From Mycolicibacterium aubagnense (GTDB lineage: Bacteria > Actinomycetota > Actinomycetes > Mycobacteriales > Mycobacteriaceae): a stretch of DNA of 64,000 nucleotides. The notes under the pieces were generated by a model that was not told the DNA's origin, made no database searches, and saw only the letters and a list, made by a program, of their open reading frames with translations. Below are positions 1 through 64,000 of this stretch, piece after piece. Position 1 is the stretch's first letter. Every line of letters starts with the position of its first letter. The position numbers and the translations under genes are program-made. The stretch lies in NCBI RefSeq assembly GCF_010730955.1, contig NZ_AP022577.1, forward strand, positions 3,782,001-3,846,000, written 5' to 3'.

Positions 1-1
1 C

Positions 2-643
2 ACTCGTAGCGGAATATCGCGCGCAATGTTTATCGCCGTCGGCGGGATCGCCGCATTCGAGCTAGTGGGAGTGTTTTTGTCGACGACTGCCGGTATTCCA
101 GGGCTGAACTATCTCGGCTCGGTCTACACCGCGTATTCGACCCGAGTGCTCGAGGGATTTAGCAGCAGCGCTCAACAGTTCGACTACTCATTGCTGTACC
201 GGCAGAGCGAAGTGAAGTGGCTGAAAACTGGGATTCTGGGGCATGAAGTATTTGGTAACGGTTTCGGCTTTCTCTACCGCCCTCCTGTGGGCAAGGGATT
301 CACGGCGACTTCGGGGACGTACTATGCTCACCAGTTCTATTGGTGGGCCGTGGCGAAGGTCGGCTGGTTAGGCCTGTGTGCGTACATGATCACATTCGTC
401 ACTCCCGTTATGCACGCGATCTTTGGGCGCGGCGGATTTGCACTGCGATCAGCGGCGGCAGCGGCCATAGTCGGATATCTGGTGACGATGGTGGCAACCC
501 CGATTCCCGAGGATGCCTTCGGAGCGCCGGCGTTTGGCATCTTGCTCGGAATCGCGCTGCTTGTTCGAGCGCCGCAGACTACGAACGGTATGGACAACTT
601 TGGCATCAGTGAGGCCAAATTGGGCTCACGTCCGAACGCATGA
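2..643 (+). CDS. O-antigen ligase/polymerase-like membrane protein, 5'-truncated
   Basis: Only the C-terminal part is present. The frame is open to the left edge, so the Met at 26 is probably internal. The visible ~213 residues contain at least three hydrophobic segments: one at the start, one around 360-420 and a pair around 450-565. Between the first and second lies a long polar stretch that would form the large periplasmic loop. The sequence YYAHQFYWWAVAKVGWLGL resembles the conserved histidine-plus-glycine-turn segment of the Wzy_C/O-antigen ligase family, whose members polymerise or ligate lipid-linked glycans. The next gene is a methyltransferase on the same strand after a 132-bp gap, and the downstream genes also look like surface-glycan genes. 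Family assignment is tentative because the N-terminal half is missing. Another multi-membrane glycan transporter would also fit. Confidence 0.5.
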   Translation, partial: TRSGISRAMFIAVGGIAAFELVGVFLSTTAGIPGLNYLGSVYTAYSTRVLEGFSSSAQQFDYSLLYRQSEVKWLKTGILGHEVFGNGFGFLYRPPVGKGFTATSGTYYAHQFYWWAVAKVGWLGLCAYMITFVTPVMHAIFGRGGFALRSAAAAAIVGYLVTMVATPIPEDAFGAPAFGILLGIALLVRAPQTTNGMDNFGISEAKLGSRPNA

Positions 644-775
644 GAGCGTAGATTCGCCATCCGTCAATTTGATTGGTGCGCCGCTCCGGATGTGGTTTGA
701 TTCGACAGTAGCTGACCCTGGGTTTGCAGGCCAGTGCCGGGCTGACGCAGTCGCTTATTCGCAGAAGGGATCGCC

Positions 776-1741
776 GTGTGCAAACTGACGCAAGCTGTAG
801 CGCCAATGATCGATTTCATCTTCTTGCCGATTGTCCTCGTCGCCTCGTTGGCACTGAAGCTTGTGCGCCGTTTCGGAGTTGAGCGATTGCCGCGAACGCG
901 GTGGCTATTTAGGGCAGTGGGAATATTCCCAATTCGCAATCATTACTATGAGCCGCTGTTCGACAGCACTGCTTTGACGCGGCCATTGGAAGAAGACCGT
1001 GTGCTTCCTGGGCTCGACCTAAACATCGGCCAGCAGTTGGATCTGCTCGAAAAGTTGTCGTATGGTGCTGAGTTGCTCGCATTTCCGATGGACCGCCAGT
1101 CTGAGACGGGTTTCTATTACGACAACCACGTGTTCGGCCCCGGTGATGCTGAATTTCTCTACAACATGATCCGGTACGCTAAACCCAAGCGGATCATTGA
1201 AATTGGAAGCGGTCAATCAACTCTAATGGCGCGCAACGCCATCGCGGCCAATCGAACCGAGGCAGTTGAATATTCGTGCCGTCATGTCTGCATTGAGCCG
1301 TATGAGGCGGCGTGGTTGAGCGAATTGAATGTGGAACTCATTCGCACTCCAGTGGAACAAATCGACCTCGCAGTTTTCGGAGAACTCGAGAAGAACGATA
1401 TTTTGTTCATTGATTCATCGCATATGATCCGACCGCAAGGCGACGTCTTATTCGAATATCTGCAAATACTGCCAATCCTCAAGTCGGGTGTGTATGTGCA
1501 CATTCACGATATCCGAACGCCTAAGGATTACCAGGATGGGTGGCTCAGCCGTGAAGTGCGATTCTGGAACGAGCAGTATCTGGTAGAGGCGTTCCTCAGC
1601 TTCAATGACCAGTACCACATCATCGCAGCCCTAAATTTCTTGAAGCACCATTACCCGCGGGAGCTTTCCAGTTCCTGCCCCGTATTTGGCCAGCGGGCCG
1701 ATCATTGGGAACCGGGTTCCTTGTGGATTCGCCGGTCCTGA
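776..1741 (+). CDS. SAM-dependent class I methyltransferase
   Basis: A 321-residue protein starting at GTG 776, with AGAAGGGA about 6 nt upstream as ribosome binding site. A glycine-rich SAM motif I (IIEIGSGQSTLMARN) lies near residue 140. It is followed by an acidic strand (CIEPYEAAW) and a later FIDSSHMIRPQGD segment, the usual layout of the Methyltransf_24 type of small-molecule or sugar methyltransferase. About 130 residues precede the fold and include one hydrophobic stretch near the N-terminus, so membrane association is possible. The gene is AT-rich for this genome: I count about 45% GC in 901-960, against about 73% in a PKS segment. This points to acquisition by transfer. It probably modifies a polysaccharide or oligosaccharide made by the surrounding genes; the acceptor cannot be read from sequence. 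Confidence 0.7.
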   Translation: MCKLTQAVAPMIDFIFLPIVLVASLALKLVRRFGVERLPRTRWLFRAVGIFPIRNHYYEPLFDSTALTRPLEEDRVLPGLDLNIGQQLDLLEKLSYGAELLAFPMDRQSETGFYYDNHVFGPGDAEFLYNMIRYAKPKRIIEIGSGQSTLMARNAIAANRTEAVEYSCRHVCIEPYEAAWLSELNVELIRTPVEQIDLAVFGELEKNDILFIDSSHMIRPQGDVLFEYLQILPILKSGVYVHIHDIRTPKDYQDGWLSREVRFWNEQYLVEAFLSFNDQYHIIAALNFLKHHYPRELSSSCPVFGQRADHWEPGSLWIRRS

Positions 1742-1974
1742 ACAACCTTTGTTGTGTGCTGGGAGTCGCGCACAGTCTGCCATGACACCCTCGGGGAATC
1801 TCTTCTGCGAATGCGCCAATCGTTTGTGTTGACTAACTCCATAGATCTGCGGTTTCACCGAACGTCGCAGCGGCTCCGGATTGGCAGCTTTCGACTGTTC
1901 GACGTCTGTACAGCCCAATAAGCCTTCGGCGGCCCTGCTTTTGATTTGGCGTGAATCCTTCAACCTGACGAAGG

Positions 1975-2838
1975 TCAGTTGCCGGTAGTGGCGATTGATG
2001 TCGCGACTGGCTGTGCCGGGAGACCGTCTTCAAGGGCCCAGACTTTGTCGAAATCAAAGATGCCCCCCGCAGGCGGTCGGTCTGGATATTCACGCCAGAA
2101 TCCGAACGCGTTGGTCGGGAGCGGCGTGGGTAATGATCTCGATACATCAAGGCCCGGACCGGTAATCCTGACCTGGCTGCCAGTGATGCGAAGGAGAAAC
2201 CTATAAATGCGGCCCAATTCTAGGGGCCGGGCGAACTGGCCATTTGCTATTTCCTTGAGCTTGCTGTTGGCGACCTGGTTCCGCAGATGCACTCCCCATG
2301 CCGTCCGGCTGGATGTAAATACGACCATATTTGTTTGAAGGTTGCTGTCCTCGGCTGTGCCGAACATCATGATGGTTTCGGCAGTGGAGCTGCTACGTCG
2401 GACGAATTGTCCTTCCGCGCCGATGCTGAGGATAGGAGCACGAAACTGGCGAATTGCAATTACGTCGCTTTTTCCAGCGTACGTGAAGTGCCCGTCCTTG
2501 ATGTAGCCATCAGTCGCTGGTTGCAAGGGTGATTCGCCGCTCTGCGCGGTACGCATGTCCCAACCTTCGCCGAGTCCAGTGGTGGTATCTTGCCGGGCGA
2601 ACTCATCAACGAATGATGCCTCAGTGGGCGGCGAATCCGGCGGTGCTGCTTCAGGCTTCGCTGGCTGGCTGGATGCACTAGACGGGGACGTCTCCCGTGA
2701 TTCATACGGTGGGGGCTGCGGGGTGCACGCGGCTAGTACTGACAGGACGCTGATTAGACACAAGCTTTTGATGATCGCGAATACCTTGCGGTTCAAGGTC
2801 AAGCTGTCGTGCATAGCACCAACGGTTCGTGAATTCAT
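1975..2838 (-). CDS. secreted lipoprotein of unknown function
   Basis: A 287-residue protein with a lipoprotein signal peptide. A hydrophobic stretch from about residue 21 ends in a lipobox (VLAAC, Cys near residue 38), followed by a Pro/Ser/Glu-rich linker to about residue 75. The remaining ~210 residues are predicted mostly beta, with a late segment (FDFDKVWALEDG) typical of concanavalin/laminin-G-like jelly-roll domains that bind glycans; this resemblance is weak. It lies 18 bp downstream of the Wzc-like gene on the same strand and is very likely co-transcribed with it. Start chosen at ATG 2838; ATG 2814 is an alternative and neither has a strong ribosome binding site. The likely role is an extracytoplasmic partner of polysaccharide assembly. 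No specific function is recognised. Confidence 0.6.
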   Translation of the reverse strand: MNSRTVGAMHDSLTLNRKVFAIIKSLCLISVLSVLAACTPQPPPYESRETSPSSASSQPAKPEAAPPDSPPTEASFVDEFARQDTTTGLGEGWDMRTAQSGESPLQPATDGYIKDGHFTYAGKSDVIAIRQFRAPILSIGAEGQFVRRSSSTAETIMMFGTAEDSNLQTNMVVFTSSRTAWGVHLRNQVANSKLKEIANGQFARPLELGRIYRFLLRITGSQVRITGPGLDVSRSLPTPLPTNAFGFWREYPDRPPAGGIFDFDKVWALEDGLPAQPVATSIATTGN

Positions 2839-2856
2839 CGTTTGAATGAGTTGACC

Positions 2857-4236
2857 CTAAGAGGTACGGGTATCCCTACGGCTTTTACCGTAGTAGTAGT
2901 AATAACTGCCAGCGTAAGACGAGTGATTACGCGGAGGCATCATCGTGAACACCGTGCCAAGCATTGCGGCACCTACGCTCGCAAGGGCTTCTGATGCGTG
3001 TGTTAGCTGATCGCGCCTGGTCTTCCCGTATCGTGCCAGCAGCAAGGCGCCATCCGCATCCGCCGCCAACAAACTGGCATCCGTTACAGCCAGCAGCGGA
3101 GATGAATCGACGATCACATAATCGAATTGTCCACGAAGCTCTGCTAGCAGCTTCTTGGCGGCCTGGGATGCCAATAACTCACTTGGATTCGGGGGTGTTG
3201 TGCCTGCAGCCAATACCGTCAGCCCGGAAAACCTTGTCTGCTGCAATGCCTCTGAGAGCGGTACTGCGCCGCTGAGTACGGTGCTCAGGCCAACTGATCC
3301 GTCGAGTTTTAGATAATCTTGAATCATCGATCGACGCATATCTCCGTCGACTACGACCACGTTGTTTTCGGTCTCGGCCAACGCCAAGGCGAGATTGATC
3401 GCCGTTGTCGATTTGCCCTCATTAGGAACGGAGCTTGTAACCACGATTACCCTCGGCGGATTGTCGACTGCGAGGAAGCTCAGATTGGTGCGCAGCTTTC
3501 GGAACGATTCGGCAATCCGGGAATTGTCACTAGCGAACGAGATGACCGGCGCAGTGCGTCGGGGCTTGTCCACCGGAATCTCACCTACAACACTGGCGCC
3601 GGTGATGCTCTCAAGGTCCTCGCGCTTCTTGACGGTGCTGTCGACAACATCTAGACCGAAAGCCAATGCGATACCGAGTAAGACGCCCGCAACCAGGCCA
3701 AGCGCTAGGTTTCGGAACAAGTTTGGAATAGCCGGAGAGCTAGACACCGATGCGGGCTGCTCGACCACCACCCGCGTATCGGGGAGGTTGCCGTCCCCGG
3801 AGGTCTCGAGCTGCTTGACCATCGCGACGAATTCGCTGGACAACGTATTTGCAATATCGCGGGCGCGGACAGGTGATGGATCGAGAACGTCCACGTCGAT
3901 CAGAACGGTGCCGGCTTTCGACCGAGCGGTGACTTCCTTGCGCAATGCCTGCGCGGACATATCAAGGTGGAGCGCATCCACGGTGCGCTGAGCGAGCACG
4001 TCGCCTGTGAGTAAAACCGTATAAGAATTGATTCTTTCTTGGGAAAATAGATTTCCTTGGTACGTGTCGGTCAGCGAAGTGCCGGCATATGTCGAAACAA
4101 ATAGCCGCGTCGATGATTTATATAGCGGGGTAGTGGTGGCAGTGATGATCACCGTCCCGAGTACCGTCACGACAATAGCCGCCGCGATCGGTATCCATCT
4201 TGTCCGGAGTATTCTCAAAATGTTCTGCAGATTCAC
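2857..4236 (-). CDS. Wzz/Wzc-like polysaccharide chain-length protein with bacterial tyrosine-kinase domain
   Basis: Domains in order: N-terminal membrane segment (about residues 15-35), an extracytoplasmic Wzz region, a second membrane segment (about 175-200), then a cytoplasmic BY-kinase ATPase. The ATPase has a Walker A (SSVPNEGKSTTAINLA), a Walker A' (VVVVDGDMRR) and a Walker B (YVIVDSSPLL). The C-terminus carries a tyrosine cluster (SYAGSYYYYYGKSRRD), the autophosphorylation tail typical of this family. Both halves are fused in one protein, as in Wzc of Proteobacteria. Such proteins control the length and export of capsule or exopolysaccharide. GTG 4236 is preferred as start because AGAAGGAG lies 8 nt upstream; GTG 4245 would overlap that site. 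It precedes the lipoprotein gene by 18 bp and follows the DUF4012 gene, forming one minus-strand transcription unit. Confidence 0.85.
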   Translation of the reverse strand: MNLQNILRILRTRWIPIAAAIVVTVLGTVIITATTTPLYKSSTRLFVSTYAGTSLTDTYQGNLFSQERINSYTVLLTGDVLAQRTVDALHLDMSAQALRKEVTARSKAGTVLIDVDVLDPSPVRARDIANTLSSEFVAMVKQLETSGDGNLPDTRVVVEQPASVSSSPAIPNLFRNLALGLVAGVLLGIALAFGLDVVDSTVKKREDLESITGASVVGEIPVDKPRRTAPVISFASDNSRIAESFRKLRTNLSFLAVDNPPRVIVVTSSVPNEGKSTTAINLALALAETENNVVVVDGDMRRSMIQDYLKLDGSVGLSTVLSGAVPLSEALQQTRFSGLTVLAAGTTPPNPSELLASQAAKKLLAELRGQFDYVIVDSSPLLAVTDASLLAADADGALLLARYGKTRRDQLTHASEALASVGAAMLGTVFTMMPPRNHSSYAGSYYYYYGKSRRDTRTS

Positions 4237-4370
4237 TGCGTCCACTCCTTCTGCCCGGCGCGGTCGACCTCACACGTTTGCATCTGGTGGTTGCGGTCAA
4301 CCTCCACGTCGCTCACCGTGTCTCTACCTAATGTATGTCAATGCCACCGACAAATTAGGTGGAACTGCAA

Positions 4371-6206
4371 TCATTTCTGCGGGCATTCGGGAACCTTGAT
4401 CACCGGCGCGGTCTGCTCGATCAGCGGCTGCAGGGGAACCTGGGCTGCCCCCGGGCTCGTAGGTTCGGACAGGCGAAAGGTCAGTACTCCCGACTGCCTG
4501 GGCGGAATAGCTACTTGGATCTCGAAAGTTGGGTGATCGCGGTCTATTCCGTTGAATACGGGCACCTGCTGGCCGTTGGAGAAGGCGCCCGTGAGGCGTG
4601 CGCCCTTGGTAGCGACAAGGCGAACTGACGTCACCATAGAGCCGCTGGGCAAAGTGATCGGGACGTCACTCTTGATGCCTAGTGAGCCGGCGACATATTG
4701 GGGGAGGGGCGTGTCTGGTACGACGCTTGTCAACTTCACTGTCACCGTCGTGTTGCGAGTGTTGCTCGCACAGCCATCCGCCTCGTAGGTGACTTCCTGC
4801 CGCAGGTAGTAGTCAAGTTTGTTACCGGCGAGGTTGTTGAAAACTACTGCGGCATATGGGGATGCATCGTCAGGAATCGTGTGAGCAAGTGGTGTCTGCT
4901 CAAGCAGCTTCTCCTCATCGGGAGATGCGCTCCAGATGGAGATCCGGCGCTCGCTCACGGCCTTTCCGAGTGCGTCGAGGAGCCGTCGCGGCGAGTCGAT
5001 GGCACCGGTCATCTTCTTGACGACGGTAGTGGCGATGTCCTGTAGGAACTGCTTGCGCGCACGCTGATCCGTTGGGAAGCGTTGGTATGCAGTCGATTCT
5101 GTGAGTTCGACGACGTTGTCCGCGGTGATGGTTTCGCCGTCGGGCATGGTTAGCGGCCCGGTCGCCCCAAGCACGTAACTGAGGGCGACGGGGTCGATTG
5201 CGATCACGCCGTCGACATCCGTGCCTGTCTGTTGCGACCACATCGAGCGCCAAATCTGTGCGGCATATGGAAAGTGCGAGCTGAGATTGCTGTTGCGGAA
5301 GTCGGTGCTCGGGTTGACGTAGCCGTACTCCTGGTCGAACTGCGGGCCAAGGTCCAGCGGCTTGAACGGTCCGGTCAACTCGGTGTTGGGCCCCAACGCG
5401 TTTACTGTCGGCACACCGTGGTCGAAATGGAGAATTCCGAATCCGCCGAGTATCCCGCCTGTTCCCCTGGCTTCGGCGTTGGTCTGAAATCCCATGAAGT
5501 AGGTGCGCGGTCCGTCTACGCCCATCAAGAGCGGGGCAAGCTTGGCGGTGAGGGTCGCTTTGTCGAGGAGGCCCGTGACTTTGGCGATTTGCGCTTGAAG
5601 ATCTGAGCGCGCGTTTCGAAGTGCGGATAGGTAGGCGGGGTCAGTGATCGCGGCGGCATCCGATTCAAGATTCCGCGCTTCGGACGCGATCTTGGCCAGC
5701 GCCGGCTCTTTGTTCTGAAGGGTCCGAACATCGACGTGCGAGCCTTTGATCAGTTGGGTCGGGGAAAGCGCCGAGCCCAACTCAGCCGCCGGCTTCATCA
5801 CGTCAGATGTCAGCCCCAGAACGACTTGGGAGATCTCTTGGGCCGTCTTGAAGGGGCTTCCGAGCCACGGAATATGTGTGGCGAGGTTCCATGGAATTGA
5901 GCGCGTTGCACTGTCCGCGTGCCGGGCGTCTGCCTCCGCGTCGGAGGCAAAACGTACGGCGGCATCAAGATCGCCGCCGGACATCGCCTCTTTCGAGTGC
6001 TGCGCGTTAGCACGCGCTCGCTCCAGGTGAGATTTAGCCGAATACCCTTCGAATCCCAACCAGCACAGAAATCCAACTGCACTGAGCAGGACAGCCAGTC
6101 CCACTACGCGGATGACGTGGCGACGCCGCGGCCGGCGGTGCCGCTTGCTGTCGGTGCTGTTGTCGTCATCCGATGCGTCGTCGTCAGCATCCCCCGCTGT
6201 ATCCAC
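4371..6206 (-). CDS. DUF4012 membrane-anchored protein
   Basis: A 611-residue protein: an acidic N-terminus (Asp-rich, about residues 4-17), a basic patch, one transmembrane helix (about 31-50), then a large extracytoplasmic region. The segment from about residue 225, including FMGFQTNAEARGTGGILGG, is the hallmark of the DUF4012 family. This family is found in actinobacteria next to exopolysaccharide genes and its biochemical role is unknown. GTG 6206 is the only usable start because an in-frame TGA lies five codons upstream; I see no Shine-Dalgarno sequence. The gap to the downstream Wzc-like gene is 134 bp. Context suggests a role in surface-polysaccharide attachment or export. Confidence 0.75.
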   Translation of the reverse strand: MDTAGDADDDASDDDNSTDSKRHRRPRRRHVIRVVGLAVLLSAVGFLCWLGFEGYSAKSHLERARANAQHSKEAMSGGDLDAAVRFASDAEADARHADSATRSIPWNLATHIPWLGSPFKTAQEISQVVLGLTSDVMKPAAELGSALSPTQLIKGSHVDVRTLQNKEPALAKIASEARNLESDAAAITDPAYLSALRNARSDLQAQIAKVTGLLDKATLTAKLAPLLMGVDGPRTYFMGFQTNAEARGTGGILGGFGILHFDHGVPTVNALGPNTELTGPFKPLDLGPQFDQEYGYVNPSTDFRNSNLSSHFPYAAQIWRSMWSQQTGTDVDGVIAIDPVALSYVLGATGPLTMPDGETITADNVVELTESTAYQRFPTDQRARKQFLQDIATTVVKKMTGAIDSPRRLLDALGKAVSERRISIWSASPDEEKLLEQTPLAHTIPDDASPYAAVVFNNLAGNKLDYYLRQEVTYEADGCASNTRNTTVTVKLTSVVPDTPLPQYVAGSLGIKSDVPITLPSGSMVTSVRLVATKGARLTGAFSNGQQVPVFNGIDRDHPTFEIQVAIPPRQSGVLTFRLSEPTSPGAAQVPLQPLIEQTAPVIKVPECPQK

Positions 6207-6242
6207 AGAAGAAATGTGTCACTCGACGAGATCGCGGGCGGC

Positions 6243-6662
6243 CTAGCAGCCCCGAGTCAACGAAACCGTGATGGTGCCGTACGGCCCGATCTTCGCACCA
6301 AAGCCGAGGAAGCAGACCGAGAAATTAATGTTGGCCGTGATTTGCTTCCACAGCGGCTGGAGAAAGCCGGGGATGATCGACAGCGGGGTGAAGCTTCCTA
6401 CCAGGATGGGCGCGGGCGGCGTCGGGTTCGGCGAATTGCCAAACCACCACCAGGGCTCGTTCTGCCACCAGTTGGCCTGTGGCAGGAACTTGAGTGGACC
6501 CTGGATGACGTTGTCCACCACATGCGTTATCGGGGCAAGTGGAACCGGTGCGGCCTGCGCCATCACCGGAGTCAGTGTGGCGGCTGCGGCTACTGCGCAG
6601 GCGGCCATGCCGATCTGCATTTTAGCTGTGGCGTTCGAAACATGCATCGCGAGAACAGACAT
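6243..6662 (-). CDS. small secreted protein, unknown function
   Basis: A 139-residue protein with a Sec signal peptide: basic or polar start, hydrophobic core about residues 17-34, and an AQA-A cleavage-like site near residue 37. The mature part is rich in Pro and Trp (ANWWQNEPWWWFG) and ends in a hydrophobic beta-like segment with two cysteines, one at the very C-terminus, which could form a disulfide. The start at ATG 6662 is supported by GGAAGG about 8 nt upstream. It lies 36 bp upstream of the DUF4012 gene on the same strand. I recognise the general style of small exported mycobacterial proteins but no family with a known function. Confidence 0.6.
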   Translation of the reverse strand: MSVLAMHVSNATAKMQIGMAACAVAAAATLTPVMAQAAPVPLAPITHVVDNVIQGPLKFLPQANWWQNEPWWWFGNSPNPTPPAPILVGSFTPLSIIPGFLQPLWKQITANINFSVCFLGFGAKIGPYGTITVSLTRGC

Positions 6663-7064
6663 AGTCCGAGCCTTCCGATGATGAGATCCTCGTGGAGGAA
6701 ATCCTCATAGGAGCTTCGCAGAAATTGTGCCCGGCGTCAATAGCTAACGGCGCAGGTTGCGGGATATTTTCGGAAGTTCGTCCGGGGTCGATCGATGTTC
6801 CGCAGCGCGGGCGTTGGGCCGCCATGGAAGTGCCCTGGGCTCCTTGCGTCGTGGACGACGCTCAGGGGTTGAGCTACTTGCTGTCGAACCGATGTCGGAC
6901 CGCCACGTGCATCCAGTGTTGCGTCAGTGGGAGATGGCCTTCGAGCGAGACGGGGTTGCATCCAGCCCGGAACCAGTCTTCCGGTTAGCCATCCAAAAAA
7001 ATTGTCATGGCCGTAAGCTGCGCGTCGCAGTGGTTGAACTCTCCTGGCGATACGGAGGTTGGCT
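6663..7064 (+). other. intergenic region between divergent genes
   Basis: About 400 bp between the minus-strand secreted-protein gene and the plus-strand acyltransferase gene. It must hold both promoters, but I cannot identify convincing -35/-10 pairs. There is an A-rich run near 6995. Open frames that cross it on both strands lack ribosome binding sites and family resemblance. The only clear element is GGAGG at 7054-7058, which serves the acyltransferase start. Confidence 0.4.
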
Positions 7065-9260
7065 ATGGGCTCATCGGGGCATGTGAAGCACCGGCGTCGC
7101 GAACGCGCGAAAGGCGCAAACCAGCGACTCGATATCCAAGGCTTGCGCATGGTCAGCATGCTCACCGTCTTCGCCTACCACCTTTGGGGATGGCCAAGAG
7201 GCGGCGTTGCAGCTATCGATGTGTTCTTCGTGATTTCCGGGTTCCTGATCACTGGGAACCTCATGCGTGGCGCAGAGAAGACCGGCACGGTCTCGTTTAG
7301 GCAGTTCTATTGGAACCGCATCCGCCGCATCGTCCCGGCCGCCACCGTGGTTCTGGTCCTCACCTATCTGGCATCGACTGTCATATTTCTCGGATTCCGA
7401 TCCCACGAGGTCGGAGTCGACGCATTGTGGGCGTTCATATTCTGGTCGAACTGGCACTTTCTGAGTATCGGCACAGACTATTTCCATTCAATGGCAGCGA
7501 CAGTGTCACCGATTCAGCACTACTGGACCCTGTCGGTTGAAGAACAATTCTACTTTGTCTGGCCCGCGGTGATCTTCGCCGTATGTGTGGTCATCGTGCG
7601 CAAGAGTTGGACGCATTCACGGCGGATGGCAATCGCTGGCGGAGTCATGGGTGGGATCGTCCTGGCATCTTTGTTATGGGCAGTACACGAAACCACGGAA
7701 TCGCCGATGGCCGCGTACTTCGATACTTTCGCGCGAGTGTGGGAGTTGGGCGTTGGCGCACTTCTCGCAACCGCAGTCAATCTGCTGGCCCAGATTCCGC
7801 GAGTTCTCAAGCCCGTCCTGTCTTGGGGTGGCCTTCTCGTCATTGGTGTCAGCTTCGCGTTGATCAGCGACAGCGAGGCGGGTTTTCCGGCGCCGTGGAC
7901 CGTGCTTCCAGTACTTGGCGCGGCAGCGGTCGTCGCGGCCGGAGTGGGAGGGGAGCCCGACTATCAGCCGTTCTTACGCAATCGGGTGTCCACGTACATC
8001 GGTAATATTTCGTACTCCCTGTACTTGGTTCATTGGCCCGTGATAGTTCTTCTTGGCGCCATCATGAGTGTGAGCGTTCCTTACTACGTGGCAGCCGTGG
8101 CTTTGACTTTCGGTCTGGCGATCGCCTCATACCATCTGATCGAAAACCCAATGCGCCACGCCAGTTTCGTACGATCCGGTGAGTCCACGCGGAGTACCCG
8201 CGGGCGCAGCTACGTGCCTGCGCGGTCTACGCAGTATGCGTCGCTGGCCGCCGCGACGCTGCTGGCCGTCGCAGGTACTGCGTGGTTGGCTAGGCCGGTG
8301 ACACCGCCGGACATAGTGCAGTCCTCTGACTCTGGGATTGACCTGTCCCGTGCACAGCTCGACTCAGCTCTACCTGCGGCGACTCTGGGTCCACGTGCTG
8401 AGGCATTGCAAGGCGAAATTACCGCTGCCCTGCAGGCCACGGAATGGCCCGTTCTCAACCCACCGTTGGAGTCGTTGTTCAATGGGGGGGACACTCAGCT
8501 CGTCACACCGGAGGCGGCCAAATGCTCGATGTCGGCGATCGCACCACCGGACCTCTGCATTTATGGGCCACCAACTGCGCCACTGAAAGTCGTACTGGTC
8601 GGTGATTCGGTCGGGCTGGGCTATTCGGAAATCTGGCGCCAGCTCGCATTGAGATCGAATGGTGCGTTGCAAGTGTTCAACCAAGCGATGGGGTCCTGCG
8701 TCTTCACTCAGGACACCATTGATAGGGCTACTGTGAGCCCGGAATGCTCGGGCCGCAAGGACAGCGCCGTTGAGGTCATCAATACCGTCAAGCCAGATGT
8801 CGTAGTAATATCCAACGCCTACGTTCGCGACCGCGTCGTCGGGGTACGGCACGAGATGTCAATGCAGGATTGGTCAGATTCGCTTAATCGGATCATCGAT
8901 CGGTTCAGAGGCAATGCCAAGAAAGTGGTGCTGGTTGCGCCTCCGCCGAGTGACAAGGCGATCAAGGAATGCGTCAGTAAGGCATCCAGTACGCCGTCGA
9001 GCTGCATCGGGACGATTCCGTCCATTTGGTATTCGAAGGCTAAGGCAGAACAGAAGCTAGCCGCGGCACTAGGTGGAGCATGGGTGGACTCGCGGCCCTG
9101 GTTCTGCAACCAGAGTCAGCGGTGTCCGAGTTTTGTGGGAACTACGCCTACCCGAGTCGATTGGGTACACATGGCCCCTCCGTATTCCGGCAAGATTGCT
9201 CCGGTATACGCCGAAAGCCTCACGGAGGCGGGAGTCCCGCTCGCGGATAACCAGTCGTGA
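7065..9260 (+). CDS. OafA/YrhL-type membrane acyltransferase with C-terminal SGNH domain
   Basis: A 731-residue protein. The N-terminal ~390 residues form the acyltransferase_3 multi-helix domain, with the family signatures RLDIQGLRM (catalytic-region Arg), DVFFVISGFLI and SVEEQFYFVWP. The C-terminal ~250 residues resemble an SGNH hydrolase-like domain: VVLVGDSVGLGY carries the block I GDS motif, and WVHMAPPYSG near the end holds the block V His. Such proteins O-acylate surface glycans or lipids, using an acyl donor on one face of the membrane. ATG 7065 is chosen because GGAGG lies 6 nt upstream; TTG 7059 directly abuts that site. The gene converges on the TPP PKS gene with a strong hairpin between them. 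The substrate is unknown; it could decorate the polysaccharide made by the left-hand genes. Confidence 0.85.
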   Translation: MGSSGHVKHRRRERAKGANQRLDIQGLRMVSMLTVFAYHLWGWPRGGVAAIDVFFVISGFLITGNLMRGAEKTGTVSFRQFYWNRIRRIVPAATVVLVLTYLASTVIFLGFRSHEVGVDALWAFIFWSNWHFLSIGTDYFHSMAATVSPIQHYWTLSVEEQFYFVWPAVIFAVCVVIVRKSWTHSRRMAIAGGVMGGIVLASLLWAVHETTESPMAAYFDTFARVWELGVGALLATAVNLLAQIPRVLKPVLSWGGLLVIGVSFALISDSEAGFPAPWTVLPVLGAAAVVAAGVGGEPDYQPFLRNRVSTYIGNISYSLYLVHWPVIVLLGAIMSVSVPYYVAAVALTFGLAIASYHLIENPMRHASFVRSGESTRSTRGRSYVPARSTQYASLAAATLLAVAGTAWLARPVTPPDIVQSSDSGIDLSRAQLDSALPAATLGPRAEALQGEITAALQATEWPVLNPPLESLFNGGDTQLVTPEAAKCSMSAIAPPDLCIYGPPTAPLKVVLVGDSVGLGYSEIWRQLALRSNGALQVFNQAMGSCVFTQDTIDRATVSPECSGRKDSAVEVINTVKPDVVVISNAYVRDRVVGVRHEMSMQDWSDSLNRIIDRFRGNAKKVVLVAPPPSDKAIKECVSKASSTPSSCIGTIPSIWYSKAKAEQKLAAALGGAWVDSRPWFCNQSQRCPSFVGTTPTRVDWVHMAPPYSGKIAPVYAESLTEAGVPLADNQS

Positions 9261-9262
9261 GT

Positions 9263-9310
9263 GTGAGGGCTGTGCACGAATCGGCGTCGATCGACGTGCA
9301 CAGCCCTCAC
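9263..9310. terminator. bidirectional transcription terminator hairpin
   Basis: Perfect 16-bp inverted repeat: GTGAGGGCTGTGCACG at 9263-9278 and its exact complement at 9295-9310, with a 16-base loop. It starts 3 bp after the stop of the acyltransferase gene and ends 11 bp before the stop of the convergent PKS gene. It is therefore placed to end transcription from both sides. There is no long U-tract, as is common in mycobacteria. Confidence 0.8.
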
Positions 9311-9321
9311 ATCCGTGGAGG

Positions 9322-12300
9322 TCATCCTTCTGCGGCTGCCCCCGGCTCGGCCTCCGTCTGAGCCTCGCCGGCAGCGTCCGCACCAGGCGCGCCAGCCGCT
9401 TCGGCCGGCGCCTCGGGTCCGTCAGCCGGAGCCGCTGCCGGCGCATCCGACGGCGGCAGTTGCGACGCCAGGTGCCCGGCGAGCTCGCCGAGCGTCGGGT
9501 AGTCGAAAATCGCCGTCGGGCTGATGTCGAACTTCCCGCCGAATTGTCCGAACAACCGGTTGCGGAGCTCGACGGCCATCAGCGAGTCGGTGCCCAGATC
9601 CAGGAACCGGCTCGTGGCCGCCGGCGGCTGCGCCAGGCGCAGGAAGCCCTGCACCTCCTTCTGCAGGAATTCGGTGATGAACCCGGCGCGCTGGGCGTCG
9701 GGAATCTCCTGCAGCTGGCGGAGCAGCTCGCTGTCACCGGTGGCCGCTGCGTCGCTGGTCGGCAGTACCTGGTCGAGCAGCGGCGGACGGATGCCGCCGA
9801 GCATCTTGGCGGCCCGCTGCCAATTGGCCTTGAGGACCGTCGCCTGCGCGGCACCGTGCCGGATGACCTCGCCGAGCGCCGCCAGAGCCGCTGACGGCTC
9901 GAGCGGCATCATGCCCTGCGCACTCAGGTTCGCGGTGGCGGCCTGCGAGCTGGCCATGCCGCCGCGGCCCCACGGACCGAAGTTGACGGCCGTCGCCGGC
10001 AGCCCCAGCGCCCTGCGGTGCGCGACCAGGCCGTCGAGCAATGCGTTGGCGGTGGCGTAGTTGGCCTGTGCCGGTGAACCCAACACCGCCGACGCGGACG
10101 AGTAGACGATGAAGAAGTCGAGATCATCGTCCTGCGTCAGCTTGTGCAGGTGCAGCGCGCCGAAGGCCTTGGGGCCCAGGGTCTTCCGGAAGCGCTCCAG
10201 ATCCTGCTGGGGGAGCAGCGCATCATCGAGCACACCCGCCAGGTGCGCCACACCGGCCAGCGGTGGCAGCTCCGCGCGGATCCGGTCCAGCAGTGCGGTG
10301 AGCTCGGCTTCGTCACCGACGTCACCGGAGAACACGTGCACCCGGCAGTGGAAGCGCTCCATCATGGCGTCGATGGCGCGCTGCGCGTCGGCATCGGGCT
10401 CGCGTCGGCTGGTCAGCACGATGTCCCCGGCGCCCAACTGGGCCAGGTAGGCCGCCGTGTGCAGGCCGAGCGCGCCGAGACCACCGGTGACCAGGTACGT
10501 CCGATCCCCGTGCGGCTGCAGCGGTTTCGGCATCTGCACGACGATCTTGCCGATGTGCCGCGCCTGCTGCATCCGGCGGAACGCCGTCTTGGCCTCCGTC
10601 AGTGGGTAGACCTCGGCAGGCACCGGCGTCCACTCACCCTTGGCAAGTCCGTCGGCCACCTCTTCCATGAGCCGCTGGATGTGCGCGGGATCGGTCATCA
10701 TCGTGACGTCGAGCGCGACGATCTCGTAGTTGATGTCGGGCCGAACTTCCGCCATGCGCTCGGGGGTCCAGATGTCACGCTTGGCGATCTCGGCGAACCG
10801 GCCGCCCTGGGCGGTCGCCCGCACCGTGGCCTCGACGAAGCCCTCGTTGGTCAGGCTGTTGAGCACCACGTCGACGCCCTCGCCGTTGGTGTCGGCGAGA
10901 ATCTGGTCCGCGAAATCGGTTGTGCGCGAGTCGTAGACATGTTCCACACCCATCTTGCGCAGCGTCGCGCGCTTGTAGGTGCTGGCAGTGGCGAAGACGA
11001 TCGCGCCCTTCTGACGCGCCATCTGCACCGCGGCCAACCCAACACCACCACTGGCGGCGTGGATCAGCACGCGGTCGCCCGGCTTGAGCTGCGCCCAGTC
11101 GAACGCGAGCCGGACCGTCAGCGCAGCCGCGGGCAGCGTCGCCGCGTCGACCGGGTTGATGCCCTCGGGGACCACGGCGAGCAACTGCTCCGGCACGTTG
11201 AGCCGGCTGGAGAAGGCGCCCTGCATGGAGCCGAAGACCCGCTGCCCGACCTCGAATCGGGTGACCTCCGAACCCAATTCGGTGATGACACCGCAGAGGT
11301 CACCGCCGATGGGCCCGGGATCGCCGGGGTAGAGGCCGAGCACGTTGAGCACATCGCGGAAGTTGAGGCCGGCGGCCTCGATCCGGACCTGCACCTCGTG
11401 CGGCGCGGGTGGCGTCACCTCTTTCTCGGTCAGCCGCAGGTTGTCGATCGCACCCCGCTCGGTGGGAGCCAGCACGTAATCGTCGGATCGCGGCATCGGC
11501 AGGTGGCCGCTGCGCGCCCAGTGCATCAGGCGCGGCACGAGGAACCTGCCTTGCCGCAGCGCGAATTCCGACTCGGGCACCGGAGCGCCCAGAATGCCGC
11601 TCAGCCAATTGGTGGCGTTGTCGTCGGCGCCATCGAGGTCGACGAGCCGCAGCCGCAGCGTCGGCTGCTCGTTGATGACGGTGCGGCCGAGGCCCCACAG
11701 CGCGGCCTGCACCGGGTTGACGGGCTCGCCGGGCTCGGTGGCCACGGCGCGTTCGGTGACGATCCACAGGCCGCCGGTGAGGTTCAGCTTCTCCTCGGCG
11801 AGTGCGGTCTGCATGGCGCTGAGGACAGTGCCGACCTCGGTCTCCAACCGCGCTGCGACGTTCGATGTGCTGTCGACATCGTCTTGTCCCGAAGCGCGCC
11901 AAACGATTCCGGTGACCGGTGAGCCGCTCTCGGCGGCGGTCGTGATCGCCTGCTGCCAGGCGGCGGCGTCGAGCGTCTGGTCGAGCTTGACAGCTCCCGG
12001 TAGCCCGGCTGCCAGTTCGTCGAAGCCGGCGACCAGCCACGTGCCGGCGGTCGGCTGGGCGGCGGCCTCGCCGTCCTCACCGGTCGCGGCCGGCGTCGCG
12101 CCCTCCTGCCATCCCAGCGTGTACAGCAGGCGGGTGGTGTCGCCACCGAGCCCGCGCAGCAGCGCCTCGCGCGGCGCACGCTTCACGGTGAACTCGGTGA
12201 TGCCGCCGAGGCGCTTGCCGTCCCGATCCAGGAAGTCGATGTCGAAGACCTGCGTCTCGTTGGTCAGCTCACTGGTGTGCCAGCGGGCCCGGGCGTAGAA

Positions 12301-15300
12301 GCGCCGCGGCATCTTCTCGCGCAACTCCACCTGGCCGTACCGCAGCGGCAGGAACAGGTCGTGCATGCCGTGTTCGGCGGCCAGCAGCGCCGGGAAGGCC
12401 GGGAAGGCCACACCGGTGCAGAGGTCCAGCAGGACAGGGTGAATGGGCTCGCTGCTGAGATGCTCGGCAAGTTCGTCCCCGACGGAGACATCGCCGATGG
12501 CCATGCCGTCCCGAACCCACAGCGACTTGAGCGAGGTGGACCAGGTTGGGCCCCAGGCCAATTCCATGTCGTTGAAGGTCTCGAACAGCTGCTGCGGGCG
12601 CAGCCGCTCCATGCGCTCGACGACGTCCTCCATCGAACCGGCGACATCATCGGCGGCATCAGCTTCGGCGGCACCGGCCAGCAGCGTGCCGTCGGCGTTC
12701 AACGACCACTCGGCTTCCCGGACCCCGTTCGGCCGGCTGTGCACCTGGAACTTCCAGCCGTCTCCACCCTCCAAGGAGCGGATGGTCAGCTGCGTCTCGC
12801 GAGCCGCCTTGTCTGGCAGGATGATCGGCTCGTAGAAGAAGACTTCCTTCACCCGCGCCGGCGCTCCGACCGAGGCCAGTGCCATTGCCGCGTACGTCGC
12901 ACCAGGGACGACGACGGTGCCGTAGATGACGTGGTGCGACAGCCACGGCTGCGTCTTGACCGACAGCACATTGCTGTAGATCGTGTCGCCCGTGGCCAGA
13001 TCCTTGGCACTGCCGAGGATTCCGGACGTGGCCGCAGCCCCGCCGGAGCTCATGCCCGCGACGCTGGCCGTCTTGGGCCAGAAGCGGCGCCGCTGGAACG
13101 GGTACGTCGGCAATTCGATGCGGTGTCCGCGGTTCTTGACCGCGAAGTCCGGCCGGTGCCCGCAGATGTACGTCGTGGCCAGCGCTTCGGTGATCTGGCG
13201 TTGCGCATTGGCGCCCTTGCGCAGGGACACGATGGCGCGCGGCGTCTCAGCCGACTCGGGCCAGCACTGCAGCGCGGCTGCGGTCAGGATCGGCTGGGGG
13301 CCGATCTCCATGAGCACCGAGCAACCCAGCGCAGCGACGGTCTTGACGCTCTCGGTGAACTGCACCGGCTGACGCGAATGCCGCCGCCAGTACTGCGCGT
13401 TCAGCGGCGTCTCGGCGGTCAGCACCGCGCCGGTGCGGTTGCAGATCAGCGGCAGCGTCGGCACCGCGAACTGGAACTGCGTTGCGAAGGACTCGAATTC
13501 GTCGAGCACCGGGTCCAACAGCTCCGAGTGGAAGGCGTGACTGGTCTCGAGCCAGGTGCAGCGGGTGGCGTCCTCGCTGCAGGCGGCGACGATCTGTTCG
13601 AGGTCTTCACCCGGACCCGACAGCACGGTGTTGCGGCCGTTGTACGCACCGACCGACACCCGCGGGAATGCCTCGGCGGCGCGCTCCACGTATTCCGGAT
13701 CGGCGAACACCGCCACCATGCGGCCGCCCGCCGGCAGACTGGCGAACAACCGGCCCCGCTCGGCGATCAGCCGAGCGCCGTCTTCCAGGCTGAACACGCC
13801 GGCCACGCAGGCCGCCGCGTACTGGCCGACGCTGTGACCCAGTACCGCGTCGGGCTCGATACCCCACGACTGCCACAACCGGGCCAGGCCCATCTCGACG
13901 GCGAAGATCGCCGGTTGCGCGAATGCGGTGTTGCGCAGCGTTTCTGCCGCTTCCCGATCACTGCCGAACATGACCTCCAGCAGGGGGCGCGGCAGCACCG
14001 GATCCACCGCCTGTGCGCAGCGGCGCACCACGTCGGCGAAAACCGGTTCGGTGTCGAACAATTCGCGGGCCATGCCCGGGTACTGGCTGCCCTGACCAGG
14101 GAAGAACCAGGCGGTGGTCGGCGGATCGGTGCACTCGCCCTTGAGCACGCCCGGCCGCAGCTTGTTCGCCACCAGGTCTTCCAGCAGGTTCTTGGCGTCG
14201 TGGACGCTGTTCGCGACCACCGCCGCGCGGTGCTCGAAGTGCGAACGTCCCGAACCGGCGGTGAAGCAGACGTCGGCGATCGACGCGTCGGGATGCGCTT
14301 CGAGCCAGTCGCGGTAACGCTGCGCCAGCGCGGTCAGGCCCTGCGCCGAGCGCGCTGACAGCGGCAACACGCTGATGGGGTCGGCGGTAGTAGCAGTCTC
14401 CGGCGTGGTGTCGTCTGCGACATCGTCATCGCCGGTCACCACCGGCGCCTCTTCCAACAGCACATGCGCGTTGGTGCCGGTGAACCCGAAGGAGCTGACG
14501 CCGGCGCGGCGCGGACGACCGTCGGTGTGCCACGGCGTCGGCTTGTCCACCACCTGGACGGGCAGCGAATCCCACGGGATATGTGGCGACGGCTTGGTGA
14601 AATGCAGGGTCTGCGGCAGCATTTCGTGCTCCAGCGACAACACGACCTTGACCAGGCCGGCGACGCCGGCCGCGGATTCGAGATGTCCGATGTTCGTCTT
14701 CGCCGTGCCCATCAGCAGCGGCCGGTTCGGGTCCCGGCCGGCGCCGTAGGCGGCCGCGGCCGCCTGCACCTCGATCGGATCCCCGAGCGGGGTACCGGTG
14801 CCATGCGCCTCCAGGTAGTCGACATCGCCGCCGCTGAGTCCGGCGCGGGCCAGAGCCGTGTTGATAAGACGCTGCTGCGCACCACCATTGGGGACGGTCA
14901 GGCCACTGGAGGCGCCGTCCTGGTTGACCGCGGTGCTGCGGACGACGGCGGCGATGCGGTCGCCGTCGCGCTGCGCATCGCTGAGCCGCTTGAGGACCAG
15001 GACGCCACAGCCTTCACCGCGGACGTAGCCGTCGGCGGACGCATCGAACGTCTTGCAGCGGCCGTCGGGCGCCAGCATCCGCGCGCGGGACGCCGCGACG
15101 ATGGACGCCGGGCTCAGCAGCACGTTGACGCCACCGGCCAGGGCCATGTCGCAGTCGCCCGCATGCAGTGCCTGGACGGCCTGGTGGACCGCCACCAATG
15201 ACGAGCTGCAGGCGGTGTCGACCGCCATGGCCGGCCCTTCCAGGCCCAGCGTGAACGACACGCGGCCCGCGATGGCGTTGAGCGCGTTACCGGTGATGAA

Positions 15301-18300
15301 GTGCGGTTCGAGGTTCTCGACCGAGCCACCCGACAACAGGTGCGAGTACTCGTTGGCGCCGACGCCGACGAACACGCCGGTTCGGCTGCCGCGCATCGAG
15401 GACGGCGCGTACCCCGCCCTTTCCAAGCCCTCCCAGGCGATTTCGAGCATCAGGCGCTGCTGCGGATCGATCCACACCGCCTCACGGGGCGAGATGCCGA
15501 AGAACTCCGGATCGAAGGTGTCGACGCTGTCGAGATAACCGCCGGAACGGGTGTAGATCTTGCCCGGCGTCTGCGCGTCGGGATCGTAGAACTCGTCGAC
15601 GTCGAAGCGATCCTCGGGGATCTCGCTGATCGCGTCGACGCCCTGAGAAAGCACCTGCCAGAACGCATCCGGGTCAGGCGAACCGGGGAACCGGCAGGCC
15701 ACCGAGATGATGGCGATGGGCTCGTCGGCGGCCGCGAGAGACTTGAGCTCGGTGACGGCCTTCACGCCGGCCTTTTCGTTCAGGTTGAGGATGTCGCTCA
15801 GCAGGTAGTCCGCGACATCGGTGAGGCGTGGGTGATCCATGGCGAGGGTCGCCGGAAGTTCCTTGCCGACAGCCTGTTCCAGCCGGCGGCGCAGTTCGAC
15901 GGCCATCAGCGAGTCCATGCCGAGGTCGAAGAACCCGGCTTCTTCGCGAATGTCGGACGCGTCCATGCGGGTCACTTCGGCGACGGCGTCCCGCAGGTAC
16001 TCCAGGACCAGCTTCTTACGCTGCTGCACCGGCGCGGCGATGAGCTGCTCGACCAGTCGGGTGTTCCCGGACGCGCCGACGGCACCGGAGGCGCTGACGG
16101 ACTCGGGTACTTCCCGGGCCACCTCGGCCAGCAGGGCCCGCGTGCCGGCCTGCGAGTAGACCGGCAAGAATTTGGCCCAATCCATGCGTGCGACAACGGC
16201 TTCGGCCGGCGCACCGCCCGCCGTCATGACGTCGGCCATGCCGGTCAAGGCGTCGGCGGGGGAGAGGGTGCGGACGCCGCGGCGCTCCAGTTGGGTACGG
16301 GCGTCGAGGTCGGCCATGCCCGCCGCGTCGCCCTTCCCGCCCGCTCCCCACGGGCCGAAGTTGACGCTCATACCCGGCACGCCCTGTTCACGCAGACGCC
16401 AGGTGAGGCCGTCCAGGAAGGCGTTGGCGGCGCTGTAGGCGGTCTGCCCGTAGCTGCCCCACACCGCGGAGATCGACGACGTGGACAGGAAGAAGTCGAG
16501 CTCCTGGTCAGCGACGGCTTCTGTCAGATACCAGGCGCCCCAGACTTTTCCGGAGAAGACGCGCTCCAGTTCGGCGTCTTCCAGGGTGGCCAGGCCGGTG
16601 GTGCTGTTCTCGCCGGCCGCATGCACCACACCGGCCAGCGGCGGTAGCTCGGCGCGAAGCGTGGACATCAGGCGGGCGACGTCGTGCGGATTGGCGACGT
16701 CGGCGGTAATGGCGCGGACGTCGCAGCCGTGCTGCTCGCGCAGCGCCTCGATACGACGCTGGCTTTCTTCTCCGGGCGCCCGCCGGCTCGTCAGCACCAG
16801 GTGCCGGGCGCCGTGGGCGGCCAGGTATCCGGCGATCTCCAGGCCGAGCGATCCCAGGCCGCCGGTCACCAGATACGTTGCATCAGCGCGCAATTCCAGC
16901 TCGGTCGGGTTCGGCTGCCCGGTTCGGCGGACCAGCCTGGGCACGTGTACACCCTCGGCGCGCAGCGCCAGCTGATCCTCGCCGCGCGGCGCCGTGATCA
17001 CCTGGTTGATCAACCGCGCCCACTCGTCGGTACCGCCCTCGGTCAGGTCGGCCAGACCACCCCACACCTGTGGGTACTCCAATGCGGCCGAGCGACCGAA
17101 GCCCCACAGCCCGGTCTGCTCCGGCGCCACCGTGTCGGTATCGGTAACCCGCTGTGCGCCACGGGTGATCACCCAGATGGGTGCCCGCAGTTCGGCGGCG
17201 GCCGCGGCGCGGAACAGGCGCTGCGTGCCGCCAAGTACCCGGTGCTGCATCCGCAGCAGCGATTTCATCGACGCACTGTCGGCGTCGAGGGCCGCGACGT
17301 GCAGGATGCGCAGCGCCGGCTCGTCCGCGACGGCGGCGCGCAGGTCGGCCTCCAGCTGCTGCTCGTCCGCGTCGGACGCCGGCAACCCGAGAATGCGGTG
17401 CCGGTGTCCGAGACGGGTCAGGGCATCGGTCAGCGGCTCGATGGCGGCGGCTTGGCCGCTGAGGTCACCGATGATGACCCACGCCGAGCCTTCACCGATT
17501 TCCGAGGAGGAGGGGGCCGAAGCCTTGTCCCAGCGGATTTCGTACCGGGCATCCGCGAGGGACTGTGCGCCGCGCTGCCGGTTGTGTTGGGCGGCAAGCT
17601 TGTTCAGCACCTCGGTGGTGGACTGACCACTGCCACCCAGCAGGGTGGCCAGCTCGTCGATGCGGCCGTCTTCGAGCAGGCGGACGGCTTCTGTGGTTGC
17701 CCCGCCGCCGTTGTGCGCCAGGGCAGTCGGCGCCACCCGCTCGTCGCGGAACCAATACGCCTTGCGCTGGAACGGGTAGGTCGGCAGATCGAACTTGTGC
17801 GTCGAGCCGGGCCGGACGGCGGCGAAGTCGGGCAGATGGCCGGCGGTGTAGGTGGTCGCCAGTGCCTCGGTGATCTGCCGATGGTCAGCGCCCTTGCGGC
17901 GCAACGACGCAATGGCGCGTGGCGCCGTCGCCGGGTCGGGCCAGGCGCGCAGGGCAGCGGCGGTCAGCACCGGCTGCGGGCCGACTTCGAGCAGCACCGC
18001 GCAACCGAGCTTGGCCAGGGTCTCGACACCCTTGGAGAATTCGACGGGCTGGCGCGCGTGCCGGCGCCAGTACTGGCCGTCCAGCTTGGCGGTGCGGCCC
18101 AGGGTGTCGCCGGTCCGGTTGCACACCAGGATGCGCTGCGGCGCGTTGAAGGTGAATTGGTTTGCGTACGACTCGAATTCGTCGAGCGCCGGGTCCAGCA
18201 GAGCCGAGTGGAAGGCGTGGCTGGTGTCCAGCCAGTCGCAGCGGACACCGTCGCCGGTCAGTCCTGCGACGGCGCGCTCCAGATCGGCTCCCGGGCCGGA

Positions 18301-20415
18301 GAGCACGGTGTTGGCGCCGTTGTACGCGGCGACCGACAGGCTCGGGTATTCATCGGTGAGTCGCTCGACGCGCTCGGGCGCCGCGAAGACCGCGACCATG
18401 CGGCCGCCCGCGGGCAGGTTGCCGAACAGCCGGCCGCGCTCGGCGAGCAGGCGCATGCCGTCTTCCAGGCTGAACACACCCGCGACGCAGGCCGCGGTGT
18501 ACTGGCCGACACTGTGGCCGAGCACGACGTCGGGCTCGAAGCCCCACGACTGCCACAGCCGGGCCAGGCCCATCTCGACGGCGAAGATCGCCGGCTGGGC
18601 GTAGCTGGTCTGCCGCAGGGTTTCCTCGGCGCCGGGACTGTCGTCGAAAATGACGTCAAGCAAAGGCTTTTCGAGCGAATCAGCGACGGCCGCGGCACAA
18701 CGCGTCATGGTTTCGGCGAACACCGGCTCGGTTTCGAACAGCTCCTTGGCCATGCCGGCGTACTGACTGCCCTGCCCCGGGAACAGCCAGGCGGTCTTCG
18801 GCTTGTCGGCGGTCGTGCCGCGCACCAGGCCCGGTGCCGGGCGGTCGTCGGCGAGCGCGCCGAGCAACTCGCGGGCGGACTCGAGGGAATTCACCACGAG
18901 CGCGGCGCGGTGCTCGAAGTGGGCGCGACCCGCGCCGGCGGTGATGCAGACGTCGGACAGGGTGGCCTCGGGGTGCGCGGCCAACCAGGCGCGGTAGTCC
19001 GCCGCGGACTGGACGAGTGCGGCCGGGGTCCGGGCGGACAGGGGGAGCACCATGAAGCGCCGGTCGTCGTGTTCCTCGGCCGGGGCCTCCGCGGGAGCCA
19101 CGGACGGCGCTTCCTCAAGCAGGACATGGGCGTTGGTTCCGGAGAAACCGAACGAGCTGATGCCCGCGACGCGCGGCCGGTCGCCGCGCTCCCAGCTGGT
19201 GGCCTCGTCGACGACCTTCAGCGGGATGCGGTCCCACGGGATGTGGGGCGACGGATTCTTGAAGTGCAGGTGCTTGGGCAGTTCCTGATGCTCGAGCGAC
19301 AGGATGACCTTGATGATCCCGGCGACGCCTGCGGCGGCCTCCAGGTGCCCGATATTCGTCTTCACCGAGCCGATCAACAGCGGCTGATCGGCGTCACGTC
19401 CGGTGCCGTACGCCGCGGCGGCGGCCTGGACCTCGATCGGGTCACCCAGCGAGGTGCCGGTGCCGTGCGCCTCCAGGTAGCCGACCTCGCCGGGGGTCAG
19501 GCCCGCGCGCTCCAGTGCTTCGGCGATAACTCGTTGCTGTGCAACGCCATTGGGCACGGTCAGGCCGCCCGAGGCGCCGTCCTGGTTGATGGCGCTGCCG
19601 CGGATGACGGCCCGGATCCGGTCGCCGTCACGGATGGCGTCCTCGAGCCGCTTCACGACGATGACGCCACAGCCCTCACCGCGCACATAGCCGTCGGCGG
19701 AGGCGTCGAACGTCTTGCACTTGCCGTCCGGGGCCAGCATGCGCGACTGCGAGAACGTGATCATGGTGGCCGGGCTGAGGATGACGTTCGCGCCGCCGGC
19801 CAGCGCGAGATCGCACTCGCCGAGCTGCAGGGCCTGGCACGCCTGGTGGACGGCGACCAGCGACGAGCTGCACGCGGTGTCGACTGTGACGGCCGGACCC
19901 TGCAGGCCCAGCCGGTAGCTGATGCGGCCCGCGGCGGCGGCACCGGAGGTGCCGATGGCCATGTAGGCCTCGATCTCCGGGTAGGTCAGCTCGCTCGAGG
20001 CCATGCCCAGGTAGTCGTGGGTGGCCAGGCCGATGAACACGCCGGTCTGCGTGTTGGCCAGCGCAGAGGGTGCGGTGCCCGAGTGCTCTACCGCCCGCCA
20101 AGCCGTCTCCAGCAAGAGCCGCTGCTGCGGGTCCATCATCTTGGCTTCCCGGGTGGACACCCCGAAGAACGGCGCGTCGAAGCCGACGGCGTCATCGATG
20201 AAGCCGGCGCGGCGGGTGATGATCTTGCCGCGGGCGTCGGGGTCGGCGTCGAAAAACTCGTCGACATCCCAGCGGTCCCGGGGCACCTCGGATACGGCGT
20301 CCCGCCCTTCGCGCAGCATCTCCCAGAAGGACTCGGCGTCGGTTGCTCCGGGGAATCGCGCGGCATACCCGACGATCGCAAAGCTGGACGCTTCCGGACC
20401 TTCGATCGTTGCCAT
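9322..20415 (-). CDS. pks: bimodular type I polyketide synthase of the trehalose polyphleate type
   Basis: A 3697-residue protein starting at ATG 20415, with GGGAGGAC about 9 nt upstream. Module 1: KS (10-435, Cys181 in DTACSSS), AT (535-825, Ser635 in GHSVGQ), KR (from 1010; nucleotide site near 1182, Tyr near 1326) and ACP (Ser1502). Module 2: KS (1565-1985, Cys1736), AT (2100-2390, Ser2195), DH (2465-2745, His2495 in [11 protein letters not shown]), ER (2990-3295), KR (3300-3500, Tyr3453) and ACP (Ser3611). There is no thioesterase, and a Pro/Ala/Glu-rich tail follows the last ACP. Both ATs carry HAFH, the malonyl-CoA signature, which fits unbranched phleic acids made of repeating C4 units with one double bond. 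The divergent papA3-mmpL10-PE genes and the distal FadD23 gene match the TPP locus. Module 1 has no DH, so the one in module 2 probably serves both steps (inference). No N-terminal docking helix is seen, consistent with acyl-AMP loading by FadD23. Confidence 0.92.
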   Translation of the reverse strand: MATIEGPEASSFAIVGYAARFPGATDAESFWEMLREGRDAVSEVPRDRWDVDEFFDADPDARGKIITRRAGFIDDAVGFDAPFFGVSTREAKMMDPQQRLLLETAWRAVEHSGTAPSALANTQTGVFIGLATHDYLGMASSELTYPEIEAYMAIGTSGAAAAGRISYRLGLQGPAVTVDTACSSSLVAVHQACQALQLGECDLALAGGANVILSPATMITFSQSRMLAPDGKCKTFDASADGYVRGEGCGVIVVKRLEDAIRDGDRIRAVIRGSAINQDGASGGLTVPNGVAQQRVIAEALERAGLTPGEVGYLEAHGTGTSLGDPIEVQAAAAAYGTGRDADQPLLIGSVKTNIGHLEAAAGVAGIIKVILSLEHQELPKHLHFKNPSPHIPWDRIPLKVVDEATSWERGDRPRVAGISSFGFSGTNAHVLLEEAPSVAPAEAPAEEHDDRRFMVLPLSARTPAALVQSAADYRAWLAAHPEATLSDVCITAGAGRAHFEHRAALVVNSLESARELLGALADDRPAPGLVRGTTADKPKTAWLFPGQGSQYAGMAKELFETEPVFAETMTRCAAAVADSLEKPLLDVIFDDSPGAEETLRQTSYAQPAIFAVEMGLARLWQSWGFEPDVVLGHSVGQYTAACVAGVFSLEDGMRLLAERGRLFGNLPAGGRMVAVFAAPERVERLTDEYPSLSVAAYNGANTVLSGPGADLERAVAGLTGDGVRCDWLDTSHAFHSALLDPALDEFESYANQFTFNAPQRILVCNRTGDTLGRTAKLDGQYWRRHARQPVEFSKGVETLAKLGCAVLLEVGPQPVLTAAALRAWPDPATAPRAIASLRRKGADHRQITEALATTYTAGHLPDFAAVRPGSTHKFDLPTYPFQRKAYWFRDERVAPTALAHNGGGATTEAVRLLEDGRIDELATLLGGSGQSTTEVLNKLAAQHNRQRGAQSLADARYEIRWDKASAPSSSEIGEGSAWVIIGDLSGQAAAIEPLTDALTRLGHRHRILGLPASDADEQQLEADLRAAVADEPALRILHVAALDADSASMKSLLRMQHRVLGGTQRLFRAAAAAELRAPIWVITRGAQRVTDTDTVAPEQTGLWGFGRSAALEYPQVWGGLADLTEGGTDEWARLINQVITAPRGEDQLALRAEGVHVPRLVRRTGQPNPTELELRADATYLVTGGLGSLGLEIAGYLAAHGARHLVLTSRRAPGEESQRRIEALREQHGCDVRAITADVANPHDVARLMSTLRAELPPLAGVVHAAGENSTTGLATLEDAELERVFSGKVWGAWYLTEAVADQELDFFLSTSSISAVWGSYGQTAYSAANAFLDGLTWRLREQGVPGMSVNFGPWGAGGKGDAAGMADLDARTQLERRGVRTLSPADALTGMADVMTAGGAPAEAVVARMDWAKFLPVYSQAGTRALLAEVAREVPESVSASGAVGASGNTRLVEQLIAAPVQQRKKLVLEYLRDAVAEVTRMDASDIREEAGFFDLGMDSLMAVELRRRLEQAVGKELPATLAMDHPRLTDVADYLLSDILNLNEKAGVKAVTELKSLAAADEPIAIISVACRFPGSPDPDAFWQVLSQGVDAISEIPEDRFDVDEFYDPDAQTPGKIYTRSGGYLDSVDTFDPEFFGISPREAVWIDPQQRLMLEIAWEGLERAGYAPSSMRGSRTGVFVGVGANEYSHLLSGGSVENLEPHFITGNALNAIAGRVSFTLGLEGPAMAVDTACSSSLVAVHQAVQALHAGDCDMALAGGVNVLLSPASIVAASRARMLAPDGRCKTFDASADGYVRGEGCGVLVLKRLSDAQRDGDRIAAVVRSTAVNQDGASSGLTVPNGGAQQRLINTALARAGLSGGDVDYLEAHGTGTPLGDPIEVQAAAAAYGAGRDPNRPLLMGTAKTNIGHLESAAGVAGLVKVVLSLEHEMLPQTLHFTKPSPHIPWDSLPVQVVDKPTPWHTDGRPRRAGVSSFGFTGTNAHVLLEEAPVVTGDDDVADDTTPETATTADPISVLPLSARSAQGLTALAQRYRDWLEAHPDASIADVCFTAGSGRSHFEHRAAVVANSVHDAKNLLEDLVANKLRPGVLKGECTDPPTTAWFFPGQGSQYPGMARELFDTEPVFADVVRRCAQAVDPVLPRPLLEVMFGSDREAAETLRNTAFAQPAIFAVEMGLARLWQSWGIEPDAVLGHSVGQYAAACVAGVFSLEDGARLIAERGRLFASLPAGGRMVAVFADPEYVERAAEAFPRVSVGAYNGRNTVLSGPGEDLEQIVAACSEDATRCTWLETSHAFHSELLDPVLDEFESFATQFQFAVPTLPLICNRTGAVLTAETPLNAQYWRRHSRQPVQFTESVKTVAALGCSVLMEIGPQPILTAAALQCWPESAETPRAIVSLRKGANAQRQITEALATTYICGHRPDFAVKNRGHRIELPTYPFQRRRFWPKTASVAGMSSGGAAATSGILGSAKDLATGDTIYSNVLSVKTQPWLSHHVIYGTVVVPGATYAAMALASVGAPARVKEVFFYEPIILPDKAARETQLTIRSLEGGDGWKFQVHSRPNGVREAEWSLNADGTLLAGAAEADAADDVAGSMEDVVERMERLRPQQLFETFNDMELAWGPTWSTSLKSLWVRDGMAIGDVSVGDELAEHLSSEPIHPVLLDLCTGVAFPAFPALLAAEHGMHDLFLPLRYGQVELREKMPRRFYARARWHTSELTNETQVFDIDFLDRDGKRLGGITEFTVKRAPREALLRGLGGDTTRLLYTLGWQEGATPAATGEDGEAAAQPTAGTWLVAGFDELAAGLPGAVKLDQTLDAAAWQQAITTAAESGSPVTGIVWRASGQDDVDSTSNVAARLETEVGTVLSAMQTALAEEKLNLTGGLWIVTERAVATEPGEPVNPVQAALWGLGRTVINEQPTLRLRLVDLDGADDNATNWLSGILGAPVPESEFALRQGRFLVPRLMHWARSGHLPMPRSDDYVLAPTERGAIDNLRLTEKEVTPPAPHEVQVRIEAAGLNFRDVLNVLGLYPGDPGPIGGDLCGVITELGSEVTRFEVGQRVFGSMQGAFSSRLNVPEQLLAVVPEGINPVDAATLPAAALTVRLAFDWAQLKPGDRVLIHAASGGVGLAAVQMARQKGAIVFATASTYKRATLRKMGVEHVYDSRTTDFADQILADTNGEGVDVVLNSLTNEGFVEATVRATAQGGRFAEIAKRDIWTPERMAEVRPDINYEIVALDVTMMTDPAHIQRLMEEVADGLAKGEWTPVPAEVYPLTEAKTAFRRMQQARHIGKIVVQMPKPLQPHGDRTYLVTGGLGALGLHTAAYLAQLGAGDIVLTSRREPDADAQRAIDAMMERFHCRVHVFSGDVGDEAELTALLDRIRAELPPLAGVAHLAGVLDDALLPQQDLERFRKTLGPKAFGALHLHKLTQDDDLDFFIVYSSASAVLGSPAQANYATANALLDGLVAHRRALGLPATAVNFGPWGRGGMASSQAATANLSAQGMMPLEPSAALAALGEVIRHGAAQATVLKANWQRAAKMLGGIRPPLLDQVLPTSDAAATGDSELLRQLQEIPDAQRAGFITEFLQKEVQGFLRLAQPPAATSRFLDLGTDSLMAVELRNRLFGQFGGKFDISPTAIFDYPTLGELAGHLASQLPPSDAPAAAPADGPEAPAEAAGAPGADAAGEAQTEAEPGAAAEG

Positions 20416-20774
20416 GAAAAAAATGTCCTCCCGCGTTTGCCGGTGATGTCCGATCCCACGCAAGGAGACCGTGCTCAGCGCCAGAATTTATGTTGCGAAC
20501 GGCCGGCCTTGTCGCATGGTCAGCAGATCTACTGAACGGCCAGCTCATTCAAGAATGGCCAGTTGATCTTCCGAACGGCCACGGCCAGCTCATCGTCTGC
20601 GGGCCAGTATTACATGTAGGTTGCTGAAGCACGAGGATTACCTGCCGCGGTGCTGGGCGGTCATCGAGGACCGCCCCACCAGGCGTAACGGCGTCCGCAG
20701 AGGTTGCCGGGGTATGTTGATGGCGCCAACAGCGTTGCCGGACCTCACTGTGTCCAAACCTGGGAGGAAAGTCA
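20416..20774. promoter_or_regulatory. divergent promoter region between pks and papA3
   Basis: This 359-bp region must contain the promoters for the minus-strand pks and the plus-strand papA3-mmpL10-PE operon. Visible elements are the pks ribosome binding site (complement of about 20425-20432), the papA3 ribosome binding site GGGAGGAA at 20762-20769, and a phased repeat array at 20497-20593 listed separately. I cannot fix -10/-35 hexamers with confidence. No gene is supported here. Confidence 0.6.
20497..20593. repeat. five phased ~20-bp degenerate direct repeats, candidate operator array
   Basis: GAACGGCC occurs at 20497, 20534 and 20573, with variants GAATGGCC at 20553 and GCATGGTC at 20514. 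Start-to-start spacing is 17, 20, 19 and 20 bp, close to two DNA helical turns. Similarity extends past the core: GGCCAGCTCAT follows in the third copy, GGCCAGTTGAT in the fourth, and a displaced GGCCAGCTCAT ends the fifth. Equal-phase copies in a divergent promoter are typical of cooperative regulator binding. No regulator gene lies next to it and the protein that binds is unknown. Confidence 0.6.
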
Positions 20775-22214
20775 TTGCGCATCGGGAAGATCACGATCGG
20801 AAAGATCGATGATTGGACGCCGAGCCCAGGGGTCCTGACTTCTTGGCATCCCACCGAGGCGGCTCGTGACATGGCCCGGCAGGCGCCTGTGAGTCCGGTT
20901 CCGGTCAGCTACATGCAGGGCCAGCACATCCGGGGTGTCGTCGAGCGCACCGGCTCGGGCCTCGAATACTCCCGCCAGATCATCGCGACGTGCGAAGTGC
21001 CGGGTCAGTGCGATATCGCGGCCATGAACGAGGCGCTCAACTCCTACCTGCGCAGGCACGACACCTACCGCAGCTGGTTCGAGTACACCCCCACCGGGGC
21101 GAGCGGCGCGGCGGGAAATGGCACGTTCGAGATCCTTCGCCATACGATCACCGATCCCGAGGACCTCGAATTCGAGCCCGTCCACCATGGTGAGTTGGCG
21201 ATCGAAGACGTCCGCAAGCATGTCGTGGACATCCCGACGCCGCTGGAGTGGGGCTGCTTCTCCTTCGGCATCGTGCAGAGCGAAGACTGCTTCAACTTCT
21301 ATGCCGCCATCGATCATGTCCATGGGGACGCCGCGCTGATCGGCATCACCATGCTGGAGGCTCATGGCCGGTACACAGCATTGACAACAGGGGGCTCAGC
21401 GTTTGCTCTGCCCGACGCCGGCAGCTTCGACGAATGGTGCGTCCAGGAGCACGAGCGCACCTCGGCGCTGACCGTCGACTCGCCCGAGGTTCAGGCCTGG
21501 ATAGAGTTTGCTGAGAACAACAACAACACCATGCCGGAGTTCCCGCTGCCGCTGGGGAACGCCATGGAGCCGTCGGTCGGTGACATGGTCGGCGAATCGC
21601 TGCTGGACCCGGACCAGACGGCGCGATTCGAGGCTGCCTGTGACGCGGCCGGCGCCCGATTCGTCGGTGGCCTGTTCGCCTGCATGGCTCAGGTCGAACA
21701 CGAATTGACCGGTGCCGCAACGTATTACGGGCTCACTCCGCGTGACACCCGGCGTACGTCGGACAACTTCATGACGCAGGGCTGGTTCACCGGCCTGGTG
21801 CCCATCACGGTGCCCATCGCCGCCGCGACTTTCAACGAAGCCGCCTGGGCGGCGCAGGAGTCGTTCGACGGCAACCTGAACATGGCGCGGGTGCCGTACT
21901 ACCGCGTGCTGGAACTCGCGCCTTGGCTGGATTGGCCGCGGCCCAACTTCCCGGTGTCGAATTTCCTGCACGGTGGCGCGGCGCCGCTCAACACCATCCT
22001 CGCGGCCACCGAGATGGGGTACGCCAACAACATCGGCATCTACTCCGACGGCCGGTACTCCTACCAGCTGACCATCTATGTGTTCCGCTACGAAGGCGGC
22101 ACGGTCATGGAGGTCATGTATCCGGACAACCCCATCGCCAAGAAGTCCGTGACCCGGTACCTGGAGGCGATGAAGTCGGTCTGCACGCGGATCGCAGACG
22201 GCGGGAATTGGTGA
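20775..22214 (+). CDS. papA3: PapA3-like polyketide-associated acyltransferase
   Basis: A 479-residue protein of the condensation-domain-like Pap family. It starts at TTG 20775, with GGGAGGAA at 20762-20769. The catalytic HxxxD motif is present as HVHGD (His181 to Asp185), and a DxxxD/NFLHGG-type C-terminal segment (SNFLHGG near 395) marks the second half of the two-lobed fold. In TPP biosynthesis PapA3 transfers acyl groups to trehalose to make the diacyltrehalose precursor in the cytoplasm. It is the only pap gene in the window, so it may have to handle products of both PKSs. It is followed after 6 bp by mmpL10 and forms the first gene of the plus-strand operon. Confidence 0.9.
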   Translation: MRIGKITIGKIDDWTPSPGVLTSWHPTEAARDMARQAPVSPVPVSYMQGQHIRGVVERTGSGLEYSRQIIATCEVPGQCDIAAMNEALNSYLRRHDTYRSWFEYTPTGASGAAGNGTFEILRHTITDPEDLEFEPVHHGELAIEDVRKHVVDIPTPLEWGCFSFGIVQSEDCFNFYAAIDHVHGDAALIGITMLEAHGRYTALTTGGSAFALPDAGSFDEWCVQEHERTSALTVDSPEVQAWIEFAENNNNTMPEFPLPLGNAMEPSVGDMVGESLLDPDQTARFEAACDAAGARFVGGLFACMAQVEHELTGAATYYGLTPRDTRRTSDNFMTQGWFTGLVPITVPIAAATFNEAAWAAQESFDGNLNMARVPYYRVLELAPWLDWPRPNFPVSNFLHGGAAPLNTILAATEMGYANNIGIYSDGRYSYQLTIYVFRYEGGTVMEVMYPDNPIAKKSVTRYLEAMKSVCTRIADGGNW

Positions 22215-22220
22215 CCTGAC

Positions 22221-25196
22221 TTGCGACGGCTGACCGATTTTGTGGTGCGGTGGCCCTGGGTGGTGATCGGCCTGTGGATCACGCTCGCTGTGGTCCTACC
22301 GCTGGCCGTGCCCAGCCTGGGTGAGATGGCCCAGAAGCATCCCCTGGCCATGCTCCCCGCCGATTCTCCGTCGAGCGTCGCGGCCCGGCACATGACCGAG
22401 GCGTTCAAAGAACCTGGCACCGACGACCTGCTGCTCGTCGTCCTCATCAACGACCGCGGGCTCGAGCGCGCCGACGAAGGCACCTACCGCAAACTGGTGG
22501 ACGCGCTGCGCGACGACCCGCACGACGTCGTCATGCTGCAGGACTTCATCAGCACCCCACCGCTGCGCAACTTTCTGACCAGCAAGGACAAGAAGGCCTG
22601 GGTGCTGCCGGTCGGCCTGGCCGGTGCGCTGGGCACGCCGCAGTCCTACGCCGCCTACAACCGCGTCGCGGACATCGTCAAGCACAGCACCGCGGGCAGC
22701 CCGCTGAAGATTCACCTCGCCGGGCCGGCCGCCACCGTCGCCGACCTCACCGTCGCGGGGGAGAAGGACCGGATGCCCATCGAGATCGCCATCGCGGTCC
22801 TCGTGCTCCTGGTCCTGCTCGTCGTCTACCGCAACCCCGTCACCATGCTGCTGCCGCTCGCCGGCATCGGCATGTCCCTGGTGATCGCGCAGGCCCTCGT
22901 CGCCGGGCTGTCCCAGCTCACCGGCCTGGGGGTCTCTAACCAGGCGATCATCCTGCTGAGCGCCATGATCTTCGGCGCGGGCACGGACTACGCGGTGTTC
23001 CTGATCAGCCGCTACCACGACTATGTGCGGCAGGGCACCGACTCGACCGACGCCGTCCGCAAGGCACTGACCTCCGTCGGCAAGGTCATCACCGCATCAG
23101 CGGCGACCGTCGGTGTCACCTTCCTCGGCATCAGCTTCGCCAAGATGGGCGTCTTCTCCACTGTCGGTGTGTCATCGGCCATCGGGATCCTGGTGGCCTT
23201 CCTCGCCGCCGTGACGCTGCTGCCCGCCATCCTGACCCTCGTCGGCCCGCGCGGGTGGATCACACCGCGGCACGAACTCACCGCGCAGCTGTGGCGACGG
23301 TCCGGTGCGCGCATCGTCCGCCGGCCGCGACTGCACCTGGTGGCCAGCCTGCTGGTGCTGATCCTGCTGGCCAGCGCCGCCAGCTTCGCGAAGTTCAATT
23401 ACGACGACCGCAAGGCCGTGGCCGCGTCGGCCCCGAGCTCCGTCGGGTACGCCGCGCTGGAAAACCACTTCAATATCAACCAGTCCGTCCCGTCGTACGT
23501 CCTGGTGCAGTCGCCGCGCGACCTCCGTTCGCCGCAGGCCCTTGCCGATCTGGAGCAGATGGCGTCGCGCATCAGCCAGCTGCCGGACGTCGCCATGGTC
23601 AGCGGTATCACCCGTCCGCTCGGCGAGGTGCCGCCGGAGTTCCGGGCCACCTTCCAGGCGGGCCTGGTCGGCGACCGGCTGACCGACGGCGCCAACATGA
23701 TCGGCGAGCGGGCGGGCGACATCAACCGGCTGACCAAGGGGGCCGACACCCTCGCGACCAACCTCAGCGACGTGCGCGGCCAGGTCACCCAGATCGCCGG
23801 CAGCCTGCAGACGACGCTCGACGCCTTCACCGCCATGCGCAGCCAGTACGGCGGCGAGAAGCTGGTACAGAACGTCGAAACTGCGGCCAAGCTGATCAAC
23901 AGCGTCAGCAAGCTGGGCAACACCCTCGGCCTGAATTACACGGCGGCCAAAGACATGTTCGGCTGGGTGGGCCCGGTGCTCGCGGCGCTGCAGAACAACG
24001 CGGTATGCGATCTCGACCTGTCGTGCGCCGAAACCCGCGGTCACTTCCAGCGCCTCGAAGAAGCACGCCAGGACGGCACCATCGACGAGATCAACAAGCT
24101 CGCCGGGCAGTTGCAGTCCATGCAGGACCGGCAGACCCTCAACGCGTCGGTGCAGCAACTGCAGGGCGCGATGACCAACCTGACCAAGGTGATGCGCAGC
24201 CTGGGGATTGACAGCCCCGCCGGCGCGCAGGCCAACCTGACCAAATTGCGCCAGGGCGCCGATCGTTCGGCGAGCGGCAGCCGGGAGGTCGCCAACGGGG
24301 TCGACGAGATCGTCGACCAGATCAAGCTGATGCGTTCGGGCCTCGACCAGGCCGGGGCGTTCCTGCTGTCGATGAAACAGAACGCGGGCGGCCCGACCCA
24401 GGCCGGATTCAACATCCCGCCGGAAGTGCTGAAGCTCGAGGCCTTCAAGTCGGCGTCCAAGATGTTCATCTCGCCCGACGGACACTCGGTGCGGTACCTG
24501 GTGCTCACCAAGCTCGACCCATTCAGCGCCGCCGCGATGGATCAGGTCAACACCATCCGTGACACTGCCCGCGGCGCGCAGCCCAACACGTCGCTGTCCG
24601 ATGCGACGGTGTCCATGGGCGGATATCCGGTGGCGCTCAAGGACACTCGCGACTACTACCAGAACGACATCCGGTTCATCATCATCGTCACCATCGTCGT
24701 GGTGCTGCTGATCCTGATGCTGCTGCTGCGGTCGCTCATCGCGCCGCTGTACCTGGTTGGCTCCGTGGTGCTTTCGTACTTCGCGGCGCTCGGCATCGGG
24801 GTTGTGGTGTTCCAGTACCTATTCCACCAGCCGCTGCACTGGACGGTGCCACCACTGGCCTTCGTGGTGCTGGTCGCCGTGGGTGCCGACTACAACATGC
24901 TGTTCGTCTCGCGAATGCGTGACGAGTCGCCACATGGCATGCGGTACGGCATCATTCGGACGCTGTCATCGACCGGCGGTGTCATCACCGCGGCCGGGCT
25001 GATCTTCGCGGCCTCCATGTGGGGTCTGTTGTTCTCCAGCATCGGCACGGTGATCCAGGGTGGATTCGTCATCGGCGCCGGCATTCTGCTGGACACCTTC
25101 CTGGTACGGACCATCACCGTGCCCGCCATGGCCACGCTTGTCGGAGAAGCGAACTGGTGGCCGTCACGACCGAAAACGCAGGGGAGCAACGCATGA
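22221..25196 (+). CDS. mmpL10: MmpL10-like RND-family lipid exporter
   Basis: A 991-residue MMPL/RND transporter. It has an N-terminal membrane helix (about 10-32), a first extracytoplasmic loop, a first helix bundle (about 185-385) with the [17 protein letters not shown] signature, a large second loop (about 400-815) and a second bundle (about 815-975) with [15 protein letters not shown]. The paired Asp-Tyr motifs in the helices are the proton-relay residues of MmpL proteins. In the TPP pathway MmpL10 moves the diacyltrehalose precursor across the inner membrane. Start TTG 22221, 6 bp after papA3. The stop overlaps the next start (ATGA at 25193-25196), so translation is coupled to the PE gene. 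Confidence 0.92.
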
Positions 25197-26344
25197 ACAA
25201 GCTACTTGCCCGCTCGATGGCTATCGCCACCACGCTGTTGACCGTCGGTGCCGGCGGGCCGCTCGCGGATTGGGTTGCGACGGCCGACGAGCCGTCGGCC
25301 GGTTCCGGGTCCGGCGACACGATTGTCCCGGCCATCCCACCGATCGGTACGCCCGGCCGCGGCTACGCCCTCGGCGGCGCGCACGTCATGGGCATTCCCT
25401 ACGACGAATACATCCGTCGTACCGGCGCCGACTGGTTCCCCGGCCTCAAGCGCGAGATCGTCGACTACCCCGCCGGCCAGGTGCAGGGCCACGTGCTCGG
25501 TGGCATCCCGGGCATCGAGGAACTGCACGAGAAGATGCCGGAAATCGGCTTGAACGGCCCGAGCATCGGCGAGTCCGTCGACATCGGACAGGACAACGTC
25601 CTGCGCCGGGTCCGTGACGGCGGCCCGGGCACCGTGATCGGCCTGTCCGAAGGCGCGATGGTCCTGCACGCCGTGCAGGACCGGCTGGCCTATGACCCGG
25701 CCGCGCCGGCGCCCAACGAGCTGTCATTCGCGACCTACGGTGACCCGCTCGCGATCAACCCGTGGACCGAGAGCTTCCTGCGGCAGAACTTCCCGGTGGG
25801 CAGCACGGTCCCGGCGCTCGACTTCCGGATGCCGCCGGTGGTCGACAGTCAGTACAACACTTACCAATTCATCTCCGCATACGACAGCATCGCCGACTGG
25901 CCCGACCGCCCGGACAACCTCATGGCGCTGCTGAACGCGGTCGTCGGCCTGGCCACGGGCCACACCGCGGTGGCGTTCACCAACCCGAAGAACGTGCCGC
26001 CGCAGAACATCGTCAAGACCGTCAACTCCCGCGGTGCGACGACCACGACGTACATGATCCCCGAGCAGCACCTGCCGCTCGTCGTGCCGTTCAAGTACCT
26101 CGGCATGTCCGAAGCGGACATGAATCACCTTGACGCCGTGATGAAACCCATGGTGGATGCGGGATATTCGCGCAATGACGACCCGGCGACCGCGCCGATC
26201 ACGGTCGATCCCGTCAACGGCTATGACCCCGCCGCCGCCACCGCCCCGGCCACGCAGGCCGCCTTCGGTGGTGCTGCCGACCCGGCCTCGCAGTTGATGT
26301 CGGGCATCAACTACGTGCTGAGCCACGGGCCGAGCGCGCACTAG
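25193..26344 (+). CDS. PE-PPE-domain serine acyltransferase of the TPP pathway
   Basis: A 383-residue exported alpha/beta-hydrolase. ATG 25193 is the start: GGGGAG lies 6 nt upstream, and it overlaps the mmpL10 stop by 4 bp. Residues 1-30 form a signal peptide. The nucleophile elbow is GLSEGAMVL (Ser152), as in the PE-PPE (PF08237) family, which includes the MSMEG_0412-type enzyme and Chp proteins. These enzymes act outside the membrane and transfer acyl chains between acylated trehaloses, completing TPP or polyacyltrehalose. A Pro/Ala-rich tail follows from about residue 340. No PE/PPE N-terminal secretion domain is present despite the family name. Confidence 0.85.
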
Positions 26345-26781
26345 GGGTCGGCCGGGCGCGCTCCGGGGTGCGCCGGTGGTGACACGCTGCTGAAGCTGCC
26401 GATCGACGGCCAAAAGACAGGGAATTCCCTGATTCGTCTCGCGGCGAGCCCGCGTCGTGTTTTGCTTCGTCGTGCCATACGTTCAAGGCAACGTCTTCGA
26501 ACCACGTCACGCGAGGAGTCGCTGCGCTGTGTCCCAATCAGCCGACCACCGGGCCCTCCGAACCACGCGCCCGGCCAAGCCAATTCTCAAAGAGTCGCGG
26601 CCTGATCTGTAGCGCCGATGTCACGAGTGAATAGCATGTTATTCCGGAGTGACGATCTGGTTGCCCCTCCGGCACCGACGACGACGTGCTGGGTATATTC
26701 AGCCTACGGACTGTGACGTTCGGCGTCATTTTCGAAAAAGCGTTACCTAAACCACGAATTCACCCTATGGGATATTCATAC
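26345..26781 (+). other. intergenic region upstream of the aryl-starter genes
   Basis: 437 bp without a supported gene. The first 35 bp contain a hairpin listed separately. Composition drops toward the right end, which becomes AT-rich close to the chorismate lyase start. A TATATT hexamer at 26694-26699 could be a -10 element, but I see no matching -35 at 16-18 bp, so the promoter is not fixed. The region separates the PE operon from the following three-gene unit, suggesting that the unit has its own promoter. It is also a likely junction of the inserted block. Confidence 0.45.
26352..26376 (+). terminator. candidate terminator after the papA3-mmpL10-PE operon
   Basis: A GC-rich stem begins 8 bp after the PE-gene stop codon. 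CCGGGCGCGC pairs with GTGCGCCGG around a 6-base loop, giving nine pairs with one bulged G and one G-T pair. There is no U-tract. Its placement and stability support a terminator, but weaker than the one at 9263. Confidence 0.4.
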
Positions 26782-27375
26782 ATGACGGCAGACCTTGACC
26801 ACGAACCCGAACTCGCGGTAGCAGAAATTCGAAAGCTCAATCGCGACCTTCAGATACTTATGGCGACCAATGGCACCCTCACGCGGATTCTGAACGTTCT
26901 GGCCAATGAAGAGATCGCTGTAGAGATCATCAGACAGCAAATTCACAACGTCGCGCCGAGAATGGCAGAGTGTCATGGCTTAGCGAGCGGCCGTGTTCTC
27001 GAGCGCGACATCTTGCTCAAGGGCCGGACTTCCGGGGACGCATTCGTAGCTGCGAAATCGTTGGTAGCCATGGATTTGTTACCCAGCGAGATCATGACAA
27101 GCCTGATGGAGACGGACCGTCCTATTGGGGAGATCATGGCCGGCAGCTGCATCGAGACCTACAAAGAAGAGGCCAAGGTCTGGGCCGGAAAATTACCGAG
27201 TTGGCCCGCGCTCGATGGATATCGGAATTCGCGAGTGGAGACCGTCGCCCGCCGGTATCGCATCATCTGCGGAGGACAACCGGTCATTGTTATCACCGAA
27301 TACATCCTCCGCACGGTATTCGAAGAGTTTCGGGTCCTGAATTCGACGTTTCGAAAAGCTAGCGAATTGGCATGA
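26782..27375 (+). CDS. chorismate pyruvate-lyase (p-hydroxybenzoate synthase), Rv2949c-like
   Basis: A 197-residue protein, nearly the length of M. tuberculosis Rv2949c (199). Shared segments from memory of that protein include [21 protein letters not shown], a central GRVLxRxxxLKGR, SxIETxKEEAKVW and a late ARRYRxIxGGQP followed by VxTExxLR. The enzyme releases p-hydroxybenzoate and pyruvate from chorismate and supplies the aromatic starter of phenolic glycolipids. ATG 26782 gives the expected N-terminus; ATG 26767 and an upstream start at 26686 are possible but would add unmatched residues. I count 50-52% GC in 26821-26880 and 27061-27120, far below its neighbours. It is followed by the fadD22-like gene after 46 bp. 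Confidence 0.9.
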
Positions 27376-27421
27376 GGACATTCTTCAATGGCCGAATTCG
27401 CTGAATTTATTTGTACGGACC

Positions 27422-29611
27422 ATGTCGTCTCGCGGGGTCCGGCGGAGAGCTGAAAACGGTGAATGGGATCTGGTCGTGGTGAATGGAAACCTGGCGGAAC
27501 TACTCGCCCGGCGGGCGTCGGAAGCGGGCTGGTACGACAAGCCCGCCTACTATGCGCCCGAGGTGGTGACTCACGGCCAAGTCCACGACGGCGCCGTGCG
27601 CCTCGGCGAAGTGCTCAGAAGCCGGGGTCTTTCCCGCGAAGATCGCGTCCTGTTGTGTCTTCCGGATTCGCCGGAGCTGGTGCAGCTACTGCTGGCATGT
27701 CTGGCGCGCGGGATCCTGGCATTCCTGGTTAACCCCGATCTCAACCGGGATGACCACGCGTTTCAGGAACGCGACACGGAGCCGGCGCTTGTCGTCACAT
27801 CCGGTCCTCTGTGCGATCGATTCCAACCTTCGGTCGTTGCGGACGTCGCAGAGCTGGTGTCCGAGGCAGCGCGAGTCGGTCCGGGTGACTACATACCGCT
27901 CAGCAGTGACGATCTCGCCTACGCGACGTACACGTCCGGCACCACGGGTGCGCCGAAAGCCGCGCTCCACCGTCACGCAGACCCACTGACTTTTGTCGAG
28001 GGCATGTGCGGGAAGGCGTTACGGCTCACGCGCCGCGACACCGGGCTGTCCAGCGCGCGGATGTATTTTGCGTACGGCCTGGGGAATTCGGTCTGGTTTC
28101 CACTGGCGACCGGTGGTTCCGCGGTCATCGATCCCGTGCCGATCAGCCCGGAGCGGGCCGCCATTCTGAGCGCCCGATTCGAACCATCGGTGCTCTACGG
28201 GGTGCCCAGTTTCTTTGCCAGGGTGGTCGATACCTGCGCTTCCGATTCGTTCCGTTCGCTTCGCTGTGTGGTGACGGCGGGGGAGGCCATGGAGATCGGT
28301 CTCGCCGAACGGGTCACGAGATTCTTCGGCGGCATCCCGATTCTCGACGGAATCGGATCTACCGAGGTCGGACAGACGTTCGTGTCGAATACCGTCGACG
28401 AATGGCGCCCGGGAACGCTGGGAAAAGTCCTAGCGCCCTATGAGATTCGTGTCGTGGGGCCGGATGGCACGACAGCTGCCACCGGGATCGAGGGGGACCT
28501 GTGGGTTAGCGGACCATCGATCGCGCCAGGCTATTGGAATCGTTCTGAACCGGTTGCCGAAAGCGACGGTTGGCTCGAGACGCGGGATCGGGTGGCCATA
28601 GATGACCAGGGGTGGGTTACCTACCAGTGCCGCGCGGACGATACCGAGATCGTCGGCGGGGTCAACGTCGATCCGCGGGAGATCGAACGGCTCGTCATGG
28701 AAGACGACGCGGTGGCTACAGCTGCCGTTGTCGCCGTGAAAGAGTCCACGGGCGCATCGACGTTGCAGGCATTTCTGGTCCCGGCGGCCGACGTCGTCAT
28801 CGACGAACTGACTGTGCGCGACATTCACAAGCGATTGCTCAACGCGCTCTCGGCATTCAAGGTGCCGCACAGATTCGCGATCGTCGAGCGACTCCCCCGA
28901 ACCCCGAACGGGAAACTGCTGCGGCGCGTGCTTCGCATGGAGAGTCCGACGAAACCGATTTGGGACCTCCCGATGACCGAGCCCCAGTTGACCGAGCCCC
29001 ACCTCGACGCGGCCGCGCAGGCGGGTTGCTCGGCGACCGGGCACCCTAACCCGGCGGACGGCGACGTCGGCGAAGTCACGCTCAAGGAGCGGTTGGCCTT
29101 GTTGCAGGAGGAACGGCACCGGCTGGTGGCAGACGCGGTATGCGCGGAGGCCGCGAAGCTGTTGGCCGAGCCAGACCCCCGGTCGGTGGATCGGGATCTG
29201 GCCTTCTCCGAGCTGGGTTTCGACTCGCAGATGACGGTCGAACTGGGCAATCGAGTGGCTGCGCTGACGGGACTGCGACTGCCCGAGACGATCGGGTGGG
29301 ATTGCGGCACGATCTCAGCGCTGGCGCAGTACGTGGAGGCTGCGCTGCCCGGATCGGACCGACGGCCGGAGTCGTCCGCCCCGGCGCATACCGGCGCTGA
29401 CAGCCTTGCGGTGATCGATGGGGAGCTCACGAGGCTCGAAGACCAGGTGTCGAACATCGGGCCCGACGACAAGCGGCGGGTTGCCGATCGGTTGCGTGCC
29501 CTGCTCGACGGCATCACTGCCGGCGAGGACGGGCTGAGCGCGCGGATCAAGGCGGCCGCGACTCCCGACGAGATTTTCCGGCTGATCGATTCCGAGTTCG
29601 GCGAGCCATGA
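27422..29611 (+). CDS. fadD22: p-hydroxybenzoyl-AMP ligase fused to aroyl carrier protein, FadD22-like
   Basis: Up to 729 residues, against about 705 in FadD22. The adenylation domain (about 22-520) has [16 protein letters not shown] as P-loop, [12 protein letters not shown], and the catalytic lysine segment [11 protein letters not shown] near 500. A carrier domain follows, with phosphopantetheine Ser602 in [15 protein letters not shown]-terminal docking-like tail (about 665-729) ends in [16 protein letters not shown]. This order is that of FadD22, which activates p-hydroxybenzoate and holds it as a thioester for Pks15/1. Resemblance to FadD22 begins at NGNLAELLA, so GTG 27476 or 27479 may be the true start; ATG 27422 is the longest frame, and no start has a clear ribosome binding site. 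The next PKS starts 19 bp downstream, implying translational coupling. Confidence 0.9.
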
Positions 29612-29630
29612 AAGAAGAAGGCGACCGATT

Positions 29631-32600
29631 GTGACCACACAAGTTGAGGGCAGCGACACCGAGCGTGACAAGCTCCTCCGCTATCTGAAGAAGACGGTTA
29701 TCGAGCTCGACGAGGCGCGCACGCGGCTGCGCGAACACGAGCAACGCGCGACTGAGCCGGTGGCGGTGGTGGGGATCGGCTGCCGCTTTCCGGGCGGGGT
29801 GAACTCTGCGGAAGACCTGTGGGAGGTCGTTTCGGCGGGGCGGGATCTGGTGACGGACTTCCCGACCGATCGCGGTTGGGACGTGGAGGGTATCTACGAT
29901 CCCGATCCCGACGCGGAGGGCAAGACCTACACCCGCAAGGGCGCGTTCTTGGCGGACGCGAGTGGTTTTGACGCCGGGTTTTTCGGCATCGCTCCCGGCG
30001 AGGTGTTGGCGATGGATCCCCAGCAGCGGTTGATGCTGGAGGTTTCGTGGGAGGCCCTGGAACACGCGGGGATCGACCCGTTGTCGTTGCGGGGGTCGCA
30101 GACCGGAGTCTTCACCGGGATCTTCGCGGCGAGTTACGGCGGCAAACATCAAGGGGCCCTACAGGGCTACGGGTTGACCGGCACGACGGTGAGCGTGGCT
30201 TCGGGGCGGGTTGCCTATGTGCTGGGGCTGGAGGGTCCGGCGGTGTCGTTGGATACGGCGTGCTCGTCGTCGCTGGTGGCGATCCATTCGGCCATCGCGT
30301 CGTTGCGAGCGGGCGAGTGTGAACTGGCGTTGGCCGGCGGGGTGACGGTGCTGGGGGAGCCCTCGATCTTCATCGGGTTCAGTCGGCAGCGTGGGCTGGC
30401 TGCTGACGGGCGTTGCAAGGCGTTTGCCCGGGCGGCCGACGGAACCGGCTGGGGTGAGGGTGCCGGGGTACTGGTGCTCGAGCGGTTGTCGGATGCGCGG
30501 CGGCGGGGGCATTCGGTGCTCGCGGTGGTGCGGGGCAGTGCGATCAATCAGGATGGCGCCTCCAATGGGCTGACCGCGCCCAACGGGCTGGCTCAGCAGC
30601 GGGTCATTCGGGCGGCGTTGGCCAATGCGAGGTTGACCGCAGCCGACGTGGATGTGGTGGAGGGTCACGGGACCGCCACCACGCTGGGCGATCCCATTGA
30701 GGCGCAGGCATTGTTGGCCACGTATGGACAGGACCGTCCGGCGGGCCAGCCGCTGTGGCTGGGCTCCGTCAAGTCCAATATGGGTCACACCCAGGCCGCG
30801 GCGGGGGTGGCCGGGGTGATCAAGATGGTGCAGGCGATGCGTCATGGCATGATGCCGGCGACGTTGCATGTGGATGAGCCTTCCCCGCGCGTGAATTGGG
30901 AAAGCGGCGCGGTGTCGGTGTTGACCGAGGCGCGGGACTGGCCGCTCCATGGGCGTCCACGCCGGGCGGGCGTGTCGTCGTTCGGGATCAGCGGCACCAA
31001 CGCGCACGTGATCATCGAACAAGCTCCCGAGCAGGCAGTGCTCGATGCGAGTGAAATTGCCGGGGCTACAACGGAATTGCCTGCAGTGCCATGGGTTATT
31101 TCGGCTCGCTCGGCGGAGGCGCTGACGGCTCAGGCGGGCCGACTGCTGGCCCGTGTCGAGGCCGACCCGGCGCTGGATCCGGTCGATGTGGGGTACTCCC
31201 TGGCGGGCCGGTCGGTGTTCGAGCATCGGGCTGTGGTGGTGGGTGCGGACCGACCGGCGTTGCTGACGGGGCTCGCGGCGCTGGCCGGCGGTGCCGCGAG
31301 CACGGGCGTGGTGGTCGGGCAAGCGGGGCCGGTGGGCAAGACGGTCGTGGTGTTCCCCGGGCAGGGCTCGCAGCAGCTCGGGATGGGCCGGGAACTGTAC
31401 GGACAGTTACCCGTGTTTGCCGAGGCATTCGATGCGGTGGCCGATGAGCTGGACAAGCACCTGCGATTGCCACTGCGCGAGGTCATCTGGGGTGCCGATT
31501 CGGAACTGCTTGACTCCACTGAGTTTGCCCAGCCTGCACTGTTCGCGCTTGAGGTGGCGCTGTTCGAGGTGATGCTGCGCTCGGGTGTGCAGCCGGACTT
31601 CGTGATGGGCCACTCGGTCGGGGAGTTCGCGGCGTCATATGTCGCCGGTGTGTTGACGTTGGCCGACGCGGCAATGCTGATAGCCGCGCGGGGCCGGTTG
31701 ATGCAAGCGTTGCCTGCGGGTGGAGCGATGGTGGCGGTGGCTGCTACCGAAGAAGAAGTCATGCCATTGCTGGACGAGGGCGTCGGCATCGCGGCGATCA
31801 ATGCGCCCAAATCAGTGGTGATCTCTGGTGACCAGGCAACCGCGAGCGCGATCGCCGATCGGTTTGCCGAGCAGGGCCGGCGGGTGCACCGCCTGGCCGT
31901 CTCGCACGCGTTTCATTCGCCGTTGATGGAGCCGATGCTCGAGGAGTTCTCGGCGGTTGCGGCCCGGGTTCACGCGCGCGCGCCGCGAATCGGGTTGGTG
32001 TCGAACGTGACGGGTGAATTGGCAAGCGCCGAAAGCAACTTCGGGTCGTCGCAGTATTGGGTCGAGCATGTCCGCCGGCCGGTTCGCTTTGCCGACAGCG
32101 TGCGTCATCTGCAGGCGGCGGGGGCGACGCATTTCATCGAGGTCGGTCCCGGCAGTGGTCTGACGAGCGCCATCGAGCAGTCGGTGGCCCCGGCCGAGGC
32201 AGTGGTGGTCCCGACGCTGGCCAAGAACCGCCCGGAGGCGGCCTCCGTGCTGGGGGCGCTGGGTCAGTTGTTCACCACCGGCGTGCCGGTCGACTGGTCG
32301 GCGGTTTTCGCCGGCTCGGGTGGGCGGCGGGTCGAGTTGCCGACGTATGCGTTTCAGCGGCGCCGGTTCTGGGACAGGGGTGCGGACGGGCCTACCGATG
32401 TGGCCGGTCTGGGTCTGGGCGGGACTGAGCATGCCCTGCTGGGTGCGGTGGTCCAGCGGCCCGATCTCGGCGGGGTGGTCCTGACTGGCCGGTTGTCGCT
32501 GGCTGATCAGCCGTGGCTGGCCGATCACGTGATCGGCGGGGCGGTGCTGTTCCCAGGGACGGGATTTGTGGAGTTGGCGATCCGCGCCGGTGATGAAGTG

Positions 32601-35600
32601 GGTTGCGGAGTCATCGATGAGTTGGTGCTGGCGGCGCCGCTGGTGATACAGCCGGGTGTGGGCGTGCAGGTGCAGGTGGTCGTCGGGCAGGCCGACGAGT
32701 CCGGGCACCGGTCGGTGACGGTGTACTCCCGAGAAGATCAATCCGAGGACTGGTCGCTCAACGCCGAGGGCAAGCTCGGGGTCGACGCTGCGGATGCCTC
32801 GGTGGACTGGTCGGTGTGGCCACCGCCGGGCGCGGAGAGCGTCGACATCTCGGACGGCTATGCGCAATTGGCGGACCGCGGTTACGCCTACGGCCCGGCG
32901 TTTCAAGGGTTGGTGTCCATCTGGCGGCGCGAGTCGGAGATTTTCGTCGAGGTGGCTGCTCCTACCGGTGCCGGGGTGGCGGTCGACGGGGTCGGGATGC
33001 ATCCCGCGGTGCTGGATGCAGTGCTGCATGCCCTGGGGCTGGCCATCGAGACCAGTGAGACCCGGCTGCCCTTCTGCTGGCGGGGCGTGTCGTTGCACGC
33101 CGCGGGCGCCGGACGCGTGCGAGCCCGGCTGACGTCGGTGGGACCAGACGCGATCTCGATCGACGTGGCTGATACCGAGGGATTGCCGGTTTTGACGGTG
33201 GGCGCATTGGTGACGCGACCGGTGAGCGCCGAGCAGCTCGGCGCTGCTCTTGCCGCGAGCCGCGGTGCACCCGATCAGGGGCCACTGGACGTGATGTGGT
33301 CACCGATATCGTTGAGCCACAATGATATTGATGCGACCAACCCGCCGACGGTGGTCACCTGGCAAGACGTGAACGTCGGCGGCGCAAAGACCGGTGATGC
33401 CGGTGTCGTGGTGTGGGAGTGCGCATCTGCCGGTGCGGACGTGGATGTGGTGGGCTCGGTCTATGCGGCGACCCACGCCGCCCTAGAGGTGTTGCAGTCC
33501 TGGCTCGGCCGCGACCGCGCGGCCACGCTGGTGGTGTTGACCCACGGTGCTGTCGCTTTGCCGGGCGAGGACGTCACCGACCTGGCCGCAGCCGCGGTAT
33601 GGGGCATGGTCCGGTCCGCGCAGAATGAGAGTGGCGGCCGGATCGTGCTGGTCGACACCGACGCCGGCAGCGCGGTAGACGTGGCGATGCTTGCCGCCGC
33701 CGGTGAATCCCAACTGTTGGTGCGCGGCAACATGATTCATGCCGCCCGGCTCTCCCCGGCACCGCCGCTGCTGCCGCTGCCGGCGGGGGAGCCGGCGTGG
33801 CGGTTGGCCGCCGGCGGCGGCGGGACGTTGGAGGATCTGGGGTTGCGGCCCTGCCCGGACGTGCAAGCGCCGCTGCAGCCGGGGCAGGTGCGGGTGGGGG
33901 TGTCCGCCGTGGGCGTCAACTTCCGCGACGTGGTGGTCGCGTTGGGCATGTATCCCGGCGAGGTCCCGCCGCTGGGTGCCGAAGGCGCCGGGGTGGTGCT
34001 CGAGACCGGTCCCGAAGTGACCAGTGTCGCCGTCGGCGACCCGGTGATGGGATTGCTGGGCGGCGCGGGACCGCTGACCGTGGTGCCCCAGGAACTCATC
34101 ACCCGGACGCCGCAGGGCTGGTCGCTGACCGACGCCGCCGCGGTGCCGTTGGTGTTCTTGACGGCTCTGTACGGATTGGCCGATCTGGGCGGGATCCGTC
34201 CCGGGGAATCGCTGCTCGTCCACGCCGGGACCGGTGGCGTGGGCATGGCGGCGGTGCAGTTGGCCCGCCACTGGGGTGTCGAAGTATTCGTCACCGCCAG
34301 CCGCGGCAAATGGGACACGCTGCGCGCCATGGGGTTTGACGACGACCGTATCGGTGATTCCCGGACGTTGGACTTCGAGGACAAGTTCCTGGCAGCCACC
34401 GGCGGCAGGGGCGTTGATGTCGTCCTCAACGCACTGACTGGTGGTTTCGTTGATGCATCGCTTCGCCTACTGGTGCGCGGTGGTCGCTTCCTCGAGATGG
34501 GCAAGACCGATATCCGTGATGCGCAGGAGATCGCCGCCGCCTATCCCGGTGTGATCTATCAGGCGTTTGATCTGTCGGACGCGGGCCCGGCGCGCATGCA
34601 GGAGATGTTGGTCGAGGTACGCGAACTCTTCGACGCCCAGGTGTTGCATCGGCTCCCGGTCACCACCTGGGACGTGCGTTGCGCGCCGGCGGCCCTCCGA
34701 TTCATGAGCCAGGCCCGTCATATCGGCAAAGTGGTCTTGACGATGCCCACTGCGCTCGCCGATGGACTGGCAGGCGGCACGGTGTTGATCACCGGAGCCA
34801 CCGGGATGGTCGGCGCTGTGCTGGCCCGCCACCTGGTCAGCGCGTACGGCGTGCGTCATCTGGTGTTGGCCAGCCGTCGGGGCGATCAGGCCGAGGGCGC
34901 CGCCGAGTTGGCGGCCGAGTTGACCGAGGCCGGCGCCAGGGTACAGGTGGCGGCCTGCGATGTGGCCGATCGCGATGCGGTCACGGCGTTGTTCGCCCAG
35001 CTGTCGCGGGAGTATCCGCCGGTGCGCGGGGTGATTCACGCCGCCGGTGTGCTCGACGACGGAGCGATCACGTCATTGACGCCGGATCGGGTCGATACGG
35101 TGTTGCGCGCCAAGGTGGACGCCGCGTGGAACCTGCACGAGGCCACCCGTGATCTCGATCTGGCGTTGTTCGCGCTGTGCTCCTCGATCGCGGCCACGGT
35201 GGGCGCACCCGGGCAGGGGAACTATTCGGCGGCGAACGCGTTCCTCGACGGGTTGGCCGCGCACCGGCAGGCCGCAGGGCTTCCCGGGATATCGCTGGCG
35301 TGGGGATTGTGGGAACAGGCCAGCGGCATGACCGCGCATCTGAGCAACCGTGACCGGGCCCGGATGAGCCGCAGTGGGCTGGCCCCGATGAGTCCGGGGC
35401 AGGCGCTGGAGCTGCTCGACGCCGCGCTCGCGATTGATCACCCCATGATGGTTGCCACCCGCCTGGACCGCGCCGCGCTGGATGCCCTGGCCCAGAGCGA
35501 CGGTTTACCGGCCCTGTTCAGTGGGCTCGCGCGCCGCCCGCAACGCCGCCGAATCGAGAGCTCCGGTGATGCTGCCCAGTCGAAATCGGCACTGGCGCAA

Positions 35601-38600
35601 CGGCTCAGCGGGCTGACAGCCGGCGAACAACACGAACTACTGGTGGGACTGGTGTGTTTGCAGGCAGCTGAGGTGCTCGGCCTGCCTTCCGCGCAGGACG
35701 TCGACCCCGAGGCTGAATTCCAGACCTTCGGCTTCGACTCGCTGACCGCCGTCGAACTGCGCAACCGTCTCAAAACGGCCACCGGCCTCACGCTGCCGTC
35801 CACGCTGATCTTCGATTACCGAACCGCCGCCGCGCTTGCCGACTATGTGGGACAACAAATCCCGGAAAGTCAGCGTCCCGAACCCGGGCCGGCCGAACCC
35901 GCCGACAAGAACCCCAAGGTATCCGGTCCGGCGGAGTTGACGTCAGGTTTCGCCATCGTCGGCTACGCGGCCCGGTTTCCGGGCGCCGCGGACACCGACG
36001 AATTCTGGCAGATGCTGTGCGAAGGCCGGGATGCGGTTTCGGAGGTACCCGACGACCGATGGGACGTCGATCAGTTCTTCGACCCGGAGCCGGGTGCGCC
36101 CGGAAAGGTCGTAACCCGTCGGGCCGGTCTGGTCGACGACGTCGCGGGCTTCGATGCACCGTTCTTCGGCATGTCGGCGCGCGAGGTCAGGTTGCTGGAC
36201 CCGCAGCATCGACTGCTGCTGGAGACGGCGTGGCGGGCGGTGGAGCATTCGGGCACCGCGCCGACATCCTTGGCCAACACCAGCACCGGCGTATTCGTCG
36301 GCTTGTCCACCCACGACTTTCTGGGTATGGCATTCAGCGAGCTGAATTACGACGAGGTCGAGGCCTATTTGGGCATCGGGACTTCGAACGCCGCGGCAGC
36401 AGGCCGGATCAGCCATCGGCTGGGGCTGCAGGGTCCCGCGGTCGCCGTCGACACGGCGTGCAGCTCCTCGCTGGTGGCAATTCACCAGGCATGCCAAGCG
36501 CTCCGCCTGGGGGAGTGTGACCTCGCGCTGGCCGGCGGCGCGAACGTGCTGCTCACTCCGGCGACCATGATCACGTTCTCCAGCGCGCGCATGCTGGCGC
36601 CCGACGGCCGGTGCAAGACTTTCGATGCGGCCGCGGACGGCTATGCGCGCGGCGAGGGTTGCGGCGTCATCGTCATCAAACGGCTCGAGGACGCGATTGC
36701 CGACGGTGACCGGATTCGGGCCGTGATCCGCGGCAGCGCGATCAACCAGGACGGCGCATCGGGGGGCTTGACGGTGCCGAACGGTATTGCCCAGCAACGG
36801 GTTATCGCCGCGGCGCTGAAACGCGCAAACCTCGAACCCGGCGACGTCGGATACCTGGAAGCACATGGCACCGGTACCTCGCTGGGGGATCCGATCGAGG
36901 TCCAGGCCGCGGGGGCGGTGTTCGGCGACGGCCGCGATCCCGATGAGCCGCTGCTGATCGGTTCGGTCAAGACGAACATCGGACATCTGGAAGCAGCGGC
37001 CGGAATCGCCGGTGTCATCAAGGTCATCCTCTCGCTCGAACACGAATTGCTGCCGCAGCACCTGCACTTCGAGAACCCGTCGCCGCACATTCCGTGGGAC
37101 GAGCTTCCGGTGCGGGTTGTCAAGGAGGCCACCGCCTGGGAGCGCAACGGACGCCCACGTATCGCCGGCGTCAGCTCATTCGGGTTCGCAGGGACCAACG
37201 CGCACGTCATCATCGAAGAAGCAACCACGGCCCAGCCCGCGGAGCCGGCTACCGCCGGGGCGCCTCCCAAGTCTGATGTCGGCGCCGGGGCGCCTCCCAA
37301 ATTCAGCCTGCTGCCGCTTTCCGCCCGCACGCCTGCCGCACTGGTGCAGCTCGCCGATCACTACCGCAGCTGGTTGAGCACGCATCCGGAGGCCGACCTC
37401 AAAGATGTGTGCCTCACCGCCGGGGCGGGCCGAGCACACTTCGAGCACCGCGCTGCGTTGGTGGTCAATTCGACCGAGTCGGCCGTCGAGCTGCTCGGTG
37501 CGCTCGCGGATGACCGGCCGGCGCCCGGCCTGAGGCGTGGAGTCTCCGATCGCAAGCCGAAGACGGCGTGGTTGTTCCCCGGACAGGGCAGCCAGTACGC
37601 CGGCATGGCCAAGGAGCTCTATGAGACCGAGCCGGTCTTCGCCGAAACCATGGACCAATGCGCGGTTGCCGTAGCCGATGTACTCGAAAAGCCCTTGCTG
37701 GACGTCATTTTCGATAACGGCCCCGGTGCCGAGGAGACGCTGCGGCAGACCAGCTATGCCCAGCCGGCGATCTTCGCCGTCGAGATGGGACTGGCCCGGC
37801 TCTGGCAGTCGTGGGGTTTGGAACCCGATGTGGTGCTTGGCCACAGCGTCGGCCAATATGCGGCGGCCTGCGTGGCGGGTGTGTTCAGCATCGAGGACGG
37901 AGCGCGGCTGACCGCGGAGCGCGGGCGCCTGTTCGGCAGTTTGCCTGCGGGCGGGCGGATGGCCGCGGTGTTCGCCGCCGCCGAGCGCGTCGAGAGCCTC
38001 ACCGACGAATACCCGAGCCTGTCGGTGGCCGCCTACAACGGTGCAAACACCGTGCTGTCGGGACCTGGAGAGGATCTGGACCGGGCGGTCGCCGCATTGG
38101 CGGCCGATGGCGTGCGGTGTGATTGGCTGGACACCAGCCACGCATTCCACTCGGCGTTGCTGGACCCGGTCCTGGACGAGTTCGGTTCGTATGTCGACCA
38201 GTTCAATTTCCGCCCGCCACAACGCATTCTGGTTTGCAACCGCACCGGCGCCGCGCTCGGCAGTAGCGGGAAACTCGATGGCGCCTACTGGCAGCGTCAT
38301 GCCCGCCAACCGGTCGAATTCGCCAAGAGCGTGCGCACCCTTGCCGACCTCAATTGCAAAGTCCTGCTCGAGGTGGGCCCGCAACCGTTGCTCACCGCCG
38401 CGGCCCTGCGGGCGTGGCCGGACCCGGCCACGTCACCGCAGCCGATCGCGTCGTTGCGTCGAAACACTGCCGATCACCGCCAGATCACCGAAGCCCTCGC
38501 CGATTCCTACGTCGCCGGGCACCTGCCCAACTTCGGCGCAGCCGGTCGGGGACCGGCGAGCAGGCTCGACCTGCCCACCTATCCCTTCGAACGCCGCCAG

Positions 38601-41600
38601 TACTGGTTCCGTGATCCGGCGGCCGGGCCGAGCCGCCACCGTAGGGCGAGGTCCGATGCGGACACCCGCTACGAGATTCGCTGGGAGAAAGTCGCGGCGG
38701 GGCGCCAAGGCGGCGGCGGATCCGCCTGGCTGCTCATCGGTGACGATGCCGAGTTGCTCCAGCCATTGGTCGATGCGCTGACTGCGGGCGGGCACCGGTA
38801 CCGGATTGTCGGGTTGCCGATGTCCGACGCGGAGGCGGACCGTCTCGAAGACGTATTGCGTGCCGCCGGGGCAGACGAACCGGGGTTGCGCATCCTGCAT
38901 GCCGCGGCCCTCGACGCGGAGCGCGCAACCTCGACGTCGTCGGTGCTGCGGATGCAACACCGGGTTCTGGGCGGGACCCGTCGGCTCTTCCGCGCCGCGG
39001 CGGCCGCCGAACTGCGATCGCCCATCTGGCTGGTCACCCGCGGCGCGCAACGAGTCACCGACGCGGACACCGTGTCACCGGATCAGGGTTGCCTGTGGGG
39101 ATTCGGCCGTGCCGCCGCGCTGGAGTATCCCCGACTCTGGGGTGGACTGGTGGATCTGGCGCAGGGGACCGCCGGCGAGTGGGAGCAGTTGATCGATTGG
39201 CTGACGGCGCCGCCACGTGACTCGGCCGTTCGGGAGGATCAGATCGCGCTGCGTGATCACTCGGTCTATCTCCCCCGGCTGGTGCGGCGCACCGGTCAGG
39301 CGAGCGTCACGCCGCTGGAACTACGTTCTGACGCAACGTATCTGGTCAGCGGTGGGCTCGGATCGATAGGCCTGGAGATCGCCGGGTATATGGCCGCCAG
39401 CGGCGCCCGGCATCTGGTGTTGACCAGCCGACGACTCCCCAGCGCTGACACCCAACAGCGCATCGACGCACTGAGCGAGCGGCACAGCTGCGAAATTCGG
39501 GTTATCACCGCCGATGTCGCGGATGCGCATGCCGTTGCACGTCTGCTGATCGCCGTGCAGGCCGAACTCCCGCCGCTGGCCGGCATCATCCACGCCGCGG
39601 GCGAGATCGGCACCACGGTGCTGAGCCAATTGGACGATGCGGAAACCGATCGCGTCTTCGCCGGGAAGGTTTGGGGTGCTTGGCATTTGAGCGAAGCGGC
39701 GGCCGGCCTGAAGCTGGACTTCTTCGTCAGCACCTCGTCGATCGCGTCGGTCTGGGGCGGATTCGGTCAGACCTCCTACGGCGCGGCGAACGCGTTCCTC
39801 GACGGGTTGTCCTGGCGCCTACGCGAGCGGGGCATCCAAGGAATGAGTGTGAACTTCGGCCCTTGGGTGGCGGGCGGGAACGATGACGGAGTGGACGGAA
39901 AGGCGCACGCGGCGGGCATGGCCGATGCGGAATCCCGTGCGCGACTGGACGAACGAGGGATCAAAACGTTGTCGTCCGCTGATGCCCTCGCGGGTCTGGC
40001 CGACGTCATGTCGGCCGCGTCGGCGCAGGGTGTGGTGGCCCGTATCGACTGGGCCCGTTTCCTGCCGCTCTACCAACTGTCGGGCAGGCGGGGGTTCCTG
40101 GCGGAGTTGGAGCGAGAAGTCGCCTCGGAAACGAAGGCAACGGCAGCCGAAGTGACTGTTGCGGCACCGCCACCGACGCAGTCCGGGCAGACGCTGTTCA
40201 TCGAGCGGCTCATGAATGCTCCTGTGCAGCAGCGCAAGAGACTGGTGACCGACCACCTGCGTGACGCGGTGGCAGAGGTGACGCGGCTGGATGCCTCGGA
40301 GATTCGCGAGGATGCCGGGTTCTTCGACCTCGGCATGGATTCGCTGATGGCCGTCGAGCTGCGGCGCCGCATCGAACAGGCGGTGGGCCAGGAGGTACCC
40401 GTCACCCTGGTGATGGACCACCCGCGGCTGTCAGACGCGGCGGACTATCTACTCGGCGACGAGGTACTCGGGCTCGGCGAGGGGCCATCGGCACCGAAAC
40501 GGACGTCAACGACGACCCCCACGGACGAACCGATTGCGATCGTGGCCGTGTCATGCCGTTTCCCCGGTGCACCCGACCCGGAAGCATTCTGGGAGGTGTT
40601 GTCCGGCGGCGTGGACGCAATCCGGGAAGTTCCGGAGGACCGATTCGACATCGACGAGTACTACGACCCGGACCCGGAGACTCCGGGTAAGACCTACACG
40701 CGCTTCGGCGGATTCCTGGACGGCATCGACCGATTCGATCCGGAATTCTTCGGCATCTCCCCGCGTGAGGCCGTGTGGATCGAGCCGCAACAGCGTCTGA
40801 CGCTGGAAACGGCGTGGGAAGGGTTGGAACGCGCGGGGTATTCGCCGGCCTCCTTGCGCGGCAGCCGAACCGGCGTCTTCATGGGGGTGGCGGCCAATGA
40901 GTATGCGCACCTGCTGTCCGCCGAGCCGATCGACAAAATCGAACCGCACTTCATCACTGGCAACGCGCTCAATGCGATCTCCGGTCGGGTCGCGTTCGCA
41001 CTCGGACTCGAAGGGCCGGCAGTAGCGGTCGATACCGCGTGCAGCTCGGCATTGGTGGCTGTCCATCAGGCCTGCCAGGCATTGCGCGGCGGCGACTGCG
41101 ATCTCGCCCTCGCCGGAGGCGTGAACGTCTTGTTGAGCCCGGTATCATTGGTTGCCGCATCCCGGGCCAGGATGCTGTCCCCCGTCGGGCGCTGCAAGAC
41201 CTTCGACGCCTCGGCCGATGGTTACGTCCGCAGTGAAGGCTGCGGCATCCTGGTGCTCAAGCGGCTGAGTGATGCGGTACGTGATGGCGACCAGGTCTGC
41301 GCGGTCATTCCGAGTAGCGCGGTGAACCAGGACGGTGCATCCAGCGGCTTGACGGTGCCCAATGGTGGTGCGCAGCAACGGCTCATCGGGGCAGCACTGG
41401 CTCGGGCCGGGTTGGCCGGCCGCGATATCGACTACCTCGAGGCACATGGCACCGGCACTCCACTGGGTGATCCGATCGAGGTGCAGGCCGCAGCGGCGGC
41501 CTACGGCGGCGCGCGCCAGGCGGACCGGCCGCTGCTCATCGGTTCGGTGAAGTCCAACATTGGCCACACCGAATCTGCCTCCGGCGCAGCAGGTCTGATC

Positions 41601-44600
41601 AAGGTGGTGCTGTCGCTCCAAAATGGCTTGCTGCCGCAGAGCCTGCACTTCGACAACCCGTCGCCGCACATCCCGTGGGACTCGCTACCCGTGCGGGTCG
41701 TCGACAAGGCGGTTCCCTGGCAGGGCAACGGCAGGCCGCGGCGGGCCGGCGTGAGTTCGTTCGGCTTCACCGGTACCAACGCGCATGTGCTGGTCGAAGA
41801 GGCGCCACGACAGCCGGCCGGCCCCGTGGGTGACGTGCCGGACAGCGGTGTACCGGAGAGCACGGACACGCACGAACAGCCCTCCGACGTGCTGGCGCTT
41901 TCCGCGCGGTCGCCGGAAGCACTCGCGGCGGTGGCGCAACGCTATGAGGCCTGGCTGCGCGACCACCCCGACACCAGCCTGGCCGACCTGTGCCGCACCG
42001 CCGGAACGGGCCGGACGCACTTCGAACATCGCGCCGCGCTCGTCGTGGATTCGGTCGCGAGCGCGCGCGAGGGCCTGGCGGCGTTGGCGGAGAACCGGCT
42101 ACGGCCCGGCGTGGTCCGGGGTGAGCACATCAACCGGCCAACGACGGCGTGGTTGTTCACCGGGCAGGGCAGCCAGTATCCGGGGATGGCGCGTGAATTG
42201 TTCGACGCCGAGCCGGTTTTCGCCGAAACCGTGACACGGTGTGCGGAGGCTGTCGGCGACATGCTGCCGCGGCCGTTGCTGGAGGTACTGTTCGACACCG
42301 ACCGCCAGACCTCGGACACGCTCCGGCACACGTCGTATGCGCAGCCGGCGTTGTTCGCCGTGGAGATGGGCCTGGCCCGGCTGTGGCAGTCGTGGGGCCT
42401 GGCGCCCGACGTGGTCCTGGGACACAGCGTGGGCCAGTACGCGGCGGCCTGCGTGGCCGGCGTGTTCAGCCTCGAGGACGGCGCACGGCTGATGGCCGAA
42501 CGTGGCCGACTGTTCGGCAGCTTGCCCGAGGGCGGGCGAATGGTCGCGGTATTCGCCGACCCCGCTCACGTCGAGGCCGTCGCCGGTGAGTTCCCGCGGG
42601 TCTCGGTGGCGGCATACAACGGTCCCAACACCGTGCTGTCGGGTCCTGGTGCGGAGGTGGAGCAGCTGGTCGACCGGTTCAACGCCGAGGCAATCCGCTG
42701 CACCCCGCTGGAGACCAGCCACGCCTTCCACTCGGAACTGCTGGAGCCGGTGCTCGATGAATTCGAGTCGTACGCAGCACAGTTGCGATTTGCCGCCCCG
42801 ACTTTGCCGCTGATCTGCAACCGCACCGCCGCCGTGCTCACCGCCGAAACGCCTATCGACGCTCGGTACTGGCGGCGGCACTCCCGCCAGCCGGTGCAAT
42901 TCGCGGACAGTGTGCGCACTGCGGCGGCACTGGGATGCACTGTGCTGATGGAGATCGGCCCGCAACCCATATTGACCGCCGCGGCCATGCAGGTCTGGCC
43001 GGAACACCTGAGCGCGCCACGGGCCATCGCCTCGATGAGAAAGGGTGTGAGTGACCGGCGCCAGATCGCCACCGCCCTGGCCTCGGCGTACGTCAGCGGC
43101 CTCAGTCCCGATTTCGCCGCGGTGTACCGCCACGCCGGTCGCCGGCTCGAACTGCCCACCTATCCGTTCCAGCGTCGGCGCTTCTGGCCCAAGACATCCG
43201 GCCTGACCCACGAAGGGGTAGGCGGTCCGACATCCGGAATCCTCGGCAGCGCAAAGGAACTCGCTTCCGGAGACACTGTTTACGTCAGTAGGCTGGGGGT
43301 CAAATCGCAGCCCTGGCTTTCCGATCACGTCATCTACGGCACCGTTGTGGTCCCGGGAGCGACCTACGCCGCGATGGCGCTGGCCGCCGTCGGCGCACCG
43401 GCCCGGGTGAAAGACGTCTTCTTCTACGAGCCGATCATCCTGCCGGACAAGAGTTCTCGCGAAGTGCAACTCACCCTGCATCCTTCCGCGGAAGATGGCC
43501 GATGGAGCTTCCAGGTCCACAGCCGCCCCTATGGCGAACGCGGTGCCGAATGGTCGCTGAACGCCGACGGCACCGTAGTCAGTGGCGCCGAGACCGAATC
43601 GGTCTCCGATCCGGATCTCGGCGAAACCGTCGAGCGACTGGAGCGGCTGCGTCCGCAGGATCTGATCGACACCTTCGCAGACCTGGAACTGGCCTGGGGG
43701 CCCACCTGGTCCACGTCCCTCAAATCGCTTTGGCTCGGTGACGGCGAGGCGATCGGCGACATTCTCGTCGGTGAAGAACTCGCCGAACAACTGGGAGCGG
43801 AGCCGATGCATCCGGTGCTGCTGGACTTGTGCACCGGCGTTGCGTTTCCGGCGTTCCCGGCACTCCTGGCCGCCGAACAGGGCATGAGCGATCTGTTCCT
43901 GCCGTTGCGGTACGGGCAGGTGGAGCTCAAGGAGAAGATGCCGCGGCGTTTCTATTGCCGAGCGCGGTGGCATGCCGGCGCACTCGACAGCGAAACCCAG
44001 GTCTTCGATCTCGATTTCGTCGATCGGGATGGCCGACGCCTGGGCGGGATCAGCGAGTTCACGGTCAAACGCGCGCCTCGGGAGGCGTTGCTGCGCGGAC
44101 TGGGCGGTGACGCGGCCCGGCTGCTCTACACAGTGGGCTGGCATGAGGTGCCGCCGCCACCGGCTGACGCTCCGGCGGGTCTGAGCGGCACCTGGCTGGT
44201 CGCGGGGTTCGGCGAACTTGCCGCCGAGATGCCCGGCTGCGTCCCGTTCGATCGGGACACCGATCCGGAGCTCCTCGGCCAGGTGCTGGCGACGGCGCAC
44301 GAGCGCGGCGTCGGATTCTCCGGCGTGGTCTGGCGCAGTAATGCGGAAAGCGCTGACGAGCCGACCGCCGAGGCCGCGGCGCGGCTCGAAACGGAGATCG
44401 CCAACCTGCTCAGTGCGGTGCACACGGTGCAGGGCGGCGGCGTGACCCTCCCGAACGGCCTCTGGATCGTCACCGAGCGGGCCGTGGCGGCCGAGTCGGG
44501 CGAACCGGTCGACCCGGTGCAGGCGGCGTTGTGGGGGCTCGGACGCACCGTGATCAACGAGGAGCCCGCGCTGCGCGCCAAGCTCATCGACGTCGACGGA

Positions 44601-46838
44601 TCGCCCGAAGCCGCCGCGGCCGTGGTCAGGTTGTTGGCTGCACCAGTCGACGAGCCCGAACTTGCTGTGCGGCAAGGCAAGCTGTTGGCTTCACGGTTGT
44701 TGCCGCGGGCCCGCAGCGGCCATCTCACGGTGCCGCATGCCACCGACTACGAGTTGGCGCCCAGCGAGCGCGGTGCGATCGACAACCTGCGACTGACCGA
44801 AAAAGAGGTGCTCGCACCGGAGGCCGGCTACGTGCAGGTCCGGGTGGAGGCCGCGGGTCTCAACTTCCGCGATGTGCTCAATGTGCTGGGTCTGTATCCC
44901 GGTGATCCGGGCCCGATCGGCGGCGACTTCGCCGGCGTCGTCACGGCCTTGGGCGCGGACGTCACGGGAGTCGACGTGGGGCAGCGGGTCTACGGCTCGA
45001 TGCAGGGTGCGTTCAGCAGCCGATTCAACGTGCCGGCCCACTTCCTGGCGCCCATACCGGGCGGGGTGAGCGCGGTGGAAGCCGCGACGATCCCCGCCGC
45101 GGCACTCACGGTCCGGCTGTCGTTCGACTGGGCCCGGCTGAAGCCGGGCGACAAGGTGCTGATCCACGCCGCCAGCGGTGGCGTGGGACTGGCGGCCATC
45201 CAGATGGCTCAGCAGCTCGGTGCCGAAGTGTTCGCCACCGCGAGCACGTTCAAGCGTGCGACGCTGCGCAAGCTGGGTGTGCAGCACGTCTATGACTCGC
45301 GCACAACCGATTTCGCCGATCAGATCGTGGCGGATACCGGCGGTGCGGGCGTGGACGTCGTGCTCAACAGTCTGACCAACGAGGGCTTCATCGAGGCGAC
45401 GCTCCGGGCCACCGCCAAGGGCGGCCGCTTCGCCGAGATCGCCAAGCGTGATATCTGGACTCCCGAGCAGATGGCCGCGGCGCGTCCCGACGTCGCCTAC
45501 GAGATCGTCGCGCTGGACACCGTGATGCTCACCGAACCCGAACGCATTCGTGATCTGCTCACCGAGGTGTCACAGGGCTTGACTGCAGCGGACGACTCTT
45601 GGAGCAAGCGCTCGCCGGGCCAGTGGACGCCACTGCCGGCCGAGATATACCCGCTCACCGAGGCGAGGACAGCGTTCCGGCGCATGCAGCAGGCCCGGCA
45701 CACCGGCAAGATCGTGCTGCAGATGCCCAACCCGTTGCAACCGCGGCCCGACCGGAGCTATCTGATCACCGGCGGCCTGGGTGCGATCGGTCTGCACACG
45801 GCGTCGTATCTGGCGGGGCTCGGCGCCGGGGACATCGTGCTGGCCAGTCGGCACGCGCCCGATGCCGAAAAACAAAGGGCGATCGACGACATCACCGAGC
45901 GGTACAAGTGCCGTATCCATGTCTTCACCGCCGATGTCGGGGAGGAGCCGGAGGTGCAGGCCCTACTGGAGCGCATCCGGGCGGAGGTGACGCCATTGGC
46001 TGGTGTGGTGCATCTGGCCGGCGTGCTCGATGACGCGCTGCTCGGTCAGCAGGAACTCGAAAAGTTCCGGATGACGTTGGCGCCCAAGGCATACGGTGCT
46101 TACCACCTCCACCGGCTGACCAAGAACGACGAACTGGACGTCTTCATCGTGTCCTCGTCGGTGTCGGCGCTGTTCGGCCCACCGGGCCAGGCCAACTACG
46201 CGACCGCCAATGCGCTGCTCGACGGCCTGGTCGCCCACCGCAGGGCACAGGGGCTGCCGGCCACCGGAGTCAACTTCGGCCCGTGGGCGCGGGGCGGCAT
46301 GGCCGCGTCGGCGGCTGCGGCGTCCAACATCAGCGCGCAGGGACTGATACCGATGGACCCATCGGCAGCACTCGGCGCGCTGGCGGAGGCCATCGCCAAC
46401 GGAACCGGTCAGGCTGCCGTCGTCAAGGCCAATTGGCAGCGTGCCGCGAAGGTGCTGGGCAGCTCGCGCCCGCCCATCCTGGAGCTGGTGCTGCCGAGCC
46501 CCGCTTCGGATGCTGTCAGCGACAGCGAATTGCTCAAGCAGCTGATGGAGATTCCGGTGCCGCAGCGGACCGGTTTCGTCGCAGAGTTCCTCCAGCGCGA
46601 GGTGCAGAACTTCCTGCGACTGGCGCAGCCGCCGGCCACCACCAGCCGGTTCCTGGACCTGGGCACCGACTCGTTGATGGCGGTCGAGCTTCGCAACCGG
46701 CTGCACAGTCAATTCGGCGGCAAGTTCTCCATCAACGCGACCGCGGTATTCGACTACCCGACCATCGGAGAGCTCGCCGAGTACCTGGCCGGTCAGCTGC
46801 CCGATTCGGAATCGGCCGTCGCCCCGGAGCCGAGTTGA
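29631..46838 (+). CDS. trimodular PKS: Pks15/1-like module fused to two polyphleate-type modules
   Basis: A 5735-residue protein starting at GTG 29631, with GAAGAAGG upstream. An N-terminal docking helix (about 8-38) precedes module 1: KS (42-460, Cys211), AT (570-870, Ser662), DH (933-1200, His966, Asp1129), ER (1397-1710), KR (1714-1965) and ACP (Ser2037). This matches Pks15/1 in length, order and sequence style. A linker at about 2080-2104 leads to module 2: KS (Cys2277), AT (Ser2739), KR (site about 3239, Tyr3383), ACP (Ser3571), without DH. Module 3: KS (Cys3804), AT (Ser4266), DH (His4566), ER (5054-5367), KR (Tyr5523), ACP (Ser5681). There is no thioesterase. Modules 2-3 reproduce the domain order and much of the sequence of the PKS at 9322-20415. 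All three ATs carry HAFH (malonyl-CoA). The inferred product is a p-hydroxyphenyl-primed chain extended by polyphleate-type C4 units; whether module 1 iterates as Pks15/1 does is unknown. Confidence 0.9.
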
Positions 46839-46847
46839 TGCGCCCGC

Positions 46848-47489
46848 CTACACCCCGAGTGCGCCGGCTGCGACCAGTACCGCTCCGACCACCGCCAGCA
46901 GCGCAGCGACTTCGTGGCGCCGGCGGGCGCGAATCCAGTTGTTCAGCAACGCCATTCCCTCGCGGGTACGTTGCGGCGCAATCAGGTAGGCGAGCAGCGG
47001 CACTTCCACCAAGGAGAACGCCACCACGTTGAATGTCACCAGGGCGCCCATCCGGACGTCGGCCTCGACGCGTGCGGCGGCGATCACGGCCAGCGCGGCC
47101 AGGTAGTCGACCGACGGCAGCGCGATGCCGAGGCCCGCGACGCCCGCAACCCACAGCGACCGGCCGGTGAGTAGCCGGGTCAGCCAGTCCGGTACCTGGC
47201 GGTCACGCCGCTTCGTGACGGCCAGGAGCGCCGCCGCCACCAACGCCAGCACCCCGATGACGACCTGCACCGTCGGCAGGTTGAAATGCGCCGACGCCCA
47301 AGGGGGAAGCCTGGATTCGAGGACGAACAGCACCACCGCACCGACGGACAGGCCCATCAGGAAACCGCCGCACAGGAACGCGGCCAACTGCAGCTGCGGG
47401 CGCGGCCGGTTCAGCATGACGACGGACATGCCGATGCGGAACGGCTCCAGGCTGACCGCGACCGCCATCACCAGCAGGGTGATCCACAT
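46848..47489 (-). CDS. Gap/Sap family membrane protein (glycolipid-addressing protein)
   Basis: A 213-residue integral membrane protein with about six hydrophobic segments and little soluble sequence; a basic stretch (KRRDRQ) lies between helices in the middle. It matches the Sap/GAP family: small mycobacterial membrane proteins encoded next to mmpL lipid-export genes and needed for surface display of sulfolipid or glycopeptidolipid. It is convergent with the trimodular PKS (9 bp between stops) and lies 9 bp downstream of the FadD23-like gene on the same strand, so those two form one transcript. It probably aids export of TPP-type lipids. Confidence 0.8.
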   Translation of the reverse strand: MWITLLVMAVAVSLEPFRIGMSVVMLNRPRPQLQLAAFLCGGFLMGLSVGAVVLFVLESRLPPWASAHFNLPTVQVVIGVLALVAAALLAVTKRRDRQVPDWLTRLLTGRSLWVAGVAGLGIALPSVDYLAALAVIAAARVEADVRMGALVTFNVVAFSLVEVPLLAYLIAPQRTREGMALLNNWIRARRRHEVAALLAVVGAVLVAAGALGV

Positions 47490-47498
47490 GCGGCGCGG

Positions 47499-49211
47499 TT
47501 ACGCGTCCAACCGGACGAACTGCCCTTGCCGGTACTGCTCGGCACAGGCCGACCGGCGCATCTTGCCGCTCGTGGTGGTTGGGATGGACCCCGCTTCCAC
47601 CAGGACGACGTCGGCAACCTGCAATCCGTGAGCGCGCGAAATCGCAGCGACCACATCGTTTTTCATCCTATCGAGCTCGTCGGCGGCGGCCCGTGCCTTG
47701 AGCTCGATGATGGTCACCAGTTGGTCGGTGTGTTCGTCGGTGACGGCGATGGCTGCCACCCGGCCGCGGCTGATCTTCTGCACCGTCGCTTCGATGTCAT
47801 CGGAGTAGTGGTTGCGGCCGCGCACGATCAGCATGTCCTTGATGCGGCCGACGATGAACAGGTCGCCTTCGGAGATGAAGCCCTGATCCCCGGTGCGCAG
47901 CCAGCCCGTCTCGGGTGTGCCCTCGGGGGCGTCCACCAGCGTTGCGCCGAATGCGGAGCCGGTCTGCTCGGGTTTGCGCCAGTACCCCGCGGAAACGTTG
48001 TCGCCGCGGATCCAGATTTCGCCGACGATGCCATCCGGGCAGGGTTGGCAGGTATCGCCGTCGACGATTTCCAGTAGCGGCGACGGCGCCCGCCCGTACC
48101 GCATGAGCGGCGTCCCACCGGCTTTACGCAATGCGATGCCCTGGGTCAGCTCGTCGGCGGCGAACTCGACGACCTCCGGCGGTCGGCCGTGCGCGCCGCT
48201 CGCGACGTAGAGCGTCGCCTCGGCCAGGCCGTAGGACGGCACCATCATCTCGGGCCGGAAGCCGACGGCCGCGAAGCGCTCGTCGAACTTGACCAAGGTG
48301 GGTGGGTGAATGCGTTCGGCGCCGTTGTTGATGCCGATGATGCCGCTGAGATCGAGCTCGGCCATCTCCTCGTCGGTGACGCGGCGGGTGGCGAGGTCGA
48401 ACGCGAAGTTGGGTGCGGCCGACCATGCGTGCTTGTGTCGGGACAGCGCCTGCAGCCACCGGACCGGACGAGTGAGGAACGCGATAGGGCTCATCAGGTC
48501 CCCGGTATGTCCGGACAAGATCGGCACCGCGATCCCGAGCACCAGGCCCATGTCGTGGTAGAAGGGCAGCCACGAGACCAGCGTCGACCCGGGCGGCAAC
48601 TGGCCGCCATGCTGCGACAGCAGATCGGCGAGCAACTGCTCGATGTTCACCCGCAGGTTCCGGTGCGAGATCATCACGCCGGCCGGCAGCCGCGTCGAGC
48701 CGGAGGTGTACTGCAGGTACGCGATGTCCGGACCCGGGGGCACCTCTTCGTCGAAGTCCCGGTCGGCGTCCAGATCGAGGGTATCGACGGCGATCACGGC
48801 GACCATCGAGGCACCGTCGTCCACGTTCTGCGCGGCGATGTCGAAGGCCGCGGCGGTGGTCAGGACGACGGTCGGCGACGTATCGGTGATGACGGCACTG
48901 ACGCGCTCGTCGTGCGAACCGGGCAGTGGCACCGACAGCGGGACGGCGATGAATCCGGCTTGCATGGCGCCCAGGAAACCGACGATGTAGGCCAGGCCCT
49001 GCGGCGCGATGATCAGCGCCCGGTCGCCGGGAGCACCGTGCATGCGGAGCTCGTGCGCCACGTTGAGGGTGCGCCGGTACAGCTGGGCCCAGGTCAGGCT
49101 CTCGGTGACGCCGTCCCAGTCGTGGTCGTAGTCGGTGAATGTGTACGCCACGTCGTCGGGAGTCAGGGCCGCGCGCTCGCGCAGCACGGACAGGATCGAC
49201 GCATCGGACAT
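47499..49211 (-). CDS. fadD23: long-chain fatty acyl-AMP ligase, FadD23-like
   Basis: A 570-residue adenylate-forming enzyme of the FAAL class (family length about 580). Motifs: YLQYTSGSTRLPAGVMISH (ATP loop) near residue 165, SWLPFYHDMGL typical of FAALs, YGLAEATLYV near 335, GWLRTGDQGF, and the C-terminal IVRGRNHYSDDIE with a late PTTTSGKMRR holding the catalytic lysine. Such enzymes make fatty acyl-adenylates and load them directly on a PKS. In TPP loci FadD23 provides the starter for the bimodular PKS. It is the first gene of a minus-strand pair with gap and lies divergent to the AbiEi-like gene across 263 bp. Confidence 0.88.
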   Translation of the reverse strand: MSDASILSVLRERAALTPDDVAYTFTDYDHDWDGVTESLTWAQLYRRTLNVAHELRMHGAPGDRALIIAPQGLAYIVGFLGAMQAGFIAVPLSVPLPGSHDERVSAVITDTSPTVVLTTAAAFDIAAQNVDDGASMVAVIAVDTLDLDADRDFDEEVPPGPDIAYLQYTSGSTRLPAGVMISHRNLRVNIEQLLADLLSQHGGQLPPGSTLVSWLPFYHDMGLVLGIAVPILSGHTGDLMSPIAFLTRPVRWLQALSRHKHAWSAAPNFAFDLATRRVTDEEMAELDLSGIIGINNGAERIHPPTLVKFDERFAAVGFRPEMMVPSYGLAEATLYVASGAHGRPPEVVEFAADELTQGIALRKAGGTPLMRYGRAPSPLLEIVDGDTCQPCPDGIVGEIWIRGDNVSAGYWRKPEQTGSAFGATLVDAPEGTPETGWLRTGDQGFISEGDLFIVGRIKDMLIVRGRNHYSDDIEATVQKISRGRVAAIAVTDEHTDQLVTIIELKARAAADELDRMKNDVVAAISRAHGLQVADVVLVEAGSIPTTTSGKMRRSACAEQYRQGQFVRLDA

Positions 49212-49290
49212 GGCGCCAGGTTACTCAACTCCCATAAGCGCGGTGGTGGCTGGTTTGCCGGTGAGGTGCGGTATGGGATCGGCGGTGCTG

Positions 49291-49354
49291 GGGCGAATGT
49301 GCAGGTTTGGTTGGCAAGAGCGCGAAATCTGCACCGGAACATGCACATTCGCCC
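49291..49354. repeat. perfect 13-bp inverted repeat between fadD23 and the AbiEi-like gene
   Basis: GGGCGAATGTGCA at 49291-49303 is repeated exactly in inverted form at 49342-49354, with a 38-bp spacer. It lies 80 bp upstream of the fadD23 start and 120 bp upstream of the divergent gene. It could be a paired regulator site or a small dispersed palindromic element. No coding function is visible. Confidence 0.5.
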
Positions 49355-49474
49355 AAGCACCTCGGCAATGTGAGTTGTGGAGACAGGCCGGCGAGAAGGT
49401 CAGTAGCGCCTCGGCTGTGGATAACCGCCGGCAGAGGTCCTCGATCTGTCGGTAGCCGCAGCGATGGTCGACGT

Positions 49475-50338
49475 ATGGACCAACCGTTCCTCGGAAGCGC
49501 AGCGATCGAGGCAGGACTGCTTACCAAGCAAGAACTCCGTGCTGGCTACCGAGCCGTCTACCGGGGTGTCTACCTCGCCAACGAGGTGGCATTGACACCG
49601 ATGTTGCGCGCGCAGGCCGCGTCGTTGTTCGCCGGGCCCGACGCGGTGTTGTGCGGCCTGTCGGCGGCGGCCGTGCACGGCGTGACGTGGCTCGATGCGG
49701 GGGCGCCGGCCGAGGTCGTGCGGACCAACCGGCACGCGCCGGCCGAACTCCAGGTGCGCTCGTATGCCCTCGCTCCAGAAGAGGTGTGCGAGGTCGGCGG
49801 TATGCGGGTGACCTCTGTGACGCGGACGGCGTTCGACTTGGGCCGGCTATTGCCCGAAACCGAGGCGGTGCCGGTCCTGGACGCGTTGCTGAACGCGACC
49901 GGTCTCGACCCTGCGCACGTGTGGGCGCTGGCAGCGGTGAATCGCGGAATTCGAGGTGTCGATCGGTTGCGTATTTCGCTGGCGCAGACTGACGGTGGGT
50001 CGGAATCTCCTCTGCAGACCCAGACTCGCCGACTGCTGCGCCGCACCGGGGTCCCGGGGCTCGAAACGCAAATTCCCTTCTACGACGAGTGGGGACTGGT
50101 TTGCACTCGGGCGGCAATGGGCTGGCCGCGATGGAAGGTGGCCATCGAGTGCGACGAGGAAGCGGATGCTCCGGATTATCGCGAGTGGGTGCACAGCCAC
50201 ACGGCTGAGCTCGAATCCCGCGGGTGGAGCGTCATGTGGGTGACGAACGCGACGGCGAAAGGCCAGGGAAGCCCCGGGATTGTGGTTCTGCGGGCGTGGG
50301 AGAAGCTGTCGGCCGCTCAGCGGAGGCGACGAAGCTGA
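49475..50338 (+). CDS. AbiEi-like/DUF559-like protein, function unknown
   Basis: A 287-residue protein starting at ATG 49475; upstream sequence in the same frame to 49307 does not look coding. The N-terminus (wing-like region followed by a short basic YRAVYRGVYL segment) and the LxGLSAAAVHG motif resemble the AbiEi antitoxin-like family common in mycobacteria. The C-terminal ~80 residues resemble the Vsr/DUF559 nuclease fold often attached to it. The usual Y/EDG-x-QH metal-site pattern is instead CDEEADAPD, so catalytic activity may be lost. No partner AbiEii-type toxin is adjacent. It may be a genomic orphan rather than part of the lipid locus. Confidence 0.5.
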   Translation: MDQPFLGSAAIEAGLLTKQELRAGYRAVYRGVYLANEVALTPMLRAQAASLFAGPDAVLCGLSAAAVHGVTWLDAGAPAEVVRTNRHAPAELQVRSYALAPEEVCEVGGMRVTSVTRTAFDLGRLLPETEAVPVLDALLNATGLDPAHVWALAAVNRGIRGVDRLRISLAQTDGGSESPLQTQTRRLLRRTGVPGLETQIPFYDEWGLVCTRAAMGWPRWKVAIECDEEADAPDYREWVHSHTAELESRGWSVMWVTNATAKGQGSPGIVVLRAWEKLSAAQRRRRS

Positions 50339-50472
50339 GACAGGCGTTTGTCCGCCGATCGGGGGACGCCGATTTCATCCGGTGGAGGGCCCGATCAGCG
50401 GACTGACCAGGGGCGTCGACTCCGCGAAGGTTGTTTCACACCGCAGCACAGCCCAAACCTTCAGGAGACGAA

Positions 50473-51336
50473 ATGACCGACGCGACCGCGACCACCCGCT
50501 CCCGCTCCACTCGCCGTATCGCGGCCGCCGCCGCCCTGGCGGTAGCGCCGGCGCTGGCCTTCGGTCTGTCGCCCGCCGCCCACGCCGAGACGGGCACGCA
50601 GCACTTCCAGGGCTGCAGCAACGGCAAAGACGATCCCATCTGGGACGGCGTCAAGCCGCCCGCGCACGGTGTGGGGGAGCACTCGCCCAAGCGCCCGGGA
50701 CGGAACTTCGACATCCAGTGGCCGGGCCACGATTCGACACGCGGTTGGGCAGTGCACCCAGGCGTCGACATGAAGACCACTCAGGACCTCCTGGTGGTGC
50801 CGACCGTCCGCGAGACCGGGATCGAATGCGACAACCTGCTGCAGAACGACACCCCGAACTACTTCAAGCACGCCTACGACTCGATCCACGTCATGACGGG
50901 TGGCCCGGACTGGGCGCTCGGAATCAACTCGTCGGACGCCCGTCGGCTCAACCAGCTCCACATCCACCTGACCCGGCTGTACGCCCCCGCCCGCGACGAC
51001 ATCGCCCAGGCGGTCAAGACCGGCAAGGTCGGCACTGACGAGCACAAGTGGGTCGACCAGGTCGTCGAGGTCACCGGCCACAACGACAAATGGCAGGACA
51101 GCAAGCACCAGTACCGGGCCTGGCTCACGGACAGCGTCGACGCCAACTTCTTCAAGAAGCTGAACGACGACATCGTCACGCCGCTGCACAAGCAGGGCAA
51201 GTCCGCGGCGATGGCGCACGAAACCTTGCTGGTCACCCGCAACCCCGCGGGTAAGGGGTTCGTGGTCCTGGAGAGCAACACCACGTCCGGCATCCACGGT
51301 GTCGCCAACATCGAGGGAATCCTCGACAAGCGTTAG
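50473..51336 (+). CDS. cdh: CDP-diacylglycerol pyrophosphatase
   Basis: A 287-residue exported protein starting at ATG 50473, with AGGAGA 4-5 nt upstream. An N-terminal signal peptide (hydrophobic core about residues 16-34, ending PAAHA) is followed by a HIT-like Cdh domain with the histidine motif NQLHIHLTR near residue 155. The family hydrolyses CDP-diacylglycerol to CMP and phosphatidate; M. tuberculosis Rv2289 is the related protein. Its position upstream of a kinase and rhamnose genes has no obvious pathway meaning. A hairpin directly follows the stop, so it is probably transcribed alone. Confidence 0.8.
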
Positions 51337-51352
51337 ACCAGTCGGTGATGCG

Positions 51353-51381
51353 CGGCCATCCGAGATCGTCTCGGGTGGCCG
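51353..51381 (+). terminator. terminator hairpin after cdh
   Basis: CGGCCATCCGAGA at 51353-51365 and TCTCGGGTGGCCG at 51369-51381 pair over 13 positions (one wobble) with a 3-base loop, followed by CTCTTT. It starts 17 bp after the cdh stop and separates it from the kinase gene, whose start is 32 bp further on. Confidence 0.7.
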
Positions 51382-51413
51382 CTCTTTCGCGTTCCGGCCG
51401 TTACGATCCGACC

Positions 51414-52916
51414 ATGTCGCTACCCGATGGATCGGTATTCGCCGGCTTCACCGTGGTCAGATCGCTGGGTGCCGGCGGCATGGGTGAGGTCTACCTGGCT
51501 GCGCACCCGCGGCTGCCGCGCACTGACGCGCTGAAGGTACTGCCGGCGTCGCTGTCCGCCGACGCCGAATATCGGCGGCGCTTCGAGCGCGAGGCCGACG
51601 CCGCGGCGACGCTGTGGCATCCGCACATCGTGGGCGTGCACGACCGCGGCGAATGCGACGGGCGACTGTGGATCTCGATGGACTACGTCGAAGGTTCCGA
51701 TGCCGGAAATGTGCTGCGGACGCAGTGCCCCGGTGGCATGCCGCGGGACCAGGTATTCGCGATCGTCACCGCGATTGCCGACGCACTGGACTATGCGCAC
51801 AGCCGCGGCCTACTCCATCGCGACGTCAAGCCCGCCAACATCCTGTTGGGCGCACAGGGCCCTGGCCGCGGCCGGGTGATGCTGGCCGACTTCGGGATCG
51901 CCCGGCGCGTGGACGATTTCGACGGACTGACGTCGACGAACATGACCCTCGGCACACCCGGCTACGCGGCGCCGGAACAACTGCTCGGTGAGGCGCTGGA
52001 TGGGCGGGCAGACCAGTATGCCTTGGCCGCCACGGCTTTTCAGCTGCTCACCGGCCAACCTCCGGGTGGTGATTCGACGCCCGTGGTGCTCATCAGTCAA
52101 CGGGTGAATGGTGTGGTGCCGAAGCTGGCCGAGGTCCGCCGTGATCTCGCGGATCTGGACCCCGTGATGGCGATCGCGATGGCCCGCCGGCCTGCCGACC
52201 GCTTCCCGTCCTGCGCGGATTTCGCCGCGGCGCTGGCGCGTGGCGCGGCGCCGACGCTGTCGCCGGCCGCCGCGGTACCCGGGGCGCCGACAGGTCGACC
52301 CGATCCGCCCGCCGCACCCGCCGGTCTTGTGCGTCAACCCGATCCGCCGGCCGCAGCGCGATCCGGACTGAGTCCGACGGCCTGGGCGCTCGGCGGAATC
52401 GGAGCCCTGCTGGTGCTGGCCCTGGTGTTCGTCGGCCTGGTCCTGATGCGTGGGCGTGACGAGCGCAGTGGCACAACGACTTCGGCGGAGGCCACCACCG
52501 CGGTGGGCACATCGGACGTCACGGTGACCTCGGCCGAATCCACCGCGCCGGAGCCGTCCGCCACCCTGGCGCCCACGACAGCGCGAATGGTGCTGCCCGA
52601 CGCCGATTCCCGTGGCTTCACCACGTACAACGGCGCTGCGCGGTGCGCCGGTGCCGACGAGGCCGCGATGATCCTGCGCACCGCCCAGTCGGCGGTGGTC
52701 ATCTGCCGCAGCAGCGTCGGCGTGCTGTACTACTTGGGCTATCGGCTGTCCGACGGCGCGAAGATCCGATTGGGGACCGTGCATGAGTCCGGTGACGGCT
52801 ACATCGCGATCAACGATCCCGACTCGGCCGAGTATCACGTCTCGTCGTCAGGCCTGGAGATCGTGCAGAACGGCAAAGTGCTGGCGTCTGAGCCTGCGGT
52901 CGAGTCTGCTCGCTGA
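51414..52916 (+). CDS. transmembrane Ser/Thr protein kinase (Pkn family)
   Basis: A 500-residue kinase starting at ATG 51414. The N-terminal kinase domain has the glycine loop GAGGMGEVY, Lys41 (ALKVLP), [11 protein letters not shown] with Asp137, DFG with Asp159, and GYAAPEQ. A Pro/Ala-rich juxtamembrane linker (about 280-320) precedes one membrane helix (about 322-345). The extracellular domain of about 155 residues begins with a Ser/Thr/Ala-rich stretch and contains two cysteines, which may form a disulfide. This architecture is that of PknF/PknH-like mycobacterial receptor kinases. It ends 36 bp before rmlA on the same strand, so co-transcription with the rhamnose operon is possible; the ligand is unknown. 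Confidence 0.88.
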
Positions 52917-52952
52917 GCACCTGGCGCGGTGTGCGTATGTCAGGATGGCCGG

Positions 52953-56241
<3,289 letters not shown>

Positions 56242-56283
56242 CAGCGCATTCCCGCCAAGCGGACGCTTGCTCGGGTGCGTTGA

Positions 56284-56796
<513 letters not shown>

Positions 56797-56835
56797 GCCG
56801 ACACGCCGTCGGCTCTGCGAACTGCGCCACGTCGC

Positions 56836-56997
56836 CTAGGGCCGGGAGCCGAGTTCCTGCCGGTATTCTGCGACTCGCTTTTCGAGCTCGGCGGCGTCGT
56901 CCGGCCGCCCTTCCTTACGGGCCAATTCGGCGCGCAAGGAGAGTTCGCGGATCGCGGTCCGAATGTCGTTGACGCTGTGCGTTTCTGTACGACCCAT
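56836..56997 (-). CDS. 53-residue charged small protein
   Basis: A short frame that reads MGRTETHSVNDIRTAIRE and continues as an amphipathic, highly charged alpha-helical protein to a TAG stop. It is rich in Arg, Glu and Ala. AAAGG lies about 9 nt upstream of the ATG on this strand. It is the last minus-strand frame after sdhB, 68 bp further downstream, and could share its transcript. Codon positions are GC-rich in the third base as expected for a real gene here. The function is unknown; a coiled-coil adaptor or regulator is possible. Confidence 0.6.
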   Translation of the reverse strand: MGRTETHSVNDIRTAIRELSLRAELARKEGRPDDAAELEKRVAEYRQELGSRP

Positions 56998-57065
56998 CTG
57001 GCTGCCTTTCGTATACGGATTGGCTGCCCTTCCGAGCCTACGCCCGCGATCCAGGCCCTACCGGC

Positions 57066-57818
57066 TCATCGCCGGAACAGTTTGTTGCCCAGCCAGACGA
57101 TCGGGTCGTACTTACGGTCGGCGACGCGCTCCTTCATGGGGATCAGCGCGTTGTCGGTGATCTTGATGTGCTCGGGGCAGACCTCGGTGCAGCACTTGGT
57201 GATGTTGCAGTAGCCCAGGCCGAACTCGTCCTGCGCCATGTCCTTGCGGTCCAGGGTGTCGAGCGGGTGCATGTCCAGCTCCGCCACGCGCATCAGGAAG
57301 CGCGGCCCGGCGAACGCCTGCTTGTTCTCCTCGTGGTCGCGCACCACGTGGCAGGTGTTCTGGCACAGGAAGCACTCGATGCACTTGCGGAACTCCTGCG
57401 AGCGCTCGACATCTTCCTGCTGCATCCGGTACTCGCCGGGCTTGAGGTCCTTGGGCGGCGCGAAAGACGGGATCTGGCGCGCCTTTTCATAGTTGAACGA
57501 CACGTCGGTCACCAGGTCGCGCATGATCGGGAACGCCCGCAGCGGGGTGACCGTCACGGTCTCGGCCGGGTCGAACGTCGACATCCGGGTCATGCACATC
57601 AGCCGGGGCCGGCCGTTGACCTCCGCCGAGCACGATCCGCACTTGCCGGCCTTGCAGTTCCACCGGACGGCCAGATCCGGGGCCTGCGTGGCCTGGATGC
57701 GGTGGATGATGTCGAGCACCACCTCACCTTCGTTGACCTCGACCTTGAAGTCGTCGAGGCCGCCGCCGGTGTCGTCACCGCGCCAGACCCGCAGATTGGC
57801 TTGGTAGCTCTCGCTCAT
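57066..57818 (-). CDS. sdhB: succinate dehydrogenase iron-sulfur subunit (Sdh1 type)
   Basis: A 250-residue protein, matching Rv0247c (248). The N-terminal plant-type [2Fe-2S] domain has CKAGKCGSCSAEV. The C-terminal domain has CIECFLCQNTC and CNITKCCTEVCPEHI for the other two clusters. It passes electrons from the flavoprotein to the membrane quinone site. ATG 57818 has GGAG 6 nt upstream. It follows the sdhA stop by 2 bp, so the two are translationally coupled. Confidence 0.93.
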   Translation of the reverse strand: MSESYQANLRVWRGDDTGGGLDDFKVEVNEGEVVLDIIHRIQATQAPDLAVRWNCKAGKCGSCSAEVNGRPRLMCMTRMSTFDPAETVTVTPLRAFPIMRDLVTDVSFNYEKARQIPSFAPPKDLKPGEYRMQQEDVERSQEFRKCIECFLCQNTCHVVRDHEENKQAFAGPRFLMRVAELDMHPLDTLDRKDMAQDEFGLGYCNITKCCTEVCPEHIKITDNALIPMKERVADRKYDPIVWLGNKLFRR

Positions 57819-57820
57819 GG

Positions 57821-59725
57821 CTAGCTCCGTTCCGGGTGGGCGGCCAGTTCGGCGTCGGTGTAGTACTTCTCCAGCTCAGACAGCTCGAAGCAGCCGAGCA
57901 ACTCGGCGGGCATCGGCACCTGCTGTTCCGGGGTGACGGTCACGTCGGGGACGATCGGATCGCCACCACCGGCGCTGCACACCAGCAGGATGTTGCGCCA
58001 GTCGGCGCTCATCTCCGGGTAGTCGTCGCGGGTGTGGCCGCCGCGGCTCTCGGTGCGCGCCAGCGCAGCCTTGGCCACACATTCGCTGACCAGCAGCATG
58101 TTCCGCATGTCGACGGCCAGATGCCAACCGGGGTTGAACTGGCGGTGGCCCTCGACGGTGATGTTGTGCATCCGGCGCTTGAGGTCGTCGAGCTTGCCCA
58201 GCGCCGCTTCGATCTCGTCCTTCGTGCGGATGATGCCGACCAGGTCGTTCATCGACTGCTGCAACTCGGTGTGCAGGGTGTACGGGTTCTCCGCGCCGAC
58301 GTGCTCGTCGAACGGTGCCAGGGCTTCCCGGGCCGCCGTGGCCAGAGAAGCATCGGACACCACGGGACGCGCGGGCAGCGCTTTCACGTACTGCGCCGCC
58401 CCGAGACCGGCCCGGCGTCCGAACACCAGCAGGTCGCTCAATGAGTTACCGCCGAGGCGGTTCGAGCCGTGCATACCGCCCGAGCACTCGCCGGCGGCGA
58501 ACAGACCCGGCGTCCGGGCCGCGCCGGTGTCCGGATCGACCTCGATGCCGCCCATGACGTAGTGGCAGGTCGGGCCGACCTCCATCTCGTCCTTGGTGAT
58601 ATCGACCTCGGCCAGCTCCATGAACTGGTGGTACATCGACGGCAGGCGCTTCTTGATCTCCTCGGTCGGGATACGCGAGGCGATGTCGAGGTAGACGCCG
58701 CCGTGCGGCGTGCCGCGGCCCGCCTTGACCTCGGAGTTGATGGCGCGCGCCACCTCGTCGCGGGGCAACAGGTCAGGGGTCCGCCGTGCGGAGTCGTTGT
58801 CCTTGAGCCACTGGTCGGCTTCTTCTTCGGTCTCGGCGTACTGCCCCTTGAACACCGAGGGGATGTAGTCGAACATGAACCGCTTGCCCTCGGAGTTCTT
58901 GAGCACTCCGCCGTCGCCGCGCACGCCCTCGGTGACCAGGATGCCCTTCACCGAGGGTGGCCAGACCATGCCCGTCGGGTGGAACTGGATGAACTCCATG
59001 TTGATCAGCGTCGCGCCGGCCCGCAGCGCCAGCGCGTGCCCGTCGCCGGTGTACTCCCAGGAGTTCGACGACACCTTGAACGACTTGCCGATACCGCCGG
59101 TGGCCAGCACCACCGCGGGTGCCTCGAACAGGACGAAGCGGCCCGACTCTCGCCAGTAGCCGAACGCGCCGGCGATGCGATCACCGTCTTTGACCAGCTC
59201 GGTGATGGTGCACTCGTGAAATACCTTGATCCGGGCCTCGTAGTCGCCGGTCTCGGCGAAATCCTCCTGCTGCAGCGAGACGATCTTCTGCTGCATGGTG
59301 CGGATGATCTCGAGGCCGGTGCGGTCACCGACGTGCGCCAGGCGCGGGTAGGTGTGGCCACCGAAGTTGCGCTGGCTGATCCGGCCGTCCTTGGTGCGGT
59401 CGAACAGGGCGCCGTAGGTCTCCAGCTCCCAGACGCGGTCGGGTGCTTCGCGGGCGTGCAGCTCGGCCATGCGCCAGTTGTTCAGGAACTTGCCGCCGCG
59501 CATGGTGTCACCGAAGTGCACCTGCCAGCTGTCCTTGGAGTTCGCGTTCCGCATGGACGCGGCGCAGCCGCCCTCGGCCATGACGGTGTGGGCCTTGCCG
59601 AACAACGACTTGCACACCACCGCGACGCGCAGGCCCTGCTCCCGGGCCTCGATGACCGCACGCAACCCCGCCCCGCCGGCTCCGATTACGACGACGTCGT
59701 ACTCGTGCCGTTCGAGTTCAGCCAT
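57821..59725 (-). CDS. sdhA: succinate dehydrogenase flavoprotein subunit (Sdh1 type)
   Basis: A 634-residue flavoprotein. The FAD-binding motif is DVVVIGAGGAGLRA at residue 9, followed by HTVMAEGGCAAS (FAD-linked region). Substrate-site segments are QFHPTG and GMHGSNRLGGNSLSDLL, and a late arginine/histidine active-site region surrounds GRGTPHGGVYLD. It oxidises succinate to fumarate and corresponds to Rv0248c. ATG 59725 has GGAG upstream. It lies between the membrane-subunit gene and sdhB in one operon. Confidence 0.94.
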   Translation of the reverse strand: MAELERHEYDVVVIGAGGAGLRAVIEAREQGLRVAVVCKSLFGKAHTVMAEGGCAASMRNANSKDSWQVHFGDTMRGGKFLNNWRMAELHAREAPDRVWELETYGALFDRTKDGRISQRNFGGHTYPRLAHVGDRTGLEIIRTMQQKIVSLQQEDFAETGDYEARIKVFHECTITELVKDGDRIAGAFGYWRESGRFVLFEAPAVVLATGGIGKSFKVSSNSWEYTGDGHALALRAGATLINMEFIQFHPTGMVWPPSVKGILVTEGVRGDGGVLKNSEGKRFMFDYIPSVFKGQYAETEEEADQWLKDNDSARRTPDLLPRDEVARAINSEVKAGRGTPHGGVYLDIASRIPTEEIKKRLPSMYHQFMELAEVDITKDEMEVGPTCHYVMGGIEVDPDTGAARTPGLFAAGECSGGMHGSNRLGGNSLSDLLVFGRRAGLGAAQYVKALPARPVVSDASLATAAREALAPFDEHVGAENPYTLHTELQQSMNDLVGIIRTKDEIEAALGKLDDLKRRMHNITVEGHRQFNPGWHLAVDMRNMLLVSECVAKAALARTESRGGHTRDDYPEMSADWRNILLVCSAGGGDPIVPDVTVTPEQQVPMPAELLGCFELSELEKYYTDAELAAHPERS

Positions 59726-59787
59726 GAAATAACTCCAAATTGTTGTGAATAATGGTGAAAATCAGAAGATTTCGTCGACGCCGAAAC

Positions 59788-60615
59788 TCATCCGACAAAC
59801 CTGAGGTCGTTGAACCACCCGGCAGACACGGCCATCACATAGAAGTCCGTGAACATCAAGGTGCCCAGCGTGATCCACGCGAACAGCTTGTGCCGGGTGT
59901 TGAGCTTGCTCACCTGGGTCCAGATCCAATACCGCACAGGGTGTTTGGAGAAGTGCTTGAGCCGGCCGCCGGTGACGTGCCGGCACGAGTGGCAGGACAC
60001 CGTGTAGACCCACAGCATGATGACGTTGCCCAGCAGGATGAGGTTGCCCAGACCGAACCCGAAACCGCTCGGCGAGTGGAACGCCACGATCGCGTCGTAG
60101 GTATTGATGAGCGAGATGATCACGGCCGCATAGAAGAAGTACCGGTGCGTGTTCTGGATGATCAGCGGGAGCCGCGTCTCACCGGTGTACTTGGCGTGCG
60201 GTTCGGCGACGGCGCACGCGGTCGGGGACTGCCACACGGTGCGGTAGTAGGCGCCGCGGTAGTAGTAGCAGGTCAGCCGGAACAGCAGCAGGAACGGCAG
60301 GGACAGCGCCGCGAAGGGGATCAGCGAGAAGGGTCCGTCAGCAGGCAGAATCTGCGGCCAGAAGTCGCTGGCCGCACCGCAGTTGACGCTCAGACAGGGC
60401 GAGTAGAACGGCGTCAGGTAGTGGTAGTCGGCGACGTAGAAGTGGTCCCGCTGGAAAGCCCGCGCGGTCGCATAGATGATGAACGCGGCGAAACCCAGAT
60501 CGATGAGAATCGGGGATTTGAGCCAGTTATCGGTCCGCAGGGTGCGCTGCGGTATCTGCGCACGCGTGGGGGAGAAGACGCCGGTCCCGGGACGGTTGGC
60601 GGCGGGTGCGCTCAC
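59788..60615 (-). CDS. succinate dehydrogenase membrane anchor subunit (Rv0249c-like)
   Basis: A 275-residue protein with about five membrane helices. Histidine pairs suitable for haem and quinone binding are visible, for example in YHYLTPFYSP and SCHSCRHVTGG. Length and position upstream of sdhA match Rv0249c, the cytochrome-b-type anchor of Sdh1. The start is GTG 60615 with GAGG upstream. It transfers electrons to menaquinone at the membrane. It lies 62 bp upstream of sdhA. Confidence 0.88.
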   Translation of the reverse strand: MSAPAANRPGTGVFSPTRAQIPQRTLRTDNWLKSPILIDLGFAAFIIYATARAFQRDHFYVADYHYLTPFYSPCLSVNCGAASDFWPQILPADGPFSLIPFAALSLPFLLLFRLTCYYYRGAYYRTVWQSPTACAVAEPHAKYTGETRLPLIIQNTHRYFFYAAVIISLINTYDAIVAFHSPSGFGFGLGNLILLGNVIMLWVYTVSCHSCRHVTGGRLKHFSKHPVRYWIWTQVSKLNTRHKLFAWITLGTLMFTDFYVMAVSAGWFNDLRFVG

Positions 60616-60722
60616 GAAGAAAGCCTCGATTCCGGTTGGGGACAGGGTCTGTCTATGAAGTTGGGACGGAGACGGATAGTGGGCGCACCATTCCTTGCCG
60701 GGAAGCCGCGCCCACCTCGAAA

Positions 60723-61013
60723 TCAGCCGCCGACGCCGCCGTCGTCGTTCACATCACGCCAGAAGTCACTGGAGTAGTCGTGATCGGGGATCACGATCTT
60801 CTCCTTGGTGTGCTGGTGCTTGATACCGCGGCTGAATTCCAGCTCTTCGACGTCGATATCGAGCCGTTCGATGTCGTTGATCATGCGTTCGGCATCGTTC
60901 GCGATACGGCGGGTGGCGGGGGAGTCCCCGTACTTGGCGGCCAACGAGGAGACGCAGCGACGGAGGCCGCCGATCAACTCGTGTAGTTCGGCGAGCTCAG
61001 TGGTAGTGGACAT
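60723..61013 (-). CDS. small conserved Sdh1-operon protein (Rv0250c-like)
   Basis: A 96-residue soluble, largely helical protein with a strong AAGGAGGT ribosome binding site. It is the first gene of the succinate dehydrogenase operon, 107 bp upstream of the anchor-subunit gene. Its position and size match Rv0250c. It has a helical N-terminal half and an acidic C-terminal tail (DFWRDVNDDGG). The role is unknown; conservation with sdh1 suggests assembly or regulation. Confidence 0.8.
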   Translation of the reverse strand: MSTTTELAELHELIGGLRRCVSSLAAKYGDSPATRRIANDAERMINDIERLDIDVEELEFSRGIKHQHTKEKIVIPDHDYSSDFWRDVNDDGGVGG

Positions 61014-61152
61014 CGGGCGACCTCCTTGGGCTGAAGGGTGTCATGGATCACATTACGACACCGGATGGTAGTCAGATCCGGAGATGAAAGTGAGACAGGT
61101 CACGTTTGTGGCCGCGGTGTCGGCGTGCCCGACGGATGCCTGTCGGTACGGT

Positions 61153-61917
61153 ATGAGCATGTCCGACGCGGTTCTGGCGCAGCGCGCCGAAGCACTATTG
61201 GCCCTGCACCAGCCCGGAAATCCGGTCGTCCTCCCGACCGTGTGGGACGCCTGGTCGGCGACGCTCGCGGTGTCCGCCGGATTCTCGGCGCTGACTGTCG
61301 GCAGCCATCCGGTAGCCGACTCGGTGGGCAAGCCCGACGGAGAGGGCATGTCGTTCGACGACCTCACCACGCGCGTCGCCCAGATCACCTCGGCAGTCGA
61401 GGTGCCGGTGTCCGTCGACATCGAATCCGGCTACGGCGAAACCCCCGGTCGCCTCATCTCAGGCCTGCTGGCCGCGGGTGCGGTGGGCCTGAACATCGAA
61501 GACACCGTGCACAAGGACGGTGGGCGCATCCGGGACGCGCAGGAACACGCCGACCTCGTCGGTGAATTGCGCAGGGCGGCAGACGCTTCTGGTGTCCACG
61601 TCGTGATCAATGCCCGGACCGACCTGTTCCTGCGCCAGATCGGCGATGAGGCGGACCGGTACGAACGCGCCGTGCAGCGGCTCAAGCTGTGTGCCGCGGC
61701 CGGGGCCGACTCCCTGTACCCGGTGGGCCGCCACGACGACGACACCCTGCGCCGGCTGGCCGCCGATCTGCCATTGCCGATCAATGCCATTGCGATCCCG
61801 GAGTCCGACGATCCCGCCTCCTTCGGACCGCTGGGTGTCGGGCGCATCAGCTTCGGACCGTTCCTCCAGCGGGCACTGGCTGTGCAGGCCGCCGATATTC
61901 TGGCGCGATGGCAGTGA
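61153..61917 (+). CDS. PEP mutase / isocitrate lyase superfamily enzyme
   Basis: A 254-residue TIM-barrel protein. Family motifs are LPTVWDAWSATLAV near the N-terminus, SVDIESGYG (Mg-binding acidic residues), LNIEDTVHKDGG and INARTDLFL. This matches the Rv1998c-like group of oxaloacetate hydrolase/2-methylisocitrate lyase relatives. The KKCGH signature of isocitrate lyase is absent, so true isocitrate lyase activity is unlikely. ATG 61153 or 61159 may be the start; earlier codons in the frame look non-coding. The end overlaps the next gene by 10 bp. The substrate is not known. Confidence 0.8.
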   Translation: MSMSDAVLAQRAEALLALHQPGNPVVLPTVWDAWSATLAVSAGFSALTVGSHPVADSVGKPDGEGMSFDDLTTRVAQITSAVEVPVSVDIESGYGETPGRLISGLLAAGAVGLNIEDTVHKDGGRIRDAQEHADLVGELRRAADASGVHVVINARTDLFLRQIGDEADRYERAVQRLKLCAAAGADSLYPVGRHDDDTLRRLAADLPLPINAIAIPESDDPASFGPLGVGRISFGPFLQRALAVQAADILARWQ

Positions 61918-62339
61918 GCGACAGCGACCACGAGCGCGGCGCCGACGAAAATTACGGGTTGTGGTGGGCCGCCGGCATTGCCGCCGCGGTGTTGTTGATC
62001 GTCCTGATCTACCAGGTAATTCAGACCTCCGGGGAGTCCGAACAGCCGTCCGGGCCGGCAGGTGAACCGACGGTGTTGACGACGCATCCGACGACCACCA
62101 AGCGGACGACGACTCGCACCACCACGACGACCACGACAACCACGACAACGACGACGGAAACCACGTCGGACACGTCGACCACGGACGAGACCAGCACGAC
62201 GTCGTCGACCAGCACCACCACCAGCGGGACCTACACGCCGTCGAGCACCGCCGGGTACGGGACCTACCCCACAACGACCACCACGATCTACAACCCGTAC
62301 AGCACGGCAACCACGGTCCCGCCCGCCGGCGTGGGGTAG
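61908..62339 (+). CDS. Thr-rich membrane-anchored protein
   Basis: A 143-residue protein starting at ATG 61908, within the last 10 bp of the upstream gene. An acidic cytoplasmic start (about 18 residues) leads to one transmembrane helix (about 19-41). Then comes an outer region of low complexity dominated by Thr and Ser (about 58-110) and a Tyr/Pro/Thr tail. The Thr-rich part could be an O-mannosylated wall-spanning stalk, as in several mycobacterial membrane proteins (inference). No catalytic domain is visible. Confidence 0.65.
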   Translation: MAVSDSDHERGADENYGLWWAAGIAAAVLLIVLIYQVIQTSGESEQPSGPAGEPTVLTTHPTTTKRTTTRTTTTTTTTTTTTTETTSDTSTTDETSTTSSTSTTTSGTYTPSSTAGYGTYPTTTTTIYNPYSTATTVPPAGVG

Positions 62340-62466
62340 ATCGCCGCAGGTCTGTGACCGGAGCCACTCACTTCACGGGCCATTTCCGGGCCATGTGAGA
62401 AGAGCGTGACGGTCGATTCACACGCGGCAACACAATCCGCAATATCGGCTCCCTACCTTGTGGAGC

Positions 62467-64000
62467 ATGGACGCGAAGAACCTTGTGGTCGTAGGCCACG
62501 GAATGGTCGGCCACCGCCTCGTCGAGGCGCTGCGCTCGCGGGATGCCGCGGGCCAATGGCGCATCACAGTGCTGTCCGAAGAAGCAGACGCCGCTTATGA
62601 CCGGGTGGGGCTCACGGGTTACACCGAGCACTGGGACCGGTCGAAGCTGGCGTTGCCCGGCAACGGATATGACGGCGACGGGTTGGTCGACCTGGTGCTG
62701 GCCGACAAGGTCGGCGGTATCGACCGCGCTACCAAGACTGTGGTGACCGAGGCGGGCCGCGGCATCGCGTACGACAAGCTGGTGTTGGCCACGGGCTCTT
62801 ACGCTTTCGTGCCGCCGGTGCCCGGCCACCAGCTCCCCGGCTGCTTCGTCTACCGCACCCTGGACGACCTGGACGGCATCCGCGCCGCCATGACCCGTTC
62901 GGCGGAACGCGGCAACAACACCGGTGTGGTCATCGGTGGTGGTCTGCTCGGCCTGGAAGCGGCGAACGCGTTGCGCCAGTTCGGAATGCAAGCCCACATC
63001 GTCGAGCGGGCACCGCGTCCGATGAACCAGCAGCTCGACGAAGCCGGCGGTGCGCTGCTGGCCCGCATGATCGGCAAGCTGGGCATCTCGGTGCACCTGG
63101 ATGTCGGCACCGACGCCATCGAGCCGCTCGATGAGGGCGTGCGTGTGCTGCTGAGCGACGGCACCCTGATCGACGCCGGCCTGGTCATCTTCGCCGCCGG
63201 CGTGCGTCCGCGGGACGAACTGGCCCGCGACGCCGGTTTGGAGCTGGCCGAACGCGGTGGCGTCCTGACCGACCTGTCCTGTGTGACAAGCGATCCCGAC
63301 ATCTACGCGATCGGTGAGGTAGCCGCCGTCGAGGGCCGGTGCTACGGCCTGGTCGGTCCCGGCTACACCACCGCCGAGGTGGTCGCCGACCGCCTGCTCG
63401 GTGGCGCTGCGGAATTCCCCGAGGCCGACATGTCGACCAAGCTGAAGCTGCTCGGCGTCGACGTCGCGAGTTTCGGTGACGCCCAAGGTGTTACGCCCGA
63501 CTGCCTGCAGGTCGTGGTCAACGACCCGGTAAAGCAGACCTATGCCAAGCTGGTGCTGTCCGACGACGCCCAGACCCTCTTGGGTGGCATCCTGGTCGGT
63601 GACGCGTCATCGTACGGCGTGCTGCGCCCGATGGTCGGCGAGGCGCTGCCCGGCGATCCGCTGGCACTGATCGCTCCGGCCGGATCCGGAGAGGGGGCGA
63701 GCGCACTCGGCGTGGGCGCCCTGCCGGACACCGCGCAGATCTGCTCCTGCAACAACGTCACCAAGGGCGACCTGTGCGGCGCGATCGAAGGCGGTTGCTC
63801 GGACGTCGCCGGACTGAAGGCCTGCACCAAGGCCGGAACCTCGTGTGGCTCTTGCGTTCCGCTGCTCAAGCAGCTCCTGGAGGCCCAAGGCGTCGAGCAG
63901 TCCAAGGCGCTGTGCGAGCACTTCCCGCAGTCGCGGGCCGAGCTCTTCGAGATCATCTCGGCCACCGAGATCCGGAAGTTCTCCGGCCTGATCGAGAAGT
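62467..64000 (+). CDS. nirB: assimilatory nitrite reductase large subunit, 3'-truncated
   Basis: The first 511 codons are present; the frame runs off the right edge. Features in order: N-terminal FAD domain (LVVVGHGMVGHRLVEAL), TGSYAFVPPVPG, the NAD domain (VVIGGGLLGLEAANAL), AIGEVAAVEG, and a BFD-like [2Fe-2S] domain with CSCNNVTKGDLCGAI and CGSC near residues 420-465. The sirohaem domain lies beyond the window. NirB reduces nitrite to ammonium with NirD. The location after the sdh operon matches Rv0252. ATG 62467 gives the standard N-terminus. Confidence 0.95.
   Translation, partial: MDAKNLVVVGHGMVGHRLVEALRSRDAAGQWRITVLSEEADAAYDRVGLTGYTEHWDRSKLALPGNGYDGDGLVDLVLADKVGGIDRATKTVVTEAGRGIAYDKLVLATGSYAFVPPVPGHQLPGCFVYRTLDDLDGIRAAMTRSAERGNNTGVVIGGGLLGLEAANALRQFGMQAHIVERAPRPMNQQLDEAGGALLARMIGKLGISVHLDVGTDAIEPLDEGVRVLLSDGTLIDAGLVIFAAGVRPRDELARDAGLELAERGGVLTDLSCVTSDPDIYAIGEVAAVEGRCYGLVGPGYTTAEVVADRLLGGAAEFPEADMSTKLKLLGVDVASFGDAQGVTPDCLQVVVNDPVKQTYAKLVLSDDAQTLLGGILVGDASSYGVLRPMVGEALPGDPLALIAPAGSGEGASALGVGALPDTAQICSCNNVTKGDLCGAIEGGCSDVAGLKACTKAGTSCGSCVPLLKQLLEAQGVEQSKALCEHFPQSRAELFEIISATEIRKFSGLIEK

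Follow-up and report, generated by a model that had tools for sequence, protein, structure and literature searches.

Which lipid is made when relatives of the genes that start phenolic glycolipids (PGL) stand inside a locus for trehalose polyphleates (TPP)? The question is raised by a stretch of 64,000 nucleotides from Mycolicibacterium aubagnense (hereafter the window). PGL and TPP have so far been two separately studied mycobacterial surface lipids. In PGL synthesis, the growing chain is released and reloaded through FadD29. Phleic chains, whose repeating unit is -CH=CH-CH2-CH2-, normally begin from fatty acids.

According to passages of PMC10949201, FadD22 and Pks15/1 start PGL, a host-modulating surface lipid, from p-hydroxybenzoate. 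Excerpts of PMC11633156 describe TPP as having 6–7 polyunsaturated phleic acids (C36–C40 in the precursor), with export by MmpL10 and transacylation by PE. In M. smegmatis, pks, mmpL10 and pE mutants are without TPP, and a fadD23 mutant loses TPP only in part (sections of PMC10465359); the supply of starter there is therefore not strict. The therapeutic phages BPs and Muddy need TPP for infection, according to the same sections. No description of an aromatic-starter polyphleate was found among the literature matches listed, as excerpted.

The three-gene block and its surroundings

The window sits in a 6.06-Mb contig of a 6.32-Mb genome and holds the TPP gene set pks, papA3, mmpL10, pe and fadD23 together. 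Between pe and sap lies a block of three co-directional genes on the plus strand (26782–46838), encoding an Rv2949c-like chorismate lyase, FadD22 and a polyketide synthase (PKS). It shares its orientation with papA3–mmpL10–pe. The block does not encode an acyltransferase, and the DNA between it and these three genes showed no further one. The features are as follows:

9322..20463, minus strand: bimodular TPP PKS, KS-AT-KR-ACP and KS-AT-DH-ER-KR-ACP (Pfam)
20775..22214, plus strand: acyltransferase in the PapA3 position, named by position, with a condensation domain (PF00668) and orthologues at the same place in relatives
22221..25196, plus strand: transporter of the MMPL family in the MmpL10 position, named by position
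25019..26344, plus strand: PE acyltransferase with a PE-PPE domain (NF041570, 657.4 bits, cut-off 580), matching from residue 65
26345..26781, no strand: left junction, 437 bp, with a terminator-like site at 26440–26459
26782..27375, plus strand: chorismate pyruvate-lyase (CPL), Rv2949c-like, 197 aa, ATG at 26782 and stop at 27375 (PF01947)
27422..29611, plus strand: FadD22, p-hydroxybenzoate-AMP ligase with a carrier domain (NF004716; AMP-binding, AMP-binding_C and PP-binding)
29631–46838, plus strand: three-module PKS, 5735 aa in one open frame
29631..35918, plus strand: PKS module 1, KS-AT-DH-ER-KR-ACP, Pks15/1-like (Pfam, KS tree and head comparison)
35919..40466, plus strand: PKS module 2, KS-AT-KR-ACP, like module 1 of the TPP PKS (Pfam, identities and trees)
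40467..46838, plus strand: PKS module 3, KS-AT-DH-ER-KR-ACP, like module 2 of the TPP PKS (Pfam and identities)
46839..46860, no strand: right junction; PKS stop at 46838, 3' end of sap at 46848, empty-site alignment restarting at 46861
46848..47489, minus strand: Sap-type membrane protein of the sulfolipid-1-addressing family (PF11139)
47499..49211, minus strand: fatty acyl-AMP ligase (FAAL) in the FadD23 position, named by position (NF004509, 867.1 bits, cut-off 775)

The true start of PE probably lies downstream of 25019. Further along the window (54691–56241), a single frame combines a dTDP-rhamnose epimerase domain (RmlC-type) with a reductase domain (RmlD-type); a nucleotidyltransferase lies nearby.

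The preliminary description had read three consecutive co-directional genes here, the last of them for a 5735-aa PKS, and had taken them for an aromatic-starter line inserted in a TPP locus. The gene content is borne out by Pfam, NF004716 and the open frame, the aromatic starter by the FadD22 equivalog and lyase family matches, and the insertion by the TPP genes around the block and the empty site in relatives.

The CPL matches PF01947 with 47.4 bits (cut-off 22, E 2.5e-12; the longer frame was scanned), and its expected product is p-hydroxybenzoate. The start at ATG 26782 agrees with the alignment of relatives (MTAD...), and the longer GTG frame from 26686 does not. Its sole match in the PDB is 2nwi, a hypothetical protein (E 2.6e-10). 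The NCBIfam model of the cyanobacterial lyase gives 29.6 bits, far under its cut-off of 175, and the UbiC family PF04345 has no match anywhere in the source genome. The G+C content of the lyase gene is 54.7%, against 65.8% for the window.

FadD22 passes the NCBI equivalog model NF004716 with 1247.1 bits against a curated cut-off of 1228, and its PP-binding domain is present. Judged by eye across five block and six PGL loci, its adenylation stretches and carrier Ser resemble those of PGL FadD22, and the FadD22 tail and the PKS head are likewise similar. By the general rules of docking between such tails and heads, a docking role would be expected both for the C-terminal tail of FadD22 and for the N-terminal helix of PKS module 1.

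All three ATs of the fused PKS carry GHSxG and HAFH, the latter being a motif of malonyl specificity. The KS Cys/His, first DH, ER and KR motifs and the ACP Ser stand at the expected places in a pattern scan; two KS1 motifs and one KR motif escaped the patterns and were read by eye. A loose pattern for the second DH motif was matched in module 1 and unmatched in module 3 and in module 2 of the TPP PKS. No thioesterase was matched by Pfam in the 5735-aa PKS. Compared with M. iranicum DSM 45541 (G228) or Mycolicibacterium sp. BiH015 (G217), dN/dS is 0.13–0.19 for the modules, 0.26 for FadD22 and 0.18 for the lyase; the block genes are under purifying selection (0.13–0.26 overall).

Empty sites and distribution of the block

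In genome G149, pe and sap flank a clean empty site. On the pe side, 6.7 kb of its DNA, reaching to the end of this gene, match the window at 91.7%; on the sap side, 3.5 kb starting at sap match at 86.4%. The two aligned ends are 64 bp apart in G149, and the window has 26345–46860 there. The block is therefore a difference of ~20.5 kb at this site. G149 may either have lost the block or have lacked it from the start. Six genomes were inspected (G149, G156, G043, G175, G186 and G018), and all have the same TPP gene order without the block, with pe adjoining sap.

The first 396 bp of the left junction are single-copy in the genome, and a scan of 26300–26900 found no promoter. Upstream similarity of the blocks of other genomes to the window starts only at 26739–26782. 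The pe–sap site of the metagenome-assembled genome MAG_CO287 (G333; L125:473-1486) holds a different open frame of at most 338 codons, with short flanking repeats seen by eye.

Of 396 genus genomes, 30 (including that of the window) contain FadD22 (E<=1e-150). In a family-level sample (E<=1e-120), it was found in 3 of 301 genomes, all of this genus, and thus in 1 of 31 genera. PF01947 is matched in 19 of 198 genus genomes, and a TPP-type KS-AT (query: the first KS-AT of the local TPP PKS, E<=1e-250) in 137 of 198.

CPL, fadD22 and the PKS occur together in five genomes. The block with its TPP-type modules is complete in three genomes: that of the window and those of M. iranicum DSM 45541 and BiH015, whose PKS frames measure 5729 and 5735 codons, respectively, from stop to stop. 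The contig of M. iranicum H39 (G142) ends inside module 3, and that of MAG_CO287 ends in module 1, so that the later modules lie outside the sequence. Identities of the DSM 45541, H39 and BiH015 blocks to that of the window are 61–69% for the lyase, 73–75% for FadD22 and 77–83% for the modules.

Linkage of the block to the TPP locus is found in one of the five genomes. In the other four (G142, G228, G217 and G333), block and TPP locus are separate, and the TPP loci are found on other contigs without the block; one flank of the block was covered in G333, and almost only the right flank in G217. A search for the block in other TPP loci thus found it there in none of these four, and in the six TPP loci without a block pe adjoins sap. 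Each of the four genomes holds a close PE relative with papA3-, mmpL10- and TPP-PKS-like genes beside it. The H39 block is preceded by glyoxalase-like and purine-catabolism-type genes, and the DSM 45541 block is followed by EAL-domain, PE-PPE and dehydrogenase genes. A PE-PPE-domain gene ~30% identical to the TPP PE lies downstream of the block at 2.0 kb in G228 (L098:9246-10460) and at 7.3 kb in G217 (L099:14561-15799), with DUF305 and P-type ATPase genes in between in the latter. Its product is a possible partner enzyme.

The source genome also contains a second aromatic-starter unit (C1:2,905,817-2,915,727; L036/L037), in which an Rv2949c-like lyase is followed by a FadD22–PKS fusion in one frame. 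The fusion has 3108 codons and more, the last ~480 aa being without a Pfam match, and the unit is also present in G149. Within ~51 kb of it lie an MmpL10-like gene and a 10,432-aa open frame with weak NRPS-like matches. Six further loci (L044, L049, L051, L052, L054 and L057) have an Rv2949c-like lyase without a FadD22 or Pks15/1 relative (E<=1e-20) within 15.7–20 kb, L051 and L052 being short on one side.

Descent of the modules

The KS tree was built from selected loci and 29 TPP loci, with hits below 85% coverage excluded, and has 71 rows from 73 extracted KS after removal of the duplicates L129 and L048. The module-1 KS of the window and of the four other genomes form one clade (100/99). 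It is nested in a 15-row clade with 10 rows from PGL-type loci (100/98), whose inner branching is weak. The first module is thus Pks15/1-like, as had been proposed.

The preliminary description took the last two modules for copies of the TPP PKS in this locus. Both are of TPP type and share its domain set, but "copy" does not hold. PKS residues 2097–5723 are 70.6% identical to the local TPP PKS. Module 2 is 81.8% (KS) and 84.8% (AT) identical to its module 1, and module 3 is 78.5% (KS), 75.4% (DH) and 76.8% (ER) identical to its module 2, the per-domain identity to this neighbour being 84.8% at most. In the KS tree, the KS of modules 2 and 3 belong to the two TPP KS clades; M. iranicum-type sequences are close to them, and the window's TPP PKS stands apart. 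A position of module 2 as sister of the local TPP PKS was rejected on the KS-AT tree (p-AU 1.3e-6), and an origin of modules 2–3 by duplication of the TPP PKS next to them was rejected from the KS tree and the AU test.

The module-2 KS-AT tree (28 rows, one of them long-branched; hits below 80% coverage or 62% identity dropped) places the window with three other trimodular PKSs (SH-aLRT 97, quick method). In the KS2 part of the KS tree, the window stands beside a group mixing trimodular and ordinary TPP PKSs of the M. iranicum group, and in the KS3 part it joins TPP PKSs of that group (100/97). The fused PKS probably goes back to a single fusion that was then transferred whole, but the trees of KS2 alone and of KS3 give a mixed picture. 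One fusion followed by some recombination between paralogues would fit best. The junction protein search scored 1205 candidates. The rarity of the fused junction is only indicated, because three matches among the 120 listed (P0014, P0017 and P0021) are close relatives over the whole junction, at 82–83%.

Four TPP-type KS-AT matches each were found in G017, G051, G058, G134, G164, G181, G188 and others, which probably means that each has two TPP-type PKS genes, both bimodular. One of the copies in G017, G058 and G134 has a first KS that is nearer to module 2 of the fused PKS than to the local TPP PKS.

Proposed product and biosynthetic route

The three genes may be regarded as one transferable unit for a p-hydroxyphenyl-capped polyphleic acid that is subsequently put on trehalose, a reading from sequence that is moderately probable as a whole. 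The aryl-phleic chain alone, without the trehalose step, can be predicted with considerable confidence. As for the broader idea that aryl trehalose polyphleates form a class of surface lipids intermediate between PGL and TPP, and that transfer of the three-gene cassette has spread it among mycobacteria, the chances are about even.

On the preferred reading, the lyase would cleave chorismate to p-hydroxybenzoate, which FadD22 would adenylate and load onto its own carrier domain. The C-terminal tail of FadD22 would then dock on the head of the PKS. Module 1, a fully reducing Pks15/1 relative, is predicted to extend the aryl starter by saturated C2 units and to hand the chain to modules 2 and 3 within one polypeptide, in place of release and reloading by FadD29. 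Modules 2 and 3 would iteratively add the C4 units of phleic acid, with the aryl starter and module 1 standing in for the fatty starter. Following the general rule of double dehydration, and reasoning from the domain set, the DH of module 3 may dehydrate twice to give a gamma,delta double bond, module 2 being without a DH. Most likely, the TPP machinery (PapA3, MmpL10 and PE) would put the aryl-phleic acid on trehalose, beside or replacing ordinary phleic acids.

Enzyme activities, iteration numbers, double-bond chemistry and transfer to trehalose are what we infer from these genes. The last is the weakest step because the block is linked to the TPP locus in one of five genomes, and two of the others have a PE-PPE gene near the block. 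Since the block lies outside the TPP locus in the other four genomes, it does not need to be linked to it, and the linkage in the window may be a matter of chance.

Alternative explanations

The strongest rival keeps the same aryl-phleic acid and removes it from trehalose. The acid would remain free or pass to another acceptor, such as another glycolipid or the products of the second aromatic-starter region, and the position in the TPP locus would be accidental. The location of the block away from TPP genes in G142, G228, G217 and G333 agrees with this, as do the PE-PPE-domain genes downstream of it in G228 and G217. However, all four genomes hold the close PE relative with its papA3-, mmpL10- and TPP-PKS-like neighbours, and in the window the block is co-oriented with papA3–mmpL10–pe with no other acyltransferase gene in between. 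This rival is considered unlikely, if still to be reckoned with.

Priming of the PKS by a fatty acid through FadD23, with the aromatic genes as unused passengers, is improbable. A FAAL is present in the FadD23 position, and a fatty-acid start is the normal one for phleic chains, but the FadD22 tail and PKS head are similar to PGL pairs, and the three genes are under purifying selection and stay together in five genomes.

A third possibility, that the block is a remnant or feeder of the phenolic glycolipid (phenolphthiocerol) pathway, is very improbable and largely refuted for this genome. It would account for the close relationship of CPL, FadD22 and module 1 to PGL genes. G142:C97, G228:C54 and G217:C9 moreover carry PapA5-like (46–47%) and PpsE-like (56%) genes close together, which suggests a DIM-like locus in M. 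iranicum-type genomes. In the source genome, however, a search for PapA5 scored 22 candidates and gave no match at E<=1e-15, and the PpsE C-terminus has only 27–30% matches, at four NRPS/PKS-like places. The queries came from G160 and were checked by Pfam; the PGL genomes G029 and G074 match them at 70–72% and 78–79%. A PGL/DIM locus in the source genome was rejected on these grounds. The preliminary view that PGL genes are absent and that this is not a PGL locus thus stands, genome-wide for PapA5 and the PpsE C-terminus only. In addition, the PKS continues directly into TPP-type modules, and pe, not a FadD29-like gene, stands before CPL.

An assembly chimera is hardly credible: PKS repeats are prone to misassembly, but the complete trimodular frame recurs in two other assemblies (G228 and G217), and the window lies in the 6.06-Mb contig.

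Comparison with known systems

From this natural fusion of PGL and TPP synthases a new lipid can be predicted, for which a single gene could be deleted and a single precursor fed. It would thereby become possible to study whether phages are affected by the free end of the phleic chain. The fusion is also an example of a type I PKS module grafted before an iterative bimodule.

The block resembles the PGL starter unit (Rv2949c, FadD22 and Pks15/1) in its related lyase, ligase/carrier and first module, in the docking ends and in the order CPL–fadD22–PKS. It differs from that unit in that module 1 is fused to two TPP-type modules, whereas Pks15/1 is a stand-alone single-module enzyme. Unlike in ten PGL-type loci, the CPL of the block is preceded by pe and not by a FadD29-like gene, in a genome without a PapA5 match.

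Modules 2 and 3 share with the TPP PKS of the MSMEG_0408 type the same domain set (KR-only, then DH-ER-KR), at the identity given above for the local enzyme. In contrast to that PKS, the fused enzyme has a Pks15/1-like module in front. Its lineage is distinct from that of the local TPP PKS, so that the window contains an ordinary enzyme of this type besides the fused one. The blocks of M. iranicum DSM 45541 and H39 and of BiH015 consist of the same three genes in the same order and differ from that of the window in lying outside the TPP locus.
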